Assembly: GCF_000682675.1 (NCBI RefSeq)
Contig: NZ_AWFA01000006.1
Location: 1 to 64,000, forward strand
Origin: Hyphomonas pacifica
Lineage (GTDB): Bacteria; Pseudomonadota; Alphaproteobacteria; Caulobacterales; Hyphomonadaceae
Length of the DNA stretch: 64,000 nt
Reading direction: 5' to 3'
Shown: piece after piece, positions 1 through 64,000 of the stretch
How positions within the stretch are numbered: position 1 is the stretch's first letter
Layout: the number at the start of each line of letters is the position of its first letter
Translations under genes and position numbers: made by a program
The notes under the pieces: generated by a model
Databases searched by the model: none
What the model was told of the DNA's origin: nothing
Seen by the model: the letters and a program-made list of their open reading frames with translations, nothing else

Positions 1-204
1 CCGGCGCAGCACATTATTGACCCGCGCCATGACCGAGACGAGTTCTTCTTCCGTGCTGCTTTCAAGGTCCGGCCCGCGATAGCGGAACGTGGTCTGGAAG
101 CTGCCATCCTTGTTGAGGACCACGCCCGGTGCGACCATGCAGGCCCAGGGGAGATAGTCGGCCAGCAGGACCGGGGTTTCTGCGTATTCTCTCAGATTCA
201 GCAT
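1..204 (-). CDS. trbE: TrbE conjugative ATPase, N-terminal fragment
   Basis: Only the first 68 codons are inside the window; the gene runs off the left edge. The reading starts at an ATG at base 204 and gives MLNLREYAETP followed by a leader typical of TrbE, the VirB4-type ATPase that energises the type IV secretion channel. The start overlaps the 3' end of trbD by a few bases, as expected for a translationally coupled trb operon transcribed leftwards. The catalytic Walker motifs lie outside the window, so the call rests on the N-terminal pattern and on position directly after trbB, trbC and trbD. Confidence 0.8.
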   Translation of the reverse strand, partial: MLNLREYAETPVLLADYLPWACMVAPGVVLNKDGSFQTTFRYRGPDLESSTEEELVSVMARVNNVLRR

Positions 205-452
205 GTCAGATGCTCCTTGTGCCGCGTGGAGCGTGACGCGACGGCCATGAAATCCGGATCGCTCCGTGCCATGAACACAGCCGCCGAATGCCCCACCGCC
301 CAGAGAACAAGCCCCGGTATCCAGAGCTGCAGGCCCAGGCCGACCGCTGCGGCGAGCGTCCCGATGGCGATGGCGGCCGTGCGGGGCGCGCCCGCCATCA
401 GGATCGGCTCGGTCAGCGAGCGATGGAGAGGGATTTCATAGCCGTCGGCCAC
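198..452 (-). CDS. trbD: TrbD conjugal transfer inner-membrane protein
   Basis: This 84-aa protein is the VirB3-like TrbD subunit of the mating-pair channel. Two hydrophobic stretches at about residues 21-33 and 38-60 form a membrane hairpin, and the opening ADGYEIPLHRSLTEP is a typical TrbD start. The start is GTG at 452, overlapping the TAG stop of trbC by one base (TAGTG), and the 3' end overlaps trbE. Length and position between trbC and trbE fit the family. Confidence 0.88.
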   Translation of the reverse strand: MADGYEIPLHRSLTEPILMAGAPRTAAIAIGTLAAAVGLGLQLWIPGLVLWAVGHSAAVFMARSDPDFMAVASRSTRHKEHLTC

Positions 453-787
453 TAGATCAGCGCTCCACCGCCGAAGCTGAAGAAGGTCAGGAAGAACGAG
501 GTCGCGGCGAAGGCGATGGAGAGGCCGAACACGATCTGGATCAGCTTGCGCATACCGCCGCTTGTCTCACCAAAGGCCAGCGTCAGGCCGGTGATGGTGA
601 TGATGATCACCGCTACAATGCGCGCGACCGGACCCTCGATCGAGGTCAGGATCTGATCGAGCGGGCCTTCCCACGGCATGCCGGAGCCTGCCGCATGGGC
701 CGGGCCTGCGATCATGAGGCCAAGGCCGATACAGGCTGCGACCTGAACCGTTCGGTTCACGGTCTGGAGGTGGTTGTAGAGCGTCAT
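452..787 (-). CDS. trbC: TrbC, VirB2-like pilin precursor
   Basis: The product is a 111-aa pilin-type protein. It has a signal sequence ending near AGPAHA (about residue 32), then two hydrophobic segments at about 56-72 and 82-105, the usual layout of TrbC/VirB2 pilins that build the conjugative pilus after periplasmic processing. Processing is probably by the TraF peptidase encoded at 25490-25990. The ATG at 787 overlaps the trbB stop by 4 bp (ATGA), which indicates coupled translation in the leftward trb operon. Confidence 0.88.
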   Translation of the reverse strand: MTLYNHLQTVNRTVQVAACIGLGLMIAGPAHAAGSGMPWEGPLDQILTSIEGPVARIVAVIIITITGLTLAFGETSGGMRKLIQIVFGLSIAFAATSFFLTFFSFGGGALI

Positions 788-1779
788 AGGGTTTCTCCAT
801 GTTGGACGAGGGACAAAGAGCGGGAGACGAGCGGGGCGGTCTGGTAGCCCTCGCCGTCAAAGCCGGTGACGCGCAGCGCTTCTTCAACGCGGCGCTGGCC
901 GCCCGCGCGGCTCATGAACACGACCACGTCAATCGCTTCCGCGATGAGGTCGAAGGGCGCGCGGGGCGTCGCTTCCAGCGTCAATTGTTCAAGCCGGGCC
1001 AATGCGCCGTGGGCGGAGTTCGCATGCAGCGTCGTGATCCCGCCGGGATGGCCGGTGTTCCAGGCCTTCAGGAGATCGAGCGCTTCGGCCCCGCGCACCT
1101 CGCCGACAATGATCCGGTCGGGACGCAGGCGCAGGGTTGAGCGGACAAGGTCCTGCAGGCTGGTGCTGCCGGGATGGGTGCGAAGCTGCACTACATTGGG
1201 CGCGGCACATCGAAGCTCGCGCGTGTCTTCGAGGATGACGATGCGGTCGTCATGGAGAGAGGGTTCGGCGAGCAAAGCGTTTGTGAAGGTCGTCTTGCCG
1301 GAGGACGTGCCGCCCGCGATCAGGATGTTCGCATGCGCCGCTATCGCGTCCTGTAACGCTTGTGCCAGCGCCGGCGCCAGCGCGCCCTGATCGACATAAT
1401 CGCCGAGTTCAAACGGCGTCGTCGCAGGCTTGCGGATCGAAAAGCACGGCGCCGTCGAGACAGGTGGGAGAAGCCCCTCAAACCGCTCGCCGCTGCCGGG
1501 GAGCTCAGCAGAGACGATGGGGGCGGACCGATCACAGGCCTCGCCTATGCTGCTGGCGACAAGGCGGATGATCCGTTCGCGCGCAGTAGCAGGAATACTT
1601 TCGGCGCTGACCTCGACCCCTCGCCCGGCCCGTTCGATCCAGATCGAGCCGTCAGGGTTGGCGAGGATTTCGATGACGTCGTCAGCCTCCAGCGCTGCCC
1701 GCACCGCGCCTTCGCAGGCAGACCGCAGCATGGATACGCGTCGTTGGTCGGTCTCAAGCGTTCGGGCGGGTGCGGACAT
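784..1779 (-). CDS. trbB: TrbB, VirB11-type secretion ATPase
   Basis: This 331-aa protein is a hexameric VirB11-family ATPase of the type IV secretion machine. A Walker A motif, GGTSSGKTT, sits near residue 160, followed by VILEDTREL and the family signature GEVRGAEALDLL, then TTLHANSAHGAL. I chose the ATG at 1779 rather than an upstream TTG at 1815 because it gives the usual TrbB length and has an AGGAG sequence upstream. It heads the visible trbB-C-D-E operon. The previous backbone gene, the ribbon-helix-helix gene at 4688, is separated from it by an inserted 2.5-kb gene. Confidence 0.92.
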   Translation of the reverse strand: MSAPARTLETDQRRVSMLRSACEGAVRAALEADDVIEILANPDGSIWIERAGRGVEVSAESIPATARERIIRLVASSIGEACDRSAPIVSAELPGSGERFEGLLPPVSTAPCFSIRKPATTPFELGDYVDQGALAPALAQALQDAIAAHANILIAGGTSSGKTTFTNALLAEPSLHDDRIVILEDTRELRCAAPNVVQLRTHPGSTSLQDLVRSTLRLRPDRIIVGEVRGAEALDLLKAWNTGHPGGITTLHANSAHGALARLEQLTLEATPRAPFDLIAEAIDVVVFMSRAGGQRRVEEALRVTGFDGEGYQTAPLVSRSLSLVQHGETL

Positions 1780-2017
1780 CGGGGGAGAGGCTCCTGTCGT
1801 TGCTGACAGGTCCAATCCTCTGATTTAACGCTAGTTTCTGATAGTTGGGAAAGTCGCAAATGATCGGGAAAGATCGAGAGGACTTGCAAGACGCCATTGG
1901 CCTATCAAGTCCGGGTGACCGGAGACGCGAGAGGGTTCGAATTCGGAGCTAAGAGAGTCCTCCCGCATGTAATGGGCGATTAGAACGCCGAGTAATCGCT
2001 CGCAGCGGCTCGCGAGT

Positions 2018-4483
2018 TTAAAGACGAAGACAGCACTTTTTGTACTTTTTGCCGCTACCACATGGGCAGAGATCATTGCGCCCGATCTTGCGGCGGGTCT
2101 TTTTGTCGGTTGTGAGGCGAATTTGGCGCAGCTTCTCTGCACCGGCCTGCAATTCTGGCAACTCTTCTGAAGAGATATCTTCCATTCTCACCCATTGCCA
2201 ATCGACATCTCGAAGCTGATTGTCAGCATACGTTAGCTCAAGGAGTAAGCGTTCTCTTTCGCCAGCGATTAGCATATGTTCACGTGCCAGCCGTACAGAA
2301 ACTTTGGCGTTTCTGATTGCGTCATCCCCGACATAGACTAGAGTTGTATTCCCAATATCCAGTCCGCCAACTGTTGAAAACGCGAGTGGCCGACCGCGGC
2401 CCAGTTGTTCACGAAGTTCGCGATCTATGCATTCAGAAATGTCCTTGCGTCCATCTCCGCTAAGATCAAGCAAATAGCTGGCAAGCCTAGACCTGCCTTT
2501 GCGATCTGAGCCGGCCAAAATTTCCAAAATTTCGATGAAACGCTCTGGAGCGTCTTGACGCAGGGGACACGGAAACGTTGGATCATGTAACCGTTCCGAA
2601 AAAAATTTATCGATTGCCGAGTGATATCCGGAGAAATTTATGGTCGCACCTGCGTCGGCAAAGCGCTCTTGGGCATAATCAGCATAGCGATTGTGTTTTA
2701 GATAAAGACCAAGGTGATCAAGCTCGTCGTCAAGTTCCAGAAGTTCCGAAGCGAAAGCTGCGTTACGTTGCTCGACGTAATGAAGAAACTCCAGTGGGCT
2801 TGAAAATACGTTGCTATAGACGCGTAGATCATCCACAGAGATTGGCCAGATAGCCCGGCTACCTACGTTGATACCCAGCCGTCCTAGATGCTGAGCTTGC
2901 GCCGCCATTTCCGTGAAGGGATCCAGTGTTACGGTGCAAATAGTGACTTGACGGAAATCGGTCCTGCATAGCAAGCCAATTGCATTATGGTCAGCGTCGT
3001 AAAGCTCAACGCTTTCAGCCGAATTCAGGTACTCGAGGAAACGTTGTCCTTGCGTTGCGGGTCGCAGAAGTAGCGTTTTCAGAGAGCTGATGTAGGCTTC
3101 AAAGTCCGTTGCCGGAGGCGTGTGTGTGAACGCTCCGCCTTTGCTTTCGACAATGAAAAGATGATCATCGTATACGACCAGTCCGTCCGTCTCGCACCAT
3201 TCTTTTTTTGTGTGACCAGGTTTGGGAATCCACTTGTAGTACGCCGACTTAAAGACAGTCGATCCGGGAAGAAGTGCAGCTAGCTGTGCTAATGGTAGTT
3301 CTTCAGCAACCGCTTGCTGCCGCACATTCCAAGTCTCCTGATAGTCGGGCTTCTTACGCCGTATGACCCGGCTCATGATACGATAAATGTTGTCACACAG
3401 ACTGTGGAGGTCAAAGCAACACGCTCTTCCGTCAATACAAATGAAGGGCCGCTTGAATGTCGGCCAAACGCGCAACGGCCAACCCGGGAACGGGCCATTT
3501 GCAAAGAAGTCGGTATCCTCGCCCGGACCCCATGTAAGTTCGTCAACCAGATCATTGGACAGAATTGTCAGCTTTCTGACATCGTATAGGTCAAGCCCGA
3601 TCCATAGCGAGCCAACTCGTTCTCGTCGGTCCCCCCAGTTGTTCTCAGCAATCACATTTTCGAATATTTCCTCAAAGGTTTTGTTGCCATATTGGCCAGT
3701 CTGAACTTTCGTAGTCACTGCATTCAGCGAATCTTGTCGAAATGATTCCATTTCTTCGAATGCGATCTGGATGCCTTTCGTCAATGAGGCGACGATCTTC
3801 ATGATTTCGTCAACGAACGTGTCAGCGCTGATCCCGAACATTTCTTCCATGACGTCCGAGTGGGGCGCGAAGAGATCACGCAAATGTGCCTCCTCCAGAA
3901 CCTGATACCGTTCTCCACGAACGTTACACCAGTACATTTGGGCCTTGAAGAAGAACTCCTCGAACTTCAGGTCTAACGCTGGGTCCTCTTTCAGCGCTTT
4001 TGCCGTACGGCAAATCTGGTAGGAGGTGTTCAACTTCATGAAGAGCGCATCGACACTCTCGCGAAGCTGATTCCAGTCTTCTTCGGTAACTTCAGGTTTG
4101 ACGACTGGCGCTGGCGGTACGGACGCAATGATACTTTGAATGTAGTCTACCATCCGCATCGCTAAAGCGTCCTCTGGCCCAACGTCCGCTTCAGCGTTGA
4201 CGCCCATATGACGCGCAGCAAGTTCCCACCAAGCGCGGTGCAGTAATTGGCTCGCGGGTAGTTGGCTGACTTGTGTTGCTATGCCGATCACAAGCGAATC
4301 GATTTCGGCTACGACAGCATCAAATGCTTCAGCTTGTTTTGCCTGCAGTTCCGCAAGTTGTTCGGCCGTGAGGTGTGATTGCCAGACAACGTCCTTTCCG
4401 AACCGTGCAACAGTCAGCGCTTCGTTTCCAAAGACCTCGTCAGGCCTTGCCCGGCGCGCTTTTTTTCTCTTGCGGCGTTTCAA
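2018..4483 (-). CDS. SEC-C motif protein with candidate PD-(D/E)XK/NERD-like core
   Basis: The 821-aa product ends in a clear SEC-C zinc motif ([16 protein letters not shown], about residues 802-818). Near residues 430-450 the stretch [20 protein letters not shown] has the spacing D...ExK of NERD or PD-(D/E)XK nucleases, so a DNA- or RNA-cleaving activity is possible but inferred. The N-terminus is strongly basic. The start is a TTG at 4483 preceded by GAAAGGT. Sampled base composition (27 GC of 60 at 2221-2280) is far below the flanking trb and tra genes, which points to recent arrival. The gene sits between the ribbon-helix-helix gene and trbB, which are normally close together in this ICE family, and reads in the same direction. 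Confidence 0.72.
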
Positions 4484-4622
4484 CGACAGACCTTTCTTAT
4501 TTTTGAAATCGCGAAGATAACTCAGGTTGCTTTCAATGTATCATGCGAAGTGCCCGACGATTCGGATAAAGTGCACAGACAACGGGGTTGCTCACGATCA
4601 TCGCCCACGATGAAATAATTAG

Positions 4623-4632
4623 TTCTCGAGAA
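4623..4632. promoter_or_regulatory. Palindrome upstream of the SEC-C gene
   Basis: A perfect 10-bp palindrome, TTCTCGAGAA, lies in an AT-rich stretch in the 204-bp gap between the ribbon-helix-helix gene and the SEC-C gene, about 140 bp before the SEC-C start. It could be an operator or promoter element; nothing else supports this. Confidence 0.25.
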
Positions 4633-4687
4633 TTTTTCTCGGCCTGAGCAGCCCGTCTAATTGGCACCGACGGCGACCATGATCTTC

Positions 4688-5101
4688 CTACTGAGAATCA
4701 TGTGTTGAAGGCGGAAAAACCCGCTTTGACAACGGTTCATCGGACGCAACGCGCCTCGCGACCTGATCGATAAAAAACTCGAACCTCCGCTGGCCGAGGA
4801 TCTGGGCCGCGTCGCGCTCGGCTTCGGGTATCGGGTCTGTTCGGGTCAGCCAGTAAAGGACGAACTGGCCGAGGGTTTCGAGGCAGAGCGCTAGGTCCCG
4901 CTCCATGGCGTTCTGACGTTTCTCAATCCGGCCGACGCGCTGCAGAAGGAGATCGTCCCGAGCTGCATTGCGCTGAGGATCGAGATAGGCTCTCAGCGCA
5001 TCTTCCATGATCGCGGATTTCGTCGCGCCGGGCGCAAGTACCATCTCTTCAAGTATACGATGCATCTCGTGGGAGAGGCGAATGTTGACGCGTGGCTTCA
5101 T
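4688..5101 (-). CDS. Ribbon-helix-helix (CopG-like) conjugation-associated protein
   Basis: The 137-aa protein opens with KPRVNIRLSHEMHRILEEM, a ribbon-helix-helix DNA-binding fold, followed by a helical region with LLLQRVGRIEKRQ that may oligomerise. Such CopG-family proteins are regularly encoded between traG and trbB in alphaproteobacterial Trb-type ICEs and probably regulate transfer genes or assist DNA processing. The ATG at 5101 lies 2 bp beyond the traG stop, so it is in the traG operon. The exact target DNA cannot be read from the sequence. Confidence 0.82.
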   Translation of the reverse strand: MKPRVNIRLSHEMHRILEEMVLAPGATKSAIMEDALRAYLDPQRNAARDDLLLQRVGRIEKRQNAMERDLALCLETLGQFVLYWLTRTDPIPEAERDAAQILGQRRFEFFIDQVARRVASDEPLSKRVFPPSTHDSQ

Positions 5102-5103
5102 GG

Positions 5104-7065
5104 TCAGAATTTCGGAAAGAAGTCGCCGTCTGCGCGGTCCATGCCAAGGGCGCGCTCTGCGGGTTTCAGCGTCTTGACGGCCAGATCATCCAGATCGCTG
5201 TCTCTTGCTTCCTGTTCAGGCTCTTGTGCTGGCTCAGGAGTGTCGCGCTCCGGCGGATCGAGGCTGGGCGTCTGGCTGTGTTGCAGTCCTCCCTCGTCAG
5301 AGCCAGTATCTTTGTCCGCAAACGACGCGACTTCTGCTTTTGCCAGCACGCCATCCCAGTCATGTTTGCGTTGCTCAGGCAGGACCGGATCGACGGGCGG
5401 CGGCTGAACCCGCGAGGTGAAGTTCCTGTCTTCGAAATAGCGAAGCTTCTTCGCCTTCAATGGCCGCGCGCCGGAGACCATGACGAGTTCTTCGTCAGGG
5501 GGCAGCTGCATCACCTCGCCGGGTGTGAGGAGCGGCCTTTGGGTTTCCTGGGCCGAGACCATGACATGGGAGAGCCAGGGCGCGAGGCGATGGCCGGCAT
5601 AGTTGCGCTGCGCGCGTTGCTGCGTGGTTGTTCCGAGGGCATCAGATATGCGCTTGGCGGTGCGCTCGTCATTGGTCGCAAAGGCGATGCGTACATGGCA
5701 ATTGTCGAGAATGGCATTGTTCGGCCCATAGGCCTTTTCGATCTGGTTCAGCGACTGGGCGATGAGATAGGCCCGCATGCCATAGCCCGCCATGAAGGCG
5801 AGCGCGCTTTCGAAGAAGTCAAGCCGTCCGAGCGCCGGAAACTCATCCAGCATCATCAACACCTTGTGGCGGCGCTCACCCTTTCTGGGCAGCTCCTCTG
5901 TCAGCCTGCGTCCGATCTGATTCAGGATCAGCCGCACGAGCGGCTTGGTGCGGGATATGTCGGAGGGCGGGATGACGAGATAGAGCGAGCATGGGTGTTT
6001 CCCATCGATAAGGTCAGCAATGCGCCAGTCACTGGCGCTGGTGGCGCGGGCGATGACCGGGTCGCGATAAAGCCCCAGAAAACTCATGGCGGTGGAGAGA
6101 ACGCCGGATCGCTCATTCTCGGACTTGTTCAGGAGTTCGCGGGCCGCCTGCGCCACAATCGGGTGCACAGCGTCGCCCAGATGCGGGGTATTCATCATGG
6201 CTGACAGGGTCGCCTCGAAGCTGCGCTCCGGATCGGACAGGAACCGCGCGCAACCAGCCAGCGTCTTGTCTTCTTCGGCATAGAGCACGTGCAGGATGAC
6301 ACCGACCAGGAGCGCATGCCCGGTCTTCTCCCAGTGATTGCGGCGCTCCAGCGAGCCTTCCGGGTCGACCAGGATATCGGCGATGTTCTGAACATCGCGC
6401 ACTTCATTGTCGCCCTGTCGCACCTCCATGAGCGGATTGAACCGAACCGAGCCTGCATCCGTCGGCTCAAAGCGCAGGCAATGGGAAAAGCGCGACCGCC
6501 AGCCTGAGGTCAGATCCCAGTTCTCACCCTTGATGTCGTGTATGACCGCGCTGCCGGTCCAGCCGAGAAGGGTTGGTACAACCAGCCCCACACCCTTGCC
6601 GGAGCGGGTCGGCGCGAAGGCCATGACGTGTTCGGGGCCGTCATGGCGCAGATAGGCGGATTTCCAGCGCCCGAGAAACACACCGTCCTCGACCAGCAGG
6701 CCTGCTTTGCTCACATCGCGCGCGCTTGCCCATCGGGCGGAGCCATAGGTGGTCAGGTGCTTCTTTGATCGCGCCCGCAGCAGCGAGCCGATCACGGCGA
6801 CCACCGCGCCCAGAAACCCGCCACCCGCCGCCATCAATCCGCCGCGCGCAAACACGCCCGGCGCATAGGCTTCGTAGGCGTACCACCACTGGAACAGACG
6901 CCAGGGGCGATAGATGGGCGTATCGCCAAGCATGAACCAGGGTCGTCCAAGCCCCGGCTGGTAGCCAAGCGCCCCTGCGGTCCACTGGGTCGCGCCCCAG
7001 ATCGAGAACAGGATGATCAGGCAAACCAGACAGAAGGTGCCGATAAGAACTTTTGTGCCGGTCAT
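5104..7065 (-). CDS. traG: TraG/VirD4-type coupling ATPase
   Basis: This 653-aa protein is the coupling ATPase that brings the relaxase-DNA complex to the secretion channel. N-terminal membrane segments at about residues 5-27 and 72-95 are followed by Walker A (PTRSGKGVGL, near residue 151) and Walker B (MMLDEFPALGRL, near residue 403). I chose the ATG at 7065 because GGAGCG lies 6 bases before it; an upstream start at 7098 lacks this. The C-terminal 80 residues are acidic and of low complexity. It is transcribed away from the defence cluster, starting only 222 bp from its first gene. Confidence 0.93.
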   Translation of the reverse strand: MTGTKVLIGTFCLVCLIILFSIWGATQWTAGALGYQPGLGRPWFMLGDTPIYRPWRLFQWWYAYEAYAPGVFARGGLMAAGGGFLGAVVAVIGSLLRARSKKHLTTYGSARWASARDVSKAGLLVEDGVFLGRWKSAYLRHDGPEHVMAFAPTRSGKGVGLVVPTLLGWTGSAVIHDIKGENWDLTSGWRSRFSHCLRFEPTDAGSVRFNPLMEVRQGDNEVRDVQNIADILVDPEGSLERRNHWEKTGHALLVGVILHVLYAEEDKTLAGCARFLSDPERSFEATLSAMMNTPHLGDAVHPIVAQAARELLNKSENERSGVLSTAMSFLGLYRDPVIARATSASDWRIADLIDGKHPCSLYLVIPPSDISRTKPLVRLILNQIGRRLTEELPRKGERRHKVLMMLDEFPALGRLDFFESALAFMAGYGMRAYLIAQSLNQIEKAYGPNNAILDNCHVRIAFATNDERTAKRISDALGTTTQQRAQRNYAGHRLAPWLSHVMVSAQETQRPLLTPGEVMQLPPDEELVMVSGARPLKAKKLRYFEDRNFTSRVQPPPVDPVLPEQRKHDWDGVLAKAEVASFADKDTGSDEGGLQHSQTPSLDPPERDTPEPAQEPEQEARDSDLDDLAVKTLKPAERALGMDRADGDFFPKF

Positions 7066-7287
7066 GGTGCGCTCCGAACAGACAAGGGGAGCGCTCAAGC
7101 ATCAGCCAAAGCGAAGCCATCGCCCAGACGGGAAAGGCGCAAGAATTCGCAAGGCAAGGACTAGGCGGCTTTCAACTGTGAAGCGTCATTTTCCCGATTG
7201 CGAGAATCGTTAATCCCGCCTAACGTGCGTGTGCAACCAGTTTCTGTGTGAGCAAAGTTACTGGATCAATCATGTCGGCAGGAGGAC
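7066..7287. promoter_or_regulatory. Divergent promoter region between traG and the WYL gene
   Basis: The 222-bp gap must contain promoters for the leftward traG operon and the rightward defence cluster. A short inverted repeat CGATT-GCGAG-AATCG lies at 7195-7209, and GGAGGA at 7281-7286 is the ribosome site of the WYL gene. WYL regulators of defence loci usually bind inverted repeats at their own promoter, so this is where an operator would be expected. No confident -35/-10 pair was read. Confidence 0.4.
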
Positions 7288-8163
7288 ATGGTCGGAATGA
7301 ACAAGTCGGAGCTTCGCTGGGGCGTCGAGCGGCGTCTCGAATTCATCGAGTTCCGGCTATATTGGGAGGGGCATGTGAACCGCGGCGATGTGATGGAAGT
7401 TTTCGGCGTTTCGGTGAACCAGGCTTCGACCGATCTCAACCGCTATCTCGAGCTCGCGCCGGGCAACATGCTCTACGACAAGAGCGAACGCACTTATGTG
7501 CGCGGCGATCACTTTGCGCCGAAGTTTCTGCAGCCCGATGCGGGGCGATATCTATCACAGCTTCATTTGCTGGATCAGGGGATTGTGGAGCGGTCCGACG
7601 CCTGGCTCGGCAGTCTCCCGGAATTCGAAGCCTCGCCTACCCCAGCGCGCGGCGTCGAGGCCCCGATCCTCCGTTCGGTCCTGAGGGCTATCGAGAACCG
7701 AGAGGCCATTGAGGTTCGCTACCAGTCTATGTCGCAGCCTGAACCGGCATGGCGCTGGATCGCACCCCACGCGCTCGGATTTGACGGGTTCCGCTGGCAT
7801 GCCCGGGCGTGGTGTTTCAAGGACGCTGCCTTCAAGGACTTTGTGCTTTCGCGGATCCTGAAAGACCGCGCGCGCAAACCATCAGAGATTGATCCGCAAA
7901 CGGATCGCAACTGGCACAAGACGGTCGATCTGGTGATCGCCCCGCACCCGGACCTCTCGGATGCCCAAAAGGCCGCCGTGGCTCTCGACTATGGAATGAC
8001 CGACGGTCACGCGACACTAACCGTCAGAAACGCCATGCTCTACTACTCGCTGCGGCGTCTTGGCCTCGACACGGATCCTTCAGTGCGCGAACCGAAGGAC
8101 CAGCAAATCGTCTTAAAGAACCGGCTGGACACCGCTGGTTTCGCAACCACCAATCTGACGTGA
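7288..8163 (+). CDS. WYL-domain transcriptional regulator (BrxR/CapW-like)
   Basis: This 291-aa protein has a winged-helix N-terminus (about residues 8-60, with VFGVSVNQASTDLNRYLEL as recognition region), a WYL domain (about 133-190, IEVRYQSM... WRWIAPHALGFDG...WHARAW...FVLSRI) and a C-terminal WCX-like part. This is the architecture of BrxR/CapW repressors that control anti-phage loci by sensing a ligand. It is the first gene of the cluster, 10 bp before the large helicase gene. GGAGGA precedes the ATG very closely, so the ATG at 7297 is an alternative start. Function as the local repressor is inferred from family and position. Confidence 0.85.
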   Translation: MVGMNKSELRWGVERRLEFIEFRLYWEGHVNRGDVMEVFGVSVNQASTDLNRYLELAPGNMLYDKSERTYVRGDHFAPKFLQPDAGRYLSQLHLLDQGIVERSDAWLGSLPEFEASPTPARGVEAPILRSVLRAIENREAIEVRYQSMSQPEPAWRWIAPHALGFDGFRWHARAWCFKDAAFKDFVLSRILKDRARKPSEIDPQTDRNWHKTVDLVIAPHPDLSDAQKAAVALDYGMTDGHATLTVRNAMLYYSLRRLGLDTDPSVREPKDQQIVLKNRLDTAGFATTNLT

Positions 8164-8173
8164 GTGAAATGCC

Positions 8174-11100
8174 ATGAAAGCATTCGACTTCGACCAGCAT
8201 TTGATCACGGCATACGAACGGTTCTCGCGTTCCTTCACCTCAATCCGATCAGATGACCTGAGAGCTGAAATAGATCGGCAATATGACGAAGGGCGCTTCT
8301 GGCCTGAGGCGTTGCTGTCGCTCAATCCCCGATATCGGTCGGACAAAAACATCGATGAACTTGTAGCCACGGGTGATCTGGATGACGCCACTGGCAGGGT
8401 CTTTCGTTTTGGCGACGTTCCGATGACCTTCTATCGGCACCAGGCCGAAGCCATCGCCAAGGCGAAAGCAGGCAAGAGTTTCGTCGTCACGACCGGCACG
8501 GGATCAGGAAAATCCATGTGCTTCTTTGTGCCGGTGGTGGATGCAATTATTCGGGCTTTGCGGGCAGGAAAGCCAAGAAAGACGAGAGCCATCATCGTTT
8601 ATCCAATGAACGCGCTGGCGAATAGTCAATTGAAGGAGATCGACAAGTTCATCAGCCAGTCGGGCCTTCCGGAGAATATCCGTCCAGTGATCAAGCGATA
8701 TACTGGTCAGGAAAGCCAGGAGGAACGCCAGAAAATTGCAGCCAATCCTCCTGATATTCTGCTTACCAACTACATGATGGCAGAACTGCTTCTGACACGG
8801 CAGGACAAGCTAGATGCGCAAGTGGTCGAGAACGCGAGTGGCTTGGAATTCATCATCCTTGATGAGCTTCACACCTACAGGGGACGCCAAGGTGCAGACG
8901 TTGCTGTTCTTGTGCGACGCCTTCGCGACCGGTGCGCGCCAGACAAAGCCCCTGTCTGCATCGGTACTTCCGCGACTATGGCGTCCGAGGGCTCAGAAGA
9001 AAGTCGGGCCGTTGCGGTCGCAAAGGTCGCCTCTCGTTTGTTCGGCGCTGACATTGGCCCCGATGCCGTCATCGATGAGTCCCTGCAGCGCGCGACGGAT
9101 GACAAGATCACTCTATCAGATGCTGTCGCTTCACTGCCAGCCGTGCTGGGGGACGACCTTCCCGAAACACTAGATGACTCTACGCTCAGAACCCATGCGC
9201 TGGCGGTTTGGGCCGAGCTTGCGCTTGGTCTGGATGACGGCCTCGAGCTCAAACGACAGAAGCCAATGCCTTTTCAGGATGCCGTTGATCGACTCGTGGC
9301 GGACAGTGGTTTGGATTCTGAAAAGTGCAAGAGCGTTCTGCAGGAGTTTCTGACCAAAGTCAGCCTGCCAGAATTCGAAAGAGGCGGAAGCGGAGACCGC
9401 GCCTTTCTCGCCTTCAAGCTTCACCGCTTCATCTCGGGCGCAGGTGAAGTCTTTACCACCCTGACGAAACAGCCCCGAACGGTTCTGTTTGAAGGGCAGC
9501 TCGAAGATCCCACTTCACCAGGCAACCGCCTGTATCCAACGCGTTTCTGCAGAAATTGCGGTCAAGAATATCACGTCGTTACGAAGACTGACGATGATGG
9601 CCATACGAAATTTCTGCCGCGAGGGATCGACGATACGCCACTTGAGTCTGAAGACGGATCAGAAGTGGCTGGGTATCTCTGCCCCGTGCCAGACGGCGAC
9701 TCCGATTTCGTATTCAATGGCGATCTCACCACTTATCCGGAAAGCTGGCTGGAAGAACGCAATGGCGTGGAACGGTTGCGATCTTATCGAAGGCCGCGCG
9801 CTCCGGTGTCATTTCTTGTGGAGCCAGACGGGCGTCACGGTTCAGGTGGCCGGGAGTTCTTTTTTATACCCGGCAAATTCGCGTTCTGCCTGTGCTGTCA
9901 GGACGAACCCAATCAAGGCATGCGGGAGCGAAGCAAACTTGCGGGCTTGTCGGGTGAAGGCCGAAGCTCGGCGACGACGCTGTTGGTCTCGAGCGCCCTT
10001 GAATGGATGAATTCGACCGAGAGTGGTGTTCCGGAGACAAAACGAAAGCTTCTCGGCTTTACGGATAACCGTCAGGACGCGGCGCTGCAGTCTGGTCATT
10101 TCAATGACTTTCTTTTCGTCAGTCTCCTCCGCGGCGCGATTTTGCGGGCTATAGTTGACGATGGCGATGACGGCCTCAGCGAGGATGAGTTTGGTCTCAG
10201 GGTCGTTAAGGCGCTTGGCTTTGTCTCTTCCAATGCCGGCGCCCGGGTTCATTGGATGCTGGATCCGTCAGCAGGCGCGGTTATTCGCGAGGATGCACAG
10301 CGCGCGCTCGCAAAAGTGCTTGCCCATCGGGTCTGGACAGATCTTCGTCGCGGTTGGCGGTACACAAATCCCAGCCTCTCAGTTCTCAATCTGATTGATG
10401 TGCGATTTGTTGGCCTCGAGGAAATCGCCCACGACCGCGAGCGGATGATGGCTGTACTTCCGGAGTTGGGAGAGGTCTCGGCCGAGCAACGACAGAAGCT
10501 CCTGAAAGAACTGCTCAATGCAATGCTCGCCGGTCTCGCTGTGAACACAGAGTCTCTCGACCTGGCGGTGCTCGACGGCGTGGCGCAAAAATCTCGATCG
10601 CTGCTCCGTTCTCCATGGGCAATCGACAGCAAGGAGAAGCCGAGGGGGCGGGCGTCGCTGGTCCAGCGCGCTCCAGGCAAGGGCGTGGTCAGCCTGCGCG
10701 AAGAGCAAACGCTCCTCCGTGCAGGTCACAATTCCCGTATCGCCAGACTGATAAACAAGAAGAGCGTTATTGGAACAAAACTTGGCAAGAACGATTATCT
10801 GGATTTCCTAGGACGTCTTCTCGAACTTCTGTCTGATGAAGGTCTCGTTGTTCCCGTCGAGATCGACACCAATGTCATGGGCTGGCGGCTCACACCGTCG
10901 GCTGTCCGACTCGTGCCCGGTGCCGCACTCCAGGACGCGGCTGCGCGTGGCAATGAGTATTTCCATAACCTGTATCTCACCATTGCGAACGATCTCGCCC
11001 TGGGGAGCAGCGCCTATTGGGGGCTGGAAGGTCGGGAACACACCGCGCAAGTATCTCAAAAGCAACGCGAATGGCGCGAATGGCGGTTCCGGTTCGAGAA

Positions 11101-13360
11101 CGACGACCAGACCAATCTGCAGGGGTCTGAATACAGAACCGAGATAAAGGCCACAGGTGAGTCGGACCAGTTCCTACCGGCGCTCTTTTGTTCTCCGACA
11201 ATGGAGCTCGGTGTTGATATCTCAGCACTGAACGCGGTTTACCTCCGCAACGTGCCGCCAACCCCGGCAAACTATGCGCAGCGCGCGGGACGTGCCGGGC
11301 GCTCGGGTCAGGCTGCCGTAGTGGTCGCCTATTGCGCCTCAGGGTCACCACACGATCAATATTTCTTCGAGCGCCGCAACGATATGGTTGCCGGCGTTGT
11401 GAGGCCGCCTGCGCTCGACATCACAAATGAAGAGCTTGTTCGCTCCCATCTTCATGCGGTCTGGCTTGCCGAATCAAAGCTCGCCCTGTCCCCGGACATT
11501 CCAGAAATACTCGATCTTCAGACGGAGAATTTCCCGCTCAAAGACGACATATTGAGCGCGATAAACAAACCATCGCTCGTCTCATCAGCCGTGGGGCCCA
11601 TGAAACGCGTGCTGCATGCCATTCTGGCGGCGGACGGGGGGGCGCTTCCTACATGGATGGACGACGCCGATGACTTTGTTCTGAAGGTGGCCATGGAGGC
11701 GCCGAGATCGTTTGATCAAGCGTTTGGCCGATGGCGGGAGCTCTACAAGTCGGCACGCAGTCAACTTTCCGAGGCCAATGCGCGATCAGAGATCACAGGA
11801 CTCTCCGGAGCTGACCGGCGGAAGATAAAGTCTGCGCAAATTCAGGCCAGTGATCAGATTACCATCCTCGAGCAAGGCAAAGCATCGAATGGTTCGGACT
11901 TCTATTCGTATCGGTACTTGGCAACCGAGGGCTTTTTGCCGGGGTATAATTTTCCGCGTTTGCCACTTTACGCCTTTATTCCGGGTGAAGACAAAACCGG
12001 GTCGTTTTTATCGCGCGCCCGGTTTCTCGCTATTTCCGAGTTTGGCCCACGTAGTCTGATTTATCATGAGGGCCGCGCCTACCGCGTGATGAAAGCGAAG
12101 CTCCCTCCTGAGGCGCGGGGCGGGGACGGTTCAGAACTTGCGACAAAGGATATCTTCATCTGCCAGGAGTGCGGCGCTTGCCATGAAGGTGAGGTCGAGC
12201 GTTGCCATGGCTGCAATGCACATATGGCCAATGAAGTACCGATTAAGCGAACTCTTCGGATCGACAATGTAGAGGCGATGCCGACCGAGCGCATTTCGGC
12301 AAATGACGAAGAGCGTGTGCGGCAGGGCTTTGACATTCAAACGGTCTTCTCATGGCCGCGCAAGGAGGGACAAATTCAGGTCACCGAGGCCGACTATCGG
12401 TGTGGAGAAGCAAGTCTGCTGGCGCTCCAGTATGCGAACAGCGCCGAAATCAGTCGGTTGAACAAAGGCCTGAAACGTCGTCGCGACCAAACCGTCTTTG
12501 GCTTCTACATTGATCCCCGAACCGGGTACTGGGCCAAGTCCGAAGATGAAGACGCGGAAACAGACGCAGCACCAGACGTTGTAAAGCCAGTCCGCATTGT
12601 GCCGATAGTCCGTGATCACAAGAATGCACTTCTCGTCCGGATCAAAGAGCCACAAGCCTATGCACCTGCAACGATCACGACACTCCAGCATGCCCTGCTC
12701 AGGGGTATCGAAGTCGTCTACCAGCTGGAGGAAGGTGAAGTGCTGGGCGAGCCTCTACCGGCTCGCGATAATCGCCGGGCGATTTTGGCGTATGAGGCTA
12801 CAGAGGGTGGCGCGGGCGTCCTGACCCGTCTGATCGATGATCCCAAAGCGATAGCTGAGGTGGCGAGGACAGCATTGGAGCTGATGCACTTTGAGAACAT
12901 TGAGAAGGCGATTAGCGATGGCGATGCGACATTGCTCACGGACGCTGACGATGAAGCGTGCGTCAGAGGCTGTTATCGGTGCCTGCTCTCATACTTCAAC
13001 CAGCCCGATCATGAACAGATCGATCGGGCCAGCGATGAAGTGAAGCAGTTGCTTGTAGATCTTGCTCGAGGCGAGACCGTGCTCCAGCAACAAACTAAAC
13101 CAGATGCGGCGGCTCATCTCTGGCTGAGCGCTTTTGCGGCCGCCAACTTGCCGGAACCCGATGCTCTGCATTTTGAAATCGGAGAAGCGTCGATCGAATA
13201 TGGCTGGAAAACACATCGCGTCGCGGCGACTTTGAAGCCTCTCACGGATCCGCTGGCCGAACAGGCTCAAGCCCAGGGGTGGGAGCTGGTATTTCTGCCC
13301 TCAAGTCCGGGTGAGGGACTTCCGCCAGAGCTGGTTGAATTGCTGGGGGGCAACGCATGA
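8174..13360 (+). CDS. Giant DEAD/DEAH-type helicase with C-terminal DUF1998 (DruE/DrmAB-like)
   Basis: The 1,728-aa protein carries Walker A TGTGSGKSMC (about residues 105-114), a DELH box (about 229-232), a cysteine pair CRNCGQEY near residue 459, helicase motifs GVDIS and QRAGRAGRSGQ (about 1013-1045), a second cysteine cluster CQECGACHEGEVERCHGC (about 1330-1347) and a DUF1998 region with EGGAGVLTRL and CVRGCYRCLLSYFNQ (about 1542-1608). DUF1998 helicases of this size occur as DruE in Druantia, and DISARM splits similar functions over DrmA and DrmB. The stop overlaps the next start by 4 bp (ATGA). Likely role: ATP-driven loading or translocation on invading DNA; inferred. Confidence 0.9.
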   Translation: MKAFDFDQHLITAYERFSRSFTSIRSDDLRAEIDRQYDEGRFWPEALLSLNPRYRSDKNIDELVATGDLDDATGRVFRFGDVPMTFYRHQAEAIAKAKAGKSFVVTTGTGSGKSMCFFVPVVDAIIRALRAGKPRKTRAIIVYPMNALANSQLKEIDKFISQSGLPENIRPVIKRYTGQESQEERQKIAANPPDILLTNYMMAELLLTRQDKLDAQVVENASGLEFIILDELHTYRGRQGADVAVLVRRLRDRCAPDKAPVCIGTSATMASEGSEESRAVAVAKVASRLFGADIGPDAVIDESLQRATDDKITLSDAVASLPAVLGDDLPETLDDSTLRTHALAVWAELALGLDDGLELKRQKPMPFQDAVDRLVADSGLDSEKCKSVLQEFLTKVSLPEFERGGSGDRAFLAFKLHRFISGAGEVFTTLTKQPRTVLFEGQLEDPTSPGNRLYPTRFCRNCGQEYHVVTKTDDDGHTKFLPRGIDDTPLESEDGSEVAGYLCPVPDGDSDFVFNGDLTTYPESWLEERNGVERLRSYRRPRAPVSFLVEPDGRHGSGGREFFFIPGKFAFCLCCQDEPNQGMRERSKLAGLSGEGRSSATTLLVSSALEWMNSTESGVPETKRKLLGFTDNRQDAALQSGHFNDFLFVSLLRGAILRAIVDDGDDGLSEDEFGLRVVKALGFVSSNAGARVHWMLDPSAGAVIREDAQRALAKVLAHRVWTDLRRGWRYTNPSLSVLNLIDVRFVGLEEIAHDRERMMAVLPELGEVSAEQRQKLLKELLNAMLAGLAVNTESLDLAVLDGVAQKSRSLLRSPWAIDSKEKPRGRASLVQRAPGKGVVSLREEQTLLRAGHNSRIARLINKKSVIGTKLGKNDYLDFLGRLLELLSDEGLVVPVEIDTNVMGWRLTPSAVRLVPGAALQDAAARGNEYFHNLYLTIANDLALGSSAYWGLEGREHTAQVSQKQREWREWRFRFENDDQTNLQGSEYRTEIKATGESDQFLPALFCSPTMELGVDISALNAVYLRNVPPTPANYAQRAGRAGRSGQAAVVVAYCASGSPHDQYFFERRNDMVAGVVRPPALDITNEELVRSHLHAVWLAESKLALSPDIPEILDLQTENFPLKDDILSAINKPSLVSSAVGPMKRVLHAILAADGGALPTWMDDADDFVLKVAMEAPRSFDQAFGRWRELYKSARSQLSEANARSEITGLSGADRRKIKSAQIQASDQITILEQGKASNGSDFYSYRYLATEGFLPGYNFPRLPLYAFIPGEDKTGSFLSRARFLAISEFGPRSLIYHEGRAYRVMKAKLPPEARGGDGSELATKDIFICQECGACHEGEVERCHGCNAHMANEVPIKRTLRIDNVEAMPTERISANDEERVRQGFDIQTVFSWPRKEGQIQVTEADYRCGEASLLALQYANSAEISRLNKGLKRRRDQTVFGFYIDPRTGYWAKSEDEDAETDAAPDVVKPVRIVPIVRDHKNALLVRIKEPQAYAPATITTLQHALLRGIEVVYQLEEGEVLGEPLPARDNRRAILAYEATEGGAGVLTRLIDDPKAIAEVARTALELMHFENIEKAISDGDATLLTDADDEACVRGCYRCLLSYFNQPDHEQIDRASDEVKQLLVDLARGETVLQQQTKPDAAAHLWLSAFAAANLPEPDALHFEIGEASIEYGWKTHRVAATLKPLTDPLAEQAQAQGWELVFLPSSPGEGLPPELVELLGGNA

Positions 13361-16122
13361 GGGTCAACGTCTCGCCAGGCGATATCGTGCGTGCGCGAGG
13401 ACGGGAGTGGGTCGCACTGCCGCCACCAGATGGTGATGTGTTGGCGCTTCGGCCTTTGTCCGGCAACGAAAACGACGTGGTGTTGCTGAACCCCGACCTT
13501 GAGCTGACGGCGGTCGAACCGGCCCGCTTCGACTTGCCTGCAGACGCCGCGCGCACCGTTCAAGCCAAGGCCGCCCTTTTGAGCGATGCATTGAGGCTTA
13601 CACTGCGACGCGGTGCAGGTCCTTTCAGATCGGCGGCCCATCTATCTTTCGAGCCTCGCACCTACCAGTTGGTTCCGCTTCTTATGGCCTTGAGGCTCCA
13701 GGTGCCACGGCTGCTCATCGCTGATGATGTGGGGATCGGAAAAACCATCGAAGCAGGATTGATCCTCCGCGAGCTCATGGATCGGGGCGAGGTAGATTCG
13801 TTCTCAGTGCTTTGTCCGCCGCATCTGGTGGATCAATGGCTCATTGAACTCAAAGACCGGTTCGGGATTGATGCGGTCCCGGTAACCTCGGGGACAGCGA
13901 CCCGGCTCGAACGTAATCTGCCTCTCGCGCAAACACTCTTTGACGCGTTTCCGTTTACGGTTGTCAGTCTCGACTACATCAAAGCGGAGAAGCGGCGGGA
14001 CGGGTTTGCAAGGGCGTGTCCTGACTTTGTCATAGTTGATGAAGCTCACGCCTGCGTCGGGACCCACAAGGGCAAGCAGCAGCGTTTCGACCTTCTTCAG
14101 GGGCTGGCAAAAGACGCCAATCGCCGACTGATAATGCTGACCGCCACACCGCATTCAGGTGATGAAGAGGCATTTGCGCGGCTTCTGTCACTAATTGATG
14201 AGGAATTCGCGAGCGCAGACTTTGACAATACGCGCTATCGAGAGCGCCTTGCACGGCATTTTGTCCAGCGCAGACGTGTGGACCTGATTGAAGGAGACTG
14301 GGACGAGACGCGGTCCTTTCCAAAACATGAGACCACGGAATTCTCCTATCGGTTGACGGGACCGCATCTCGATTTCCAGGAGTCGGTTATCGACTATTGT
14401 CTGGGAGTCGTTTCGCGCGCCGGCAACCAAAGACGGGATCAAAGATTAGCGTTCTGGGGAACGCTTGCGCTGATGCGCTGCGTTGGGTCGTCACCGGCTG
14501 CGGCGCTCAGTGCCCTGAGGAACCGCGCCAGCAATGAGACTGAGCGCCTCGAACCCCGGATATACGACGAAGACGGCGATGACGAAGATGCCGTTGACCT
14601 CGAGCCGGGCACGGTCTTCACATCGGATCCTGAACTTCTTGCACTACTCGATCGAGCATCAGGGCTCACAACCGAGACAGACCCGAAAATTGACGCGCTC
14701 GTCAGTACTTTGAAACCTCTGATCAAAGACGGGGCAAACCCGGTCGTGTTTTGCCGTTATCTGGCAACTGCGGAATATGTGAAGGAACGGCTTCGCAAAG
14801 CTTTTGGCAAACTCACGGTGGAGGTTGTGACCGGCGAGCTGACGCCGGATGAGCGGCGCGACCGTGTCGCCGAAATGGCCTCTGAGGATTCGCAGAAGGA
14901 CACGCAGCGCATTCTTGTGGCCACCGACTGCCTGTCGGAAGGCATCAATCTTCAGCAACTCTTCGACACCGTGGTTCACTACGATCTTTCGTGGAATCCC
15001 ACGCGCCACCAGCAGCGGGAGGGCCGCGTTGACCGCTTTGGTCAGCCTGCTGAACTGGTTCGGTCCATCATGATGTTCTCCCCCGACAGCGCGATCGACG
15101 GCGCAGTTCTGGACGTCATCTTGCGAAAGGCAGAAGAGATCAGAAAAGCAACCGGCGTCACCGTTCCGCTGCCGGAAGAACGTGGAGCGGTCACAGACGC
15201 ATTGATGGCGTCGATGATGCTGCGTCGCGGCGGGCAGCAACAACTCGCGCTCGACCTACGTCTTGAAGACGGCACACGGGCCATTGAGACGCGTTGGCGC
15301 GATGCCAGCGAGAATGAAAAGAAATCACGCGCGCGATTTGCCCAGAATGCCATGAAGCCGGGTGAAGTCGCACCGGAATGGAACAAGGTGAAAGACCTGC
15401 TCGGCTCGCCTGATGACGCTCGGCAGTTCGTTGACCGGGCCATGTCGAAATTTGGCGTACCGCTCGAGAAGAAGGGCCCGGTCCATCTCGCGCATGTGCA
15501 CGCCCTGGAGCCAAGCCTGAAAGAAAAACTGGATCAGCGCGGGCTCACGGGGTCAGTGAGGCTTGCCACCGCCGAACCTGCGCCTTCGGGAACCAGTCTT
15601 CTGACGCGGACCCATCCCTTGACATCCGCTTTGGCGGAAAGCCTGCTCGAAGCCTCTCTCGAACCTGAATCATTGCCAGATCTAGGTATTGGCCGTGTTG
15701 GTGCCTGGCCAACTCCAGCGGTCACCGTCGTGACGCGGATTGCCCTACTGCGTCTGCGATACAAGCTGACCATTCACGCCAGAAAAGAAAGACTGCTCCT
15801 CGCTGAGGAAGCCGCGCTTGTTGCCCTGCAGGGCGATAAGATCGTTGCGTCTGGAAACGCCGTCCGGGACTGGCTCAGCACACCGGCGACAGCGGACCTC
15901 GCCGACATTGCACGCAAGAGACTGACCGATGCAGCCAAAGCCGATCTGCCGATGATGCTTGCGGGTCCGCTGGCAGACTTCATCCGGCAGCGTGCGGAGG
16001 AACTCGTCGAAGATCATGCCCGCTTGCGCGCCGCCGCTGGGGCCGCCTCCAGGGTTAGCGTCGAACCAGTGCTGCCGCCGGATGTTATCGGGCTCTTCGT
16101 TCTCATACCGGACGGAGCCTAA
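13357..16122 (+). CDS. SNF2-family helicase, DrmD-like
   Basis: This 921-aa SF2 ATPase has Walker A ADDVGIGKTIEAG (about residues 121-133), the DEAH box in FVIVDEAHAC (about 224-233), TATPHSGDEEAF, and helicase motif VI in HQQREGRVDRFGQ (about 550-562). The order and wording match SNF2-type helicases of class 1 DISARM (DrmD) and related defence loci. It overlaps the DUF1998 helicase gene by 4 bp, and its stop is 2 bp before the methyltransferase start, so one transcript is likely. Function in DNA translocation or remodelling on foreign DNA is from family knowledge, not from the sequence alone. Confidence 0.9.
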   Translation: MRVNVSPGDIVRARGREWVALPPPDGDVLALRPLSGNENDVVLLNPDLELTAVEPARFDLPADAARTVQAKAALLSDALRLTLRRGAGPFRSAAHLSFEPRTYQLVPLLMALRLQVPRLLIADDVGIGKTIEAGLILRELMDRGEVDSFSVLCPPHLVDQWLIELKDRFGIDAVPVTSGTATRLERNLPLAQTLFDAFPFTVVSLDYIKAEKRRDGFARACPDFVIVDEAHACVGTHKGKQQRFDLLQGLAKDANRRLIMLTATPHSGDEEAFARLLSLIDEEFASADFDNTRYRERLARHFVQRRRVDLIEGDWDETRSFPKHETTEFSYRLTGPHLDFQESVIDYCLGVVSRAGNQRRDQRLAFWGTLALMRCVGSSPAAALSALRNRASNETERLEPRIYDEDGDDEDAVDLEPGTVFTSDPELLALLDRASGLTTETDPKIDALVSTLKPLIKDGANPVVFCRYLATAEYVKERLRKAFGKLTVEVVTGELTPDERRDRVAEMASEDSQKDTQRILVATDCLSEGINLQQLFDTVVHYDLSWNPTRHQQREGRVDRFGQPAELVRSIMMFSPDSAIDGAVLDVILRKAEEIRKATGVTVPLPEERGAVTDALMASMMLRRGGQQQLALDLRLEDGTRAIETRWRDASENEKKSRARFAQNAMKPGEVAPEWNKVKDLLGSPDDARQFVDRAMSKFGVPLEKKGPVHLAHVHALEPSLKEKLDQRGLTGSVRLATAEPAPSGTSLLTRTHPLTSALAESLLEASLEPESLPDLGIGRVGAWPTPAVTVVTRIALLRLRYKLTIHARKERLLLAEEAALVALQGDKIVASGNAVRDWLSTPATADLADIARKRLTDAAKADLPMMLAGPLADFIRQRAEELVEDHARLRAAAGAASRVSVEPVLPPDVIGLFVLIPDGA

Positions 16123-16124
16123 GC

Positions 16125-19100
16125 ATGGCGCGTCGCCCCGTCACCGACCTTTCCGCCTGGCCTTCGATTAGTCTCGAAGGCAATCTGATTGCGCCCGCCA
16201 TGCTGGCGCGGATTGATGAACGTGCTGCGCCCGAACAAAGCCCAGAAGAGTATGGCGTGCGCAAAGGCCTTACACTTCGCGAAGACATCTCCACGGCGTT
16301 CCGGGTTGGCCAGTCGCATTTTGATGCGTTCAGCAAACAGAGTAATCCTTCGGCCGACGCCACGCGGCGCTTCATTAAGGCCTTCCTGAAGGAGACGTTT
16401 GGGTTCGATGATGTCGAAGATGGTGAAGGGCTGATAGCACTCTTTGCGGGCGACAAGCGTATTCCCGTCATTGTCGTACCGCCTGATGAGGAACGGCTCG
16501 ACCGACGCAGCGCCACGTTGTCGGTCGAGCGCTCGCGCTCGCCCGCCTTTGCGCTTCAGGACTACCTCAACGAAGAAGATGACGCCCTGTGGGGCCTTGC
16601 CACAAATGGCACCGTTATTCGCCTGATGCGGGACAACGCCTCCCTGACGCGCCCCGCGTTCATCGAGGCTGACCTTGCACAAATCTTCTCCAATGAGGAC
16701 GCCGCATCTTTCGGTCTGCTCTGGCTCCTCATTCACCGAAGCCGTTTCGGCAATGCTGGCGCGTCGGCCACCGACTGTGCGCTGGAACGCTGGCGGGAAA
16801 CGGGAACGAAGGAAGGCGAAGTTGCACGCGACCGGCTCGCAGCACAGGTCAAACTTGCCCTCAATATTCTCGGATCGGGCTTCCTTGAAGCCAATCCGGC
16901 GCTCGCGGCCAAGCTTCAGTCTGGCGAGCAAAACCTGACCGAGTGGTTCAACGAACTGCTGCGTCTAGTCTACCGGCTGATCTTCCTGATGGTTGCCGAG
17001 GACCGAAACCTTCTGCACCCGAAGGTTTCCAGGGCGGAGGCGCGCAAGCTTTATGCGGATGGTTACAGCCTCGCCCATCTTCGCGCCCAGTGTTTTCGCG
17101 GGGCGACCTGGGACCGCCACCATGACCGATTTGAGGGGATCAAGATCGTCTTCCGCGCACTGGCTGGTGGTCAGGAGGCCCTGGCGCTGCCCGCGCTTGG
17201 CGGGCTCTTTGCGCCGAACATGCTGCCGAGCCTGGAGACCGCGAAGTTGCGCAACCGCGCCTTCATGGAGGCGCTCTACCGCCTTTCATGGCTGCAGGGC
17301 AAAACAGGCATGGCGCCGGTCAACTGGCGCGCCATGGAGACCGAGGAACTAGGCTCCGTCTATGAATCCCTCCTCGAACTCCAGCCCCAGCTTGGCGATG
17401 ACGGCAAGTCGCTGGTCTTTGCGTCCGAAGCGGCGGAACAGAAGGGCAATCAGCGCAAAACCACCGGTTCCTACTACACGCCCGACAGCCTCGTGCAGGC
17501 CCTGCTCGATACCGCGCTCGATCCGGTCCTCGAAAAGACCGAGACCGAAGCGGATGATCCGGAAGCCGCGCTACTAAACCTGTCTGTCATCGATCCCGCC
17601 TGCGGGTCGGGTCACTTTCTGCTCGCTGCGGCAAGACGGATTGCCACGCGCGTCGCCCGTATTCGTGCCGACGGCACACCGGCGCAGGAGGATTTCCGCC
17701 ACGCGCTGCGCGATGTCGCGCGCTCCTGCATTCACGGCGTGGACCGCAATCCGATGGCGGTGGAGCTGACCAAGGTGGCGCTCTGGATCGAGACGGTCGA
17801 TCCCGGCCTGCCGCTCGGGTTTTTCGATGCGCAAATCCGCTGCGGCGATGCGCTGCTCGGTGTGTTCGATCTGGCTGTTCTGGAAGAAGGTATTCCGGAT
17901 GCGGCCTACAAGCCGCTAACGGGCGACGACAAGGATGTCGCCAAATACTATCGCGACAAGAACAAGCGCGAGGTCAAAGAGCGGGAGACCATCGCCAGCG
18001 GCTTCGGGTTTGCCCGCCAGCAGGATTTCATGCGCGAATTTGCGCGCCTGCGCGCCATGCCGGAAAACACGGTGCGGCAGATCGAGGCCAAGGCTGAGAA
18101 GCTTCGTGCCCTGACGGCGGAGGGCGCAATCGCCTGGACGCTGGAGACCGCCTGCGATCTCTATGTCTCAGCCTTCCTCCTGCCCAAGACGAAAGACGAT
18201 CCGCATGCCGGTCCGGACGGCCTGCCGCGCCGGGGCGCTGAGACCGTACCGACCTCTGGCGCGCTCTGGGAATGGCTGCGCGGCGTGCAACTCTTCGGCC
18301 CACTCTTCGCAAACAGCATCGACGCTGCCCGCAAAGCACGCGCTTTCCACTGGCCGCTGGAATTCCCAGACGTCATGCAACACGGTGGGTTCGATGTGGT
18401 GCTGGGCAATCCGCCTTGGGAGCGTGTCGAAGTTCAAGAACAGGAAATTTTCGCAACGTCACATCCCGAGATCGCGACTGCAAAGAATGCTTCCCATCGC
18501 AAAAGGATGATCGACGCGCTGAGGACTAGCGATCCAAAGAACTTCGCGCGATGGCAGGATGCGCTCCGGACAGCGGCTTTCGAGGTGAATTTTTATAAGG
18601 AAAGCGGAAGGTTTCCGCTCGGTAGCCCGGGAAAGGTAAATACCTACGCCGTATTCTCGGACCTGTTTTGGCAGCTAGCACATCCACAAGGCTATTCTGG
18701 GTTGATTATTCCGACTGGTCTGGTCGGCGGCTATACGTATCGTGAGTTTCTCGGCGAGCTATTGCGCGCGAGGTCGCTAGTAGCATTCTACGGTTTCGAG
18801 AATGAAGACCTTATCTTTCCTCACATCACCAATAAGGTAAAGTTTGGCCTACTGACGGTTGCCGGGCGCAGTGTTGAAATCGAACGACCTTGGTTCACGG
18901 CGCACATTCGCCAGCCTGCCGAAATCGCTGATCCCGAGAAGCGTTATTCGCTTACCGTCGATGAAATCCGGGCGATCAATCCGAACACGCTCAATCTGCC
19001 AGCGTTTCGCTGGGCCAGAGACGCCAAAGTTACTGCTGTCATCCACACCGTGGCACCGATCTTGATCGAGAAGGACGGAAACACGGTTGTTCGGAATGAC

Positions 19101-20621
19101 TGGCGTGTCACGTTCAAAACGCTTTTTAATATGGCGACTGACTCAGGGCAATTCATGGACCATGAGGACATTGCGCCGCTGATTCTCGAACGCCGAGGCG
19201 CGCTCGCTGTCCTCACAGATGGTCGACAAGTCTATCCCCTTTATGAGGGGAAGATGTTCTGGCATTTCGACCACCGGTACGGGACCTACGAGAACCAAAC
19301 CGAGAAGCAGGCCAACAAAGGCGTTCTCCCTAGGGTGACGGATGCGCAGCATTCCCGGCCAGACTATAGAATTCAGCCCCGTTACTGGGTTGATAGACGG
19401 GCAACGCACGACGCGTTGGCCGACGATGCGGACACAGAATGGTTTTTCGCCTGGAGGGATGTTGGACCGTCGGAGCGTAGCTTCGTTGGGACCATCGTGC
19501 CGAGAGCCGCAATGGGTCACGCGTCGCCTTATATTTCAGCCGAGTTGCCACCGCCTGAAGTGCTTTCATTGAGCGCGATCCTATCATCTCTGGTGGTCGA
19601 CTACGCGGTTCGGCAGAAAACAAGCCGAATGACTTTCTTCGTGGTAGAACAGCTTCCTATGCTCGACCGTGAGAAACTGGAGCATGCTCCGATTTGGCTC
19701 GGAGAAAGTGCCGGTGCTTGGATTAACCAGCGGGCGATTGAGCTCTTCTACACGAACAGGGAACTCAGCGGACTAGCGGAGAGCATTGGTTCAGCAACAT
19801 CGCCTTATCGGTGGGATGCCTCCCGTCGTTCGGTATTGCAGGCTGAAATAGATGCCGCTGTTCTGCACCTCTATTCCTTGAACCGCGAACAAGCAGAGTG
19901 GCTTCTCGATTCTTTCACCGTTCTCCGCAAATACGAGGAGCGAGACCACGACGAATTTCGCACAAGACGGCTCGTGCTCGAAGCCTATGACGCGATGGCA
20001 AAAGCTAAAGCGGATGGGGTCAGCTACCAGACGCCGCTATCACCGCCGCCCGCTGACATCAGCCTTTGTCACGGTGCCGAAGAAGCACGACAGCCTTCAA
20101 CCACACAACCCATTCAACTCCCACCGCTCGAAGAACTGCCCGATGCAATTTGGGCCTGGCAGCAGGGCGTTCCGGAGCGCGACCGTGTCCGCGCTCAACT
20201 TCGCGCCGTCGCTGGTATCGTACCGGAGCCATCGGACGCTCGCCGGATACGTCTCGCAGCGTTGTCCTGCCTTCAGCCGAGCCTGCTTGATGGCTTCCTT
20301 TCAGATCAGGATCGTCGCGAATGGCAGCGTCTCATGGCGCATCCTACCGGCGTCACCCAGCTTGTCCCGCCGACCAACGCCGCCTGGGGCGCGGCTTTCA
20401 ACGAGTTGGTGTCATCGGCCGTTCTCGACGTATCGACAGACGGCAGCAGGTGGAGCGCCGGTGAGCGACTCGATCACTCCACTTTGAGCGCTGACGACCC
20501 ATCGGTGGCCCGCGCCTTGTTTGCGTGGTCAAGGCTACAATCCGTCGATCTGGAGCAGGGCCTGACTGCGGTCTCGGCAGAGATCATTCCATTCATCAGG
20601 GAGGGACGGCTTGCAGCCTGA
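16125..20621 (+). CDS. N6-adenine DNA methyltransferase, DrmMI/PglX-like
   Basis: The 1,498-aa enzyme has methyltransferase motif I in VIDPACGSGHFLLAA (about residues 487-501), the entry pattern GSYYTPDSLV (about 446-455) and the catalytic NPPW of motif IV (about 761-764), typical of Eco57I/PglX/DrmMI-type adenine methylases that mark host DNA. I could not identify a PD-(D/E)XK nuclease motif, so restriction is probably done by partners. Sampled GC drops from 42/60 (17701-17760) to 23/60 (18781-18840) just after the NPPW motif, which suggests the specificity region was exchanged. It overlaps the ATPase gene by 11 bp. Confidence 0.88.
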   Translation: MARRPVTDLSAWPSISLEGNLIAPAMLARIDERAAPEQSPEEYGVRKGLTLREDISTAFRVGQSHFDAFSKQSNPSADATRRFIKAFLKETFGFDDVEDGEGLIALFAGDKRIPVIVVPPDEERLDRRSATLSVERSRSPAFALQDYLNEEDDALWGLATNGTVIRLMRDNASLTRPAFIEADLAQIFSNEDAASFGLLWLLIHRSRFGNAGASATDCALERWRETGTKEGEVARDRLAAQVKLALNILGSGFLEANPALAAKLQSGEQNLTEWFNELLRLVYRLIFLMVAEDRNLLHPKVSRAEARKLYADGYSLAHLRAQCFRGATWDRHHDRFEGIKIVFRALAGGQEALALPALGGLFAPNMLPSLETAKLRNRAFMEALYRLSWLQGKTGMAPVNWRAMETEELGSVYESLLELQPQLGDDGKSLVFASEAAEQKGNQRKTTGSYYTPDSLVQALLDTALDPVLEKTETEADDPEAALLNLSVIDPACGSGHFLLAAARRIATRVARIRADGTPAQEDFRHALRDVARSCIHGVDRNPMAVELTKVALWIETVDPGLPLGFFDAQIRCGDALLGVFDLAVLEEGIPDAAYKPLTGDDKDVAKYYRDKNKREVKERETIASGFGFARQQDFMREFARLRAMPENTVRQIEAKAEKLRALTAEGAIAWTLETACDLYVSAFLLPKTKDDPHAGPDGLPRRGAETVPTSGALWEWLRGVQLFGPLFANSIDAARKARAFHWPLEFPDVMQHGGFDVVLGNPPWERVEVQEQEIFATSHPEIATAKNASHRKRMIDALRTSDPKNFARWQDALRTAAFEVNFYKESGRFPLGSPGKVNTYAVFSDLFWQLAHPQGYSGLIIPTGLVGGYTYREFLGELLRARSLVAFYGFENEDLIFPHITNKVKFGLLTVAGRSVEIERPWFTAHIRQPAEIADPEKRYSLTVDEIRAINPNTLNLPAFRWARDAKVTAVIHTVAPILIEKDGNTVVRNDWRVTFKTLFNMATDSGQFMDHEDIAPLILERRGALAVLTDGRQVYPLYEGKMFWHFDHRYGTYENQTEKQANKGVLPRVTDAQHSRPDYRIQPRYWVDRRATHDALADDADTEWFFAWRDVGPSERSFVGTIVPRAAMGHASPYISAELPPPEVLSLSAILSSLVVDYAVRQKTSRMTFFVVEQLPMLDREKLEHAPIWLGESAGAWINQRAIELFYTNRELSGLAESIGSATSPYRWDASRRSVLQAEIDAAVLHLYSLNREQAEWLLDSFTVLRKYEERDHDEFRTRRLVLEAYDAMAKAKADGVSYQTPLSPPPADISLCHGAEEARQPSTTQPIQLPPLEELPDAIWAWQQGVPERDRVRAQLRAVAGIVPEPSDARRIRLAALSCLQPSLLDGFLSDQDRREWQRLMAHPTGVTQLVPPTNAAWGAAFNELVSSAVLDVSTDGSRWSAGERLDHSTLSADDPSVARALFAWSRLQSVDLEQGLTAVSAEIIPFIREGRLAA

Positions 20622-22572
20622 TTTCTTCCAGCCTGAAGAGATCAAGTTCTCCCTGCCGGACGGCCAGGAGGGGCCAAGGTTGTGGGTTCGCCGCGTGGCG
20701 CTTTGGCAGGACGCGGGCACGCTTCTGCGGGACATACCACTTCGCCCCGGCGTGAACATTATCTGGTCTCCCGACCTCACCACAAATGGCAAGGGCGCGA
20801 CACCCCATGGCAGCGGTAAGTCCACCTTCTGTCGGCTGATCCGCTATTGCCTCGGCGAGCGGCACTTCTCGAATGACGAACAGCGCCCGCTGATGCAGCA
20901 CAAGCTGCCTGACGGTTTCGTTGGGGCAGAGATAATCATTGACGGTGAATGCTGGGTCGTGACGAGACCGATTGGCATGAACCTGCCGTCTCGTGCCGTT
21001 CGGGCAGACCGGATAGAAGAGACGTTTGATCAGCTATTGGTCGGGACGGACCCGCCGACGCTCGCGCCCGTTATTTCGGATCGCTTTTGCAAGGCCTATC
21101 GTGATCAAGTGCCGGACAATTTGAGGGCAGATCAGGTCTGGGATGTGCTTCTCGCCTGGCTCACCCGCGATCAGGAGTGCCGCCTCGATGATGTGTTCGA
21201 CTGGCGCTCGAAGCGGTCTGGTTCCGGGTCGCCTGCTCAGGAGCTATCGCTTGAAACCAAGCTGACCGTTGTTCGCCTCGCAATCGGTGCCCTTTCCGCG
21301 GAAGAGACTTCGGCAGCCGCGGAAGCACGAACGCTCACACGCGAGCGCGATGGCCTGCGTCAGCAACTTGGCCATCTCGACTGGTTCCAAAACCAGCGCT
21401 TTGGTGAGCTGTGCGAAGGCCTTTCCTATCCGACGGACCGCGACCCTGCCGAGGAAACGGTTCGCAGGGAACTGATTGATCGGGCCAATGAGGAATTGGC
21501 GAAGGCCACGGGCAATAAGCACACGAAGGGTAGCGCGCCCAGCGCGGAGCTTCAGGGCAAGCGTCGCACCCTGCAGACTGAGCGTACAAAGGTCAGCGAC
21601 GAACGTGCGGAAGCACAAGCGCTGCTCAACAGCCTTCCCGCTCAGATCGCTGCGAAGCGCTCAGAACAGGGCTTTGAGCGAGCAAGATTGGAAACCGGAG
21701 AGATCGTTCGCTGCACGATCTGCCATGTCAGCATTGATGAGGTGAAGGCGAAGGGGTGTGGTGTCTCGCTTGAGCGGTGCGACTTGGATGAAGTTCGAAC
21801 ACGGCTAGACCGCGCTGAAGAGCAAGTGGCGGAATTTGAAAGACAACGCGCTTCACTTCCCATCGAAATTGGGAAGCTGGATGGGGAAATCCTACGCCTG
21901 GATCGTGAGATCCGTCAGATCGACGATCAGTTCGTCAAGCTTGAGGGTCAGTTGACCGAAACCAACTCTCGCGTCACGAATGCGCGCGAGCTTGTCCGAG
22001 AGGCAACCTGGTTCGACCGTCAGCTGAACGGCAGGCAGGCCATTGTTCGCCGACTTGAAGCGATCGACACAAGGCTTGAAGTTCTTCGCGATTCCATGCG
22101 GCGCGAACGTGAACGTGCGTCCACCGCCATTGGTGATCTTGAGACCGTCTTCAAGCAACTGATCTCGAGCCTGATGCCGCGTGGCTGTTCCGGAAGAATC
22201 CAGCTTGACGGAAATGGTCTGCATCCGGAGATTCTGTTGGAGCGTGGCGTCGGTCTATCAACCGCAGCCGTGGAGTCCTTCAAGATCGTCGCCTTTGATC
22301 TGGCGGCCCTGATCCTCTCGGTGAATGGCAAGGCCAGGATGCCAGCACTTCTAATCCATGACAGCCCACGCGAGGCGGATCTTGACGCCGGAATTTATGC
22401 CAACCTCTTCGATTTCGTGCTGGGTTTGGAGGGGCAGGCAGTCCCGACACCATTCCAGTACATCGTCACGACGACGACCGCCCCGTCAGATTCAGCACGC
22501 GGTCATGAGGCCATGCGTCTGGAGCTCTCGTCCACCCCGCCGGAGGCGAGGCTCTTCGCAATGGACTTCTGA
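20611..22572 (+). CDS. SMC/Rad50-like ATPase with zinc-hook motif
   Basis: The 653-aa protein starts at a TTG at 20611 preceded by GGGAGG, inside the end of the methyltransferase gene. It has a P-loop PHGSGKST (about residues 66-73), long charged coiled-coil regions (about 225-360 and 390-500), a CTIC pair near residue 368 placed between them like a Rad50 zinc hook, and a C-terminal LLIHDSPREADLD (about 579-591) in the place of Walker B and D-loop. This is the layout of SMC-type DNA-end or DNA-structure sensors. It is coupled to the HNH gene (stop and start share one base), so the pair probably forms a sensing and cutting module; this is inferred. Confidence 0.8.
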   Translation: MQPDFFQPEEIKFSLPDGQEGPRLWVRRVALWQDAGTLLRDIPLRPGVNIIWSPDLTTNGKGATPHGSGKSTFCRLIRYCLGERHFSNDEQRPLMQHKLPDGFVGAEIIIDGECWVVTRPIGMNLPSRAVRADRIEETFDQLLVGTDPPTLAPVISDRFCKAYRDQVPDNLRADQVWDVLLAWLTRDQECRLDDVFDWRSKRSGSGSPAQELSLETKLTVVRLAIGALSAEETSAAAEARTLTRERDGLRQQLGHLDWFQNQRFGELCEGLSYPTDRDPAEETVRRELIDRANEELAKATGNKHTKGSAPSAELQGKRRTLQTERTKVSDERAEAQALLNSLPAQIAAKRSEQGFERARLETGEIVRCTICHVSIDEVKAKGCGVSLERCDLDEVRTRLDRAEEQVAEFERQRASLPIEIGKLDGEILRLDREIRQIDDQFVKLEGQLTETNSRVTNARELVREATWFDRQLNGRQAIVRRLEAIDTRLEVLRDSMRRERERASTAIGDLETVFKQLISSLMPRGCSGRIQLDGNGLHPEILLERGVGLSTAAVESFKIVAFDLAALILSVNGKARMPALLIHDSPREADLDAGIYANLFDFVLGLEGQAVPTPFQYIVTTTTAPSDSARGHEAMRLELSSTPPEARLFAMDF

Positions 22573-23327
22573 TGATCGAAAATCCTCAATCCTTCGTCGT
22601 TTCTACCGAGTGCAGCAAGGCTGCCGAACAGAACGGTTTTCGTCGTCGACTTGGCGAAACAGACGGATGGGCGGCGTTCCAGTCAACAACGGTGCAAGGG
22701 ACGATCTGGTTCGCGGCTGCCGGGGCATCGGGTCCATGGTATCTGGCGCTGGATCATTCCGGTGTGATCGCTGAATCAGGTCTTGCCACGACGGCCACGA
22801 ATGGCCCCGGCAAAGCGCGTTTCAGGTTCGAGTCGCTCCGGGAACTCTATGCCGCGCTACCTCGTATCTATGCGCTCGCGTCAAGTCTTCCTGATGCGCC
22901 GCTTCGTGTCTTCGAAAAGAAAATCGAAGGCCTTCCCAGATCGACCGAAGCCGAGCGAACAGTTGTACAACGCATTGGGCAGGACGTGTTCCGCGAGAGC
23001 TTGCTGGAATACTGGGATGGGAAATGTCCTCTCACTGGGATCGGTGATGCTGCCTTGCTGCGCGCCTCTCACATCATCCCATGGAAAGACTGTGAGTCCG
23101 ACGCTGAGCGCCTCGATGTGCACAACGGTCTTCTGCTTTCGGCGCTTTGGGACGCAGCCTTCGACAAAGGTCTCGTGACATTCGATGATGGTGGAGAACC
23201 TGTCTACTCTTCTGTCCTGGGATCGTCTGCCCGGCAGCATCTCAAGTGGACAAGGCCGATAGTGTTGACTCAAAGCCACATTGTCCGACTGGCTTGGCAC
23301 AGGAGCAACGTCTTCGTTATCGGCTGA
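22572..23327 (+). CDS. HNH endonuclease (HNH_2 type)
   Basis: The C-terminal half of this 251-aa protein holds an HNH nuclease core: CPLTG near residue 152, SHIIPW near 168-173, DVHNGLLLSALWD near 181-193, then a strand with FDDGG. The N-terminal 110 residues are an unassigned domain rich in aromatic residues. It is the last gene of the cluster and starts at the stop of the SMC-like gene. Its 3' end faces the relaxase gene with a 25-bp gap. It is the clearest candidate for the DNA-cutting effector of the cluster, replacing the DrmC phospholipase-D nuclease of DISARM. Confidence 0.85.
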   Translation: MIENPQSFVVSTECSKAAEQNGFRRRLGETDGWAAFQSTTVQGTIWFAAAGASGPWYLALDHSGVIAESGLATTATNGPGKARFRFESLRELYAALPRIYALASSLPDAPLRVFEKKIEGLPRSTEAERTVVQRIGQDVFRESLLEYWDGKCPLTGIGDAALLRASHIIPWKDCESDAERLDVHNGLLLSALWDAAFDKGLVTFDDGGEPVYSSVLGSSARQHLKWTRPIVLTQSHIVRLAWHRSNVFVIG

Positions 23328-23352
23328 ACGATGCTTGGAAGATTGACGCGCC

Positions 23353-25281
23353 TCACCGCCCAATCCCCCTCGCACGGCCCACGCTCCAGTCGATGCCGCC
23401 CGCACGCGCTTTGACGCTGATCTCTGCCCCGCGATAGCGCTCCAGTTCCGGTCGCCAGGGGACGAGGGTAAATTCCTTTGAACGCGTGACCAGCGCAAAC
23501 CGGCCCTGGGCAAGGTCCACGGGACGCTCATAGACACCGCTGATCGACATGCCGTCTTCGAGCTTCAGGAACGCCCCTTTTCCCCGAATGCCATCGGCGG
23601 CGGATTTCAGTTCCTCTGCGGCGAGACGGTCCCTCATGCCGGACTTCAACTGGCCATCCTCTCCGAGCCAGCCTTCACGCTCCAGAAAGGCGCGCCTTGC
23701 ACTGAGTGCGGATGCCGTTTCCCGGCCAAACCCTTTGCCCGTCAGACTCTCACGATCCACGGCGTCCAGCCAGACAGGTGCGCGGCGTTCGATCTGCGCC
23801 TCGACAGACAGCCAGGATTTGACCTCAACCCGCACACCACCGGTTCGTGCCGCTTCGAACCGCGCGGCCTTATCCAGATAGTCCGCACCGATTGCAAAGC
23901 GCCCGTCGCTGTCACGGGTGACAAAGCCTGCCCGCCGCATGGCTTCGAGGCGGCGAATATGGGCAAGGCGATAGTCAGGCCGTGAGGCGGGATCGAACGC
24001 TTCGTGCAATGCATCAGAAAACATCCCGCAATTCAAAGCGGCGATGCGGGCAATGGTTCGGTCGGACGCGCGCGGTTGGCCGACTGAAGGCAATACCACC
24101 ACTGATCCCTTTGGCGGCACCGCGCCCGGCAGGGTCTCGCCAAGGCTGACATGCCAGCGCTCACCGTCGAGGGCTTCGAGGATGAGATAGCGGCGATTGC
24201 GCAGCTCATCTTCCGGACCGTCGGTCACGACCCGCCCGACAATCGTGCGGGCCTGTTCATGGGCCGGATCATAGACCCTGCCGGAGAGGCCATCGCCAGT
24301 GTTAAAGGCGGCGGCGATTTCACGAATGCGGTCGCCCTCGCGGCCAATGGCCTGAAGCCGTTCCTTCCAGCCCTCTTCAAGCGCGAAGGCGCCATCGCCT
24401 CGCGCGGACGCAAGCCCCATCCCGCGCAAGTGTTCCAGCCGCCTCTGGATCAGCGCACGGTCAAACCGGCTCAGTTTCTCCATCCCGTACGGGCGTGTCA
24501 GATCGCCATCCCGTGCAAGCCGCTCGATCCTGGCATCGAGCCGTGTCAGTCGGCCCGCTGTCACATCGCGTTCCTGAGCCCGCGCAATCTCAAGGTCGCG
24601 CCGGGGACCGAGTTCATCTGTCACGATCGCGCTGGCGCGCGTCCGCAGACCTTCTGTCAGATAGTCCCGCGCGATGATGAGATCGCGTCCCAGCTGATCC
24701 TTGCCGCGCACAACGATATGGGTGTGGGGGTGGCCGGTATTGTGGTGATCGACGGCGACCCAGTCGAGCTTCGTGCCGAGATCCTTTTCGGCCTGCGCCA
24801 TGAGCGCGCGCACCGTCTCTCTCTGAGTTCTGAGGTCTGCGGCGTCCTCGGGCGAGACGATGAAGCGGAACTGGTGTCGGTCACTGGCGCTACGTTCTTC
24901 GAAGAGGGCACCATCTATTCGGTCGGCGTCCCGGCCGTAGAGTTCGCCGCCTTCGCCATCGCGGTCTACACCGTCCCTTTGAATGTATCTGAGATGCGCC
25001 CGGAAGGCGGCGGGGCCAAGGCCTCGGGCAGCACGCGCGATATGGACTTTCACCACGACGCGCCGCATGCGGAGTTTCGGGTGCGGTGTCTGGCGAAAAA
25101 GGCTGGCCCGTCCGGCGCCGGTTCCACGGGCGATCTGGGCCCCGCTGAATGCAGTCTTACCAACACTAGAAGACAACCGCCGCCCGGCACGTTTGAGCTC
25201 GGCCCTGAATCGCCTGCCGCCTGCGGCTCCAGCATCACAAAGCTTGCCGAGGCGCGGGGTGAACTCATCCTCCCCGCTCAT
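23353..25281 (-). CDS. rlxS: RlxS relaxase (DUF3363)
   Basis: The 642-aa product has the HUH histidine motif in HHNTGHPHTHIVVRG (about residues 177-191) and a long DUF3363 C-terminal part, the layout of RlxS relaxases that nick the ICE at oriT and pilot the strand. I chose the ATG at 25281 (MSGEDEFTPRLG), which matches family N-termini; an upstream TTG at 25362 extends the frame but is unlikely. In related ICEs rlxS lies near traG; here the two are separated by the 16-kb defence cluster on the other strand. Confidence 0.9.
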   Translation of the reverse strand: MSGEDEFTPRLGKLCDAGAAGGRRFRAELKRAGRRLSSSVGKTAFSGAQIARGTGAGRASLFRQTPHPKLRMRRVVVKVHIARAARGLGPAAFRAHLRYIQRDGVDRDGEGGELYGRDADRIDGALFEERSASDRHQFRFIVSPEDAADLRTQRETVRALMAQAEKDLGTKLDWVAVDHHNTGHPHTHIVVRGKDQLGRDLIIARDYLTEGLRTRASAIVTDELGPRRDLEIARAQERDVTAGRLTRLDARIERLARDGDLTRPYGMEKLSRFDRALIQRRLEHLRGMGLASARGDGAFALEEGWKERLQAIGREGDRIREIAAAFNTGDGLSGRVYDPAHEQARTIVGRVVTDGPEDELRNRRYLILEALDGERWHVSLGETLPGAVPPKGSVVVLPSVGQPRASDRTIARIAALNCGMFSDALHEAFDPASRPDYRLAHIRRLEAMRRAGFVTRDSDGRFAIGADYLDKAARFEAARTGGVRVEVKSWLSVEAQIERRAPVWLDAVDRESLTGKGFGRETASALSARRAFLEREGWLGEDGQLKSGMRDRLAAEELKSAADGIRGKGAFLKLEDGMSISGVYERPVDLAQGRFALVTRSKEFTLVPWRPELERYRGAEISVKARAGGIDWSVGRARGIGR

Positions 25282-25489
25282 GGTGCAAACGCCGTTGGCG
25301 CCCTCATAAACCACTGAATCAATTGGGGATACCAAAAAACAGGGTGCCACAAGGTTTCGCAAGAGGCGCCAAAAAAGGGATGTGCAGACAAGGGGTTAAG
25401 GGGCCGAGGGCGCCAACCCTTTAATCTTGCCCTCCGGGTCCGCACACCTATTCCTTGCCAATCCTTGCAAGCGCTTGCGAGATCGCCGG

Positions 25490-25990
25490 TCATCGCTGTT
25501 CCCACAGCAGGGTCGCCACACCCTCGAGATCGCTGTCCTGCATGATCCCGAAATAGCGCCCGTCGAGGGATCGCGGATGATCATTGAGGAGGAAAACCTC
25601 GCCGTTCCGGAGCACATGACAGCCCTGCCAGCGTGGCAGTTTGAGACCGGCGGGCGCCTCGACGAGCGCCTCGGCGACCACGGTTTGATTGATCAGGATG
25701 GTCTGGTTCTCGCGGCAGATTTCATCGCCAGGAAGCCCTGCAATCCGCTTCACCAATGGCCAGTCTGCGCCGGTAAAGCCGTGTGAGGAAGTCCATCTCG
25801 CGGCCTCCGATTTGGCAGAGACGACAGCCCACCCGTTCAGGGTGAGCGGGCCGTCGCTCCGCCAGTAGAGGCCGATGGGCGCGCTTTGCGTCCTGTTCCA
25901 AATCAGCCGTTTCTGATCGGCGATCACGCTCGCTGAGCCGATCAGACCTATGGCAATACCTAACAGAATGAGGGCGGTTCTGCGCTTCAC
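25490..25990 (-). CDS. traF: TraF, S26-family peptidase for pilin maturation
   Basis: This 166-aa membrane peptidase has an N-terminal anchor (LILLGIAIGLIGSASV), the catalytic serine in QSAPIGLYW and the catalytic lysine in LVKRIAGLPGDEI, as in TraF peptidases that process the TrbC pilin. The preferred start is a GTG at 25990, overlapping the stop of the HTH gene by 4 bp (GTGA). It is followed by rlxS after a gap of about 210 bp in which I see no gene. Confidence 0.88.
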   Translation of the reverse strand: MKRRTALILLGIAIGLIGSASVIADQKRLIWNRTQSAPIGLYWRSDGPLTLNGWAVVSAKSEAARWTSSHGFTGADWPLVKRIAGLPGDEICRENQTILINQTVVAEALVEAPAGLKLPRWQGCHVLRNGEVFLLNDHPRSLDGRYFGIMQDSDLEGVATLLWEQR

Positions 25991-26214
25991 GGACGCACCC
26001 GTGTCGCGCTGTCCTTGAACTTTCTGCGCTCGGACCATTCGATGAGATCATCGATGTGATAGAAGACGAGTCCGCCATGTTTGCGGTAGCTCGGCCCGCC
26101 ACCGATCCAGCGATAATGCTCGAGGGTTGAACGGGTCAACCCGAGATAGTCGGCAGCTTCCTGCGCTCTTAGAAACGGGCTCTTGCGCCCGCCATTTTCA
26201 TGGGTGTTGGTCAT
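25987..26214 (-). CDS. AlpA/HTH_17 DNA-binding protein, excisionase-like
   Basis: The 75-aa protein is a single winged HTH of the AlpA/HTH_17 type (FLRAQEAADYLGLTRSTLEHYRW, then YRKHGGLVFYHIDDLIEW). Proteins of this fold in the same position, just before traF and rlxS, act as recombination directionality factors (RdfS) in Mesorhizobium ICEs. Excisionase function here is inferred from that gene order. Translationally coupled to traF. Confidence 0.8.
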   Translation of the reverse strand: MTNTHENGGRKSPFLRAQEAADYLGLTRSTLEHYRWIGGGPSYRKHGGLVFYHIDDLIEWSERRKFKDSATRVRP

Positions 26215-26288
26215 TGTAATCTGTCCTTTCCGGTCGCTTCAGGACCAGGGAAAGGTCAGCACAAATCGCAAGAATTCAGGGGGATCGT

Positions 26289-27161
26289 TTAGCCCGCAGG
26301 GACGAACGATCCCCCTGCAGACCGGGCCGGATTCATCAGATCAAGATAACCGCCCTGCATTAGTGAGAGCCCTTTCTTGCGGAGTCTGCGCATACGGTTT
26401 CGTACGCTCTCGTCGGGTGATTTGTAGCGCTCGATGCCATCCTCTCTGCCGTAAATGACCATCGCCGCGTCACGATGGGAGCCGCCTTCGAGGTGAACAT
26501 CCAGGGCGATCAAGGCGTCACGCAGACCGAGCGCGGTGCTGGTCCATTGCGGGCCTGCAGGCTGCTCGGGAAGGAAGCCGTCATAGACCATTTTCAGTCT
26601 GCGTAGTGTCTCGATCTTTGCATCAACCGGCCCGAAAAACCGCAGCATGAAGCGTAAATCAACTTCGCCCAGAAGCAGGCTGTCGCCCTCGCAGCGCAGT
26701 TGGATCGAACGTTTGCAATAGACGATCCGAAGGTGCTGCGCGCCATCATGATCGATGAACAGGGACCTGCGACAGGTCAGCCGGGAGAGATTGAACAGGC
26801 CTTCGAGACATCGGTCCGTAAGGCTTCGCTCAACCGCACGAACATCCACCGTGGTGACGCGGTGATTGGCCTCTTCCGTCCAGAAAATCGGCGCATCAAG
26901 ACAGGTGCGACGCGGGCTGACGAAGAAGGAGAGACCGAACCGCGCCGCATCAGGCTCCGGCCTGGACAGTTTCAGGATTTCCATGCCGCAGGACTGTTTG
27001 GTCCGCGTCAGGGCACCATCTCGATGCTCGGCATGCGCGTTTGCATAGTCTGGCCAGCGGCGGGCGAATTCCCAGGCCCAGCTGCCCAGCGTTACGTTCT
27101 TGAGATAGGCGTAGTCGTCTGCATTCAAACGCTGAAAATCCCCAACCTTTTCAATCCACAA
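26289..27161 (-). CDS. FseA-like activator with DUF6499 and DUF2285 regions
   Basis: The frame has an N-terminal region with DDYAYLKNVTLGSWAWEF and RRWPDY, typical of DUF6499, and a C-terminal DUF2285 part ending in RDAAMVIYGREDG...RNRMRRLRKKG. In Mesorhizobium ICEs such proteins (FseA) activate excision and rdfS-traF-rlxS transcription. The open frame extends to a TTG at 27218, but that lies directly on the T-tract of the preceding terminator, so I place the start tentatively at the TTG at 27161. The HTH gene follows 74 bp downstream. Both domains are in one frame. Confidence 0.72.
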   Translation of the reverse strand: MWIEKVGDFQRLNADDYAYLKNVTLGSWAWEFARRWPDYANAHAEHRDGALTRTKQSCGMEILKLSRPEPDAARFGLSFFVSPRRTCLDAPIFWTEEANHRVTTVDVRAVERSLTDRCLEGLFNLSRLTCRRSLFIDHDGAQHLRIVYCKRSIQLRCEGDSLLLGEVDLRFMLRFFGPVDAKIETLRRLKMVYDGFLPEQPAGPQWTSTALGLRDALIALDVHLEGGSHRDAAMVIYGREDGIERYKSPDESVRNRMRRLRKKGLSLMQGGYLDLMNPARSAGGSFVPAG

Positions 27162-27181
27162 GAGCAAAATGCGTGCCAACA

Positions 27182-27201
27182 CGCGTCGCGCGAGCGACGC
27201 G
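27182..27201. promoter_or_regulatory. Inverted repeat at the start of the DUF2285 gene
   Basis: A perfect repeat CGCGTCGC-GCGA-GCGACGCG lies between the DUF736 terminator and the likely DUF2285 start. It could be an operator or a hairpin in the leader of this activator gene. Confidence 0.4.
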
Positions 27202-27221
27202 AATGGCACGAAAGCCAACGC

Positions 27222-27253
27222 AAAAACCGCCCCGGAGATGATCTCCGGAGCGG
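27222..27253 (-). terminator. Rho-independent terminator of the DUF736 gene
   Basis: On the minus strand a 12-pair stem (CCGCTCCGGAGAT against its complement, one mismatch) is followed directly by TTTTT. It lies 24 bp after the DUF736 stop and separates that transcript from the DUF2285 gene. Confidence 0.85.
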
Positions 27254-27276
27254 CTCATTGGCGATGGATATGATCC

Positions 27277-27600
27277 CTAATCCCGCGGGTTCCAGAGGAT
27301 CACGTGGCGGCCCTTCTTGCCTTTCACGGGGGCGAGGTTCGCGTAGATCTTGCGCGGGCCGATCTGCGGGTCTGCGAGGGTGATCGAGACATATTCGCGA
27401 CCTGAAGCTTTGGCTTTTCTGAGCCATCCGCCGCCGATCTCGGTCGAGGTTTCACCGGCGAAGATGCGGTAGTCGGGCTGTCCTTCGGCGGCTTTCTCCG
27501 CGTTCTTCTCGATGCGGATGGCGGCGGTGAGGTTCATCATTGCAAGAGCGCCTTCGAAGCCGGTCTTGGTTTCGCTGACATATCCGAGTGCGTTGGCCAT
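27277..27600 (-). CDS. DUF736 family protein
   Basis: This 107-aa protein matches DUF736, a small family (FEGALAMMNLTAAIRIEKN ... GWLRKAKASGREYVSITLADP) that is almost always present in alphaproteobacterial Trb-type ICEs and plasmids. The function is not known. It has its own terminator downstream and a long hairpin-rich leader upstream, which suggests a separate, possibly highly expressed, transcript. Confidence 0.9.
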   Translation of the reverse strand: MANALGYVSETKTGFEGALAMMNLTAAIRIEKNAEKAAEGQPDYRIFAGETSTEIGGGWLRKAKASGREYVSITLADPQIGPRKIYANLAPVKGKKGRHVILWNPRD

Positions 27601-27726
27601 GGTGTGGTTCCTTTCGTTTCTGATCGTGTCCCGGGGACCCCTTGTCCCCGTCGACGCCGGACCGCTCGGGCGGCGCTGGGCGGGCCTGAACCGCTTGCGG
27701 GCGAAACGAAGTGGAGCACCGGCCCG

Positions 27727-27779
27727 GCGAAGAATTTTGCTGGGCGAGGAGCCGCAAAGCGGCGGGGAAAATTCTTCGC
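27727..27779. repeat. Nested inverted repeat
   Basis: Perfect 12-bp arms GCGAAGAATTTT (27727-27738) and AAAATTCTTCGC (27768-27779) enclose a second small hairpin GCCGC-AAA-GCGGC (27751-27763). The outer arms are AT-rich in a GC-rich setting. The structure may be a protein-binding site (parS-like), an oriT part or an RNA structure in the DUF736 leader. Confidence 0.65.
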
Positions 27780-27994
27780 AAGGGCTGGTTTCAAGGCCCG
27801 ACAGGCGTCGTCCAGGTCACACGGCATGAGACGGGAACAAGGGGTTCGCAGCGCATCGTTGGAAACGGATGGAGCCAGTCTGGCCGACATTTCGGAAGGC
27901 CCAGCGAGACCCAAAGACGGGGCGATTTTTTTCGGCGCGGTTCAATCAATGAACCCTCTGCCTGCGCCCATGCTGCATCAATCAGTGCGCGGAA

Positions 27995-28023
27995 AGCCGC
28001 CCGGCGACTGTCACCGGGCGGCT
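27995..28023 (-). terminator. Hairpin after the ParB-like gene
   Basis: A 10-bp perfect stem AGCCGCCCGG/CCGGGCGGCT lies about 32 bp after the ParB-like stop. On the minus strand it is followed only by TTCC, so it is a weak terminator at best. Confidence 0.4.
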
Positions 28024-28054
28024 CCGTCATCCGCCTGACAAGGAGACTGAAAGG

Positions 28055-29830
28055 TCAGGCGGCGTGTGGCTGATCGAAGGCTTGCGTCGCGGCCCCATCA
28101 ATGTGTTCGCCGCGCCCTTCAAACAGTTCCGCAACCCGCGCCCAGGCATCGGCGGGCGGGGACCCTGCACACTCGACAAGGCGGGTTGGCGGCGTCTGCA
28201 TCCATGCGGGACGCCAGTCGGGATTAGGCTCGCATCCATGGCCGTTTATCCGGTTGCCGATAATCTGCTTCTGGACCTTGGCGGTGTCGCCAGCGCAGCT
28301 TTCCGCGAGCGAGGTCGATCCAATATCGGCAACCATGGCATTGATGGCCCGCTTATCGCGAAGCAGATCGAAGAAGGCTGCGTCCGGTTTCCAGTAGGCA
28401 GGCAAATCCGTCTCGCAGACATGCAGGACAGCTTCCGCAATCGGACCGCCTGCTTCGAGCGTTTGCGCCATGGTGAAGGCCAGAACCTCCATAACTTCCT
28501 CGTCCGACATGGCGAGCAAGGCGGCAAAGAGTTCGCAAAGGCGGTAGGCGTCTGTGTTGCGCCGCGCCTCTCCGCGCACACCCAGCGCCTCGAACAGGGA
28601 AGCGACATAGGCGCGTCTTTCTTCCATCTCGGCGGCGGCTTTCGATGCTTCAAGGCTCGTCCGCGTGTCCGGTTTCTTCGTCCGGCACTCATGCGCGCGA
28701 ATGTCCCACAAGGCGCTTCCAGTCATCGCATGGGCGACCATCAGGCGCAGCGCGATGGCGGGCTGCGTAGCGAGGCTCGCCTGAGCCGCGCCATGGCGGT
28801 GCAGAAGGATGTATTCCGCCAGCGGTCCGGACATTTCGGGTTTGACGGGCGCGGCGGGCGTATCTTTCTGACCAGACTTTGCCTTCTCCTGCCGCCGCGC
28901 CTCGGCCTGTGAGATATAGCCCTCGTGGAAGGTCACGGTGCCGTCATGGCGAAGCTCGACATAGACCTTGCCGCCTTGTTTCTTCGTTCGGCTCTGGTGG
29001 TCCCAGCGATGGAAAAACGCGCCGCGCTCAAGGCAGATGACGTCTTTCCAGCCATCGGCGATATAGGCTTCGACGCGCTGGGCCACGGTGGCGGACTGCG
29101 CTTTCCAGAAGGTTTCGGGATCGGCGAACACGCCATGCTCGCCAAACAGGTCGGCGGTGATCTGACCTTCATAGTCGGCGATGTCGAACAGCGCCTTGTC
29201 GGTGGTGATGACCGTCCCGCCGGTGATCCATGCCTTGCAGTTCCGGCCACGTGGCGCGCGTTCGTCCTCGCTTTCATAGAGGCGCAGCCATTCAGCCTGC
29301 TGGTCCTCGGTGGCGAGCGTCAGGGCGCGGATCGTCTCGCGGTCGATCTCCTCCTCGGCATAGAGTTTGCGGATCGGTTCACTGAGCGAAGCCAGCGCCA
29401 GAACGCGCCGCACCAGAAGCTCGGTGACGCCAAAGAAAGCGGCGATCTCGTCGACGCTGCGGCCTTCATCGTGCAAGCGCTTGAAGGCGGTGTACTGCTC
29501 CATTTCCGAGGCTGGCAGGCGTCCGACATTCTCGATGACGGAGGCGGCGATTGCGCTGGCCGCGTCTTCCTCGGCCATGATCGCGCAGGGGACAAGCGGG
29601 GTTTCACCCGTCTCCTTCTCGATCTCTTTCAGGGCGAAATAGCGCCGCCGTCCGGCGACGACGCCATAATGATCGCCTTCCTTGCGCACCAAGAGCGTCT
29701 GGCGGATTCCGCTCTCGCGGATGGATGGCAGGATGTCGGACACGTCCGGCTTCTTGCGACTGTGGCGCATGTTGAGTCTGGAAATCCGAAGCTCGGACAG
29801 GGGGATGGTTTTGAGAATGGGCTGGGACAT
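28055..29830 (-). CDS. ParB/RepB/Spo0J-family protein of the ICE
   Basis: The 591-aa protein has an N-terminal ParB domain (about residues 1-110, SELRISRLNMRHSR ... VVAGRRRYFALKEIE ... IAASVIENVGRLPASEMEQY), then an HTH (DEIAAFFGVTELLVRRVLAL) and a long C-terminal part without a recognised domain. Such large ParB-like proteins are common in alphaproteobacterial ICEs and plasmids and may help stability or regulation; no ParA gene is next to it. The ATG at 29830 is preceded by AAGGAGCCAGATC, a strong ribosome site repeated exactly before the small gene at 31638. Confidence 0.88.
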   Translation of the reverse strand: MSQPILKTIPLSELRISRLNMRHSRKKPDVSDILPSIRESGIRQTLLVRKEGDHYGVVAGRRRYFALKEIEKETGETPLVPCAIMAEEDAASAIAASVIENVGRLPASEMEQYTAFKRLHDEGRSVDEIAAFFGVTELLVRRVLALASLSEPIRKLYAEEEIDRETIRALTLATEDQQAEWLRLYESEDERAPRGRNCKAWITGGTVITTDKALFDIADYEGQITADLFGEHGVFADPETFWKAQSATVAQRVEAYIADGWKDVICLERGAFFHRWDHQSRTKKQGGKVYVELRHDGTVTFHEGYISQAEARRQEKAKSGQKDTPAAPVKPEMSGPLAEYILLHRHGAAQASLATQPAIALRLMVAHAMTGSALWDIRAHECRTKKPDTRTSLEASKAAAEMEERRAYVASLFEALGVRGEARRNTDAYRLCELFAALLAMSDEEVMEVLAFTMAQTLEAGGPIAEAVLHVCETDLPAYWKPDAAFFDLLRDKRAINAMVADIGSTSLAESCAGDTAKVQKQIIGNRINGHGCEPNPDWRPAWMQTPPTRLVECAGSPPADAWARVAELFEGRGEHIDGAATQAFDQPHAA

Positions 29831-29878
29831 GATCTGGCTCCTTGTTGATTGATTGGCTTTGAGATTGGGGGCGCGCCG

Positions 29879-30355
29879 TCAGGCGCGCGCCCCGCTGGTT
29901 TCCAGCGCCGCGCAAAAGCGTCGGGCGGCGGCGCGTCCTGCGTCCAGCGCCTCAGGCAGAAGCTCCTGCGCGACCTCGGTGAGGTAAGCGTTGTCGCTGT
30001 CGGGATAGTTGGCTTCGATCCCGAACAAGGCCGCTGCGTTTCGCTCAAGCGTCACGCCTTCGAGCGTCACGGACAGAACGATCCCGCAATAGAACCATTC
30101 ATCCTTGCGCCATGCCTGCATGACGGCTTCGGCCTTGGCCTGCGCCTCGGCGAAGCGTTGCCGGTGGTTCGGGCCGGGACCAATGAATCCAGGCGCGTCC
30201 TTGTAGAGCGAAGGCCAGAATCCGTCCTGGCGCTCATCCGGTGCGTCGGGGCAATCATCGCGTACGATCCGCGCGATGACCTCGAAGCCTGCAACCTCGC
30301 AAGAGATGCTGTCGCCTTCGCAAACGAAGGGCTGGAAGCGTTCCGTGAACGTCAT
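29879..30355 (-). CDS. Conserved ICE hypothetical protein, 158 aa
   Basis: I do not recognise a named domain. The protein (MTFTERFQPFVCEGDSIS..., with DAPDERQDGFWPSL and WRKDEWFYCGI) resembles proteins repeatedly seen next to ParB-like and ArdA genes in alphaproteobacterial ICEs. It is acidic and soluble. The ATG at 30355 overlaps the stop of the upstream 70-aa gene by 4 bp, which decides the start. It is the last gene of the ardA operon; the ParB-like gene follows 48 bp later. Confidence 0.75.
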   Translation of the reverse strand: MTFTERFQPFVCEGDSISCEVAGFEVIARIVRDDCPDAPDERQDGFWPSLYKDAPGFIGPGPNHRQRFAEAQAKAEAVMQAWRKDEWFYCGIVLSVTLEGVTLERNAAALFGIEANYPDSDNAYLTEVAQELLPEALDAGRAAARRFCAALETSGARA

Positions 30356-30564
30356 TGCGCGCCCTCCTTGAAGAGTCCGGCAATGGCGATCCAGTGAGGA
30401 CCATAGACAGCATGTTCGCCGCATTCATCGCAGCGATAGGCGCTGGCATCGGGTTCGCAGCATCCGCGCGGGGCGCGGCAGGCAAGGCAGAAGCCTTCCT
30501 GCCAGTCGTCGGCCTGCTCAAGTTCTTCCACGGTGAAGCGATAGCGGGTGGTTTCGGGAGTCAT
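30352..30564 (-). CDS. Small zinc-ribbon-like protein, 70 aa
   Basis: The protein has two cysteine pairs, CLAC and CDEC, with an extra CC, spaced as in small zinc ribbons. It overlaps both neighbours by 4 bp (ATGA at each end), so it is translated together with them. No specific function is known to me; accessory ICE gene. Confidence 0.72.
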   Translation of the reverse strand: MTPETTRYRFTVEELEQADDWQEGFCLACRAPRGCCEPDASAYRCDECGEHAVYGPHWIAIAGLFKEGAQ

Positions 30565-30731
30565 GCGAAATCCTCCCCGTCTTCAATGTCCAGCGGCTGT
30601 GCCAGCGGATTGATGAAAACCTGCCAAGCGTCGGCGCAAAGGGCGGCATGCCATTTGAGCGCATCGGCGGCATTTGCCGCCAGATGGCTCTTGGCTGATC
30701 CGTCGCCATAAAGGGCGGTGACGAGAAACAT
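30561..30731 (-). CDS. Small hypothetical protein, 56 aa
   Basis: The ATG at 30731 is preceded by GGGAGGACGG, 15 bp after the ardA stop, and the stop overlaps the next start by 4 bp. The product (MFLVTALYGDGSAKSHLAAN...) contains a short AADALKWHAAL helix. Function unknown. Operon placement and ribosome site support that it is real although it is short. Confidence 0.7.
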   Translation of the reverse strand: MFLVTALYGDGSAKSHLAANAADALKWHAALCADAWQVFINPLAQPLDIEDGEDFA

Positions 30732-30745
30732 GGTTCCGTCCTCCC

Positions 30746-31309
30746 TTATCGCGACCAAAAGACATGGACTTCGTCGAAGCCCGTCTGGAACACCATGATC
30801 TCGCCATTCAGCGCCATGTCGCGGGCAAGCGCGTGCCAGTCGATGTAATAGCGAAGCGACTCCGGAATCTCGGTGCCGGTGTCCTCGTGCAGGCTCTCGG
30901 CGAAGTCTGCCGCGCTGCGATATTCGCCCGCGTATTCGTCGAAGGCGGCGCGGGCCTCGGCGAGGTCGTCGCCGAAATGGCTCAATACCTTGCCGCCAAG
31001 CTCGCCATGTTCCTCGATGAAATCGGCCAGCTCGCAAACGGTTTCGAATGAGGCGTATTCGGACAGGTTCGCGCCCTCGAAGCCTTCGTAATCGTGGATC
31101 GCGTGCTCTTCCGAATCCGGTTCCGGCGATGCCGCCAGCATGGCGCGAACCTGTTCCCAAATCTCGTCAGGGGTGGTCGCGTCGATCCATCGCCCGTGCA
31201 GGCAGCCATTATTGTAGGCTGCAAGGCAGGCCACATAGATTCGGGGTCTCGCCGCTCGCGCGGGTGCGGGCGTTGCCGCGTGTGCGTGAATGCAAATCTG
31301 GTCAGTCAT
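30746..31309 (-). CDS. ardA: ArdA antirestriction protein
   Basis: This 187-aa acidic protein (RIYVACLAAYNNGCLHGRWID, then LGGKVLSHFGDDLAEARAAFDEYAG and a C-terminal FDEVHVFW) matches ArdA, which mimics B-form DNA and blocks type I restriction enzymes in a recipient during conjugation. AAGGAG precedes the ATG at 31309. It heads the leftward operon with three small genes. Its presence on the same ICE as a methyltransferase-based defence cluster is notable, since ArdA could interact with it. Confidence 0.92.
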   Translation of the reverse strand: MTDQICIHAHAATPAPARAARPRIYVACLAAYNNGCLHGRWIDATTPDEIWEQVRAMLAASPEPDSEEHAIHDYEGFEGANLSEYASFETVCELADFIEEHGELGGKVLSHFGDDLAEARAAFDEYAGEYRSAADFAESLHEDTGTEIPESLRYYIDWHALARDMALNGEIMVFQTGFDEVHVFWSR

Positions 31310-31390
31310 GTCAGTCTCCTTCCCCGCCCGCGTTCTTTTCCCGACAGTCGGGTGGGCGGCGAGGAGGTGCTCAGCCGGAGCGCATCAGGG

Positions 31391-31467
31391 CGCCGCGCAA
31401 GGGGAAGCTGTAGGTATGACGCCTGAAGACGATCAGAGATGACAAAGTCCCGCCCCCTTGCGCGGCG
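31391..31467. repeat. 14-bp inverted repeat upstream of ardA
   Basis: Perfect arms CGCCGCGCAAGGGG (31391-31404) and CCCCTTGCGCGGCG (31454-31467) are separated by 49 bp. The repeat lies between the ardA start and the small gene at 31638 and is not explained by coding sequence. It could be an operator, part of an oriT or a folded leader. Confidence 0.6.
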
Positions 31468-31637
31468 ACCGCGCTCTGGCAGACGCACCGTCCGCCCACC
31501 TGACTGATGGGAAAAGATATTGAGGCGGAGGGAGGCTGGGGTGGCCGGGTCTGAACACTGATCCAATCGGGCGAGTGGCCCGAAACTTGCTCGCGCTTCA
31601 GTTGAGCCGTCGAGGAGCCGGGGAAAGGAGCCAGATC

Positions 31638-31877
31638 ATGTGTTGTCCGAATGAAGTGTGTATGAGTACGCGCGTCCGAGCGCTGAGAGATGCGGAACGG
31701 TCGCGGGTGAAGCGTATGCCGGCCCACGATCCTGATGTTGAGTTTGATGCTCTGATGATCTGCGACGATTGCGGCACCGCCTTTGTGGAGGGGCGACTCC
31801 TCGACGTGTTTCCGCTTATTGTATCGCTTGGGTCTTTGAATCCCCGCGCAAAGAGTCTTTCGCTGGTGAAATTCTGA
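31638..31877 (+). CDS. Small cysteine-rich protein, 79 aa
   Basis: A frame with ATG at 31638 and an excellent ribosome site, identical over 16 bases (AAGGAGCCAGATCATG) to that of the ParB-like gene. The product has CC, then ICDDCGTAFVEGRLLD in the middle, suggesting a metal site. No family recognised. It is the only rightward gene in this end of the ICE. The ribosome site is the main support. Confidence 0.5.
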   Translation: MCCPNEVCMSTRVRALRDAERSRVKRMPAHDPDVEFDALMICDDCGTAFVEGRLLDVFPLIVSLGSLNPRAKSLSLVKF

Positions 31878-32164
31878 GATCAAAGCTGCGACCCCTCTGG
31901 CGCCAGCCAGTGGGAAGCGCAGCGTAGGCCCCGCCGGCGAGTCCCAGCGACCTGTCTGGTAAGACTAGGGACGTCCCTGAACTGAGCCTCGCCGGGCCGG
32001 TCGGCGCAAGACGGTTCCTGCTGCTCCGGTCAGAGCGCCGGGCGCAAGGTCGGCGATCCGGCCGGACCGCCAAGATGCTCTTAGGCGGCAGACTCCGCCG
32101 GGCGAAGTGCTCCGCGCGATGAGCGCGGACGGGGCTAAAAACGATTTTGAAGAAGCGAACGAGA
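31878..32164. ncRNA. Structured noncoding region near the ICE end
   Basis: No gene fits. Nested complementary segments are present: CCGGCGAG (31934-31941) pairs with CTCGCCGG (31988-31995), enclosing GTCCC (31941-31945) with GGGAC (31968-31972) and GTCT-GGTA-AGAC (31954-31965). Further hairpins are GGCGG/CCGCC near 32080-32100 and TCCGCGC-GATGA-GCGCGGA near 32108-32126. This may be a structured RNA, an oriT or recombination accessory sites. The strand is not determined. Confidence 0.4.
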
Positions 32165-32241
32165 TGGCGGTCCCTACAGGATTCGAACCTGTGACCTCTA
32201 CCTTCGGAGGGTAGCGCTCTATCCAGCTGAGCTAAGGAACC
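32165..32241 (-). tRNA. tRNA-Arg(CCG) carried by the ICE
   Basis: A complete 77-nt cloverleaf on the minus strand: acceptor GGTTCCT/AGGGACC (one G-U pair), D arm, anticodon arm CTACC-CTCCGAA-GGTAG with anticodon CCG, T arm ACAGG-TTCGAAT-CCTGT, discriminator G and an encoded CCA. It lies inside the ICE, about 180 bp from the interrupted host copy, and its stem sequences differ from that copy, so it is a distinct gene that can supply the lost tRNA. Confidence 0.95.
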
Positions 32242-32420
32242 TTTGACTCTCGTTTAAGGCCAAATCCGGTTTGCGGCCAGTTCGTAATCACACAGCTTGC
32301 GAGACCTTGCGGAAATCCGTGCTGACATGGTGCTGACTCAAAAGCGGGTCGAAAAGTGTGGCCTTAGATAACTCCTTGTAATTCTTTTATATTTTTAGCT
32401 CAAACAGATAAAGGTTGCGT

Positions 32421-32461
32421 CCTTCGGAGGGCAGCGCTCTATCCAGCTGAGCTATGGGTGC
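32421..32461 (-). pseudogene. 5' half of host tRNA-Arg(CCG); ICE attachment junction
   Basis: On the minus strand the first 41 nt of a tRNA-Arg(CCG) are present (acceptor GCACCCA, D arm, anticodon stem CTGCC and loop CTCCGAA, then GG), after which the sequence changes to unrelated CGCAACC instead of the 3' half. The break in the 3' side of the anticodon stem marks the ICE-chromosome junction. The 3' half should lie at the other end of the ICE, left of the window. It matches the ICE tRNA in 31 of 32 positions over the anticodon and D arms. Confidence 0.85.
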
Positions 32462-32594
32462 TGAACCGTGTCTCGTCTTTAGGGCAAGCTGGCGGACCGT
32501 GCAACGCCAGAGTGCGGTTTGTACAGAGTGGGCGATTTGCTTGCCGGGGCAGGTAGGCTAGGTCTGTCAAAGACAATCATTTCAGGAGCTGTTC

Positions 32595-33614
32595 ATGCGC
32601 GTGTTTTCAAGATGTCTGACGGGGCTTGCGACCTGTACATTCCTGGCCTTGGCGGCGTGCGGGCAAGGCGATGCGCCCGCCGCTGAGAAACAGGCCGCCT
32701 CTGTGGCTGAGGCACAGGAAGCGGCCGCGAGGGCCGAAGCGCTCGAGACGCAGAAAGCCGCTTATGAAGCCGCGCTGGCAGAGGCGAAAGCGTCCCGAGG
32801 CACTGGCGAACCAGCGCTCTGGAGTCTGCGGGATGAAGACACAACGCTCTACATCATGGGCACCGTGCACCTCCTGCGACCGGATCTTGAATGGCGCAGC
32901 GATGCCATCGATACGGCGCTGGAAGAGGCCGATACAGTGGTCTTCGAGGCCGATGTCACCAGCCAGCAGGCTAAGTCAGAAATGATGCGCTTCATTTCCA
33001 GCAAGGGCATGTTCACAGATGGGCGCCAGCTGACCAGCCTGTTGAGCGATCTCGAGAAGGCTGAGTTGCAGAAAGCGCTGGATCACCTCGGCCTGCCGCT
33101 GGGGGCGATCCAGCCGATGAAGCCGTGGTGGGCGGCGGTAAACCTCTCCGTCATGCAGATCCAGCAGGAGGGCTTTGATCCGAATTCCGGCGTCGAGAAA
33201 GTCATTGAGGCTGAGGCTTTGGCTGACGGAAAATCCTTTGCCTATCTGGAAACAATCGACGAACAGCTTGGCCGTCTGGCTGGTATGCCGGATGACGAGC
33301 AGGTCGATTTCCTGATCGGCTCGACTGAGTCCATCAAAGAGGGCGCAGATGTGCTTGATGTGCTGGTATCGGAATGGGTGGACGGGGATGTGCATGGCAT
33401 TGGCCTGTTGATGGCCAATCCCGACATGATCGGGTCGGATGAGGTATATGACGCGCTTCTCAAGTCGCGCAATGAAGACTGGGTAGGCAAGATTAAGGCA
33501 ATGCTGGATGAGCCTGGCACGCGGCTGATTGCCGTCGGGGCTGGACACCTGGCCGGCGAGGACAGCGTCATCGAATTGCTGGAGCAGGAAGGTTATGAAG
33601 TCTCCGGGCCGTAA
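32595..33614 (+). CDS. TraB/GumN family lipoprotein
   Basis: The 339-aa product starts with a lipoprotein signal peptide ending in LAAC (about residue 22), followed by an alanine- and glutamate-rich linker and a TraB/GumN domain with the conserved GTVHLL (about residues 88-93) and a C-terminal VGAGHLAGED. This fold is thought to be a metal-dependent peptidase-like hydrolase; the substrate is unknown. CAGGAG precedes the ATG. It is the first chromosomal gene right of the ICE junction. Confidence 0.87.
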   Translation: MRVFSRCLTGLATCTFLALAACGQGDAPAAEKQAASVAEAQEAAARAEALETQKAAYEAALAEAKASRGTGEPALWSLRDEDTTLYIMGTVHLLRPDLEWRSDAIDTALEEADTVVFEADVTSQQAKSEMMRFISSKGMFTDGRQLTSLLSDLEKAELQKALDHLGLPLGAIQPMKPWWAAVNLSVMQIQQEGFDPNSGVEKVIEAEALADGKSFAYLETIDEQLGRLAGMPDDEQVDFLIGSTESIKEGADVLDVLVSEWVDGDVHGIGLLMANPDMIGSDEVYDALLKSRNEDWVGKIKAMLDEPGTRLIAVGAGHLAGEDSVIELLEQEGYEVSGP

Positions 33615-33637
33615 GCCCGGCTTCCATTTCGTGCGTC

Positions 33638-34453
33638 TTATACCGTGTCGGCGGATCGCCGCAGGGCCAGCAGCGCCTGATCCAGAATTTCCTCACTTGC
33701 GCAGCAGACAATCTGGCCGCCCAGCTTCGGCGTGTTGCCGCGCCAATCGGTCGCAAGACCACCTGCACCACGTACGACAGGAATTAGCGCCGCCACGTCC
33801 CAAGCCTTAAGACAGCTCTCTGCCACCAGATCAATTGTACCCGCGGCGAGGCGCGCATAAGCATAAGCATCAAGGCCATAGCGCGCCAGGCGGGCTGTGG
33901 CGCGCAGATGCGTCCAGGCGCCCTGTTCGGCTGGATTAAGGATAAAGGGGTCTGTGGTAGAGATAACGGCGTGGCGAAGATCCTTGCAGTTCGACACGTT
34001 TAGCATCTCGGTCTGTCCGTCTTTCTGCATCGCGGCGCCACCGGGCCAGCCCAGATAGCGCTCACCTAGGACTGGCTGATCAATGACGCCTATCAAGGGA
34101 ACACCATCTCTATCGCAGAGCGCGATCAGCGTAGTCCAGGAAGGCAGGCCGGCCACGAAGGCGCGGGTGCCATCAATCGGGTCCAGCAGCCATGTCAGGC
34201 CATTGTCTGTTGGTTTTGAAGGAAATTCTTCTCCGGTGATGCCATAGGCCAGTCGCTCTGCTGCGATCAGGGCACGCATGGCCTCTTCTGCAGCCTGGTC
34301 AGCTACTGTTACGGGGTCGAAAGCAGACTGAGGTGGCGCCTTGTTGTCGACTGCCGTCAGCGCACGAAAATGCGGCCTGATCGCTGACCAGGCCGCGTCC
34401 GCAAGTTTGCCCGCAAAGGCAAGATCTTCATCAATGGAGAAAGAAGCAGTCAT
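33638..34453 (-). CDS. hisN: Inositol-monophosphatase-family phosphatase, histidinol-phosphatase (HisN) type
   Basis: The 271-aa enzyme has the metal-binding motifs of the family: GEEF (about residues 74-77), WLLDPIDGTRAFVAGLP (about 88-104) and a C-terminal KAWDVAALIPVVRGAGG. The GTRAFVAG wording and the length are those of HisN-type histidinol-phosphate phosphatases, which perform the dephosphorylation step of histidine synthesis, rather than SuhB. Other inositol-phosphatase activities cannot be excluded. It converges with the TraB/GumN gene and follows the XRE gene. Confidence 0.8.
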   Translation of the reverse strand: MTASFSIDEDLAFAGKLADAAWSAIRPHFRALTAVDNKAPPQSAFDPVTVADQAAEEAMRALIAAERLAYGITGEEFPSKPTDNGLTWLLDPIDGTRAFVAGLPSWTTLIALCDRDGVPLIGVIDQPVLGERYLGWPGGAAMQKDGQTEMLNVSNCKDLRHAVISTTDPFILNPAEQGAWTHLRATARLARYGLDAYAYARLAAGTIDLVAESCLKAWDVAALIPVVRGAGGLATDWRGNTPKLGGQIVCCASEEILDQALLALRRSADTV

Positions 34454-34486
34454 CCGGCCAGGGCTTGCCTTGCCCGGAGCCCAGCG

Positions 34487-34882
34487 TCAAGCGACACCGC
34501 TATTCGTCGTGTCAGCTTCCAGCGCTTTTGCCAGCTCCAGCAATCGTTTGCGCGGGCGCTCACCGAGACGGTAATAGGCGCGTACCAGTTCCAGCGTCTC
34601 CTTTTGAGAGAGAATGTCGCCTTCCATCCGATCAGCATCATTGGCTGCGTCCGGGGCATCTGAGGCGGGGATACCATCAAAGAAATACTGAACGGAAATA
34701 TTCATGGCCTTGGCCAGTTCGTAGAGGCGAGAGGCCGTGATGCGGTTTGCGCCGCACTCATATTTCTGGATTTGTTGGAAGCGTACGCCAACCTGACCGG
34801 CGAGGTCTTGTTGTGTCATCCCCAGCAACCGGCGGCGGCGACGCAGGCGCTTGCCTACGTGGAGGTCGGTTTCATCAGCCAT
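34487..34882 (-). CDS. XRE-family transcriptional regulator
   Basis: The 131-aa protein has a Cro/CI-type HTH at about residues 10-65 (KRLRRRRRLLGMTQQDLAGQVGVRFQQIQKYE) and an acidic C-terminal helical part (YRLGERPRKRLLELAKAL). The ATG at 34882 is preceded by AAGGAG and defines the start; a longer frame to 34948 is unlikely. The inverted repeat TCCCAAATTGGGA 31 bp upstream is a candidate autoregulatory operator. Regulators of this kind are widely conserved in Caulobacterales; the target genes are unknown. Confidence 0.87.
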   Translation of the reverse strand: MADETDLHVGKRLRRRRRLLGMTQQDLAGQVGVRFQQIQKYECGANRITASRLYELAKAMNISVQYFFDGIPASDAPDAANDADRMEGDILSQKETLELVRAYYRLGERPRKRLLELAKALEADTTNSGVA

Positions 34883-34913
34883 GTTTTTCTCCTTGCGGAT
34901 GAGGTCTGTGCAG

Positions 34914-34926
34914 TCCCAAATTGGGA
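34914..34926. promoter_or_regulatory. Candidate operator of the XRE gene
   Basis: TCCCAA-A-TTGGGA is a perfect 6-bp inverted repeat with a 1-bp centre, 31 bp before the XRE start. A related half site CCCAAATT occurs at 34973-34980. Size and position fit autoregulation by a Cro/CI-type protein. Confidence 0.45.
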
Positions 34927-35050
34927 TATCTGCGAGTCTCTCTCGCAATTGGCATGCCGATGGTCACGGGTGCCCAAATTTCAGGCAGATATCACTAAAT
35001 GCAGGGATAAGGGCAATAACCTATTGCGTTTTGTGCGCCGCAACATAAAT

Positions 35051-35133
35051 CTGGTCATGCACTTCGGTGCAGACGCCTCTGGCGTTTCCTCCCTTTGACC
35101 TCGGCCGCGCTTACTGAGCGCGGCCTTTTTTTT
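35051..35133 (+). ncRNA. Candidate small RNA with anti-Shine-Dalgarno motif
   Basis: Three consecutive hairpins without a gene: TGCAC-TTCG-GTGCA (35058-35071), ACGCC-TCT-GGCGT (35073-35085), and the terminator GGCCGCGC-TTACTGA-GCGCGGCC followed by eight T (35103-35133). Between the second and third lies unpaired TTCCTCCCTTT, complementary to ribosome-binding sites. This is the layout of small regulatory RNAs with CCUCC motifs in Alphaproteobacteria. The 5' end is inferred, and I could not read a good promoter. Confidence 0.6.
35103..35133 (+). terminator. Rho-independent terminator without an upstream gene
   Basis: An 8-bp GC stem with a 7-nt loop is followed by TTTTTTTT on the plus strand. 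Both flanking genes run on the minus strand, so this terminator must belong to a rightward noncoding transcript, the candidate small RNA. Confidence 0.85.
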
Positions 35134-35167
35134 GCGCTCACAAAAGAATGGATCAGGCTGTCGGCTT

Positions 35168-36136
35168 CTAGCGGACCGGAATGTGGCCTGAGGCTGAGAC
35201 TATCTCTTGAATAACCGTCGAAACGGCGGCGCGCATGCTATCGAAAGTCCCTAACGGGCTGACGTTGCCTTCATCCATGTAAAGTCCGCGATTGATTTCT
35301 ATCTGCAGTGCATGGACGTTGCGTTTGGGGCGCCCATAGCGTCGGGTTGTGTAGCCGCCCGCATAAGGCGCATTTCGCGCCACGGTTAACCCTTGGGCGC
35401 GGAAGGCCCGTTCTACACGGCCAGTCAGCCGCGGATCACAGCTGGAGCCAAACCTGTCACCCAGGACGATATCTGCCAGATGGCGCCTGCCGGGCTGGAC
35501 GCTAGGCATGGAATGGCAATCGATCAGGATCACGCGGCCATGTATCTCTTTCAGGGTAGCCAGTTCCAGGCTGAGGCGCTGGTGATAGGCATCATGTATA
35601 TCTGTCAGCCGTGCAGCTCCTTCAGCGCGGGACATGCGTTGACCATAAATTTCTTCCCCTTGTGAAGCGACACGAGGCAGGCAGCCAAGGCCAGCCTCTA
35701 CGCGGGCTGTAGGGGCGCCACAGGCACGGGGCACGCCATCATGGAACATGGTCGGATCCAGTTCACGCGGGTCTCGATTAAGATCGGTGACGGAGCGGGC
35801 ATAACGGGCGGCCATCAGGATAGCCCCATGCGCGTGGGCATCTTCAAACAACTGTTCAACGAAGGCATCTTCAGTGCGCCTTACCGTTTCCAGAGGCACG
35901 CACAGCGCCGATTTCATACTCTCAGGATAGACATTTCCGGAGTGAGGAGAGGCGAAAATGACAGGGCCGTGCACTTTCTCCGGAAAATGCAGCGTGAACG
36001 GGTCTTTATATCGAATAGGGGCGGACGCCAGCTGCGAAGCGTCCTGCGCAGATTGAAAATGCGCAGATGTATCAAGAAATTGGGGGGCATCCGTCATACG
36101 GCTTATGGTTTCCCAGTTCGCCCGAAGGTCAAGCAT
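35168..36136 (-). CDS. N-formylglutamate amidohydrolase family protein
   Basis: The protein (up to 322 aa) has the family pattern PVIFASPHSGNVYP (substrate and metal region), TDLNRDPRELD, GRVILIDCHSMPS and a C-terminal LQIEINRGLYMDE. Enzymes of this family release formate from N-formylglutamate, the last step of one histidine-degradation route, or hydrolyse related N-formyl amides. The start is either the ATG at 36136 or the ATG at 36097; neither has a strong ribosome site. It is divergent from cpdR. Confidence 0.85.
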   Translation of the reverse strand: MLDLRANWETISRMTDAPQFLDTSAHFQSAQDASQLASAPIRYKDPFTLHFPEKVHGPVIFASPHSGNVYPESMKSALCVPLETVRRTEDAFVEQLFEDAHAHGAILMAARYARSVTDLNRDPRELDPTMFHDGVPRACGAPTARVEAGLGCLPRVASQGEEIYGQRMSRAEGAARLTDIHDAYHQRLSLELATLKEIHGRVILIDCHSMPSVQPGRRHLADIVLGDRFGSSCDPRLTGRVERAFRAQGLTVARNAPYAGGYTTRRYGRPKRNVHALQIEINRGLYMDEGNVSPLGTFDSMRAAVSTVIQEIVSASGHIPVR

Positions 36137-36259
36137 TTTCCCGCTCTTGCATCTCTTGGGGGTGCAAAAACCTTCTCACGAAAAAGGGCTATTCACCCAT
36201 GATTTACCCAACTGCGTCTTTATGGTTAGGGTTCGAGTTCCAAGAGGGGGGCATTCAGC

Positions 36260-36619
36260 GTGACCAAGATCCTGCTGGCCGAAGATGACGATTCCATGCG
36301 AACTTTCCTGGCTGCCGCATTGCGCCGCGCGGGCCATGAAGTTCAGGACTATGCCGATGGCGAGACGGCGCTCTCCGCGCTGGAGCGCGAAGTCTTTGAT
36401 TTGTTGCTAACGGATATCGTCATGCCGGGGCTTGATGGCATTGAGCTGGCGCGCCGAGGGGCTGAACTTGATCCGGCCATGAAGATTGTGTTCATCACTG
36501 GCTTTGCCGCTGTGGCACTATCCTCTGGTGCCCCGACGCCTGCAGGCGCAAAAGTTCTGTCCAAGCCCTTCCATCTGCGTGAAATCGTCGACGAAGTCGA
36601 CAAGGTTATGGCGGCATAA
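36260..36619 (+). CDS. cpdR: CpdR-type single-domain response regulator
   Basis: This 119-aa receiver domain has the acidic pair EDDD at residues 8-11, the phospho-accepting aspartate in LLLTDIVMPGLDG (about residue 52), the threonine-like switch in VFITGFAA and the lysine in LSKPFH. Length, sequence and the neighbouring tRNA-Val and N-formylglutamate amidohydrolase match CpdR of Caulobacter, which controls ClpXP-mediated degradation of cell-cycle proteins at the pole. The start is a GTG at 36260 after AAGAGGGGGG. It overlaps the next gene by one base. Confidence 0.9.
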   Translation: MTKILLAEDDDSMRTFLAAALRRAGHEVQDYADGETALSALEREVFDLLLTDIVMPGLDGIELARRGAELDPAMKIVFITGFAAVALSSGAPTPAGAKVLSKPFHLREIVDEVDKVMAA

Positions 36620-36939
36620 TGGGCGGGGGCTCGGATCATGAGCCTCAGAAGCTGTTGAAATCAGTTGTCAATGATGCCGGGCGGCATTTTTTCGATGCCC
36701 CGGCTGCACTGAGTATGGACGAATGTGTCATCCGTCTTGGGTTCCTGGAGGGGGTAAATATCGTTTCCATGGTGCCAGCTGAGATTGGCCAATGGCTTGT
36801 CTTCCAGTTTGAAGGCTATGCATTCTCTGCCAGTAATCCGTTTGGGGAGGTTTGGTTTTTTGCCGATGACCCCGAAACGCCGGAAGGAATACTGCAGAAA
36901 ATTGCTCTATGCGTCGTTGGACCGACAAAGGCGTCTTGA
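36619..36939 (+). CDS. Hypothetical protein downstream of cpdR, 106 aa
   Basis: The ATG shares one base with the cpdR stop (TAATG), so the two are co-translated. The product (MGGGSDHEPQKLLKSVVND..., with FQFEGYAFSASNPFGEVWFF) looks like a small globular domain, but I do not recognise a family. The operon position hints at a link with cell-cycle regulation; this is only inference. Confidence 0.65.
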   Translation: MGGGSDHEPQKLLKSVVNDAGRHFFDAPAALSMDECVIRLGFLEGVNIVSMVPAEIGQWLVFQFEGYAFSASNPFGEVWFFADDPETPEGILQKIALCVVGPTKAS

Positions 36940-36985
36940 CGACACGCGTCGAATTATCCATTACCCCTGCTTCCCGACGGGATCG

Positions 36986-37060
<75 letters not shown>

Positions 37061-37129
37061 TTCACTTCAGAGATTTTCCTATATTAACGCGTTACGCCCC
37101 GGTTTGACGACAGGCTTGCGTGAACATAA

Positions 37130-37156
37130 AAAGCCGACCTTCACAAGGTCGGCTTT
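37130..37156 (-). terminator. Terminator of purA
   Basis: A perfect 12-bp stem AAAGCCGACCTT/AAGGTCGGCTTT with a 3-nt loop; on the minus strand it ends in a run of T. It lies about 46 bp after the purA stop. Confidence 0.85.
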
Positions 37157-37202
37157 AGAGACAGGGGAAACTGTTGTCGTATGAGCCATTGGCTCAACAG
37201 GA

Positions 37203-38495
37203 TCACCCCTCAAAGGGGTCTTTCATCAGGATGACGTCTTCGCGCTCGGGAGAGGTGGAGACCAGGGCGCAGGGTTTGCCGACGAGTTCTTCCAGGCGGC
37301 GGACATATTTGACAGCTTCGGCTGGCAGGTCCGCCCAGGAGCGCGCGCCTGCGGTAGAGCCTTTCCAGCCCTGCAGGGTCTCATAGACAGGTTCCACAGC
37401 CGCCTGATCGGTGAGACCGGCGGGGTAATAGTCGATCTCCTGACCGTTCAGCTTGTAGGCCACGCAGACCTTGATCTCGTCAAAGCCGTCCAGCACGTCA
37501 AGCTTGGTCAGGGCGAGGCCGTTGACGCCGGAGGTGGCACAGGCCTGACGCACCATGACGCTATCAAACCAGCCGCAGCGGCGAGCCCTGCCAGTGTTCA
37601 CACCAACTTCGCGGCCAACAGTGCCGAGACGCTCGCCGATTTCATTGTCCTGCTCGGTAGGGAAGGGGCCTGAGCCGACGCGCGTCGTATAGGCCTTGGC
37701 AAGACCCAGCACGTAGGAGATCGCGCCAGGACCCACGCCTGCACCTGCAGAGGCATTGCCCGCCACCACATTCGAGGAGGTGACAAATGGATAGGTGCCG
37801 TGGTCAACATCCAGCATGACGCCTTGCGCGCCTTCAAACAGGATGCGCTTGCCGGCGCGGACTTGCTCGTCCAGCAGCTTCCAGGCCGGCTTGGCATAGG
37901 CCAGTATTTGATCGGCAATCTTCAACAGTTCTGCTTTCAGCGCCTTGCCATCCGGTTCAGGCAGGCCAACACCCGCACGCAATGGTTTGTGGTGGGCCAG
38001 AAGGCGCTCGATTTTAAGGTCCAGCGCCGCCGGATCAGCGAGGTCTGCAACACGGATGGCGCGGCGGCCTACGCGGTCTTCATAGGCCGGGCCAATGCCG
38101 CGCTTGGTGGTGCCGATCTGTCCGGCGCCAAGGGCGCCTTCGCGGGCGGCATCAATATCCTTGTGCCAGGGCAGGATCAGCGAGGCATTGTCGGCCAGGA
38201 CCAGTGTGTCCGGGCTGACTTCGACGCCTTGCGACTGAATGCCCTCGATTTCCTGCAGCATGTGCCAGGGGTCCACGACCACGCCATTGCCGATGACAGA
38301 CAGCTTGCCGCCCCGCACGAGGCCGGATGGCAGCAGGGCCAGCTTGAAGACCTTGCCGTCGATGACCAGCGTATGGCCGGCATTGTGGCCCCCTTGAAAG
38401 CGCACAACAACGTCAGCCCGGCTGGACAGCCAGTCAACGATCTTGCCCTTGCCCTCATCGCCCCATTGGGCCCCGACAACGACTACTCCGGCCAT
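37203..38495 (-). CDS. purA: Adenylosuccinate synthetase
   Basis: The 430-aa enzyme joins IMP and aspartate with GTP to form adenylosuccinate, the first committed step to AMP. Signatures are [15 protein letters not shown] at residues 6-20 (GTP loop and catalytic Asp), QGGHNAGHT (about 34-42) and [17 protein letters not shown] (about 133-149). It is full length, has its own terminator and appears monocistronic. Confidence 0.97.
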
Positions 38496-38589
38496 GATTC
38501 CTGCTCCTGCAAAGTCCGCGGCGACATGGGCAGGATTTGGCGGCTAAATGCAAGGGGGGGCGTGAAATCCCTTTGCCGCACCCCTGGGC

Positions 38590-40056
38590 TCAGACGAGGT
38601 CGTAATCCTCCAGCTTCACCTCTGCTACGATATCGGCATAGGCGCGGGTATGGCTGGCCCAGTTCTGGGTGATCTTGCCTGAGCCGGTCTTGTACCAGCT
38701 ATTGCAGGCCGGATCGGCCCATACAGTCTTGCCCAATTGCTCCTGCAGCTCCTTGTTGAAGGCATCCTGTATCTCCTGGCGCGGAGACATGGCGGCCGCG
38801 CCTGTCTCGTCGAGTTTCTGCAGAGCCTGGATCGTATATTCCACCTGCCGCTCCAGCATGAAGGTGATGGAGTTGTGGCCAAGATTTGTGTTCGGGCCGT
38901 AGAGGATGAACAGGTTCGGATAGTCTGCGACGGTGATACCGAGATAGGCTTCAGGTCCGTCCTGCCACTTTTCTGTAATAGACACGCCGTCGCGCCCGAT
39001 AACATCGACAGACCAGCGCCAGCCGGTTGTTTCAAATCCCGTGGCGAAGGCGATCACATCATATTCGTGAACCGCCCCGTCTTTTGTGTGGATGCCTTCT
39101 GGCACAATGGCGTCGATGCCTGGCGTGATCAGGTCGACATGCGGTTTGGTCAGCGTGGTGAAATAGTCATCCGAGATCAGGATACGGCGACAACCGACCG
39201 GATAATCCGGCGTGAGCTTCTTGCGCAGGTCTTCATCCTCCACCTGATCATGCAGGTGGTCGGTCGCCTGGCGGGTAAAGGCTGCGCGGCCCTCAGGGGT
39301 CCATTCAAAGGCCTGCCAGAAGAAATAGTCTGAGTTTTCATAGATTAGGCGGCGATTGATCTCTGCAAATTCAATTGCCTTTTCGGGCTGGGTCATCATC
39401 ATCGCCTTCTCTTCGGGCGAGATGAAACGGTCATTGCGCGGCACAACCCAATTGGGAGAGCGCTGGAAGACGCCAACATTGGCGCAGACTTTTGCGACTT
39501 CAGGGATGATCTGAATGGCGCTTGCGGCAGAGCCAATAATGGCAATGCGCTTGCCCTTCAGGTCGACAGAATGATCCCATTCGGCGGAATGCATGATCGC
39601 GCCATTGAAACTGTCCTTGCCGGGAATATCCGGCCAGAAGGGTCTGTTCAGTTGGCCTAACGCGCCGATGACGGCATCGGCTTCATATGTGTCGCCCTTC
39701 GTACTGGTAACGGTCCATTTGCGTGAGTCTTCATTCCAGACGGCTTTTTTGGCGCCTTCATTCAGGTGCAGACTCGGGCGCAGCTGGAAGCGATCCGTGA
39801 TCTCTTCCGCATAGGCCTGAATTTCCGGCTGCTGTGGATAGATCCGACTCCAGTTCATCGATTGCGCGAAGGAGAGCTGGTACAGCGCCACCGGCACATC
39901 ACAGGCGCAGCCCGGATAGGTGTTTTGAGCCCAGGTTCCACCGACGCGGTCACCTTGCTCAAGAATGGTGTAGCTATACCCGGCTTCCTGCAGCTTGATG
40001 GCTGCCGTCAGGCCGCCGAGGCCTGCACCAATGATGACAATATGCTTCTCCGGCAT
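38590..40056 (-). CDS. Flavin monooxygenase, Baeyer-Villiger type
   Basis: The 488-aa protein has an N-terminal FAD site (IIGAGLGGLTAAIKL, about residues 7-21), GGTWAQNTYPGCACD (about 43-57), the fingerprint FNGAIMHSAEWD (about 148-159) and the NADPH site GKRIAIIGSAASA (about 167-179). These mark a class B flavoprotein monooxygenase that inserts oxygen into ketones or oxidises heteroatoms. The natural substrate cannot be deduced. GGAGG precedes the ATG. No clear operon partner. Confidence 0.88.
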   Translation of the reverse strand: MPEKHIVIIGAGLGGLTAAIKLQEAGYSYTILEQGDRVGGTWAQNTYPGCACDVPVALYQLSFAQSMNWSRIYPQQPEIQAYAEEITDRFQLRPSLHLNEGAKKAVWNEDSRKWTVTSTKGDTYEADAVIGALGQLNRPFWPDIPGKDSFNGAIMHSAEWDHSVDLKGKRIAIIGSAASAIQIIPEVAKVCANVGVFQRSPNWVVPRNDRFISPEEKAMMMTQPEKAIEFAEINRRLIYENSDYFFWQAFEWTPEGRAAFTRQATDHLHDQVEDEDLRKKLTPDYPVGCRRILISDDYFTTLTKPHVDLITPGIDAIVPEGIHTKDGAVHEYDVIAFATGFETTGWRWSVDVIGRDGVSITEKWQDGPEAYLGITVADYPNLFILYGPNTNLGHNSITFMLERQVEYTIQALQKLDETGAAAMSPRQEIQDAFNKELQEQLGKTVWADPACNSWYKTGSGKITQNWASHTRAYADIVAEVKLEDYDLV

Positions 40057-40134
40057 GCATGTTTCCTCCGATTATATTTTCGGAGAAGAGTGTCATGCCT
40101 GCAGCGTTTCACAAGGGGTGCCGCAAGGCGAGCC

Positions 40135-40713
40135 TTAATTGTCGAATTTATAGGACAGGCGCACGCCAATATTATCGAGGCCCTGATTGCGCCCATTGCC
40201 AAGAATCTGGCCGTGGCTGAGGTGTTCGTACATCACCTCTGCGCCCCAAGTTTCGTTGAAGTCATAGTGCAGGCCAAATGTGGTACGGAACAGGTCTCGA
40301 GAGCCTAGAAGAACATGTTCTTCGGTGAAGGCATCACCGCGCGGGTCACCTTGAGGGAAGGGGCTCGACAGTTCTCCATCATGCACCACGTAACCGACAC
40401 TCGGCTCAAACGCCCATTTTTCTGTAAAGGGAAAAGACCAGTGCAGGCCGACGCCGCCAAAGCTGGTATCGCCTTGCGTGTTCAGGCTGGCCATAGCGTA
40501 GGGCTTAGGACTCCAGATCACATCGAGAAAGTCAGGAGAGGTGAACAGCAATTCGCCACTGATGTTCTGGCCAGGCTCCTTGTCGGCATTGTCGCAGTCC
40601 AGCACGCAGATGTTTTCCTGCATCACGCCGAAACGGGCTTCGCTGAAAATGTCTGCTGAGGCAGTGGCAGCCAGCAGGGCTGCACTCAGAGTCAGGGTGA
40701 CGGCGCGAATCAT
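40135..40713 (-). CDS. pagL: PagL-like lipid A 3-O-deacylase (acyloxyacyl hydrolase)
   Basis: The 192-aa protein has a signal peptide (to about TASA, residue 20) and an outer-membrane beta-barrel pattern ending in the C-terminal aromatic signature YKFDN. The motif YEHLSHGQILG...NQGLDNIG has the catalytic His and Ser of the PagL family, which removes the 3-O acyl chain of lipid A. The N-terminal CVLDCD may form a disulfide. It is single, between the monooxygenase and a flavodoxin-like gene. Confidence 0.82.
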   Translation of the reverse strand: MIRAVTLTLSAALLAATASADIFSEARFGVMQENICVLDCDNADKEPGQNISGELLFTSPDFLDVIWSPKPYAMASLNTQGDTSFGGVGLHWSFPFTEKWAFEPSVGYVVHDGELSSPFPQGDPRGDAFTEEHVLLGSRDLFRTTFGLHYDFNETWGAEVMYEHLSHGQILGNGRNQGLDNIGVRLSYKFDN

Positions 40714-40780
40714 AATCTTTCCCCTTTGTAAGATTTCCCTTCACAAGGGAGCGAAACATCGCGCCGTCAAGAAAGTTCCA

Positions 40781-41368
40781 TCAGGCTTTGCCGCGAACCC
40801 ACCGTTCCGTGACTTCAGCGACACGCTTGCCGAACAGTTCGGCAGTCTTCAGATCAGCTGCATCAGGGCCGTCTTCAGCAGACAAGTCTGTTAGGGCCTG
40901 CGTGGCGAGACCTGTTGCATGGCCCGCGCGGTTCAGGGCACCTTCGAATTCATGGGCAGAGGCATTGAAGCCCGGCTTCATGCCGAAATTCACCCAGATC
41001 ATGCCGTGTTGCCCGGCCAAAGTGGCAAATTGGGCGAGGGTGGAGGATTTGTCCCCTGCCAGAGCACCGGAATTGGTGAAGCCAGCGGCAATCTTGTCTT
41101 TCCAGGCGTCTGCGAACCAGGATTTGGAGCTTGCGTCCATGAATTGCTTCATTGGAGCAGAGGCCGAGCCCATATAGGTTGGCGAGCCAAAGATAATGGC
41201 ATCTGCGGTGGCCAGTTCATCCCATGGTCCCGTATCGGGAGAGGCGAGGTCTTCCGCCTTGTAGAGGGTAACGTCTGCGCCTGTGTCCGCGGCGCCCTTA
41301 AAGACGTGTTCTGCAACCTTGGCCGTGTGGCCGTAGCCGGAATGATAAACAATTGCGATCTTTGTCAT
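40781..41368 (-). CDS. Flavodoxin-fold NAD(P)H reductase (WrbA-like)
   Basis: The 195-aa protein has the flavodoxin FMN-binding loop at the start (IVYHSGYGHTAKVAEHV), the second loop FGSPTYMGSASAPMKQFMD (about residues 60-78) and TNSGALAGDKSSTLAQ (about 98-113), as in WrbA-type quinone reductases. It probably performs two-electron reduction of quinones for oxidative protection. WrbA proper has longer insertions, so the exact enzyme is uncertain. Confidence 0.82.
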   Translation of the reverse strand: MTKIAIVYHSGYGHTAKVAEHVFKGAADTGADVTLYKAEDLASPDTGPWDELATADAIIFGSPTYMGSASAPMKQFMDASSKSWFADAWKDKIAAGFTNSGALAGDKSSTLAQFATLAGQHGMIWVNFGMKPGFNASAHEFEGALNRAGHATGLATQALTDLSAEDGPDAADLKTAELFGKRVAEVTERWVRGKA

Positions 41369-41402
41369 GGGAAACCCCTTTTCATGTTTGCAAGGGTCAG
41401 AT

Positions 41403-41434
41403 GGGGCGGATTTATGTGTGAATAAATCCGCCCC
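41403..41434. terminator. Long hairpin downstream of serA
   Basis: A perfect 13-bp stem GGGGCGGATTTAT/ATAAATCCGCCCC with loop GTGTGA lies between the serA stop and the flavodoxin-like start. There is no long T run, but position and stability suit a terminator of serA. Confidence 0.6.
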
Positions 41435-41480
41435 TTTGGCATAGGATCTATGCGTCTTTCGAATGAAAGGCGTTTGGGTC

Positions 41481-43076
41481 TTAGAAGGTCAGCACTTTTG
41501 CGTAGCGAACCTGGGGCAGAGCATCGAGCTTTTCGATGAAATCTGCTGGCGGTACGGCATCAATGCCGACTAGGGCAATCGCCTCGCCCCCGGCCTCGGT
41601 GCGGCCGAGGTGGAAGGTTGCGATATTGATGCCGGCTTCGCCCAGCATCTGACCCAGGGCGCCAATAAAACCTGGTTTGTCTAGGTTGTTCACATAGAGC
41701 ACGGTCGGCGCGAAATCGCCTTCCAGCGCCATGCCCTTGACTTCGACGATGCGCGGCTGGCCAGCGATGATCGTGCCAGCCAGGGTACGCCAGCCGCCTT
41801 CCGGGGCATTCTGGGTCGCCTTGGTTTTCACCTTGATACGGATCAGGCTGTCATAGACAGGGCTGTCCTCTGTCTTGGTCTCGGTCAACTTGACGCCGCT
41901 ATCGGCCAGGATTGCCGGAGCAGAGACCATATTCACATCGCCGCGTGAGGCGCGCAGCAGGCCAGCCAGAAGGGCGGCCGTCAGCGGTTTGCGGTTCAGG
42001 TCAGCGACTTCGCCTTCATACTCGATCACCACTTCATCATAACCGAAATCGGAGATCTGGCCGGCAAAACTACCCAACTTTTCGGCCAGCGTTGCGAATG
42101 GTTTGATGCGCGGCGCTTCCTCTGCCGTGATGGACGGCATGTTCAGCGCGTTGGTGACGGCGCCTGACAGCAGATAGTCCGCCATCTGTTCAGCTACCTG
42201 AAGCGCAACATTTTCCTGCGCCTCGGTCGTTGCTGCGCCCAGGTGCGGCGTCGCGATGAAGTTCTTTGTGCCGAACAGAACGTTTTCCTTTGCCGGTTCC
42301 ACGGCGAACACGTCGAAGGCAGCTGCCTTGATGTGTCCGCTCTCCAGCAAGTCCTTCACGGCCTCCTCATCAACCAGGCCACCGCGGGCGCAGTTGACCA
42401 GGATCAGGCCTTCCTTCGTCTTCTGAAGGTTTTCGCGGCTCAGCACGTTTTTGGTTTGATCTGTCAGCGGAACATGCAGCGTGATGATGTCGGCGCGCTT
42501 CAGCAGTTCGTCGAGTTCGACTTTCTCCACGCCAAGTTCCACGGCGCGTTCCTCTGTCAAGAATGGGTCATATGCAGCGACCTTCATCTTCAGGCCGATT
42601 GCGCGCTCTGCGACACGGCTACCAATATTGCCGCACCCGATCAGGCCGAGCGTCTTGTAGGAAACCTCGGTTCCCATGTAGCCGGATTTCGGCCATTTGC
42701 CTTCTTGCGTCTCGGCATTGGCGGCCGGGATCTGGCGGGCGGCAGCAAACATCAGCGCGATGGCGTGTTCTGCCGTTGTGATTGCGTTGCCAAAGGGCGT
42801 GTTCATCACCACCACGCCTTTGGCGGTTGCCGCCTTGATGTCGATATTGTCGACACCGATACCGGCGCGGCCAATGACTTTCAAATTCGTCGCGGCGGCC
42901 ATGACGTCCGCATTCGGTTTGCAGGCGGAGCGAACGACGAGGCCGTCATATTCCGGAATCTCGGCAATGAGTTCTTCCGTATTCAGACCGGTCTTGGTGA
43001 CGGTTTCAATGCCGCGGGCGTGGAAGATTTCCACGGCGGCGGGGGAGAGTTTGTCTCCGATAAGGACTTTGGGCAT
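41481..43076 (-). CDS. serA: D-3-phosphoglycerate dehydrogenase
   Basis: The 531-aa enzyme catalyses the first step of serine synthesis from 3-phosphoglycerate. It has the NAD site LGLIGCGNIGSRVAERA (about residues 143-159), the catalytic region NCARGGLVDEEA and HLGAATTEAQENVA with the active-site His, then an intervening domain and a C-terminal ACT domain (LDKPGFIGALGQMLGEAGINIATFHLGR, about 457-484), the long SerA form with serine feedback control. It is followed upstream by serC, the next pathway enzyme. Confidence 0.97.
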   Translation of the reverse strand: MPKVLIGDKLSPAAVEIFHARGIETVTKTGLNTEELIAEIPEYDGLVVRSACKPNADVMAAATNLKVIGRAGIGVDNIDIKAATAKGVVVMNTPFGNAITTAEHAIALMFAAARQIPAANAETQEGKWPKSGYMGTEVSYKTLGLIGCGNIGSRVAERAIGLKMKVAAYDPFLTEERAVELGVEKVELDELLKRADIITLHVPLTDQTKNVLSRENLQKTKEGLILVNCARGGLVDEEAVKDLLESGHIKAAAFDVFAVEPAKENVLFGTKNFIATPHLGAATTEAQENVALQVAEQMADYLLSGAVTNALNMPSITAEEAPRIKPFATLAEKLGSFAGQISDFGYDEVVIEYEGEVADLNRKPLTAALLAGLLRASRGDVNMVSAPAILADSGVKLTETKTEDSPVYDSLIRIKVKTKATQNAPEGGWRTLAGTIIAGQPRIVEVKGMALEGDFAPTVLYVNNLDKPGFIGALGQMLGEAGINIATFHLGRTEAGGEAIALVGIDAVPPADFIEKLDALPQVRYAKVLTF

Positions 43077-43093
43077 TTGAGTTTCCTCGGGGT

Positions 43094-43182
43094 GTCATGC
43101 CGGATGCCGCAGGCGATCCGGGATCTTTTACGTACTCGGGGGAAAGGTCCCGGATCAGCCCGACGGGCTGTCCGGGATGATA
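43094..43182. repeat. REP-like palindromic intergenic repeat between serC and serA
   Basis: The gap contains CGGATGCCGCAGGCGATCCG and TCCCGGA...TCCGGGA (43151-43178) enclosing CAGCCC-GACG-GGCTG. Such CCGGGAT palindromes look like dispersed intergenic elements. The inner structure may also stop or pause transcription after serC. Confidence 0.5.
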
Positions 43183-43186
43183 GACA

Positions 43187-44353
43187 TTAAAGCATGGCCG
43201 CTTCTTCAGCGAAGGCCCAGTCGAGCCAAGGCGTCAGTTTCGCGACATCGGATGGTTCCACTGTACCCCCGCACCAGATGCGTAGTCCCGGAGGAGCCTT
43301 TGCGTATCCGGCCGCGTCAAAGCAGGCGTTTTCCTTTTCGAGGCGCTTCATCATCGCTTTCACGAAAGCGCGCTGTCCCGCTTCGTCAAGGCCCGCAACA
43401 CGCGGATCAACGATCTTGAACGTCACGCCGGTATTCGAGCGAACATCCGCATCCGGACAGAGGAAGTCGACCCAGTCGGTATTGGCAACCCAGTCTGTCA
43501 AAATGCCGAGGCTTTCGTCGGAACGAGCTTTGAGGGCTTTCCAGCCACCAAGTTCTTCGCACCAGTCGAGGGCTTGCAGATAGTCTTCGACGCACAGCAT
43601 GGAGGGCGTGTTGATCGTGGAGCCTTCGAAAAGATCCTCATTCAGCTTGCCGCCTTTGGTCATGCGGAACAGTTTCGGCAGAGCGCGATCCGGCGTGTAG
43701 GTTTCCAGGCGTTTCACGGCGTTCGGGCTGAGGATCAGCATGCCGTGAGCAGCTTCCCCGCCAAGGATTTTCTGCCAGGAATAGGTAACCACATCGAGTT
43801 TCTCCCACTCGATATCCTGGGCAAATGCGGCAGAGGTCGCGTCGCAGATTACGACCCGGTCCGGGTTAGGCTTTATCCAATCGGCATTCCGGACGCGCAC
43901 GCCGGATGTGGTGCCGTTCCAGGTGAAGATGATGTCGGCATCATCGCGAGCCTTTTCGAAAGGCGGCAGTTCGCCATACTCGCCGACATAGGTATTGCAG
44001 TCTGCCAGTTTCAGCTGCTTCGTCGCGTCGGTGACCCAGTCCTGGCCAAAGCTTTCCCAGGCAAAGACATCTACCGGCTTCGCACCTAGCATGGACCACA
44101 TGCACATCTCAACAGCGCCCGTGTCAGAGGCTGGAACGATGGCAACACGATAGCCTTCCGGCAAACCAAGAATGGTCTTTGTGCGCTCGATCGCATCCTT
44201 CAGCTTCTTCTTCGCATCACCGGAACGGTGCGAACGGCCAAGGGCTGCAGTGTTGAGTTTTTCGAGAGAGAATCCGGGACGCTTAGCGGTCGGTCCGGAA
44301 GAAAAATGCGGGCATGCTGGCAGCACATCCGGCTTGGGGACGGTATTCGTCAT
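43187..44353 (-). CDS. serC: Phosphoserine aminotransferase
   Basis: The 388-aa enzyme converts 3-phosphohydroxypyruvate with glutamate to phosphoserine. It has HFSSGPTAKRPGFSLEKL at the N-terminus and VTYSWQKILGGEAAHGM with the PLP lysine (about residues 190-206), the pattern of the alphaproteobacterial SerC family. The ATG at 44353 is chosen because TAGGAGT precedes it. Hairpins that cover this ribosome site lie directly upstream. serA follows 110 bp downstream on the same strand. Confidence 0.95.
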   Translation of the reverse strand: MTNTVPKPDVLPACPHFSSGPTAKRPGFSLEKLNTAALGRSHRSGDAKKKLKDAIERTKTILGLPEGYRVAIVPASDTGAVEMCMWSMLGAKPVDVFAWESFGQDWVTDATKQLKLADCNTYVGEYGELPPFEKARDDADIIFTWNGTTSGVRVRNADWIKPNPDRVVICDATSAAFAQDIEWEKLDVVTYSWQKILGGEAAHGMLILSPNAVKRLETYTPDRALPKLFRMTKGGKLNEDLFEGSTINTPSMLCVEDYLQALDWCEELGGWKALKARSDESLGILTDWVANTDWVDFLCPDADVRSNTGVTFKIVDPRVAGLDEAGQRAFVKAMMKRLEKENACFDAAGYAKAPPGLRIWCGGTVEPSDVAKLTPWLDWAFAEEAAML

Positions 44354-44360
44354 CTGTTTT

Positions 44361-44401
44361 ACTCCTATCCTCACAGATAGGCTGAGCGCCGTTGGGGGCG
44401 C
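44361..44401 (-). promoter_or_regulatory. serC leader hairpins (serC-motif-like RNA element)
   Basis: Directly before serC the minus strand holds GCGCC-CCCAAC-GGCGC (44386-44401) and CCTATC-TGTGAG-GATAGG (44364-44381), the latter overlapping the ribosome site GATAGGAG. A conserved RNA element called the serC motif is known at this position in Alphaproteobacteria. The match is by position and layout; no alignment was made. Confidence 0.5.
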
Positions 44402-44487
44402 CTGGCCCGCCGCGTCTGTCTCACAAATCCGGGGCGCTTGCAAATGACATTATTGCATAAGTCCTGCCCGAATGGTTCATTTGACAG

Positions 44488-45324
44488 ATGACCCTGACCA
44501 TTCAGCCTCTTACCGGTACGCTTGGCGCAGAAATTCGTGGCGCAGACCTGAAGGCGGGCCTGTCGAATGAGGCTTTCGACGCGGTCCATCAGGCCTTTTT
44601 GGATTACAAGGTGATCGTCTTGCGCGGCCAGCAAGGCCTGACGCCGGACCAGCAGAAGGATTTCGCTCGGCGGTTCGGCACGCTGAACATTCACCCTTAC
44701 GTAAAGGGCATGGGCAGGCATCCGGAACTTCTTGAGATCATCAAGGAGCCGGACGAGAAGACCAATTTCGGCGGCGGTTGGCATTCCGACATGAGCTTTC
44801 TGGAAGAGCCCGCCCTCGGCTCCATCCTGCACGCCATCGAAGTGCCGCCCTATGGCGGGGACACGCTCTTCGCCGACCAGCAGGCCGCATATGAGCGCCT
44901 GTCCCCGGGTCTCAAGAAGACGCTGGAGGGCATGAGCGCCATTCACACTGCCAGCAAGGAATATGGCGCCGACGGCTATTCCGCCGCTGTGCGCCAGTCC
45001 ATGGATGCCAAGTCTGCGCCCGACGCACCGGAATACGAGCACCCCGTGATCCGCACCCATCCGGAAACGGGCCGTAAGGGCTTGTTCATCAATCCGGCCT
45101 TCACGCTGCGCTTTGCTGGCTGGAGCCGGAAAGAGAGCCGACCGCTACTAACCTATCTATTCGATCTCTCAAGGGAAGAGCGTAACACATGCCGCATCCG
45201 CTGGCAGGCGGGAGATGTGACGATGTGGGATAATCGCTGTGTCTGGCACTATGCCTTGAACGACTATCACGGTCACCGCCGCCATATGCGCCGGGCCACG
45301 ATCAATGGGGACAAGCCCCGCTAG
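44488..45324 (+). CDS. TauD/TfdA-family Fe(II)/2-oxoglutarate dioxygenase
   Basis: The 278-aa enzyme has the iron-binding HxD in GGGWHSDMSF (about residues 91-100), the 2-oxoglutarate-binding region HPETGRKGLFIN and the distal histidine with arginine in MWDNRCVWHYALNDYHGHRRHMRR (about 247-270). This family hydroxylates sulfonates, carnitine precursors or herbicide acids; the substrate is unknown. It is divergent from serC and not part of a visible sulfonate uptake cluster. Confidence 0.88.
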   Translation: MTLTIQPLTGTLGAEIRGADLKAGLSNEAFDAVHQAFLDYKVIVLRGQQGLTPDQQKDFARRFGTLNIHPYVKGMGRHPELLEIIKEPDEKTNFGGGWHSDMSFLEEPALGSILHAIEVPPYGGDTLFADQQAAYERLSPGLKKTLEGMSAIHTASKEYGADGYSAAVRQSMDAKSAPDAPEYEHPVIRTHPETGRKGLFINPAFTLRFAGWSRKESRPLLTYLFDLSREERNTCRIRWQAGDVTMWDNRCVWHYALNDYHGHRRHMRRATINGDKPR

Positions 45325-45333
45325 CAAGCCGCC

Positions 45334-45987
45334 TCAGTCCGTTATCGGGCTGGCACCCCAGGCGATCAGGGCCTGACCGCCGAAATAGAGAAACCAGAGA
45401 GCAATCGAGGGCAGGGGCCGTTTGGGTGCGCCGTCAGGGTGCTTGAACAGCTCAGTCGACAGGATGACATCCGAGGCGATGAACATCAGGGCGCCTATCA
45501 TGATCGGCAGGAAGGCAGAGTCCAGACGCAATGCTGCTGCGCCCATCATCAGAATGACACCGCCATAGAGAAAGACCGGCCAGCGCATCTTCGGCGGCAG
45601 CCACGGAGCCAGCCAGCGAATAAACAGCACGCCTGATAATATGAGGCCGGATAGTGCGGCCAGGATCAGCCAGCTCTGGTCAGCTTGAGGTAAGGTCCAG
45701 AACAGGGCGATATAGGCAACATGCGCCGCAAAAAACGCGCCCATTCCCGGCAGCAGGAATCTGTCGTCTTCATCTGCTTCCAGAAAGAAATCGCCGAGCG
45801 AGCTGAGTGCAAGGCCAGCCACAACCGGCAACGGTCCGCCCACCATAAAGGCCCATACTGCCAGCAGAGCTGTAGAGGCTGTCTTGATGATCAGTTTGAG
45901 CAGGCTGTGCCTGCGCCAACTGAAGGCTGCGCCAAACAACGTAGCCAGCGCGAGCGAGCCCAGCACGATATAGGTGACGGGCGTCAC
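45334..45987 (-). CDS. YhhN-family membrane protein (lysoplasmalogenase)
   Basis: The 217-aa protein has about eight hydrophobic segments and the YhhN hallmarks LSSLGDFFLE (about residues 62-71) and GALMFIASDVILS (about 166-178), whose aspartates are the likely catalytic residues. Family members hydrolyse the vinyl-ether bond of lysoplasmalogens. It starts at a GTG at 45987, 5 bp after the stop of the DUF1232 gene, so the two are one operon. Confidence 0.87.
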   Translation of the reverse strand: MTPVTYIVLGSLALATLFGAAFSWRRHSLLKLIIKTASTALLAVWAFMVGGPLPVVAGLALSSLGDFFLEADEDDRFLLPGMGAFFAAHVAYIALFWTLPQADQSWLILAALSGLILSGVLFIRWLAPWLPPKMRWPVFLYGGVILMMGAAALRLDSAFLPIMIGALMFIASDVILSTELFKHPDGAPKRPLPSIALWFLYFGGQALIAWGASPITD

Positions 45988-45992
45988 GCCGC

Positions 45993-46394
45993 TTAGTCGC
46001 TCTGCTTTACGGGTTCCGGCAGACGCAGCAGGCGCCTGGCCATACCGCGATGCGTATCTTTCACATGCATGCCGACAATGCCAAGCGCGGTCGCAAGAAC
46101 CGTCGCGTCATCGGTGAACCCGAGGCCTGCGATAAAATCCGGCAGCAAATCCACAGGCATCACGAAATAGGCTGCGGCTGCGAAAAGTACGCCTTTTGCC
46201 TTCATCGGTGTTTCAGGATCGCGCGCGGCGAAATAGGCCGCTGCCAGATCATCGGCGAAAGGGATTTTTCCCGCAACTTTCAGAAGCTTCGGGACCAGTC
46301 CTTGCGCTGTGCGCTCATTGCGCTCAATGGATTGCGGCGTGAAACGCCCATCAGCGCCCTTGATTGTGTTGATAATTTCCGCTGCGTCAGACAT
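45993..46394 (-). CDS. YkvA family (DUF1232) protein
   Basis: The 133-aa protein contains the DUF1232 core (FAAAAYFVMPVDLLPDFIAGLGFTDDATVL, about residues 71-100) with membrane-associated helices. Function is unknown. It is cotranscribed with the YhhN gene and divergent from the SDR gene. Confidence 0.85.
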   Translation of the reverse strand: MSDAAEIINTIKGADGRFTPQSIERNERTAQGLVPKLLKVAGKIPFADDLAAAYFAARDPETPMKAKGVLFAAAAYFVMPVDLLPDFIAGLGFTDDATVLATALGIVGMHVKDTHRGMARRLLRLPEPVKQSD

Positions 46395-46459
46395 TGCGTC
46401 CTCCTCCCAGCACTATAGACCAAGTGTGTATCAACGAAAACTAGGGAGGGCAGCGGCCC

Positions 46460-47242
46460 ATGGAACTCAATTCGAATATCTCCGCCGTGATCACGGGCGG
46501 TGCCTCTGGTCTCGGTGCCGCAACGGCAACAAAACTGGCCAAGGAATATGGCGTCAAGGTCGCCCTGTTTGACCTGAACGAGGAGAAGGGTGAAGCACTC
46601 GCCAAGGAACTCGGCGGTGTCTTCTGCAACGTCAACGTCACTGACGAAGCCTCTGTTGACGCCGGCTTTGAAAAGGCCCGCGCAGCCATTGGCCAAGAGC
46701 GTATCCTTGTGAATTGCGCCGGTACGGGTAACGCCATCAAGACGGCCAGCCGCGACAAGCAGAGCGGTGAGATCAAGCACTTCCCGCTCGATAAGTTCAA
46801 CATGATTATCCAGATCAATCTGGTCGGCACCTTCCGCTGCATCGCGAAATCTGCTGCAGGCATGATGACACTGGACCCGATCGAGGGTGAGCGCGGCGCT
46901 ATCGTCAACACGGCTTCCGTTGCCGCTGAAGATGGTCAGATGGGCCAAGCGGCCTATTCCGCATCCAAGGGCGGTGTTGTCGGCATGACCCTGCCGATCG
47001 CCCGCGACCTCTCGCGTGAGCTGATCCGCGTCAACACAATTTTGCCGGGCATCTTTAATACTCCGCTGATGCAGGGCGCTCCGGACAATGTGAAACAGGC
47101 GTTGGCGGCCTCTGTGCCGAACCCGGCCCGTCTTGGCAATCCGGAAGAGTATGCATCTCTCGCGACAGAGATGATCCGCAACGGCTACTTCAATGGTGAG
47201 GATGTCCGTCTCGACGGCGCAATCCGTATGGCACCGCGCTGA
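46460..47242 (+). CDS. Short-chain dehydrogenase (3-hydroxyacyl-CoA dehydrogenase type II-like)
   Basis: The 260-aa SDR has the NAD site ITGGASGLGAATA (about residues 12-24), NCAGTGNA, the catalytic serine region NTASVAAEDGQMGQAAYSASKGG with YxxxK (about 169-173) and the C-terminal EYASLATEMIRNGYFNGEDVRLDGAIRM. The wording is close to HSD17B10-type enzymes that oxidise 3-hydroxyacyl-CoA in fatty acid breakdown. Its own terminator follows. The substrate is inferred. Confidence 0.88.
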   Translation: MELNSNISAVITGGASGLGAATATKLAKEYGVKVALFDLNEEKGEALAKELGGVFCNVNVTDEASVDAGFEKARAAIGQERILVNCAGTGNAIKTASRDKQSGEIKHFPLDKFNMIIQINLVGTFRCIAKSAAGMMTLDPIEGERGAIVNTASVAAEDGQMGQAAYSASKGGVVGMTLPIARDLSRELIRVNTILPGIFNTPLMQGAPDNVKQALAASVPNPARLGNPEEYASLATEMIRNGYFNGEDVRLDGAIRMAPR

Positions 47243-47268
47243 TTGGGCACCAGCTGTTACGAATGTAG

Positions 47269-47299
47269 AAAAGCCCGTTCATTCGAGCGGGCTTTTTTA
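47269..47299 (+). terminator. Terminator of the SDR gene
   Basis: AAAAGCCCG and CGGGCTTTT pair around TTCATTCGAG and run into TTTTTT on the plus strand, 27 bp after the SDR stop. Confidence 0.85.
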
Positions 47300-47382
47300 A
47301 TCCATGTTATGTGTACGGACCATCCCTGTCTGGAACCTGACCTGCTGCAAGGCGTAAGTTCGAAAAACAAAGGGAGTTATCC

Positions 47383-47748
47383 ATGGAAAAGCGCGAAAGC
47401 AGACTGATTGATCACATTCACATTCGTGTTTCGGACCTTGAAGTCAGCCAGCATTTTTACAAGGCTGTTCTGGGTGCGCTCGGTATCGAATATATTTCTG
47501 ATGAAGCGCATTTTTCTGCTGACGAGCTTTGGATCGACCAGGGTGAAAGCCAGTCCTGTATTCATATTGCCTTCAAGGCCAAGGGGCGCGACATGGTTGA
47601 CCGCTGGTATGAGGCAGGACTGGAGGCTGGCGGCTATGACAATGGCGTACCAGGTCTGAGGGATCACCACCCTGGATATTATGCGGCCTTCCTACTTGAT
47701 CCGGATGGGAACAATATTGAGGCCGTATTTCATGGCGAGGCCGACTAG
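47383..47748 (+). CDS. VOC-family (glyoxalase/dioxygenase fold) protein
   Basis: The 121-aa protein is a single VOC unit: an N-terminal DHIHIRVSDLEVSQHFY, AFKAKGRDMVDRWY and a C-terminal YYAAFLLDPDGNNIEAVFH with the metal-binding Glu. Proteins of this size act as lyases, dioxygenases or resistance proteins; the substrate is unknown. AAAGGGAG precedes the ATG. Confidence 0.88.
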   Translation: MEKRESRLIDHIHIRVSDLEVSQHFYKAVLGALGIEYISDEAHFSADELWIDQGESQSCIHIAFKAKGRDMVDRWYEAGLEAGGYDNGVPGLRDHHPGYYAAFLLDPDGNNIEAVFHGEAD

Positions 47749-47767
47749 GGATTTTGCCGCATGAAAG

Positions 47768-47798
47768 AAAGGCCCGCCCCAGGGGAGGGCGGACCTTT
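47768..47798. terminator. Bidirectional terminator between the VOC and VWA genes
   Basis: AAAGGCCCGCCC pairs with GGGCGGACCTTT (one mismatch) around a 7-nt loop. It serves convergent genes on both strands. Confidence 0.7.
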
Positions 47799-47851
47799 AA
47801 ATGGGGGTGGGACACGAGAATGGCAGGGAACCCAGCCCCCGGTCGTCCCCT

Positions 47852-48613
47852 TTACTGTCCCTTGCGTTGTTTAACGCCTTCCTCGTCAGCAATTGCGCGA
47901 TCTTCTTCATTGAAGATGATTTCTGATTCCTCGCCCTTTCCATAGGCGCGGGACTTCTTGGCCAGCGCGGACATGCTGTCCTGCATGGATCCTTGGCCCA
48001 CAGCCATGCGCTTGGCTGCTGACACGCCGACAGCTTCGGCATCGTCAAAGCGGGCAAATTCGGCGCCCAGGAAAACAACTTCCCAGCCTTTGGACTCTGC
48101 GCGTTCCAGTGCGGCCTTGGCACCGTCTTTGGTAAGTTCCCGTGATGAGTTTTCTAGCCCGTCTGTCATGATAACAATCACGGCCTTTTCCGGCTTGTCG
48201 GCTTCAGCGAGGGAGACCATGCGGCCAATGGCGTCAAACAACGGGGTCATGCCGCGCGGACTTGCCTCGTCATTGGTGACATTTGTCCAGTCCTCGGCTT
48301 TGACCTGCTTGCGCAACACGTCGAATTGCATGCCGTCCTGATAATCAAAGATAGCGAGTGTCACATCTGTCTTGATATCACTGCCTTCTGTCTCGCCTTC
48401 ATCGGCCTCGCCGACGCTTGCAGCATAAGCGTTGACGGAGTTCAGGGCCTCGTCCCAGATAGTGCTCATGGAACCTGTACGGTCCAGCAGGATGTAGGAA
48501 TGTACCGCCCCCGGATCTTTATCAGGTTCCGGTGCTGGAATCTTTGCGGCGGCCGGCCCCATCATGGCGATGGATGCGGCGCCTGCGGCGAGTGTGGCGA
48601 TGAGAGATTTCAT
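47852..48613 (-). CDS. Secreted VWA-domain protein
   Basis: The 253-aa protein has a signal peptide (MKSLIATLAAGAASIAMMGPAAA) and a von Willebrand A domain starting with the MIDAS pattern LLDRTGSMS (about residues 42-50) and continuing with MTDGLENSSRELTKD. The C-terminus is charged. The ATG at 48613 is preferred because it gives a signal peptide and has GGGAAGGG upstream. Likely a periplasmic metal-dependent protein-binding factor; partners unknown. Confidence 0.85.
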   Translation of the reverse strand: MKSLIATLAAGAASIAMMGPAAAKIPAPEPDKDPGAVHSYILLDRTGSMSTIWDEALNSVNAYAASVGEADEGETEGSDIKTDVTLAIFDYQDGMQFDVLRKQVKAEDWTNVTNDEASPRGMTPLFDAIGRMVSLAEADKPEKAVIVIMTDGLENSSRELTKDGAKAALERAESKGWEVVFLGAEFARFDDAEAVGVSAAKRMAVGQGSMQDSMSALAKKSRAYGKGEESEIIFNEEDRAIADEEGVKQRKGQ

Positions 48614-48787
48614 GGGTGCGTCCCTTCCCGGTAGTATCTTGCATCTGTCAGGCCCCCTGCCTTGATGTAGAGTAATGTCCCCTGGGATTGGGGCGCACAT
48701 GTGGCATTAAGTAGTTGTTAGGATGGTAATCGCGCGTTCGAGACCATCCGTACCCGGCGAAACTGAATGGCTGTTCATTTTAACGCA

Positions 48788-48823
48788 ATCAGCCCGGAAG
48801 ACAGGCGTGTCTTCCGGGCTGAT
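48788..48823. terminator. 16-bp perfect hairpin after the desaturase gene
   Basis: ATCAGCCCGGAAGACA and its exact complement TGTCTTCCGGGCTGAT surround GGCG. It lies 39 bp after the desaturase stop. There is no strong T tract, but the stem is very stable. Confidence 0.65.
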
Positions 48824-48861
48824 GTGTGGGGCTTGGGCGGGGAACTTAAATGCCGCCTACC

Positions 48862-49755
48862 TCAGGCAAATTGCGGAGCGATCTTCAGGTTGCGAACCCA
48901 GCCAATCTTTTCCATGGCCAACAGGATGGTGCCATTATAATCGACGATCCGGTTCCAGATGCCATGGCGCGGACGGTGCAGGGCGCTGATCGGCTGGTCA
49001 TGATGGTGATCGTGAAACGCTTCGCCACCGGTCAGCAGGCCAATCAGGTGATCCGCCCAGAGCGGCGTTTTCAGATGGCCCAGCACATTGATGCCATAGA
49101 CCGTGGCGTGGAATTGAATGGCCCGACCGATCACGACGCTGGCATGGATCAGCGCAGTCAGCAGCAGCGAGCCGCCTGCCAGCCATACGATCAGATAGAT
49201 CACGGCCGGGATGACCAGATGCACCACCAGGCTGATCTCATTGTAGAAGCGGTCCATCCAGACAATGACCGGCTGGTTCTTCAGCCACATGGCGAGCGGG
49301 CGATCCATATCTTTCTTGTCGCGGAACAGGATCCAGCCAACCCAGGCCCAACGTTTGGACTCAAACGGATTGTGTGGGTCACCGGGCTTGTCGGAGAAGC
49401 GGTGGTGCTGGGAGTGGTAATTGACCCAATCCTTCACATTACCCTGCATGGCGATAACAAGATTGATCATGGTCAGCACTTGGCCCGGCACGGCCAGTTC
49501 GCCTGCGCGGTGCTGTAGGATGCGGTGCAGAGGTCCAATTCCGGCATTGCAGACAAAGATGGACGCTGCAACCGTGGCGATCGCGACGGGCACATACCAC
49601 CAATGGAAGGTCAGCGAGGACAAGAGTGCGCCTAGTAGAACCATGGTGATGAACAGGGCTGCGCCCAGCGCCGGATAGCCAAAGGCAGAGAAGAAGCTGG
49701 GAAAATTGAACGTTTTCCACGTCTTCGGAATGGCAAGCGAGCGAGGCAGAGTCAT
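48862..49755 (-). CDS. Membrane fatty acid desaturase (acyl-CoA desaturase family)
   Basis: The 297-aa protein has four hydrophobic stretches and the histidine boxes GPLHRILQHR (about residues 74-83), NYHSQHHRFSD (about 112-122) and AFHDHHHDQ, as in diiron acyl-CoA or acyl-lipid desaturases that introduce a double bond. GGAGACACC precedes the ATG. The first box is unusual (HRILQHR rather than HRLFSHR), so the regioselectivity is uncertain. Confidence 0.87.
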   Translation of the reverse strand: MTLPRSLAIPKTWKTFNFPSFFSAFGYPALGAALFITMVLLGALLSSLTFHWWYVPVAIATVAASIFVCNAGIGPLHRILQHRAGELAVPGQVLTMINLVIAMQGNVKDWVNYHSQHHRFSDKPGDPHNPFESKRWAWVGWILFRDKKDMDRPLAMWLKNQPVIVWMDRFYNEISLVVHLVIPAVIYLIVWLAGGSLLLTALIHASVVIGRAIQFHATVYGINVLGHLKTPLWADHLIGLLTGGEAFHDHHHDQPISALHRPRHGIWNRIVDYNGTILLAMEKIGWVRNLKIAPQFA

Positions 49756-49977
49756 TCAGGTGTCTCCTCAATGTCCGCGCCCCCGCGCGGATCTTGTTTT
49801 CATAAATTTCCGCTGAGCGGACCTATAATCTTTAAAGCCGGAGGAGGGGGCGCGTAAAGGATGCAGATGCGTCTCTGACGCAGTCGTGAAGACAAGTGTG
49901 GCGCAGGGGTGACGAGTGAGGTACAAAACGTGTACAAGTCTGTGAATAGTTGAGGCCAACCGGGCGGGAGGGGCTGA

Positions 49978-51174
49978 ATGGCGGATGACCGTCGCCTGTA
50001 CGATTTGCAACGGCTCCACACTTTGGGGCTGGATCTGGAGTCCAGTCAGGACGAGGCCGAGCTGAAAAGCCCCTGCCTGCTGACAGAGGATTGCCGTGAG
50101 TCCGGTGAGAACAGCCTCACGCTGAATCTTGAGACCGAGACATTCCACTGCGTAAATTGCAATCAGTCTGGTAGCTTGCGTGAGCTGGTCCGCGCCCTGG
50201 AAGGCGGCGCTCTTGTGCCGGTTAGCCCCGCCGAGCCAAAACCGCTGGAAGTTACCCGCATTGTTGACGCCGATTATACGCCGGTTGAGGTAAAGCCTGT
50301 TCAGGCGGTCGCGAAGAAGGCTGAGCCTAAAGTGCTGCAACTGAAGGACGCCCAGCGCATTCGCACACCTGAAGAGATCAGGATGGAGCATAAGCGCGCC
50401 AAACAGGCTGCGCGTGAAGGGCGTCATACGGGTGAGAAGATCATCATCACCCTTCTGGCGCTTGTCTTTCTTGGCGCCGGACTGTCGGCAGCCGCGCTCA
50501 GCGGCTTCGCCAATTATCAGGCTTTTTCCAGTTCCGTTGCCGATCCGCTGCAGGCGGGCGTCTGGGGCTGGACGGGCGTAATTGCGGCGGTCGTCTCCTT
50601 TGGTGGCTTTACCTTCTTCTATTGGCATACGGCCAACAGGCGCATGAAAGAGGGTGTTCGGGCGCTATTTTTCGCGTTGGCCGGGGCGGGGACATCCATT
50701 GTCGGCACGCAGATGTATATCGCCGCCAACAACAAGGCCGCAGAGATGGAGCAGGTGCAGGCCAGCTCCAATCGTGAAATCCTTGAAAGCCAGATCGCAG
50801 ACTGGCGCCGCCAGCTTGAGGGCATTCCGGCTGATACGCGCACCGTAGAGGGGCTTGAGACCTATCTCGCAGAGGTTGAGCGGGTCGGGCGCACGCATCA
50901 AAAGCCATATCGCGATGCACAAAACGAATTGGGGCTTGCAAAACGCCGGGACGAACTGCAGGCCAAGATCGAGACGGCCAATGCAGAGCTGCTGGGCACA
51001 GGCCAGGGCGAGATTCTCGTTCAGGCACAAACGCGCACCTCCATTCCGGGATGGTTCTTTGCGGGCATGCTGGAACTGTTTTCCAGTCAGGGCACATCCA
51101 TCGGCCTTGTCGCGCTGCTGATCCTGTATGGTCGACGTACAGTTAACCCGCCGACTGGCAGCGTTAACGCTTGA
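49978..51174 (+). CDS. Zinc-finger, membrane and coiled-coil protein of unknown function
   Basis: This 398-aa protein combines an N-terminal CHC2/DnaG-like zinc finger (SPCLLTEDC, then FHCVNCNQSGSLRELVRAL, about residues 31-76) with a proline-rich linker, three membrane segments (about 151-171, 198-216, 226-247), a coiled coil (about 255-345) and a last membrane segment (about 372-386). The zinc finger resembles those of DNA primases, but no primase core follows. GGGAGGGG precedes the ATG. I know no family with this order; related genes may exist in Hyphomonadaceae. A strong terminator follows. Confidence 0.7.
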   Translation: MADDRRLYDLQRLHTLGLDLESSQDEAELKSPCLLTEDCRESGENSLTLNLETETFHCVNCNQSGSLRELVRALEGGALVPVSPAEPKPLEVTRIVDADYTPVEVKPVQAVAKKAEPKVLQLKDAQRIRTPEEIRMEHKRAKQAAREGRHTGEKIIITLLALVFLGAGLSAAALSGFANYQAFSSSVADPLQAGVWGWTGVIAAVVSFGGFTFFYWHTANRRMKEGVRALFFALAGAGTSIVGTQMYIAANNKAAEMEQVQASSNREILESQIADWRRQLEGIPADTRTVEGLETYLAEVERVGRTHQKPYRDAQNELGLAKRRDELQAKIETANAELLGTGQGEILVQAQTRTSIPGWFFAGMLELFSSQGTSIGLVALLILYGRRTVNPPTGSVNA

Positions 51175-51256
51175 AAACCCTCAAAAAATGAACCTTTTCG
51201 GGCCCGAGGCATAGAATCTGTGAAGCAACGCTCTGGTGCTTCTCCATCCAACTTAC

Positions 51257-51285
51257 AAGCCGGTACAGAATGTACCGGCTTTTTC
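51257..51285 (+). terminator. Terminator after the zinc-finger membrane protein gene
   Basis: AAGCCGGTACA-GAA-TGTACCGGCTT is an 11-bp perfect stem followed by TTTT. It lies 82 bp after the stop. The region up to 51472 shows no further gene. Confidence 0.85.
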
Positions 51286-51472
51286 TTTGCTGCGTAGCAA
51301 TCCTTATGGAATCATGGCGTGCTTCTTGCGGAGTGAGGCCTGAACTGCACTATTCTTTGCAATATGTGCGGGAGATTGCCAAACGGGGCCGAGAGGACAG
51401 GAACATGATCCTGAGAACAGAGACAGCATGCCAGTCTGTGAAGAGGTACGGTAAACGGGATGGACGCCCGGC

Positions 51473-52018
51473 ATGAATTTGTTCTTCCGTTTTCTGCGCG
51501 TTTTCCTGCCAGCGTTTTTCTCCCGCCAGCGAACCAATCTGCTGGATGTGCACATCGTCAAATCCGCCGTCTGGCTGGGAGACCAGGACCCGATGGGGCA
51601 CATGACGAACTCACGATATTCCTCTTTCACAGACCTCGGCATCATGAATTTCATGGGCCGTACCGGCACGCTGAAAGCCTTCCGAAAGCGAGGCTGGATG
51701 CCGGTGATCCAGCATGAATCCCTTACCTTCTACAGGATGATGAAATTCCCGCAAAAGTTTGAACTGCGTACACAGATGGTGGGCTGGGAGGATTGCTATA
51801 TCTGCTTTCGGCACGAGTTTCATAGCAAGGGTAAGCTGATTGCCGAAAGCCGCATGGTTGCCCGTCTGACAGGCCGCCGGAAATCCAGGGTGACGGCAGA
51901 GATGGCGCTGGAAGCGCTCGGGCTTTCCGTCGAAAGCCCGCAACTGGGCCAGCGCTATCTGGATGCGATTGCAGACCTTAAGGCAAAGGCCGCTGAACGT
52001 GCGGCCGAGAAGGCCTAG
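51473..52018 (+). CDS. Acyl-CoA thioesterase-like protein (4HBT_2, THEM6-like)
   Basis: The 181-aa protein has the hot-dog fold signature WLGDQDPMGHMTNSRYSSFTDLG (about residues 34-56), with the catalytic aspartate region, and HEFHSKGKLIAESRMVARL. Family members hydrolyse acyl-CoA or act on membrane lipids. The stop TAG overlaps that of the convergent cdd gene: the palindrome CTAG at 52015-52018 gives the stop codon on both strands. Confidence 0.82.
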   Translation: MNLFFRFLRVFLPAFFSRQRTNLLDVHIVKSAVWLGDQDPMGHMTNSRYSSFTDLGIMNFMGRTGTLKAFRKRGWMPVIQHESLTFYRMMKFPQKFELRTQMVGWEDCYICFRHEFHSKGKLIAESRMVARLTGRRKSRVTAEMALEALGLSVESPQLGQRYLDAIADLKAKAAERAAEKA

Positions 52019-52458
52019 GGTTTCAGCTCAAAGGCGCTCGGCAATAGCTCGGCCAGTGTCCAGCTTTCAAGGCCGCTGCCATCTGCTGCGAGGCTGAGCA
52101 CTTGGCAGTCCGGTCCGCCAAGTTCCGCAATCTTCTGGCGGCAGCCCCCACACGGCGTGAGGCCGCCCTCACCACCGATAACGAGGACCACCGAGCAGCG
52201 TTTGCCCCCGGCGGTGATCATGGCGCCCAGTGCAGACGGCTCGGCGCAGGTGCCCATAGGATAGGACGCATTCTCGACATTACAGCCCGCAAAGATACGG
52301 CCCTGCTCATCCAGCACCGCGGCCCCGACCTTGAAGCCGGAATAGGGCGCATGGGCGTTTTCTCGCGCAGCCATGGCTGCCTTTGTCAGCCGGTCCATCA
52401 GGGCGTCATCGATCTGGCGCAAAAGCGATATCCTCTGGTCAAGCACCTGCTTAAACAT
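52015..52458 (-). CDS. cdd: Cytidine deaminase
   Basis: The 147-aa enzyme deaminates cytidine to uridine. It has the zinc ligands in CNVENASYPMGTCAEPSAL (catalytic CAEP, about residues 59-77) and PCGGCRQKI (about 107-115). It is full length for the tetrameric class. It is divergent from the nucleoside hydrolase and ribokinase genes, making a small nucleoside-salvage cluster. Confidence 0.95.
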   Translation of the reverse strand: MFKQVLDQRISLLRQIDDALMDRLTKAAMAARENAHAPYSGFKVGAAVLDEQGRIFAGCNVENASYPMGTCAEPSALGAMITAGGKRCSVVLVIGGEGGLTPCGGCRQKIAELGGPDCQVLSLAADGSGLESWTLAELLPSAFELKP

Positions 52459-52511
52459 TAGGCAGGATAGCCTTGTGTATAGTTTGAAAGACTTAAGATC
52501 TGGCGACCCAT

Positions 52512-53435
52512 ATGACGAAATTACCCCTCATCATAGATTGTGATCCCGGTGTGGATGACGCCGTCATGCTGATGATGGCGCTGGCCAGTCCTGTGCTGGA
52601 TGTGCGGGCCATCACCGCCGTTGCCGGCAATGTGCCGTTGCCCCTGACCAGCCGGAATGCGCGCATGATGTGCGATCTGATGGGACGCACGGATATCCCC
52701 GTTTATGCTGGCTGTCCGCGTCCGATGGTGCGCACGCCTGTCACAGCGGAGGAGTTCCATGGCGAGAGCGGCATTGCAGGGCTCGACCCGTTCAGCCCCG
52801 AAACGCCGCTCGCGCCGGACCATGCTGTTACCGTGCTGATCGATCAATTGCGTGCCGCCGGGCCAAAGGGGCTTTCCCTGGTCGTGACCGGGCCAATGAC
52901 AAATATCGCTGCGGCCATCGTCATGGCGCCCGATATTGTCGAGAATATTGACCAGCTCATCCTGATGGCTGGGGCGGACACTGAAGGCGGAAACATCACG
53001 CCTTTCTCCGAATTCAACGTGTTCGCAGACCCGCACGCCGCCCAAATTGTGCTCAGCTCTGGCGCGTCAGCCACGCTGTTGTCACTGGATGTGACACATC
53101 AGGTGCGGGCCGTGCCGGAAAGGCTCGACGCATTCCGCGCAATACCCGGGGAGCGGGCGGCCATTCTGGTAAAGCTGCTCGAAGCGGCGAATAGGCTGGA
53201 GCAGAAATGGAAGGGCAAGAGCACGCCGATGCATGATCCCTCCACCATTGCGTGGCTGCTCGCGCGGGAGCTGTTTGACAGCAGGCCTGCCGCAGTTTCC
53301 GTGGAAACCAATGCCGGCGTCCGCTTCGGGCAGACCGAGGTGTCGCGCACACAGGATGGTCCGCACACATGGGTGACGCAGGCCGATGCGGACGGTTTCT
53401 TTGAGCTTCTGAAAAGCCTGGTGGAGGCTGCATGA
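52512..53435 (+). CDS. Inosine/uridine-preferring nucleoside hydrolase
   Basis: The 307-aa enzyme splits nucleosides into base and ribose. The N-terminal calcium and ribose motif IIDCDPGVDDAVMLM (about residues 7-21) is intact, with EFNVFADPHAA (about 161-171) and a C-terminal HDPSTIAWLL. Its stop overlaps the ribokinase start (ATGA), so the freed ribose can be phosphorylated by the next enzyme. Confidence 0.93.
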   Translation: MTKLPLIIDCDPGVDDAVMLMMALASPVLDVRAITAVAGNVPLPLTSRNARMMCDLMGRTDIPVYAGCPRPMVRTPVTAEEFHGESGIAGLDPFSPETPLAPDHAVTVLIDQLRAAGPKGLSLVVTGPMTNIAAAIVMAPDIVENIDQLILMAGADTEGGNITPFSEFNVFADPHAAQIVLSSGASATLLSLDVTHQVRAVPERLDAFRAIPGERAAILVKLLEAANRLEQKWKGKSTPMHDPSTIAWLLARELFDSRPAAVSVETNAGVRFGQTEVSRTQDGPHTWVTQADADGFFELLKSLVEAA

Positions 53436-54268
53436 TTACCGTCGTCGGATCGATTAATCTGGACATCGTCGCGACTGGCCCGAAGCTGCCGCGACCGGGA
53501 GAAACAGTGACTGGCGCAAAGCTCGCCCGCCATCCGGGCGGGAAGGGGGCCAATCAGGCACTTGCGGCCCGACGGCTCGGCGCACAGGTCCGGCTTGCCG
53601 GAGCTGTCGGCGCAGACGACATGGCGGAAGAAGCGCTCAAACTGCTTCAGGCGGGCGGCGTGGACTTGTCCGGCGTACAACATGTGAATGGCGAAACCAC
53701 CGGCGTGGCCCTGATCGCCGTCTCGGCGGATGGCGAAAACCAGATTGTCGTGTGCCCCGGCGCGAACACCGTGCTGCGCCCGTCGGACATAGAATTCCTG
53801 GACATCGAGCACATGATGGGCGTGCTGGAAGTCAGCCCGGAAACCCTGCTGGCCGCTGCCCGCAAGGCAACAGGCTTTGTCAGCCTCAACCTGGCGCCTG
53901 CCATGGATGTGCCGGACGAACTGCTGGCGGCCGCGGACCTGATCAGCGTGAATGAAACAGAGGCGGCCTTCTATGGTGGCGCCCTGCATAGGCTGGATGC
54001 CTGGATCGCCATCTCGCTCGGTTCGGAAGGCGCAACGCTGTGGCGCGGCGGCAGGGAAGTCGCGCGGGCCGAGCCACCCAAGGTGACCGTCGTGGATTCT
54101 GTCGGGGCAGGGGATACCTTCACTGCAGCGCTGACCGTTGCCCTGATTGAGGGCAAGTCACCCGAGGATGCCCTGCATTTTGCAGTCGTGGCGGGCGCGG
54201 TTGCCTGCACCAGACCCGGCGCGCAACCCAGCCTGCCAAAGCGGCTGGACCTTGATGCCTGGCTTTAG
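53432..54268 (+). CDS. rbsK: Ribokinase (PfkB family)
   Basis: The 278-aa kinase phosphorylates ribose. It shows VGSINLDIVATGP (about residues 4-16), HPGGKGANQALAARRLGA (about 30-47) and the catalytic DSVGAGDTFTAAL (about 217-229, general base Asp). It is translationally coupled to the nucleoside hydrolase gene. The ribose-5-phosphate would enter the pentose pathway. Confidence 0.93.
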   Translation: MITVVGSINLDIVATGPKLPRPGETVTGAKLARHPGGKGANQALAARRLGAQVRLAGAVGADDMAEEALKLLQAGGVDLSGVQHVNGETTGVALIAVSADGENQIVVCPGANTVLRPSDIEFLDIEHMMGVLEVSPETLLAAARKATGFVSLNLAPAMDVPDELLAAADLISVNETEAAFYGGALHRLDAWIAISLGSEGATLWRGGREVARAEPPKVTVVDSVGAGDTFTAALTVALIEGKSPEDALHFAVVAGAVACTRPGAQPSLPKRLDLDAWL

Positions 54269-54353
54269 TCGCAAGGGTTTCACATGTCAGGGAATTGACG
54301 TGACCGCCAGATAAGCCTTTCTGGCCATAGGTATGATGTTTGGAGGTGGCGCT

Positions 54354-55142
54354 ATGCTCCGTTTGATCTGCAGTGCAATCCTTGGGGTAGCCCTCGCCTT
54401 GCCGGCGGCCGCCTGGGGCAAGACCGGCCACCGTGTCGTCGCCGCCATCGCGGACGAATATCTGAGTGACGAGGCCGCCGCGGCGGTGGAAGACATTCTT
54501 GGTCCGGAGAGCATGGCAGAGGCCGCTGACTGGGCCGACTTCATGCGCTCGGACTCCTCAGACTTCTGGCGCCGCGAAGCCAATCCCTGGCACTATGTCA
54601 CCATCCCGGAAGGCGAGACCTACGCGGACATCACGCCGCCGCCAGAGGGCAATGCGATTACAGCGCTGGAGCATTTCCGTGCCATTGCCGTGGACGAGAC
54701 CCAGCCGCTGGAACAGCGCCAGTTGGCGCTCCGCTTCATCATCCACCTGGTCGGCGACCTCCAGCAGCCCCTGCACGCCGGCAACGGCACCGACCGGGGC
54801 GCAAACCTCTTCACCTGCTACTTCTTCGAAGACCTGACCAATCTGCACGAAGTCTGGGACGAATTGCTGATCAATTATGAGGAGCTGTCCTACACAGAGT
54901 GGACCGACTGGCTGACCTCCAAGATCACGGCCGAAAACATCCTCGTCTGGTCCGCCGCAACGCCCGCCGAGTGGGCAGACGAGAGCGCAGCCATCCGTGA
55001 CCAGATCTATCCGGACCACCAGATCCTGAAGTGGGAATATGTCTACCAGACTCGCCCGATCCTGCGTCAGCAGCTCTCCAAAGGCGGCGTCCGCCTCGCG
55101 GCGTATCTGAACGAGATGTTTGCGGAAGGCGCGACCGAGTAG
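54354..55142 (+). CDS. Secreted S1/P1-type nuclease
   Basis: The 262-aa protein has a signal peptide ending in PAAAWG; after cleavage the mature N-terminal tryptophan would act as a zinc ligand, as in the S1/P1 family. Zinc-ligand histidines follow in GHRVVAAIAD, NPWHYV, FIIHLVGDLQQPLHAGNGTDRGAN and NLHEVWD. It degrades single-stranded nucleic acids outside the cytoplasm. I chose the ATG at 54354 (GGAGGT 6 bases upstream) over 54333. Confidence 0.92.
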   Translation: MLRLICSAILGVALALPAAAWGKTGHRVVAAIADEYLSDEAAAAVEDILGPESMAEAADWADFMRSDSSDFWRREANPWHYVTIPEGETYADITPPPEGNAITALEHFRAIAVDETQPLEQRQLALRFIIHLVGDLQQPLHAGNGTDRGANLFTCYFFEDLTNLHEVWDELLINYEELSYTEWTDWLTSKITAENILVWSAATPAEWADESAAIRDQIYPDHQILKWEYVYQTRPILRQQLSKGGVRLAAYLNEMFAEGATE

Positions 55143-55153
55143 CCCACGCTTGT

Positions 55154-55232
55154 CATGCTTCGACTTCGCTCAGCATGAGCACTTCGGATTTTCAGCACCG
55201 TGCGAACTCATCCTGAGCGAAGTTAAGGGATG
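55154..55232. repeat. REP-like inverted repeat after the nuclease gene
   Basis: CTTCGCTCAGCATGAG (left) and CTCATCCTGAGCGAAG (right) pair with one mismatch around GCACTTCGGATTTTCAGCACCGTGC-like sequence. The CTCATCCTGAGCGAAG core is seen as a dispersed repeat in many alphaproteobacterial genomes. It may also end transcription of the convergent S1/P1 and rpoN genes. Confidence 0.65.
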
Positions 55233-55252
55233 AACGGGCCGGCCTTTTGCTC

Positions 55253-56740
55253 TTAACTCGCCCGATTAATCCGGCGGCGTTGGACGCTGGAGGGGATGTT
55301 GAGGCTTTCACGATATTTGGCGACCGTACGTCGGGCGATTTCGACGCCGTAGCCGGTCAGGATTTCCACGATCTGGTCGTCGGAGAGTACATCGTCGGCA
55401 TCTTCACCATCGATCAATTGCTTGATCCGGTAACGTACAGCCTCGGCGGAATGCGCTTCGCCGCCTCCGGTTGCCGGGATGGCGGCAGAGAAGAAGTATT
55501 TCAGCTCAAAGAGTCCGCGCGGTGTGGACATGTATTTGTTGGTCGTCACGCGGCTGACGGTCGACTCGTGCATCTCGATGGCATCCGCCACCTGTTTCAG
55601 GTTGAGCGGCCGCAAATGGGCGACGCCATGCGCAAAGAACGCGTCCTGCTGGCGGACAATCTCGCTCGCCACTTTCAGAATGGTGCGCGCGCGCTGGTCT
55701 AGGGATTTAATCAGCCATGTGGCAGACGCCGCGCATTCGGAAATAAATTCCTTCTCCTTGTCCCGCATCGGGAGCGCCGTGACTTCGGCATAATAGGCCT
55801 TGTCCATCAGGACACGGGGAAGATTGTCGGAATTCAGTTCGACGGCGAACATGCCATTCGGCAGTTCCCGGACGAACACGTCCGGCGTCACCGCGACAGA
55901 CGCATCGCTGGAGAAGCCTGATCCAGGCTTGGGCGACAGCTGGCGCAGCTCCGACATCATGTCGAGTAGGTCTTCCTTGCCGACGCCGCAGACCTCTGCG
56001 AGGCCTTTGAGGTCGTGCTTGGCGACCATTTGCAAATTCTCGACCATGGCCTCCATGGCCGGGTCATACCGGCCGCGCTCCTTCAGTTGCAGGCCGAGGC
56101 ATTCGGGAATGGAGCGTGCCATTACGCCTGTGGGGTCAAAGCCTTGGCAAACGTCCAGCACCGCTTCTATGTTCGCAACATCTGCACCGAGCGCTTCGGC
56201 TATGTCTTCAAGGTCGCCGCGCATATAGCCGCTATCATCTGTCTCATCAATCAGGCGAGCGGCGATCAGGCGATCTGCGGCAGACAGGCCGGCGAGATTC
56301 AATTGCGTGTGGAGATGTTCGTGCAGGGATACTTCGGAGCTGAGATTGGCCGTGTAGTCGAAATCCTCGCCCGAGCCGTTGCCGCCAACGCCGGACCAGT
56401 CCGCCTTGGCGGATGGGCCGCTATTGCCGGCGGGCATGGCCGCATCAGATCCGGTGCCAGGCTCGTAGACATCCTCGCCAGGCGCATCCAGTTGTTCGCG
56501 CGCTTCTCCGAGGCCGGAGGAATCGTCAAGGGACAGCTGCTCGTTTTTGCTGGAGCTATCTGTCTCATTATTGCCGCCATCAGTTTCCTCTGCCTTGTTC
56601 AGCAGGGGGTTGCGCTCGATTTCGGCTTCCACGAACTCTGTCAGTTCCTGGTTTGAGAGTTGCAACAGCTTTATCGCCTGCTGAAGCTGCGGCGTCATTA
56701 CCAGAGACTGGCCCTGGCGCATGTCGAGTGACTGTTTCAT
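55253..56740 (-). CDS. rpoN: RNA polymerase sigma-54 factor
   Basis: The 495-aa protein has the N-terminal glutamine-rich activator-interacting region (QSLVMTPQLQQAIKLLQLSNQEL), an acidic linker, core-binding and HTH regions, and the C-terminal RpoN box ARRTVAKYRES. It directs RNA polymerase to -24/-12 promoters. It follows lptB on the same strand by 22 bp, the usual order in Alphaproteobacteria. Confidence 0.97.
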   Translation of the reverse strand: MKQSLDMRQGQSLVMTPQLQQAIKLLQLSNQELTEFVEAEIERNPLLNKAEETDGGNNETDSSSKNEQLSLDDSSGLGEAREQLDAPGEDVYEPGTGSDAAMPAGNSGPSAKADWSGVGGNGSGEDFDYTANLSSEVSLHEHLHTQLNLAGLSAADRLIAARLIDETDDSGYMRGDLEDIAEALGADVANIEAVLDVCQGFDPTGVMARSIPECLGLQLKERGRYDPAMEAMVENLQMVAKHDLKGLAEVCGVGKEDLLDMMSELRQLSPKPGSGFSSDASVAVTPDVFVRELPNGMFAVELNSDNLPRVLMDKAYYAEVTALPMRDKEKEFISECAASATWLIKSLDQRARTILKVASEIVRQQDAFFAHGVAHLRPLNLKQVADAIEMHESTVSRVTTNKYMSTPRGLFELKYFFSAAIPATGGGEAHSAEAVRYRIKQLIDGEDADDVLSDDQIVEILTGYGVEIARRTVAKYRESLNIPSSVQRRRINRAS

Positions 56741-56761
56741 TCTATAAGCCCGCGCCTTTCC

Positions 56762-57496
56762 TCAAGCGGCGAACTGTTCACCCAGATAGACCCTGCGCAC
56801 TTCCTCATTCGTCAACACATCTTGCGGTGTGCCGTTGAACAGGACTTCGCCTTCATACATCACATAGGCCCGGTCCACGATCTGCAGCGTCTCACGCACC
56901 TGGTGGTCTGTGATCAGAACACCCAGGCCGCGCTGCTTCAGATAGCGGACAAGTTCGGAAATGTCGGAAATGGCGAGCGGGTCGATACCGGTGAACGGTT
57001 CATCCAGTAGCATGAAGCTCGGACGGGATGCGAGCGCGCGGGCAATTTCCACCCGGCGGCGTTCGCCCCCGGAGAGGGACGTGGCCGCCTGGCCACGTAG
57101 ATGTTCCACATGCAATTCGCTGAGCAGGCTATCGACCTGTGCCATTCGCGCTGCGCGGTCCTTTTCGACCAGTTCCGCAACGGCCAATACATTCTCTTCC
57201 ACGCTCATGCCCCGAAAGATCGAAGCTTCCTGCGGAAGATAGCCCACGCCAAGGCGTGCGCGCTGGTACATGGGCAGACGGGTCACGTCTTCACCATCAA
57301 TCGAGATCGTCCCCGAATCGGCGCCTATCAGGCCCATGATCATGTAAAAGCAGGTCGTCTTGCCGGCCCCGTTGGGTCCGAGCAGGCCGACAACTTCCCC
57401 GCGCTGAAGGCTGAGAGAGACATCGCGCACGACCTGTCGCTTGCCAAAAGACTTGGCAATATTCTGCACGACAAGACCTTCGGCCGACTCGGTCAT
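56762..57496 (-). CDS. lptB: Lipopolysaccharide export ABC ATPase LptB
   Basis: The 244-aa ATPase has Walker A LLGPNGAGKTTCF, signature LSGGERRRVEIARAL and Walker B FMLLDEPFTGID. LptB drives LPS extraction with LptF and LptG. The ATG at 57496 gives the normal length; a GTG at 57535 is less likely. It lies between lptA and rpoN on the same strand. Confidence 0.95.
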   Translation of the reverse strand: MTESAEGLVVQNIAKSFGKRQVVRDVSLSLQRGEVVGLLGPNGAGKTTCFYMIMGLIGADSGTISIDGEDVTRLPMYQRARLGVGYLPQEASIFRGMSVEENVLAVAELVEKDRAARMAQVDSLLSELHVEHLRGQAATSLSGGERRRVEIARALASRPSFMLLDEPFTGIDPLAISDISELVRYLKQRGLGVLITDHQVRETLQIVDRAYVMYEGEVLFNGTPQDVLTNEEVRRVYLGEQFAA

Positions 57497-57595
57497 CTCT
57501 ACACTACTTCCTTCATATGCCGGGATTTTTGCCACCCGAAGAAGGGCTTAATCTTACATACTTAAGATCGGCTTCACGATCCTGCTTAAATTTGT

Positions 57596-58123
57596 TCAGT
57601 TCCCGCTGGATTTGTTCTCAGGATCAATCACCATACGTGTGCGCCCATTGCCCCCATCCAGCGTGGTGCGGCGCTTGCCGACCTCTACTGTCAGCACTTC
57701 GCCCTCGGCCACATCACGTTCGCGCATCAGGGCAATATTGCCGGTCATGGTGATGGTATCTCTGGAGGCATCATAACTGCCGCGGTCGCCCTTCGCTTTC
57801 ATTTCCGGTGTGATATAGAAGACATTGCCTTCCGCCAGCATGGTCTGAATTTGGCCAAAGCCCCCACCCAGGCCGCCTGCAGAGGTTTCTTGTCCTGCGG
57901 CACGTTCGGCGAAAATCAGCGTGACAGTATCAGCGCGCAGACGGGCATCGCCCTGCTGAATGTCCACATTGCCGATCAGCAGAACCTTGCGTTCCCGCTC
58001 CAGGCTTTCGGTGCGTTCGGAGTTCAGGTAGATCGGGCCGCCTTGGGAGGAGATCTGCGCCGCAGCCGGCATGGTCAGGGCCGTCAGGGCCGAAAGGGCA
58101 ACGAGAACCTTATTGAGAGCCAT
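57596..58123 (-). CDS. lptA: Lipopolysaccharide transport periplasmic protein LptA
   Basis: The 175-aa protein has a signal peptide (MALNKVLVALSALTALTMPAAAQ) and an OstA-like beta-jellyroll that bridges LPS through the periplasm (YLNSERTESLERERKVLLIGNVDIQQGDARLRADTVTL). The ATG at 58123 is preferred since AAGGTGA precedes it. It overlaps the end of lptC. Confidence 0.9.
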   Translation of the reverse strand: MALNKVLVALSALTALTMPAAAQISSQGGPIYLNSERTESLERERKVLLIGNVDIQQGDARLRADTVTLIFAERAAGQETSAGGLGGGFGQIQTMLAEGNVFYITPEMKAKGDRGSYDASRDTITMTGNIALMRERDVAEGEVLTVEVGKRRTTLDGGNGRTRMVIDPENKSSGN

Positions 58124-58784
58124 CAGCTTCACCTTCACCTGTTACGGGCGTCTCCTTAGTTGCAGGATAGATCACCGTTTTGACATTTCCCTTGCAGACG
58201 ACGCGGTTGCCATCTTCAAGAACTTCATACGTGTCGCAACTGATATCGCCAAGAGGCCCTCTGCCTTGCAGAGGGGAGAGGCCCTCGACACGGCCTTCGC
58301 CGACAAAGACACGGGCGCCGGAGGTCATGAACGTATATCCGTTTGCGTCAGAGATTCGCACATCCTCGTAAAGTTCCAGAATGCCGGCATCGCGATCATA
58401 CATGCCTGAGGGGGCGCTGATCTCACTGCCGGTTTCATCGATCAGAACGGGATTGACCAGATCCACCAATGTGCCGGTGGCGCGGCGGCGGCGGGCGGCA
58501 TCTGCCGTGATCTGAAAGCTTTGTCCGGTTGAATCCCGCCCAGAGAAGCGTGGGTTCAGCATGGTGATGGTTTCATCCTCAGACACCTGCACAGGGGAGG
58601 TATCCTTCGCAATGGCGCTGCGGATGATGTAGCCGAGGAACAGGCCGATCGCGATGGCGGCACAGGCGGTGAAAGCCAGACGCAGATAGCGGACGCGCTG
58701 CGACCGTTGGCGCGCCTGCGCCAGGGTCAGCTGGCGGCGTGGAGCCCATAATGATGCCGGGTCGTGATGCTTTACGGCGTCCAT
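58110..58784 (-). CDS. lptC: LPS export membrane anchor LptC
   Basis: The 224-aa protein has one N-terminal membrane helix (about residues 32-54, RLAFTACAAIAIGLFLGYII) and an LptC-type periplasmic domain with ITADAARRRRATG and VFVGEGRVEGLSPLQG. It links LptBFG to LptA. It overlaps lptA and follows the RNase D gene by 89 bp. Confidence 0.88.
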   Translation of the reverse strand: MDAVKHHDPASLWAPRRQLTLAQARQRSQRVRYLRLAFTACAAIAIGLFLGYIIRSAIAKDTSPVQVSEDETITMLNPRFSGRDSTGQSFQITADAARRRRATGTLVDLVNPVLIDETGSEISAPSGMYDRDAGILELYEDVRISDANGYTFMTSGARVFVGEGRVEGLSPLQGRGPLGDISCDTYEVLEDGNRVVCKGNVKTVIYPATKETPVTGEGEADGSQ

Positions 58785-58873
58785 GCCTGCGGGGAGTGCC
58801 TGCTGTGAATTAGTCTGAACCTGTTTAGCGCCCTACACTCACTAACGAAAGCGGCGAAGGCATGACAATGCCG

Positions 58874-59488
58874 TCAGCTATGGGCGAAAATGTCTGTTTC
58901 GTCCCAGCCGGCAATGTCGAGCCGTGCGCGAATGGGCAGGAAGGCGAAACAGGCTTCGGCCAGTTCCAGTCGGCCCTCACGCTTCAGCATCTCTTCCAGC
59001 CCTGCCTTGATCCGGTGCAGGTGCAACACGTCAGAGGCTGCATATTGCAGCTGTGCATCGGTCAGTTCGTCTGCACCCCAGTCAGAGCTTTGCTGCGCCT
59101 TGGACATGTCCACGCCGGCGATTTCGCGCGCCACATCCTTCAGGCCGTGACGGTCTGTATAGGTTCGTGCCAGTTTGGAGGCAATTTTGGTGCACCAGAT
59201 CGGGCCGCAATCGACATCCATCCAACGCTTCATCATGGCCACGTCAAACCGGGCAAAGTGGAAGATCTTGAGCACATTCGGGTCGCTCAGCAGCTTCTTC
59301 AGATTCGGGCAGTCATAGTCCCGATTCAGCTGCACGAGATGCGCGCTGCCGTCTCCGGAGGAGATCTGCACGAGCGTGAGATGATCACGGCGAAGGTTCA
59401 GCCCCATCGCCTCGGTGTCGACTGCCACGACCGGACCAAAGTCCAGCCCTGCGGGCAGATCACCCTTGTGTAATTTGATGCCGTTCAT
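58874..59488 (-). CDS. Ribonuclease D-like 3'-5' exonuclease
   Basis: The 204-aa protein has the DEDD exonuclease pattern: VAVDTEAMGL (about residues 23-32, DxE), a second aspartate in FHFARFDVAMMKRW and YAASDVLHLHRI (YxxxD, about 158-169). It is a short form without HRDC domains, common in Alphaproteobacteria upstream of lptC. It probably matures tRNA ends. Confidence 0.9.
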   Translation of the reverse strand: MNGIKLHKGDLPAGLDFGPVVAVDTEAMGLNLRRDHLTLVQISSGDGSAHLVQLNRDYDCPNLKKLLSDPNVLKIFHFARFDVAMMKRWMDVDCGPIWCTKIASKLARTYTDRHGLKDVAREIAGVDMSKAQQSSDWGADELTDAQLQYAASDVLHLHRIKAGLEEMLKREGRLELAEACFAFLPIRARLDIAGWDETDIFAHS

Positions 59489-59537
59489 GGCGAGGCTGTA
59501 GCATGACAGGCGTTAAGGGCAAGTGTCCGGAGTGACT

Positions 59538-60011
59538 TCAGGCTGGTCCCTGTTCGCGATGTGCAGTCTGAAGCGCGGTGTCGAGTGCCGAGAGGAAGCG
59601 CGAGCGGTCTGTCTTGGAGAAGGGGGCCGGTCCGCGGCTAATGCCGTCGCCTAGGCCTGCACGCAGATCGGCATGGATCGCGCGAACTGCAATGGCCGGT
59701 CCGATTGAGGCGTCCGTAAAGGGTTTGCCAGTTGGCGATAGAACTCGCGCGCCCGCCTTCAGACAGCGGTCGGCGAGCAGGATGTCCGCCGTGATCACGA
59801 TGCTGGACGTATTGGCCTCTTCGGCGATCCAGTCATCTGCAGCATCGAAACTGTCGGTTACCATTTTGCGCGAAATCAGCGCGTGCCCGGGAATGCGCAT
59901 ATAGGAATTGGCGACGATCACAACCGGCGCCTTGTGACGCAAGGCCACCTTATAGATCTCATCCTTGACCGGGCAGGCATCGGCATCAACCAGGATGCGG
60001 ATATCCGTCAT
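59538..60011 (-). CDS. YaiI/YqxD family protein (DUF188)
   Basis: The 157-aa protein matches DUF188: RILVDADACPVKDEIYKVA (about residues 5-23), SYMRIPGHALISRKMVTDSFDAADDWI, and ITADILLADRCLKAGA. The aspartates resemble a PIN-like nuclease site, but the function is unproved. It overlaps the GNAT gene by 4 bp. Confidence 0.92.
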   Translation of the reverse strand: MTDIRILVDADACPVKDEIYKVALRHKAPVVIVANSYMRIPGHALISRKMVTDSFDAADDWIAEEANTSSIVITADILLADRCLKAGARVLSPTGKPFTDASIGPAIAVRAIHADLRAGLGDGISRGPAPFSKTDRSRFLSALDTALQTAHREQGPA

Positions 60012-60472
60012 GCTTGGGCTCGCAATTTGTGGATCAGGCAGGGCAGTGTTCTGCCTGGAATGGGGCTCGGTTCTGTCTTCTCGATGAGAACCGCGCCCAT
60101 ATGCTCGTAAAAGCCTGCGGCCTGCGGGTCAGAGACAATCAGCAAATCTTCTGCGCCATTCTCCTGCGCCGTGCGACAGGCCCAGACATACATCATCTTG
60201 CCTGTGCCTTCTCCCAGCCGGTTCGGTGCCACATAGAGTTTCTTCACCTGGGCGAGCGTGTCTGTGTTCATGGAGAGCTGCACCATGCCTGCCACACCGC
60301 GCTTGTCCTCGGCCACCATCAGAGCGTCGGTTTCCAGTTCCTCTGGCTTCAGGGTCAGGTCTTGCCGGAAGGTGTTCAGCATCTTGCCGTCATAGCCCCA
60401 ACTGGCTTGGGATCTGAGGCACATGTCTGACAGGCCGGGCAACTCTTCCGGTGTGGGGGCTCTCAGGATCAT
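60008..60472 (-). CDS. GNAT-family N-acetyltransferase
   Basis: The 154-aa protein has the acetyl-CoA site pattern VKKLYVAPNRLGEGTGKMMYVWA (about residues 74-96) with a C-terminal DPQAAGFYEHMGAVLIE. The substrate cannot be predicted. It is in one operon with the DUF188 gene and divergent from the polymerase gene. Confidence 0.9.
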   Translation of the reverse strand: MILRAPTPEELPGLSDMCLRSQASWGYDGKMLNTFRQDLTLKPEELETDALMVAEDKRGVAGMVQLSMNTDTLAQVKKLYVAPNRLGEGTGKMMYVWACRTAQENGAEDLLIVSDPQAAGFYEHMGAVLIEKTEPSPIPGRTLPCLIHKLRAQA

Positions 60473-60524
60473 GTTCAGTGTCCTTTCAGGGCGGAGGTGG
60501 ATGCTTGACTCATAGTGCTAAAAT

Positions 60525-60539
60525 GTTCTCATTGTGTTC
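60525..60539. promoter_or_regulatory. LexA (SOS) box
   Basis: GTTC-TCATTGT-GTTC is a perfect match to the alphaproteobacterial LexA operator GTTC-N7-GTTC. It lies 25 bp upstream of the Y-family polymerase start, so the gene should be SOS-induced. Confidence 0.85.
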
Positions 60540-60563
60540 TAGTTATGTTTTCTGGTTACCAGC

Positions 60564-61829
60564 ATGCGCCAACCGACCGAGATTGAATCTCTATACATCG
60601 ATTTTGATGCTTTCTTTGCCAATGCTGAAAAATTGCTGCGGCCAGAGCTCCGCGATCGTCCTGTTGGTGTTGTGCCGCTGGCCTCTGAGCATACCTCCCT
60701 TATCGCGCGATGCTACCAGGCGAAGGCTTATGGACTGAAGCGCGGGACCTCGGTGCGTGAGGCACGCCAATTATGTCCGGAAATTGCCCTGCCCCTGGCC
60801 CGGCATGATGAATATGTTCGCCTGCACCACAAGATACTTGAGGAACTCGACCGCCATGTGCCGGTGCGCAAGGTCTGGTCTGTGGATGAGATGGAGTGCA
60901 GCCTGCTGGGAACGGAGCGGACCCGGGGGCCAGATATCGCGATGGCCATCCGCCGTGGGCTTAGCGAGAATGTTGGGGCATGCCTGACAGCCTCCATCGG
61001 TCTCGCGCCGAACCAGTTCCTGGCCAAGGTGGCCGCAGAGATGGACAAGCCGAATGGTTTTGTCATGCTGCGTCCGGAAGACTTGCCGGGGCCATTGTTT
61101 GATCTCGACCTGACGGACCTGCCGGGTATTTCCAGCCGCATGCATCTGCGGCTGGTTCAGGCTGGCGTGCACACGGTGGAGCAATTCTGGAATCTGTCTC
61201 CAAAACAGGCACGCGCCATCTGGAACAGTGTTGAGGGCGAGCGTCTCTGGGCGCAGCTGCATGGCTATGCCGTGTCGCGGCCGGAGACGGAGCGGCGCAT
61301 GTTTGGTCATGGCCGCGTCCTGTCGATGGAATGGCGCGACCCGGTAAAGGCGCGGGACTGCCTGCGCCTGTTGACGGCCAAGGCAGCGCGGCGACTCCGT
61401 CGGGAGGGCTATTTGGCGGCGGGTATTCATGTCTCTCTACGGGCTCAGGCGGGCCCGCGCTGGCGCGGGGACATGTCCTTTTTTCCTGCGCGGGATGATC
61501 ACACCTTCCTGCACAAGGCGTGTGAGATATTTGATGTGGGCGTAGAGGCGCTGGGCGGCGGGCGCCTGAAGAAGCTGTCTGTTGTGCTGCACACGATCAG
61601 CCGACCGGGGGAGGTCAGCGCTGATCTGTTCGAGCATGCCGATCAGGTCTCCAGCCGCTCGCGTTGGGAACGGGTGACGGATGCGATGGACGCCCTGAAT
61701 GCGCGCAATGGCGCCTGTGTGGTTTCACTGGGCCCACGCAAGGAACCGCCGGGCGGCTATGCCGGGGCCAAGATTGCCTTTGGCCGCGTGCCAGACCTCA
61801 ATGATTTTCTGACGACCCGGCCGGACTGA
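60564..61829 (+). CDS. Y-family translesion DNA polymerase (DinB/UmuC type)
   Basis: The 421-aa polymerase has the catalytic YIDFDAFFA (about residues 11-19, first Asp), RCYQAKAYGLKRGTSVREA and WSVDEME (second acidic pair, about 105-111), SIGLAPNQFLAKVAAEMDKPNG and a helix-hairpin-helix region DLTDLPGISSRMHLRLVQAG. The usual motif is SIDE; here SVDE. It bypasses lesions in damaged DNA. A perfect LexA box precedes it. It is closer to the DinB fold than to ImuB, but the branch is uncertain. Confidence 0.88.
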   Translation: MRQPTEIESLYIDFDAFFANAEKLLRPELRDRPVGVVPLASEHTSLIARCYQAKAYGLKRGTSVREARQLCPEIALPLARHDEYVRLHHKILEELDRHVPVRKVWSVDEMECSLLGTERTRGPDIAMAIRRGLSENVGACLTASIGLAPNQFLAKVAAEMDKPNGFVMLRPEDLPGPLFDLDLTDLPGISSRMHLRLVQAGVHTVEQFWNLSPKQARAIWNSVEGERLWAQLHGYAVSRPETERRMFGHGRVLSMEWRDPVKARDCLRLLTAKAARRLRREGYLAAGIHVSLRAQAGPRWRGDMSFFPARDDHTFLHKACEIFDVGVEALGGGRLKKLSVVLHTISRPGEVSADLFEHADQVSSRSRWERVTDAMDALNARNGACVVSLGPRKEPPGGYAGAKIAFGRVPDLNDFLTTRPD

Positions 61830-61897
61830 CGCAAGGCGAGGGCTTGCAGCGCCAGCCAATCGGCCTTCCTTTAAGCCCACAAAAAGAGAGAGTTCAC

Positions 61898-62836
61898 ATG
61901 TCACCAGCCCCGGTAAAGACCCGCATCACAGAGATGCTTGGCATCGAGAAACCCATTATTCAGGCAGCCATGGGCTGGATCGCTCGTTCTCAACTGTCTT
62001 CTGCAGTCTCGAATGCGGGGGGCATGGGCATTATTGAAACGTCTTCCGGTGAGCTGGACGCCGTGCGGGAAGAGATCAAAAAGATGAAGACGCTGACGGA
62101 TAAGCCATTTGGCGTGAACGTCGCCCAAGCCTTTGTGCGCGATCCGGATATCGTGCAGTTCGTGATTGATCAGGGGATCAAATTCGTCACCACGTCTGCA
62201 GGCGACCCGATGAAATATACCTGCATGTTAAAGGAAGCCGGGCTGACTGTGTTCCACGTTGTTCCTTCGCTCCAGGGCGCCCTGCGCGCGATTGAGGCCG
62301 GAGTGGACGGTCTGATCGTGGAAGGCGGAGAAGGGGGCGGCTTCAAGAATCCGAAGGATGTTGCCTCAATGGTGTTGATCCCGCTGGTCTGTGAACATGT
62401 GGATGTGCCGGTTGTGGCGGCTGGCGGTATCACGGATGGTCGCAGTATGGCCGCGGCCTTCGCGCTGGGTGCAGAGGCCGTGCTGATGGGCACGCGTATC
62501 CTGTCCTCGGCGGAAAGTCCGGTTCATTCCAATTGGAAGGAGGCGATCATCAAGGCGGAGGCCACCGATACGGTCTTCCTCAATCGCTCTGGACCCGGGC
62601 CGGCGCTGCGCGCTTTGCGGACGGAGCGCACGGACCGGATTCAAAAGGAAGGCGTGGAAAACATCTTCGGAGAGTTCGCCAATACGCAAGATGTCTATTT
62701 CGGCGGAGACCTCGAAGCAGGTATCGCGTTGACTGGCCAGGTTGCAGGCCGGATCACGGACGTGAAGCCTGTCGCGCAGATTTTCGAGGAAACTCTGGCT
62801 GAATATCATGACGTAGTGTCGCGTTTGCCGAGATAA
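61898..62836 (+). CDS. Nitronate monooxygenase family protein (NPD)
   Basis: The 312-aa TIM-barrel flavoprotein shows GIEKPIIQAAMGWI, VEGGEGGGFKNPKDVASM (FMN phosphate region), PVVAAGGITDGRSMAAAFALGAEAVLMGTRI (about residues 169-199) as in the 2-nitropropane dioxygenase/enoyl-ACP reductase FabK fold. The ATG at 61898 follows AAGAGAGAG and gives the family-like start. The physiological substrate is unknown. Confidence 0.88.
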   Translation: MSPAPVKTRITEMLGIEKPIIQAAMGWIARSQLSSAVSNAGGMGIIETSSGELDAVREEIKKMKTLTDKPFGVNVAQAFVRDPDIVQFVIDQGIKFVTTSAGDPMKYTCMLKEAGLTVFHVVPSLQGALRAIEAGVDGLIVEGGEGGGFKNPKDVASMVLIPLVCEHVDVPVVAAGGITDGRSMAAAFALGAEAVLMGTRILSSAESPVHSNWKEAIIKAEATDTVFLNRSGPGPALRALRTERTDRIQKEGVENIFGEFANTQDVYFGGDLEAGIALTGQVAGRITDVKPVAQIFEETLAEYHDVVSRLPR

Positions 62837-62910
62837 GTCTTCTTGAGACTGGTTCTTGCGGGCTTTGACCTCTAAACAGGGGTAAAATCACTAAAAAGGA
62901 TCAGGACTCG

Positions 62911-64000
62911 ATGAAAACATACCTGCTTGGCGGCGCGGCGGCGTTGGCCCTTAGTCTTGCGGCATGTGGACAGAAGGCGGAAACCTCGGAAGAGGATGCC
63001 GTCATAGCTGGGGCTGAAGTGTCTGAAGAAGAAAGCGAAGGCCTGCCTGAGATCATTGTGACAGACGCAGAACTTGAAGGAAACCCTTTCCGACAGGAAT
63101 GGGATACACCCTACGGCGTGCCGCCTTTCGCCGAGATCCAGGATGCACATTATCTGCCTGCGACCAGGAAAGCTGTTCTGGAATTACGCGCAGACATCGA
63201 CGCAATCGTCAGCAATCCGGATGCGCCAACGTTTGAGAACACGATTGTCGCCCTGGATGGTGCCGGGGCCTCGCTCGACAAGGTAATCCGCGTGTTCAGC
63301 AATATAACCAGCACGGATACGAATGACACGCTGAGAGAGTTGGAAGCGGAAATTTGGCCGATGCTGACGCGCGAGCAGACGGCGATCAGTTTCAATCCCG
63401 AGCTCTTTGAGCGCGTCAAGGCAGTCTACGAGCAGCGCGACCGGCTAGGTCTGGATGAGCAAGACGCTCGCTTGCTGGAGCTGACCCATCGTGATTTCGT
63501 GCGCAATGGCGCAGACCTCGCGCCGGGCGTGAAGACACAAGTGGCCAAGATCAATGAGGAAATGTCCGGTTTGACCACAGAGTTCGGCCGCAATCTTCTG
63601 CTGTCGACCAAGGATTTCAAGATCGAGATCACCGACGAAGCCGAGCTGGTTGGTCTGTCGGAAGACTTCAAGGGAGCCTTGAAGGTGAAGGGCGAAGACA
63701 AATGGGTGCTGACGGTCGACCGTTCTGTCTATGAAACCTTCATGACGCAGAGCGAAAATCGTGACCTGCGGGCGAAGATGTTCGACGGCTACCGTCTGCG
63801 TGCCTCTGAAGGCGAATATGATAATGGCCCGTTGGCCATCAAGATCGCCCAGCTGCGCGCAAAGAAGGCGGAGCTGATGGGTTACAAGTCCCACGCTCAT
63901 TATCAGCTTGAAACGCGTATGGCGAAAACGCCTGAAGCGGCAGAAGAATTTCTGCTCCGCGTCTGGGAGCCGGGTCTGAAGCGCGCCAAGCAAGAGCGCG
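62911..64000 (+). CDS. M3-family oligopeptidase lipoprotein, N-terminal part
   Basis: The gene runs off the right edge after 363 codons. A lipoprotein signal (MKTYLLGGAAALALSLAAC) leads to a domain with PPFAEIQDAHYLPA and NTIVALDGAG, the typical N-terminal region of Dcp-type peptidyl-dipeptidases, then KAELMGYKSHAHYQLETRMA. The catalytic HExxH lies beyond the window. AAAGGATC precedes the ATG. Outer-membrane or periplasmic peptide trimming is the expected role. Confidence 0.85.
   Translation, partial: MKTYLLGGAAALALSLAACGQKAETSEEDAVIAGAEVSEEESEGLPEIIVTDAELEGNPFRQEWDTPYGVPPFAEIQDAHYLPATRKAVLELRADIDAIVSNPDAPTFENTIVALDGAGASLDKVIRVFSNITSTDTNDTLRELEAEIWPMLTREQTAISFNPELFERVKAVYEQRDRLGLDEQDARLLELTHRDFVRNGADLAPGVKTQVAKINEEMSGLTTEFGRNLLLSTKDFKIEITDEAELVGLSEDFKGALKVKGEDKWVLTVDRSVYETFMTQSENRDLRAKMFDGYRLRASEGEYDNGPLAIKIAQLRAKKAELMGYKSHAHYQLETRMAKTPEAAEEFLLRVWEPGLKRAKQER

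Follow-up and report, generated by a model that had tools for sequence, protein, structure and literature searches.

Results

A six-gene cluster in a conjugative element

Positions 7288 to 23327 of the window, by which we mean the whole 64,000-nucleotide stretch of Hyphomonas pacifica DNA analysed here, hold six complete rightward genes (Table 1), as seen on inspection of the open reading frames predicted there. Recomputed from the coordinates, their spacing agrees with the tight packing that the original prediction had described: a gap of 10 bp separates the WYL and YprA genes and one of 2 bp the SNF2 and methylase genes, while the YprA and SNF2 genes overlap by 4 bp, the methylase and SMC genes by 11 bp and the SMC and HNH genes by 1 bp. 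Five of the six proteins score above their own Pfam cut-offs, the exception being the SMC-like ATPase. The cluster is set in a conjugative element, in keeping with the integrative element proposed earlier; a coupling protein, a VirB11-like ATPase and a sub-threshold relaxase match flank it.

Table 1. Features of the cluster and its surroundings (window positions)
Feature	Position	Strand	Length and evidence
T2SSE/VirB11-like ATPase	784-1815	-	cluster neighbourhood
TraG/VirD4-like coupling protein	5104-7098	-	cluster neighbour
WYL-domain regulator; optional member	7288-8163	+	291 aa; Pfam WYL 45.7 bits
YprA-family helicase, ARMADA type I, DEAD and MZB/DUF1998	8174-13360	+	1728 aa; Pfam; tree branch 100 (flagged)
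YprA C-terminal domain: degenerate Vsr-type nuclease, DG..H segment missing	12986-13357	+	sequence, alignments, profile match
SNF2/BrxHII/DrmD/DpdE-like helicase	13357-16122	+	921 aa; PADLOC DpdE 621.6 bits, DrmD 264.5, BrxHII 181.6
PglX/DrmMI-like adenine N6-methylase	16125-20621	+	1498 aa; PADLOC DrmMI 249.5 bits; Pfam Eco57I/N6_Mtase
Methylase residues 750-1300, TRD-like specificity region	18372-20024	+	sliding correlation about 0 with SMC, SNF2 and HNH
Methylase C-terminal tail, residues 1345-1498, putative SMC-docking domain	20157-20618	+	co-variation with SMC, r 0.84
SMC-like ATPase, YydD/DUF2326/Lamassu LmuB kind	20611-22572	+	653 aa; TTG start; CxxC hook
HNH_2 nuclease	22572-23327	+	251 aa; Pfam HNH_2 46.1 bits
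DUF3363 protein, sub-threshold relaxase match	23353-25362	-	cluster neighbour
S26 signal peptidase	25490-26038	-	cluster neighbourhood

Conservation of the gene order

The original prediction staked its six-gene unit on conservation in other genomes, and conservation is found for the last five genes: YprA, SNF2, methylase, SMC and HNH follow one another in the same order at 56 of 78 genome loci, although the frequency of SMC cannot be read from these loci since they were fetched through SMC itself (best 80 of 213 matches). The WYL regulator was rejected as a constant member, a gene of the window's family standing upstream in 10 of the 75 full-length YprA loci with at least 1.1 kb of upstream sequence.

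Among 398 Pseudomonadota genomes, all eight with SMC (E≤1e-20) lie within the 14 with YprA (E≤1e-60), a co-occurrence with a hypergeometric probability of 2e-13 when the window's genome is counted and kinship ignored. A sample of 385 genomes of the class holds YprA in seven (E≤1e-50) and SMC matches in five (E≤0.001); the window's genome and G311 have full-length matches together with YprA, G066 holds a remnant, and the matches in G247 and G014 are weak, partial and without YprA.

Classification of the core

The ARMADA systems were named in a 2025 preprint by Bell et al. (PMC12458937), the available parts of which describe type I as a YprA helicase with DUF1998, a BrxHII/RapA-like helicase and a PglX-like methylase, in that order. 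Type II comprises a YprA, a methylase and a BrxHII-like helicase and is there the only type with demonstrated anti-phage activity; a Vsr nuclease is given as architecture of both types, which are defined as clades (PMC12458937). Our literature search found no published experiment on type I.

The window's genes follow the type I order, and the YprA-SNF2-methylase core is, on gene order and sequence, ARMADA type I. The type I description includes, at the C-terminus of YprA, a Vsr nuclease that is predicted to be active; this is lacking here, the DG..H segment being absent; since the types are clades in the parts of PMC12458937 available, the cluster is filed as a type I variant despite its degenerate Vsr. 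It further differs from type I in the added HNH nuclease, SMC-like ATPase, methylase tail and WYL regulator; as far as the main text of PMC12458937 was available, HNH and WYL turn up nowhere outside its reference list, and SMC is absent. A YprA tree of 28 rows, built by a quick method with long branches flagged and with rows that include no type I representative of PMC12458937, sets the window's group apart, at a flagged value of 100, from the outgroup rows, of which two are type II-like and one is a Druantia DruE. Type II shares the three components in a different order: of the type II-like systems, plasmid L203 carries, by annotation, helicase, methylase, hypothetical protein, YprA and UvrD, while only YprA and helicase were seen in L201, and their larger YprA proteins (2113 and 2133 aa) form a separate flagged branch, also at 100.

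The restriction-like gene set of the original prediction is therefore upheld, its core being ARMADA type I; the cluster is not wholly undescribed, as had been claimed, because three of its six genes (YprA-SNF2-methylase) belong to a system named in the available text of PMC12458937, and the other three do not. The recommended PADLOC search returned DruE, DpdE/DrmD, DrmMI and LmuB matches and no ARMADA-named model among the best 25 matches per protein, so that PADLOC-DB 2023 alone would not place the cluster. No description of the variant was found in the literature search; an earlier SMC-linked mention is possible in Krishnan 2020 (PMC7544218), which the available part of PMC12839542 cites for ABC-ATPase-anchored restriction-like systems.

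Two nucleases, one at a time

The motif D-G-x-x-H is invariant in 12 intact Vsr tails, and its segment is absent from the window's YprA in the alignments. Window-type YprA C-termini match intact sister Vsr tails by hhalign (97.2%, E 2.8e-11, zinc region excluded), and the window's fused nuclease looks dead. The HNH_2 protein, whose H167, N185 and D194 are among the residues identical in 58/58 homologues, is the presumed cutting effector.

Across 94 loci, 73 have HNH and no intact Vsr, 15 have intact Vsr and no HNH, six have neither and none has both. These loci are the 104 systems minus 10 with less than 3 kb downstream and no HNH, and near-copies remain among them (L029 and L147 are one locus, L035 and L136 one genome, L047 and L049 identical). 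The set of 104 leaves out duplicate loci that are short and those that have no scored YprA; one omitted locus, L064, has a cut YprA ending in an intact DG..H motif and no HNH. A looser Vsr motif gave 16 loci with Vsr alone and five with neither, L115 being a false positive, and the stricter motif was used in the tree analyses. On the tree HNH changes three times and Vsr twice, with only three independent pairs and no significance; this analysis omitted 10 systems as broken, cut or duplicate, and L010, L011, L068, L073 and L074, in which the CxxC anchor was not found and four of which have Vsr without HNH, fitting the exclusive pattern. Loss of Vsr and gain of HNH are essentially one ancestral event, and the exclusivity thus reflects retention and not repeated evolution.

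Co-inheritance with the helicases and with the methylase tail

Co-inheritance was measured in 62 systems with SMC and a single methylase ORF, of which 58 have HNH and 52 remain after removal of near copies. HNH distances over the 52 correlate with those of SNF2 (r 0.92) and YprA (r 0.90) but hardly with those of SMC (r 0.14); in 29 close systems the values are 0.66, 0.54 and 0.02, the first two weaker than in the full set. By these distances HNH is co-inherited with the YprA and SNF2 helicases and not with SMC.

The methylase bears DPACGSGHF at residue 490 and NPPW at residue 762. A link between SMC and its specificity region, hinted at by first identity profiles, was rejected (r 0.0 overall and -0.03 in the 29 close systems); that region, with seven classes in the close systems and an ARI of -0.04 against the SMC classes, reassorts freely relative to the other parts in these comparisons. 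The methylase tail behaves otherwise. Its correlation with SMC is 0.84, unchanged at 0.84 as a partial correlation given SNF2 (0/999 permutations), and in the close systems it is 0.60 (0/999) with a class agreement of ARI 0.96, where methylase residues 1-600 have a slight link to SMC (0.12, 48/999). The tail is detected in 64 of 69 systems with SMC, a figure partly given by construction because 39 of the SMC-fetched loci went, with the window, into the profile, and in none of 18 systems without SMC, which is unaffected; the other five systems with SMC have tails without detectable homology. Methylase length follows SMC in 9/9 independent tree pairs (p 0.004), the 1410-aa cut having been chosen after the lengths were seen. 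On these sequence comparisons the SMC-like ATPase co-inherits with the methylase tail, and the tail is a putative SMC-docking domain.

AlphaFold2 models the last 167 methylase residues with a pLDDT of 88.8 and a pTM of 0.86. Foldseek gave no match at E≤0.001, the top match being an O-methyltransferase (E 0.25), followed weakly by LmuC-size Lamassu chains at E 0.54 and E 0.89; matches to MukE-MukF chains begin at E 0.99. The tail has no match in the PADLOC search and one in the PDB sequences (E 0.031), and Pfam gives scattered weak matches over 40 tail members, each in one or two.

An SMC-like ATPase with other carriers

The SMC-like protein carries a P-loop HGSGKS (residue 66), a hook CTIC (368) and an HDSPREAD motif (583). 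The canonical Walker B motif has DE; HDSP sits at that position, and ATPase activity may be weak. PADLOC LmuB models score 69.9 bits, while in Pfam DUF2326 is reached only below threshold (21.1 of 28.7 bits) in the window's protein and is found in 28 of 30 relatives. The top matches of its AlphaFold2 model are 9a6c_A, from a YydD-YydB entry (E 3.6e-15), and 9uxh_F, from a Lamassu entry (E 2.4e-14); matches to Lamassu entries range from E 2.4e-14 to 5.7e-9, the coiled coil making their rmsd large. A PDB-sequence search with the profile was weak: of its 71 matches at E≤1, the best of them at E 0.0021, most are to coiled coils, among which are fragments of Rad50 and SMC. The window has in common with Lamassu, ABC-3C and YydD systems an ATPase of about 650 aa with a zinc hook; it differs in having no separate LmuC or LmuA, neither model being among the best 25 PADLOC matches listed for each of the six proteins, and in the fusion of a putative middle-component equivalent to the methylase.

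On the tree, SMC is gained or lost 11 times. An SMC of the window's family also follows a Type I HsdS that bears the window's tail family (L085, L091) and a Type III Res (L199) whose tail is of the kind seen in a divergent ARMADA group; in restriction machinery these systems differ wholly from ARMADA. By hhalign there is no match between the main tails and the divergent ones (0.8%) or between the Res extension and the main tail (0.4%); A2 set against A5, two alignments presumed to be unrelated, gave 0.1%. In L025 a GmrSD gene lies between SMC and HNH.

Discussion

Taken together, our findings point to a probable ARMADA type I anti-phage system, belonging to a branch in which the nuclease has been exchanged for HNH and an SMC module has been added. 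Membership of an older family can hardly be entertained. DrmD, DrmMI and DruE models do match, and class 1 DISARM shares the SNF2 helicase and the methylase; but a variant of it would have separate DrmA and DrmB and a DrmC PLD nuclease, none of which is in the cluster, and PADLOC, Pfam and the gene models agree with the original prediction that one DruE-like helicase stands where DrmA and DrmB would be and that DrmC is missing. With Druantia the cluster has in common a distant DruE-like helicase and no other Dru gene: its best DruE score is 273.5 bits against 2583.9 for the DruE beside STY4851, our positive control, or about a tenth; no DruH or DruA-D partner lies in the cluster beyond one DruC match of 15 bits in the SMC coiled coil. 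On gene content, DruE score and the YprA tree, which separates the window from DruE, both families are rejected. The pair of SMC and HNH that the original prediction saw as doing the cutting also fares poorly. A Rad50/Mre11-like pair beside a separate methylase-helicase unit would suit the adjoining genes and the CxxC hook, and Lamassu, according to the available text of PMC10586767, combines LmuB with effectors that include nucleases; but the independent inheritance of the two proteins makes it quite improbable and leads us to reject the partnership. Indeed, each is found without the other: among 89 tree rows HNH stands alone in eight and SMC in seven, four of the seven having less than 3 kb of downstream sequence, and SMC without HNH recurs in four off-tree loci with at least 10 kb (L010, L011, L073 and L074); other genes may also come between them, as in L025.

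Two further readings concern the SMC module and are each improbable, if less so than the cutting pair. SMC could be a Lamassu-like abortive-infection unit housed in the operon and acting apart from ARMADA, as its LmuB/YydD fold, its frequent changes on the tree and its occurrence next to restriction systems of Types I and III would allow. Against this stand the absence of LmuA and LmuC models from the PADLOC matches listed for the six proteins and the pattern of inheritance: among the parts that were compared, SMC is strongly co-inherited with one alone, a domain that forms part of the methylase, and such a unit would have no need of this fusion. Alternatively, tail and SMC might be one segment of exchange without functional link, with Vsr decay and HNH gain as unrelated accidents of one ancestor. 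The two are contiguous, flanking homologous cores can drive exchange, the Vsr/HNH switch is single on the tree, and part of the coupling could indeed be such a tract effect; but HNH, equally adjacent to SMC, does not follow it, which argues against this, as do the absence of the tail from systems without SMC, the tails that precede SMC on unrelated HsdS proteins and, in a second type, on Res, and the rarity of loci lacking both nucleases (only L115, L132 and L182 in the 89 tree rows).

In the ARMADA variant that we favour, the methylase would mark host DNA at an adenine-containing site through its specificity region, and the SNF2 and YprA helicases would load on unmarked DNA and translocate. 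An SMC dimer docked on the methylase tail may license the helicases by sensing the state of the DNA or clamping it, a role modelled on that presumed for LmuB in Lamassu. HNH, recruited by YprA and SNF2, would make the cut assigned to the fused Vsr in sister systems, and WYL would control expression where present.

It is tempting to go further and to consider a portable SMC sensor, an idea whose chances we regard as evenly balanced. An LmuB/YydD-like ATPase, with a docking domain fused to a DNA-recognising, -marking or -cutting subunit, would plug into no fewer than three methylation-based restriction systems that are unrelated to one another (ARMADA methylase, Type I HsdS and Type III Res) and be swapped as allelic classes between near-identical ARMADA cores. 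Such systems would check the DNA for a base mark and also for a structural signal ahead of the cut by a nuclease that is itself replaceable, be it the fused Vsr or the separate HNH.

A census of the PADLOC-DB 2023 type would probably misfile such clusters as relatives of DruE, DpdE/DrmD, DrmMI and LmuB. The window's branch pairs a dead-looking fused nuclease with an intact separate one, so a single point mutation can ask which of them cuts, and the choice and control of the nuclease in ARMADA type I become testable. SMC-type sensing is known from Lamassu and Wadjet; our analysis suggests that it may also serve as an add-on to modification-based restriction, which, if true, would bear on how the host is spared and on which state of foreign DNA such systems detect.

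Gene content and setting

The six complete rightward genes of the cluster are window ORFs, and their coordinates bear out the gene spacings given in the original prediction. On the opposite strand, the cluster is flanked on one side by a TraG/VirD4-like coupling-protein gene and on the other by a gene whose DUF3363 product matches a relaxase below threshold; the earlier placement inside a conjugative element is therefore correct. A second genome of the same class (G311) carries the same cluster, its YprA being 92% identical to that of the window, and by eye its flanks hold an ORF starting like the window TraG and, on the other side, an ORF resembling the window DUF3363 protein. The SEC-C motif protein of the window lies among transfer genes.

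Features of the cluster and of two further loci
Feature	Position	Strand	Basis
Whole cluster	7288-23327	+	ORFs
WYL regulator	gene 1	+	Pfam above cut-off
YprA, DEAD helicase with MZB/DUF1998 zinc domain, 1728 aa	gene 2	+	Pfam above cut-off
SNF2 helicase, 921 aa	gene 3	+	Pfam above cut-off
N6-adenine methyltransferase, 1498 aa	gene 4	+	Pfam above cut-off
SMC-like ATPase with CxxC hook, 653 aa	gene 5	+	PADLOC LmuB models and fold; not over Pfam cut-offs
HNH_2 nuclease, 251 aa	gene 6	+	Pfam above cut-off
SEC-C motif protein, 821 aa	2018-4483	-	sole Pfam match
GmrSD-type Type IV restriction gene	16838-18736 of L025		

Assignment and conservation

The core of the cluster very probably belongs to ARMADA type I, which comprises YprA, a BrxHII-like helicase and a PglX-like methylase (bioRxiv 2025, PMC12458937). 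In a 28-row tree, built by a quick method and with long branches flagged, the window YprA groups with type I-like systems, and a branch marked 100 separates these from one Druantia DruE and two helicases labelled type II-like from gene order (L203) or from the neighbouring helicase (L201). The window protein has a DruE score of 273.5 bits, against 2583.9 for the DruE adjoining an STY4851 gene, and the cluster contains none of the separate DrmA/DrmB and DrmC of DISARM. Within its main text, the ARMADA article has no mention of SMC and names HNH and WYL in the reference list only (PMC12458937).

A tblastn search of plasmids with the SMC returned eight full-length relatives. YprA-SNF2-MTase-SMC-HNH is complete in five of these and stops at SMC in two, which lack HNH; the eighth (L009) has SMC and HNH with the remaining genes absent nearby. 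Of the six-gene order that the original prediction proposed to seek in other genomes, the five genes from YprA to HNH stand in order at 56 of 78 genome loci chosen via SMC from the best 80 of 213 matches. WYL is an optional member because it lies upstream in 10 of the 75 loci having enough sequence. Seven of the 78 loci lack HNH alone, one of them (L109) ending shortly afterwards, and the other 15 are partial, several on short contigs and two being Type I systems.

Among 398 Pseudomonadota genomes not selected by SMC (the window's genome counted), YprA occurs in 14 (E<=1e-60) and SMC in eight (E<=1e-20), all eight lying within the 14. Across 385 genomes of the window's class, YprA occurs in seven and an SMC match, weak or better, in five: two full, both with YprA, one remnant and two weak partial matches. 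Apparent remnants include L031 (G066), with HNH and short fragments of SMC and of a 97% identical SNF2, and L009 (Paracoccus versutus pBEN), with SMC and HNH alone and a TraG gene near. Two Sphingomonadales plasmids (L110, L135) carry ARMADA I and HNH without SMC, preceded by genes for WYL, a RecB-like nuclease and an ATPase; in L135 a gene for a large ATP-binding protein precedes HNH.

A switch of nuclease

The usual type I YprA ends in a Vsr nuclease, predicted to be active (PMC12458937). In the window YprA and its relatives this domain can still be recognised (hhalign 97.2%, E 2.8e-11, computed without the zinc region), but the segment holding D-G-x-x-H, invariant in 12 intact Vsr tails, is missing. 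We take these residues to be catalytic. Among 94 loci that either carry HNH or extend 3 kb or more downstream, HNH without Vsr occurs in 73, Vsr without HNH in 16 (L115 wrongly among them, a stricter motif placing it in 'neither'), neither in five and both in none. In an 89-row tree the corresponding rows number 70, 16 (five with <3 kb downstream), three and none, those without either nuclease being L115 (IS element after the methylase), L182 (methylase in pieces) and L132 (a Chloroflexota system). Since the tree indicates a single ancient switch, maintained in YprAs down to ~41% identity with the window (L111), the exclusivity is retention of one event and no repeated coincidence; there are only three independent tree pairs, giving no significance.

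All 58 HNH homologues share residues H167, N185 and D194. Across 52 systems, HNH distances correlate with those of SNF2 (r 0.92) and YprA (0.90) and scarcely with SMC (0.14); in 29 close systems the values are 0.66, 0.54 and 0.02. We infer that HNH would be the cutting effector, cooperating with the helicases, and it has quite likely replaced Vsr.

Vsr is intact in the ARMADA I systems of Nocardioides pNOCA01 (L112), with drmA/drmB upstream and McrBC genes directly after, and Deinococcus MP1 (L113), with McrBC genes farther downstream. In the closest relative of the cluster (L025), the GmrSD-type gene lies between SMC and HNH, where L058, L087, L094 and L095 leave 1.4-2.8 kb between the two genes.

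Inheritance of the methylase tail with SMC

A sliding correlation over the length of the operon, taken across 52 non-redundant systems, resolved three blocks. YprA, SNF2, methylase residues 1-600 and HNH are co-inherited; methylase ~750-1300 tracks no other part, behaving as a swappable specificity domain would; and methylase 1350-1498 co-inherits with the entire SMC, hardly with other parts. SMC correlates with the tail (residues 1345-1498) at r 0.84, unchanged at 0.84 given SNF2 (0/999 permutations), compared with 0.0 for the specificity region (750-1300), 0.23 for methylase 1-680 and 0.22 for SNF2. In the 29 close systems, SMC correlates with the tail at 0.60 (0/999) and with methylase 1-600 at 0.12 (48/999), and three SMC classes correspond almost one-to-one with four tail classes (ARI 0.96), SMC classes showing no agreement with specificity classes (-0.04). 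L106 and L053 share 99% identity in the C-terminal half of YprA, against 30% in SMC and 24% in the tail. Linkage may add to the tail-SMC correlation because the two adjoin.

Presence of the tail also follows SMC. Summed methylase ORF length, including split or early-started ORFs in SMC-containing rows, is 1422-1729 aa in 69 rows with SMC and 1204-1402 aa in 18 without, and length tracks SMC in nine of nine independent pairs from trees made by a quick method. A tail profile matches 64 of these 69 rows and none of the 18; L138, L139 and L143-L145, which have SMC, carry in its place either another domain or a highly diverged one. Modelled alone, the tail has a good predicted fold (AF2 pLDDT 88.8, pTM 0.86). 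Against PDB structures it gave nothing significant, the best match being an O-methyltransferase (E 0.25); lesser matches include chains the size of LmuC in two Lamassu entries (E 0.54 and E 0.89) as well as chains of MukE-MukF (E 0.99 upward), which by our reading of the entries are presumably LmuC and MukE. The tail is probably a docking domain for SMC.

SMC kinship and proposed mechanism

Structural modelling places the SMC in the YydD/LmuB kind. Its best match is a YydD-YydB entry, an integrative model (E 3.6e-15), and Lamassu entries come next (from E 2.4e-14), the coiled coil making the rmsd large; DUF2326 is present in 28 of 30 SMC relatives. Lamassu LmuB, likely the sensor of that system, is ~650 aa and often has a zinc hook (PMC10586767), resembling the window SMC in length and in its CxxC hook.

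We consider the explanation as a whole, ARMADA I with an HNH effector and a methylase-docked SMC sensor, reasonably probable; the parts, the degenerate Vsr, the intact HNH and the inheritance blocks are established by sequence. The methylase would mark self DNA, the helicases would engage foreign DNA without the mark, the methylase-bound SMC would check the state of the DNA and license the helicases, and HNH would make the cut.

The tail and SMC also occur in other systems. In L085 and L091, a Type I HsdS carries a fused tail alignable with that of the window, and SMC follows; both loci have an HsdR gene, and an HsdM gene was checked in L085, where a PDC-S18 gene comes after SMC. L078 is probably likewise Type I, with HsdS fused to the tail domain and then SMC. 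In L199 (G526:C43), the Res of a Type III Mod/Res pair is extended at its C-terminus and an SMC of the window family comes next. This extension is homologous to the divergent tails of ARMADA systems (hhalign 98.2%, E 5.2e-14; five tails, one from L199's own genome). We infer that the SMC may serve as a portable sensor.
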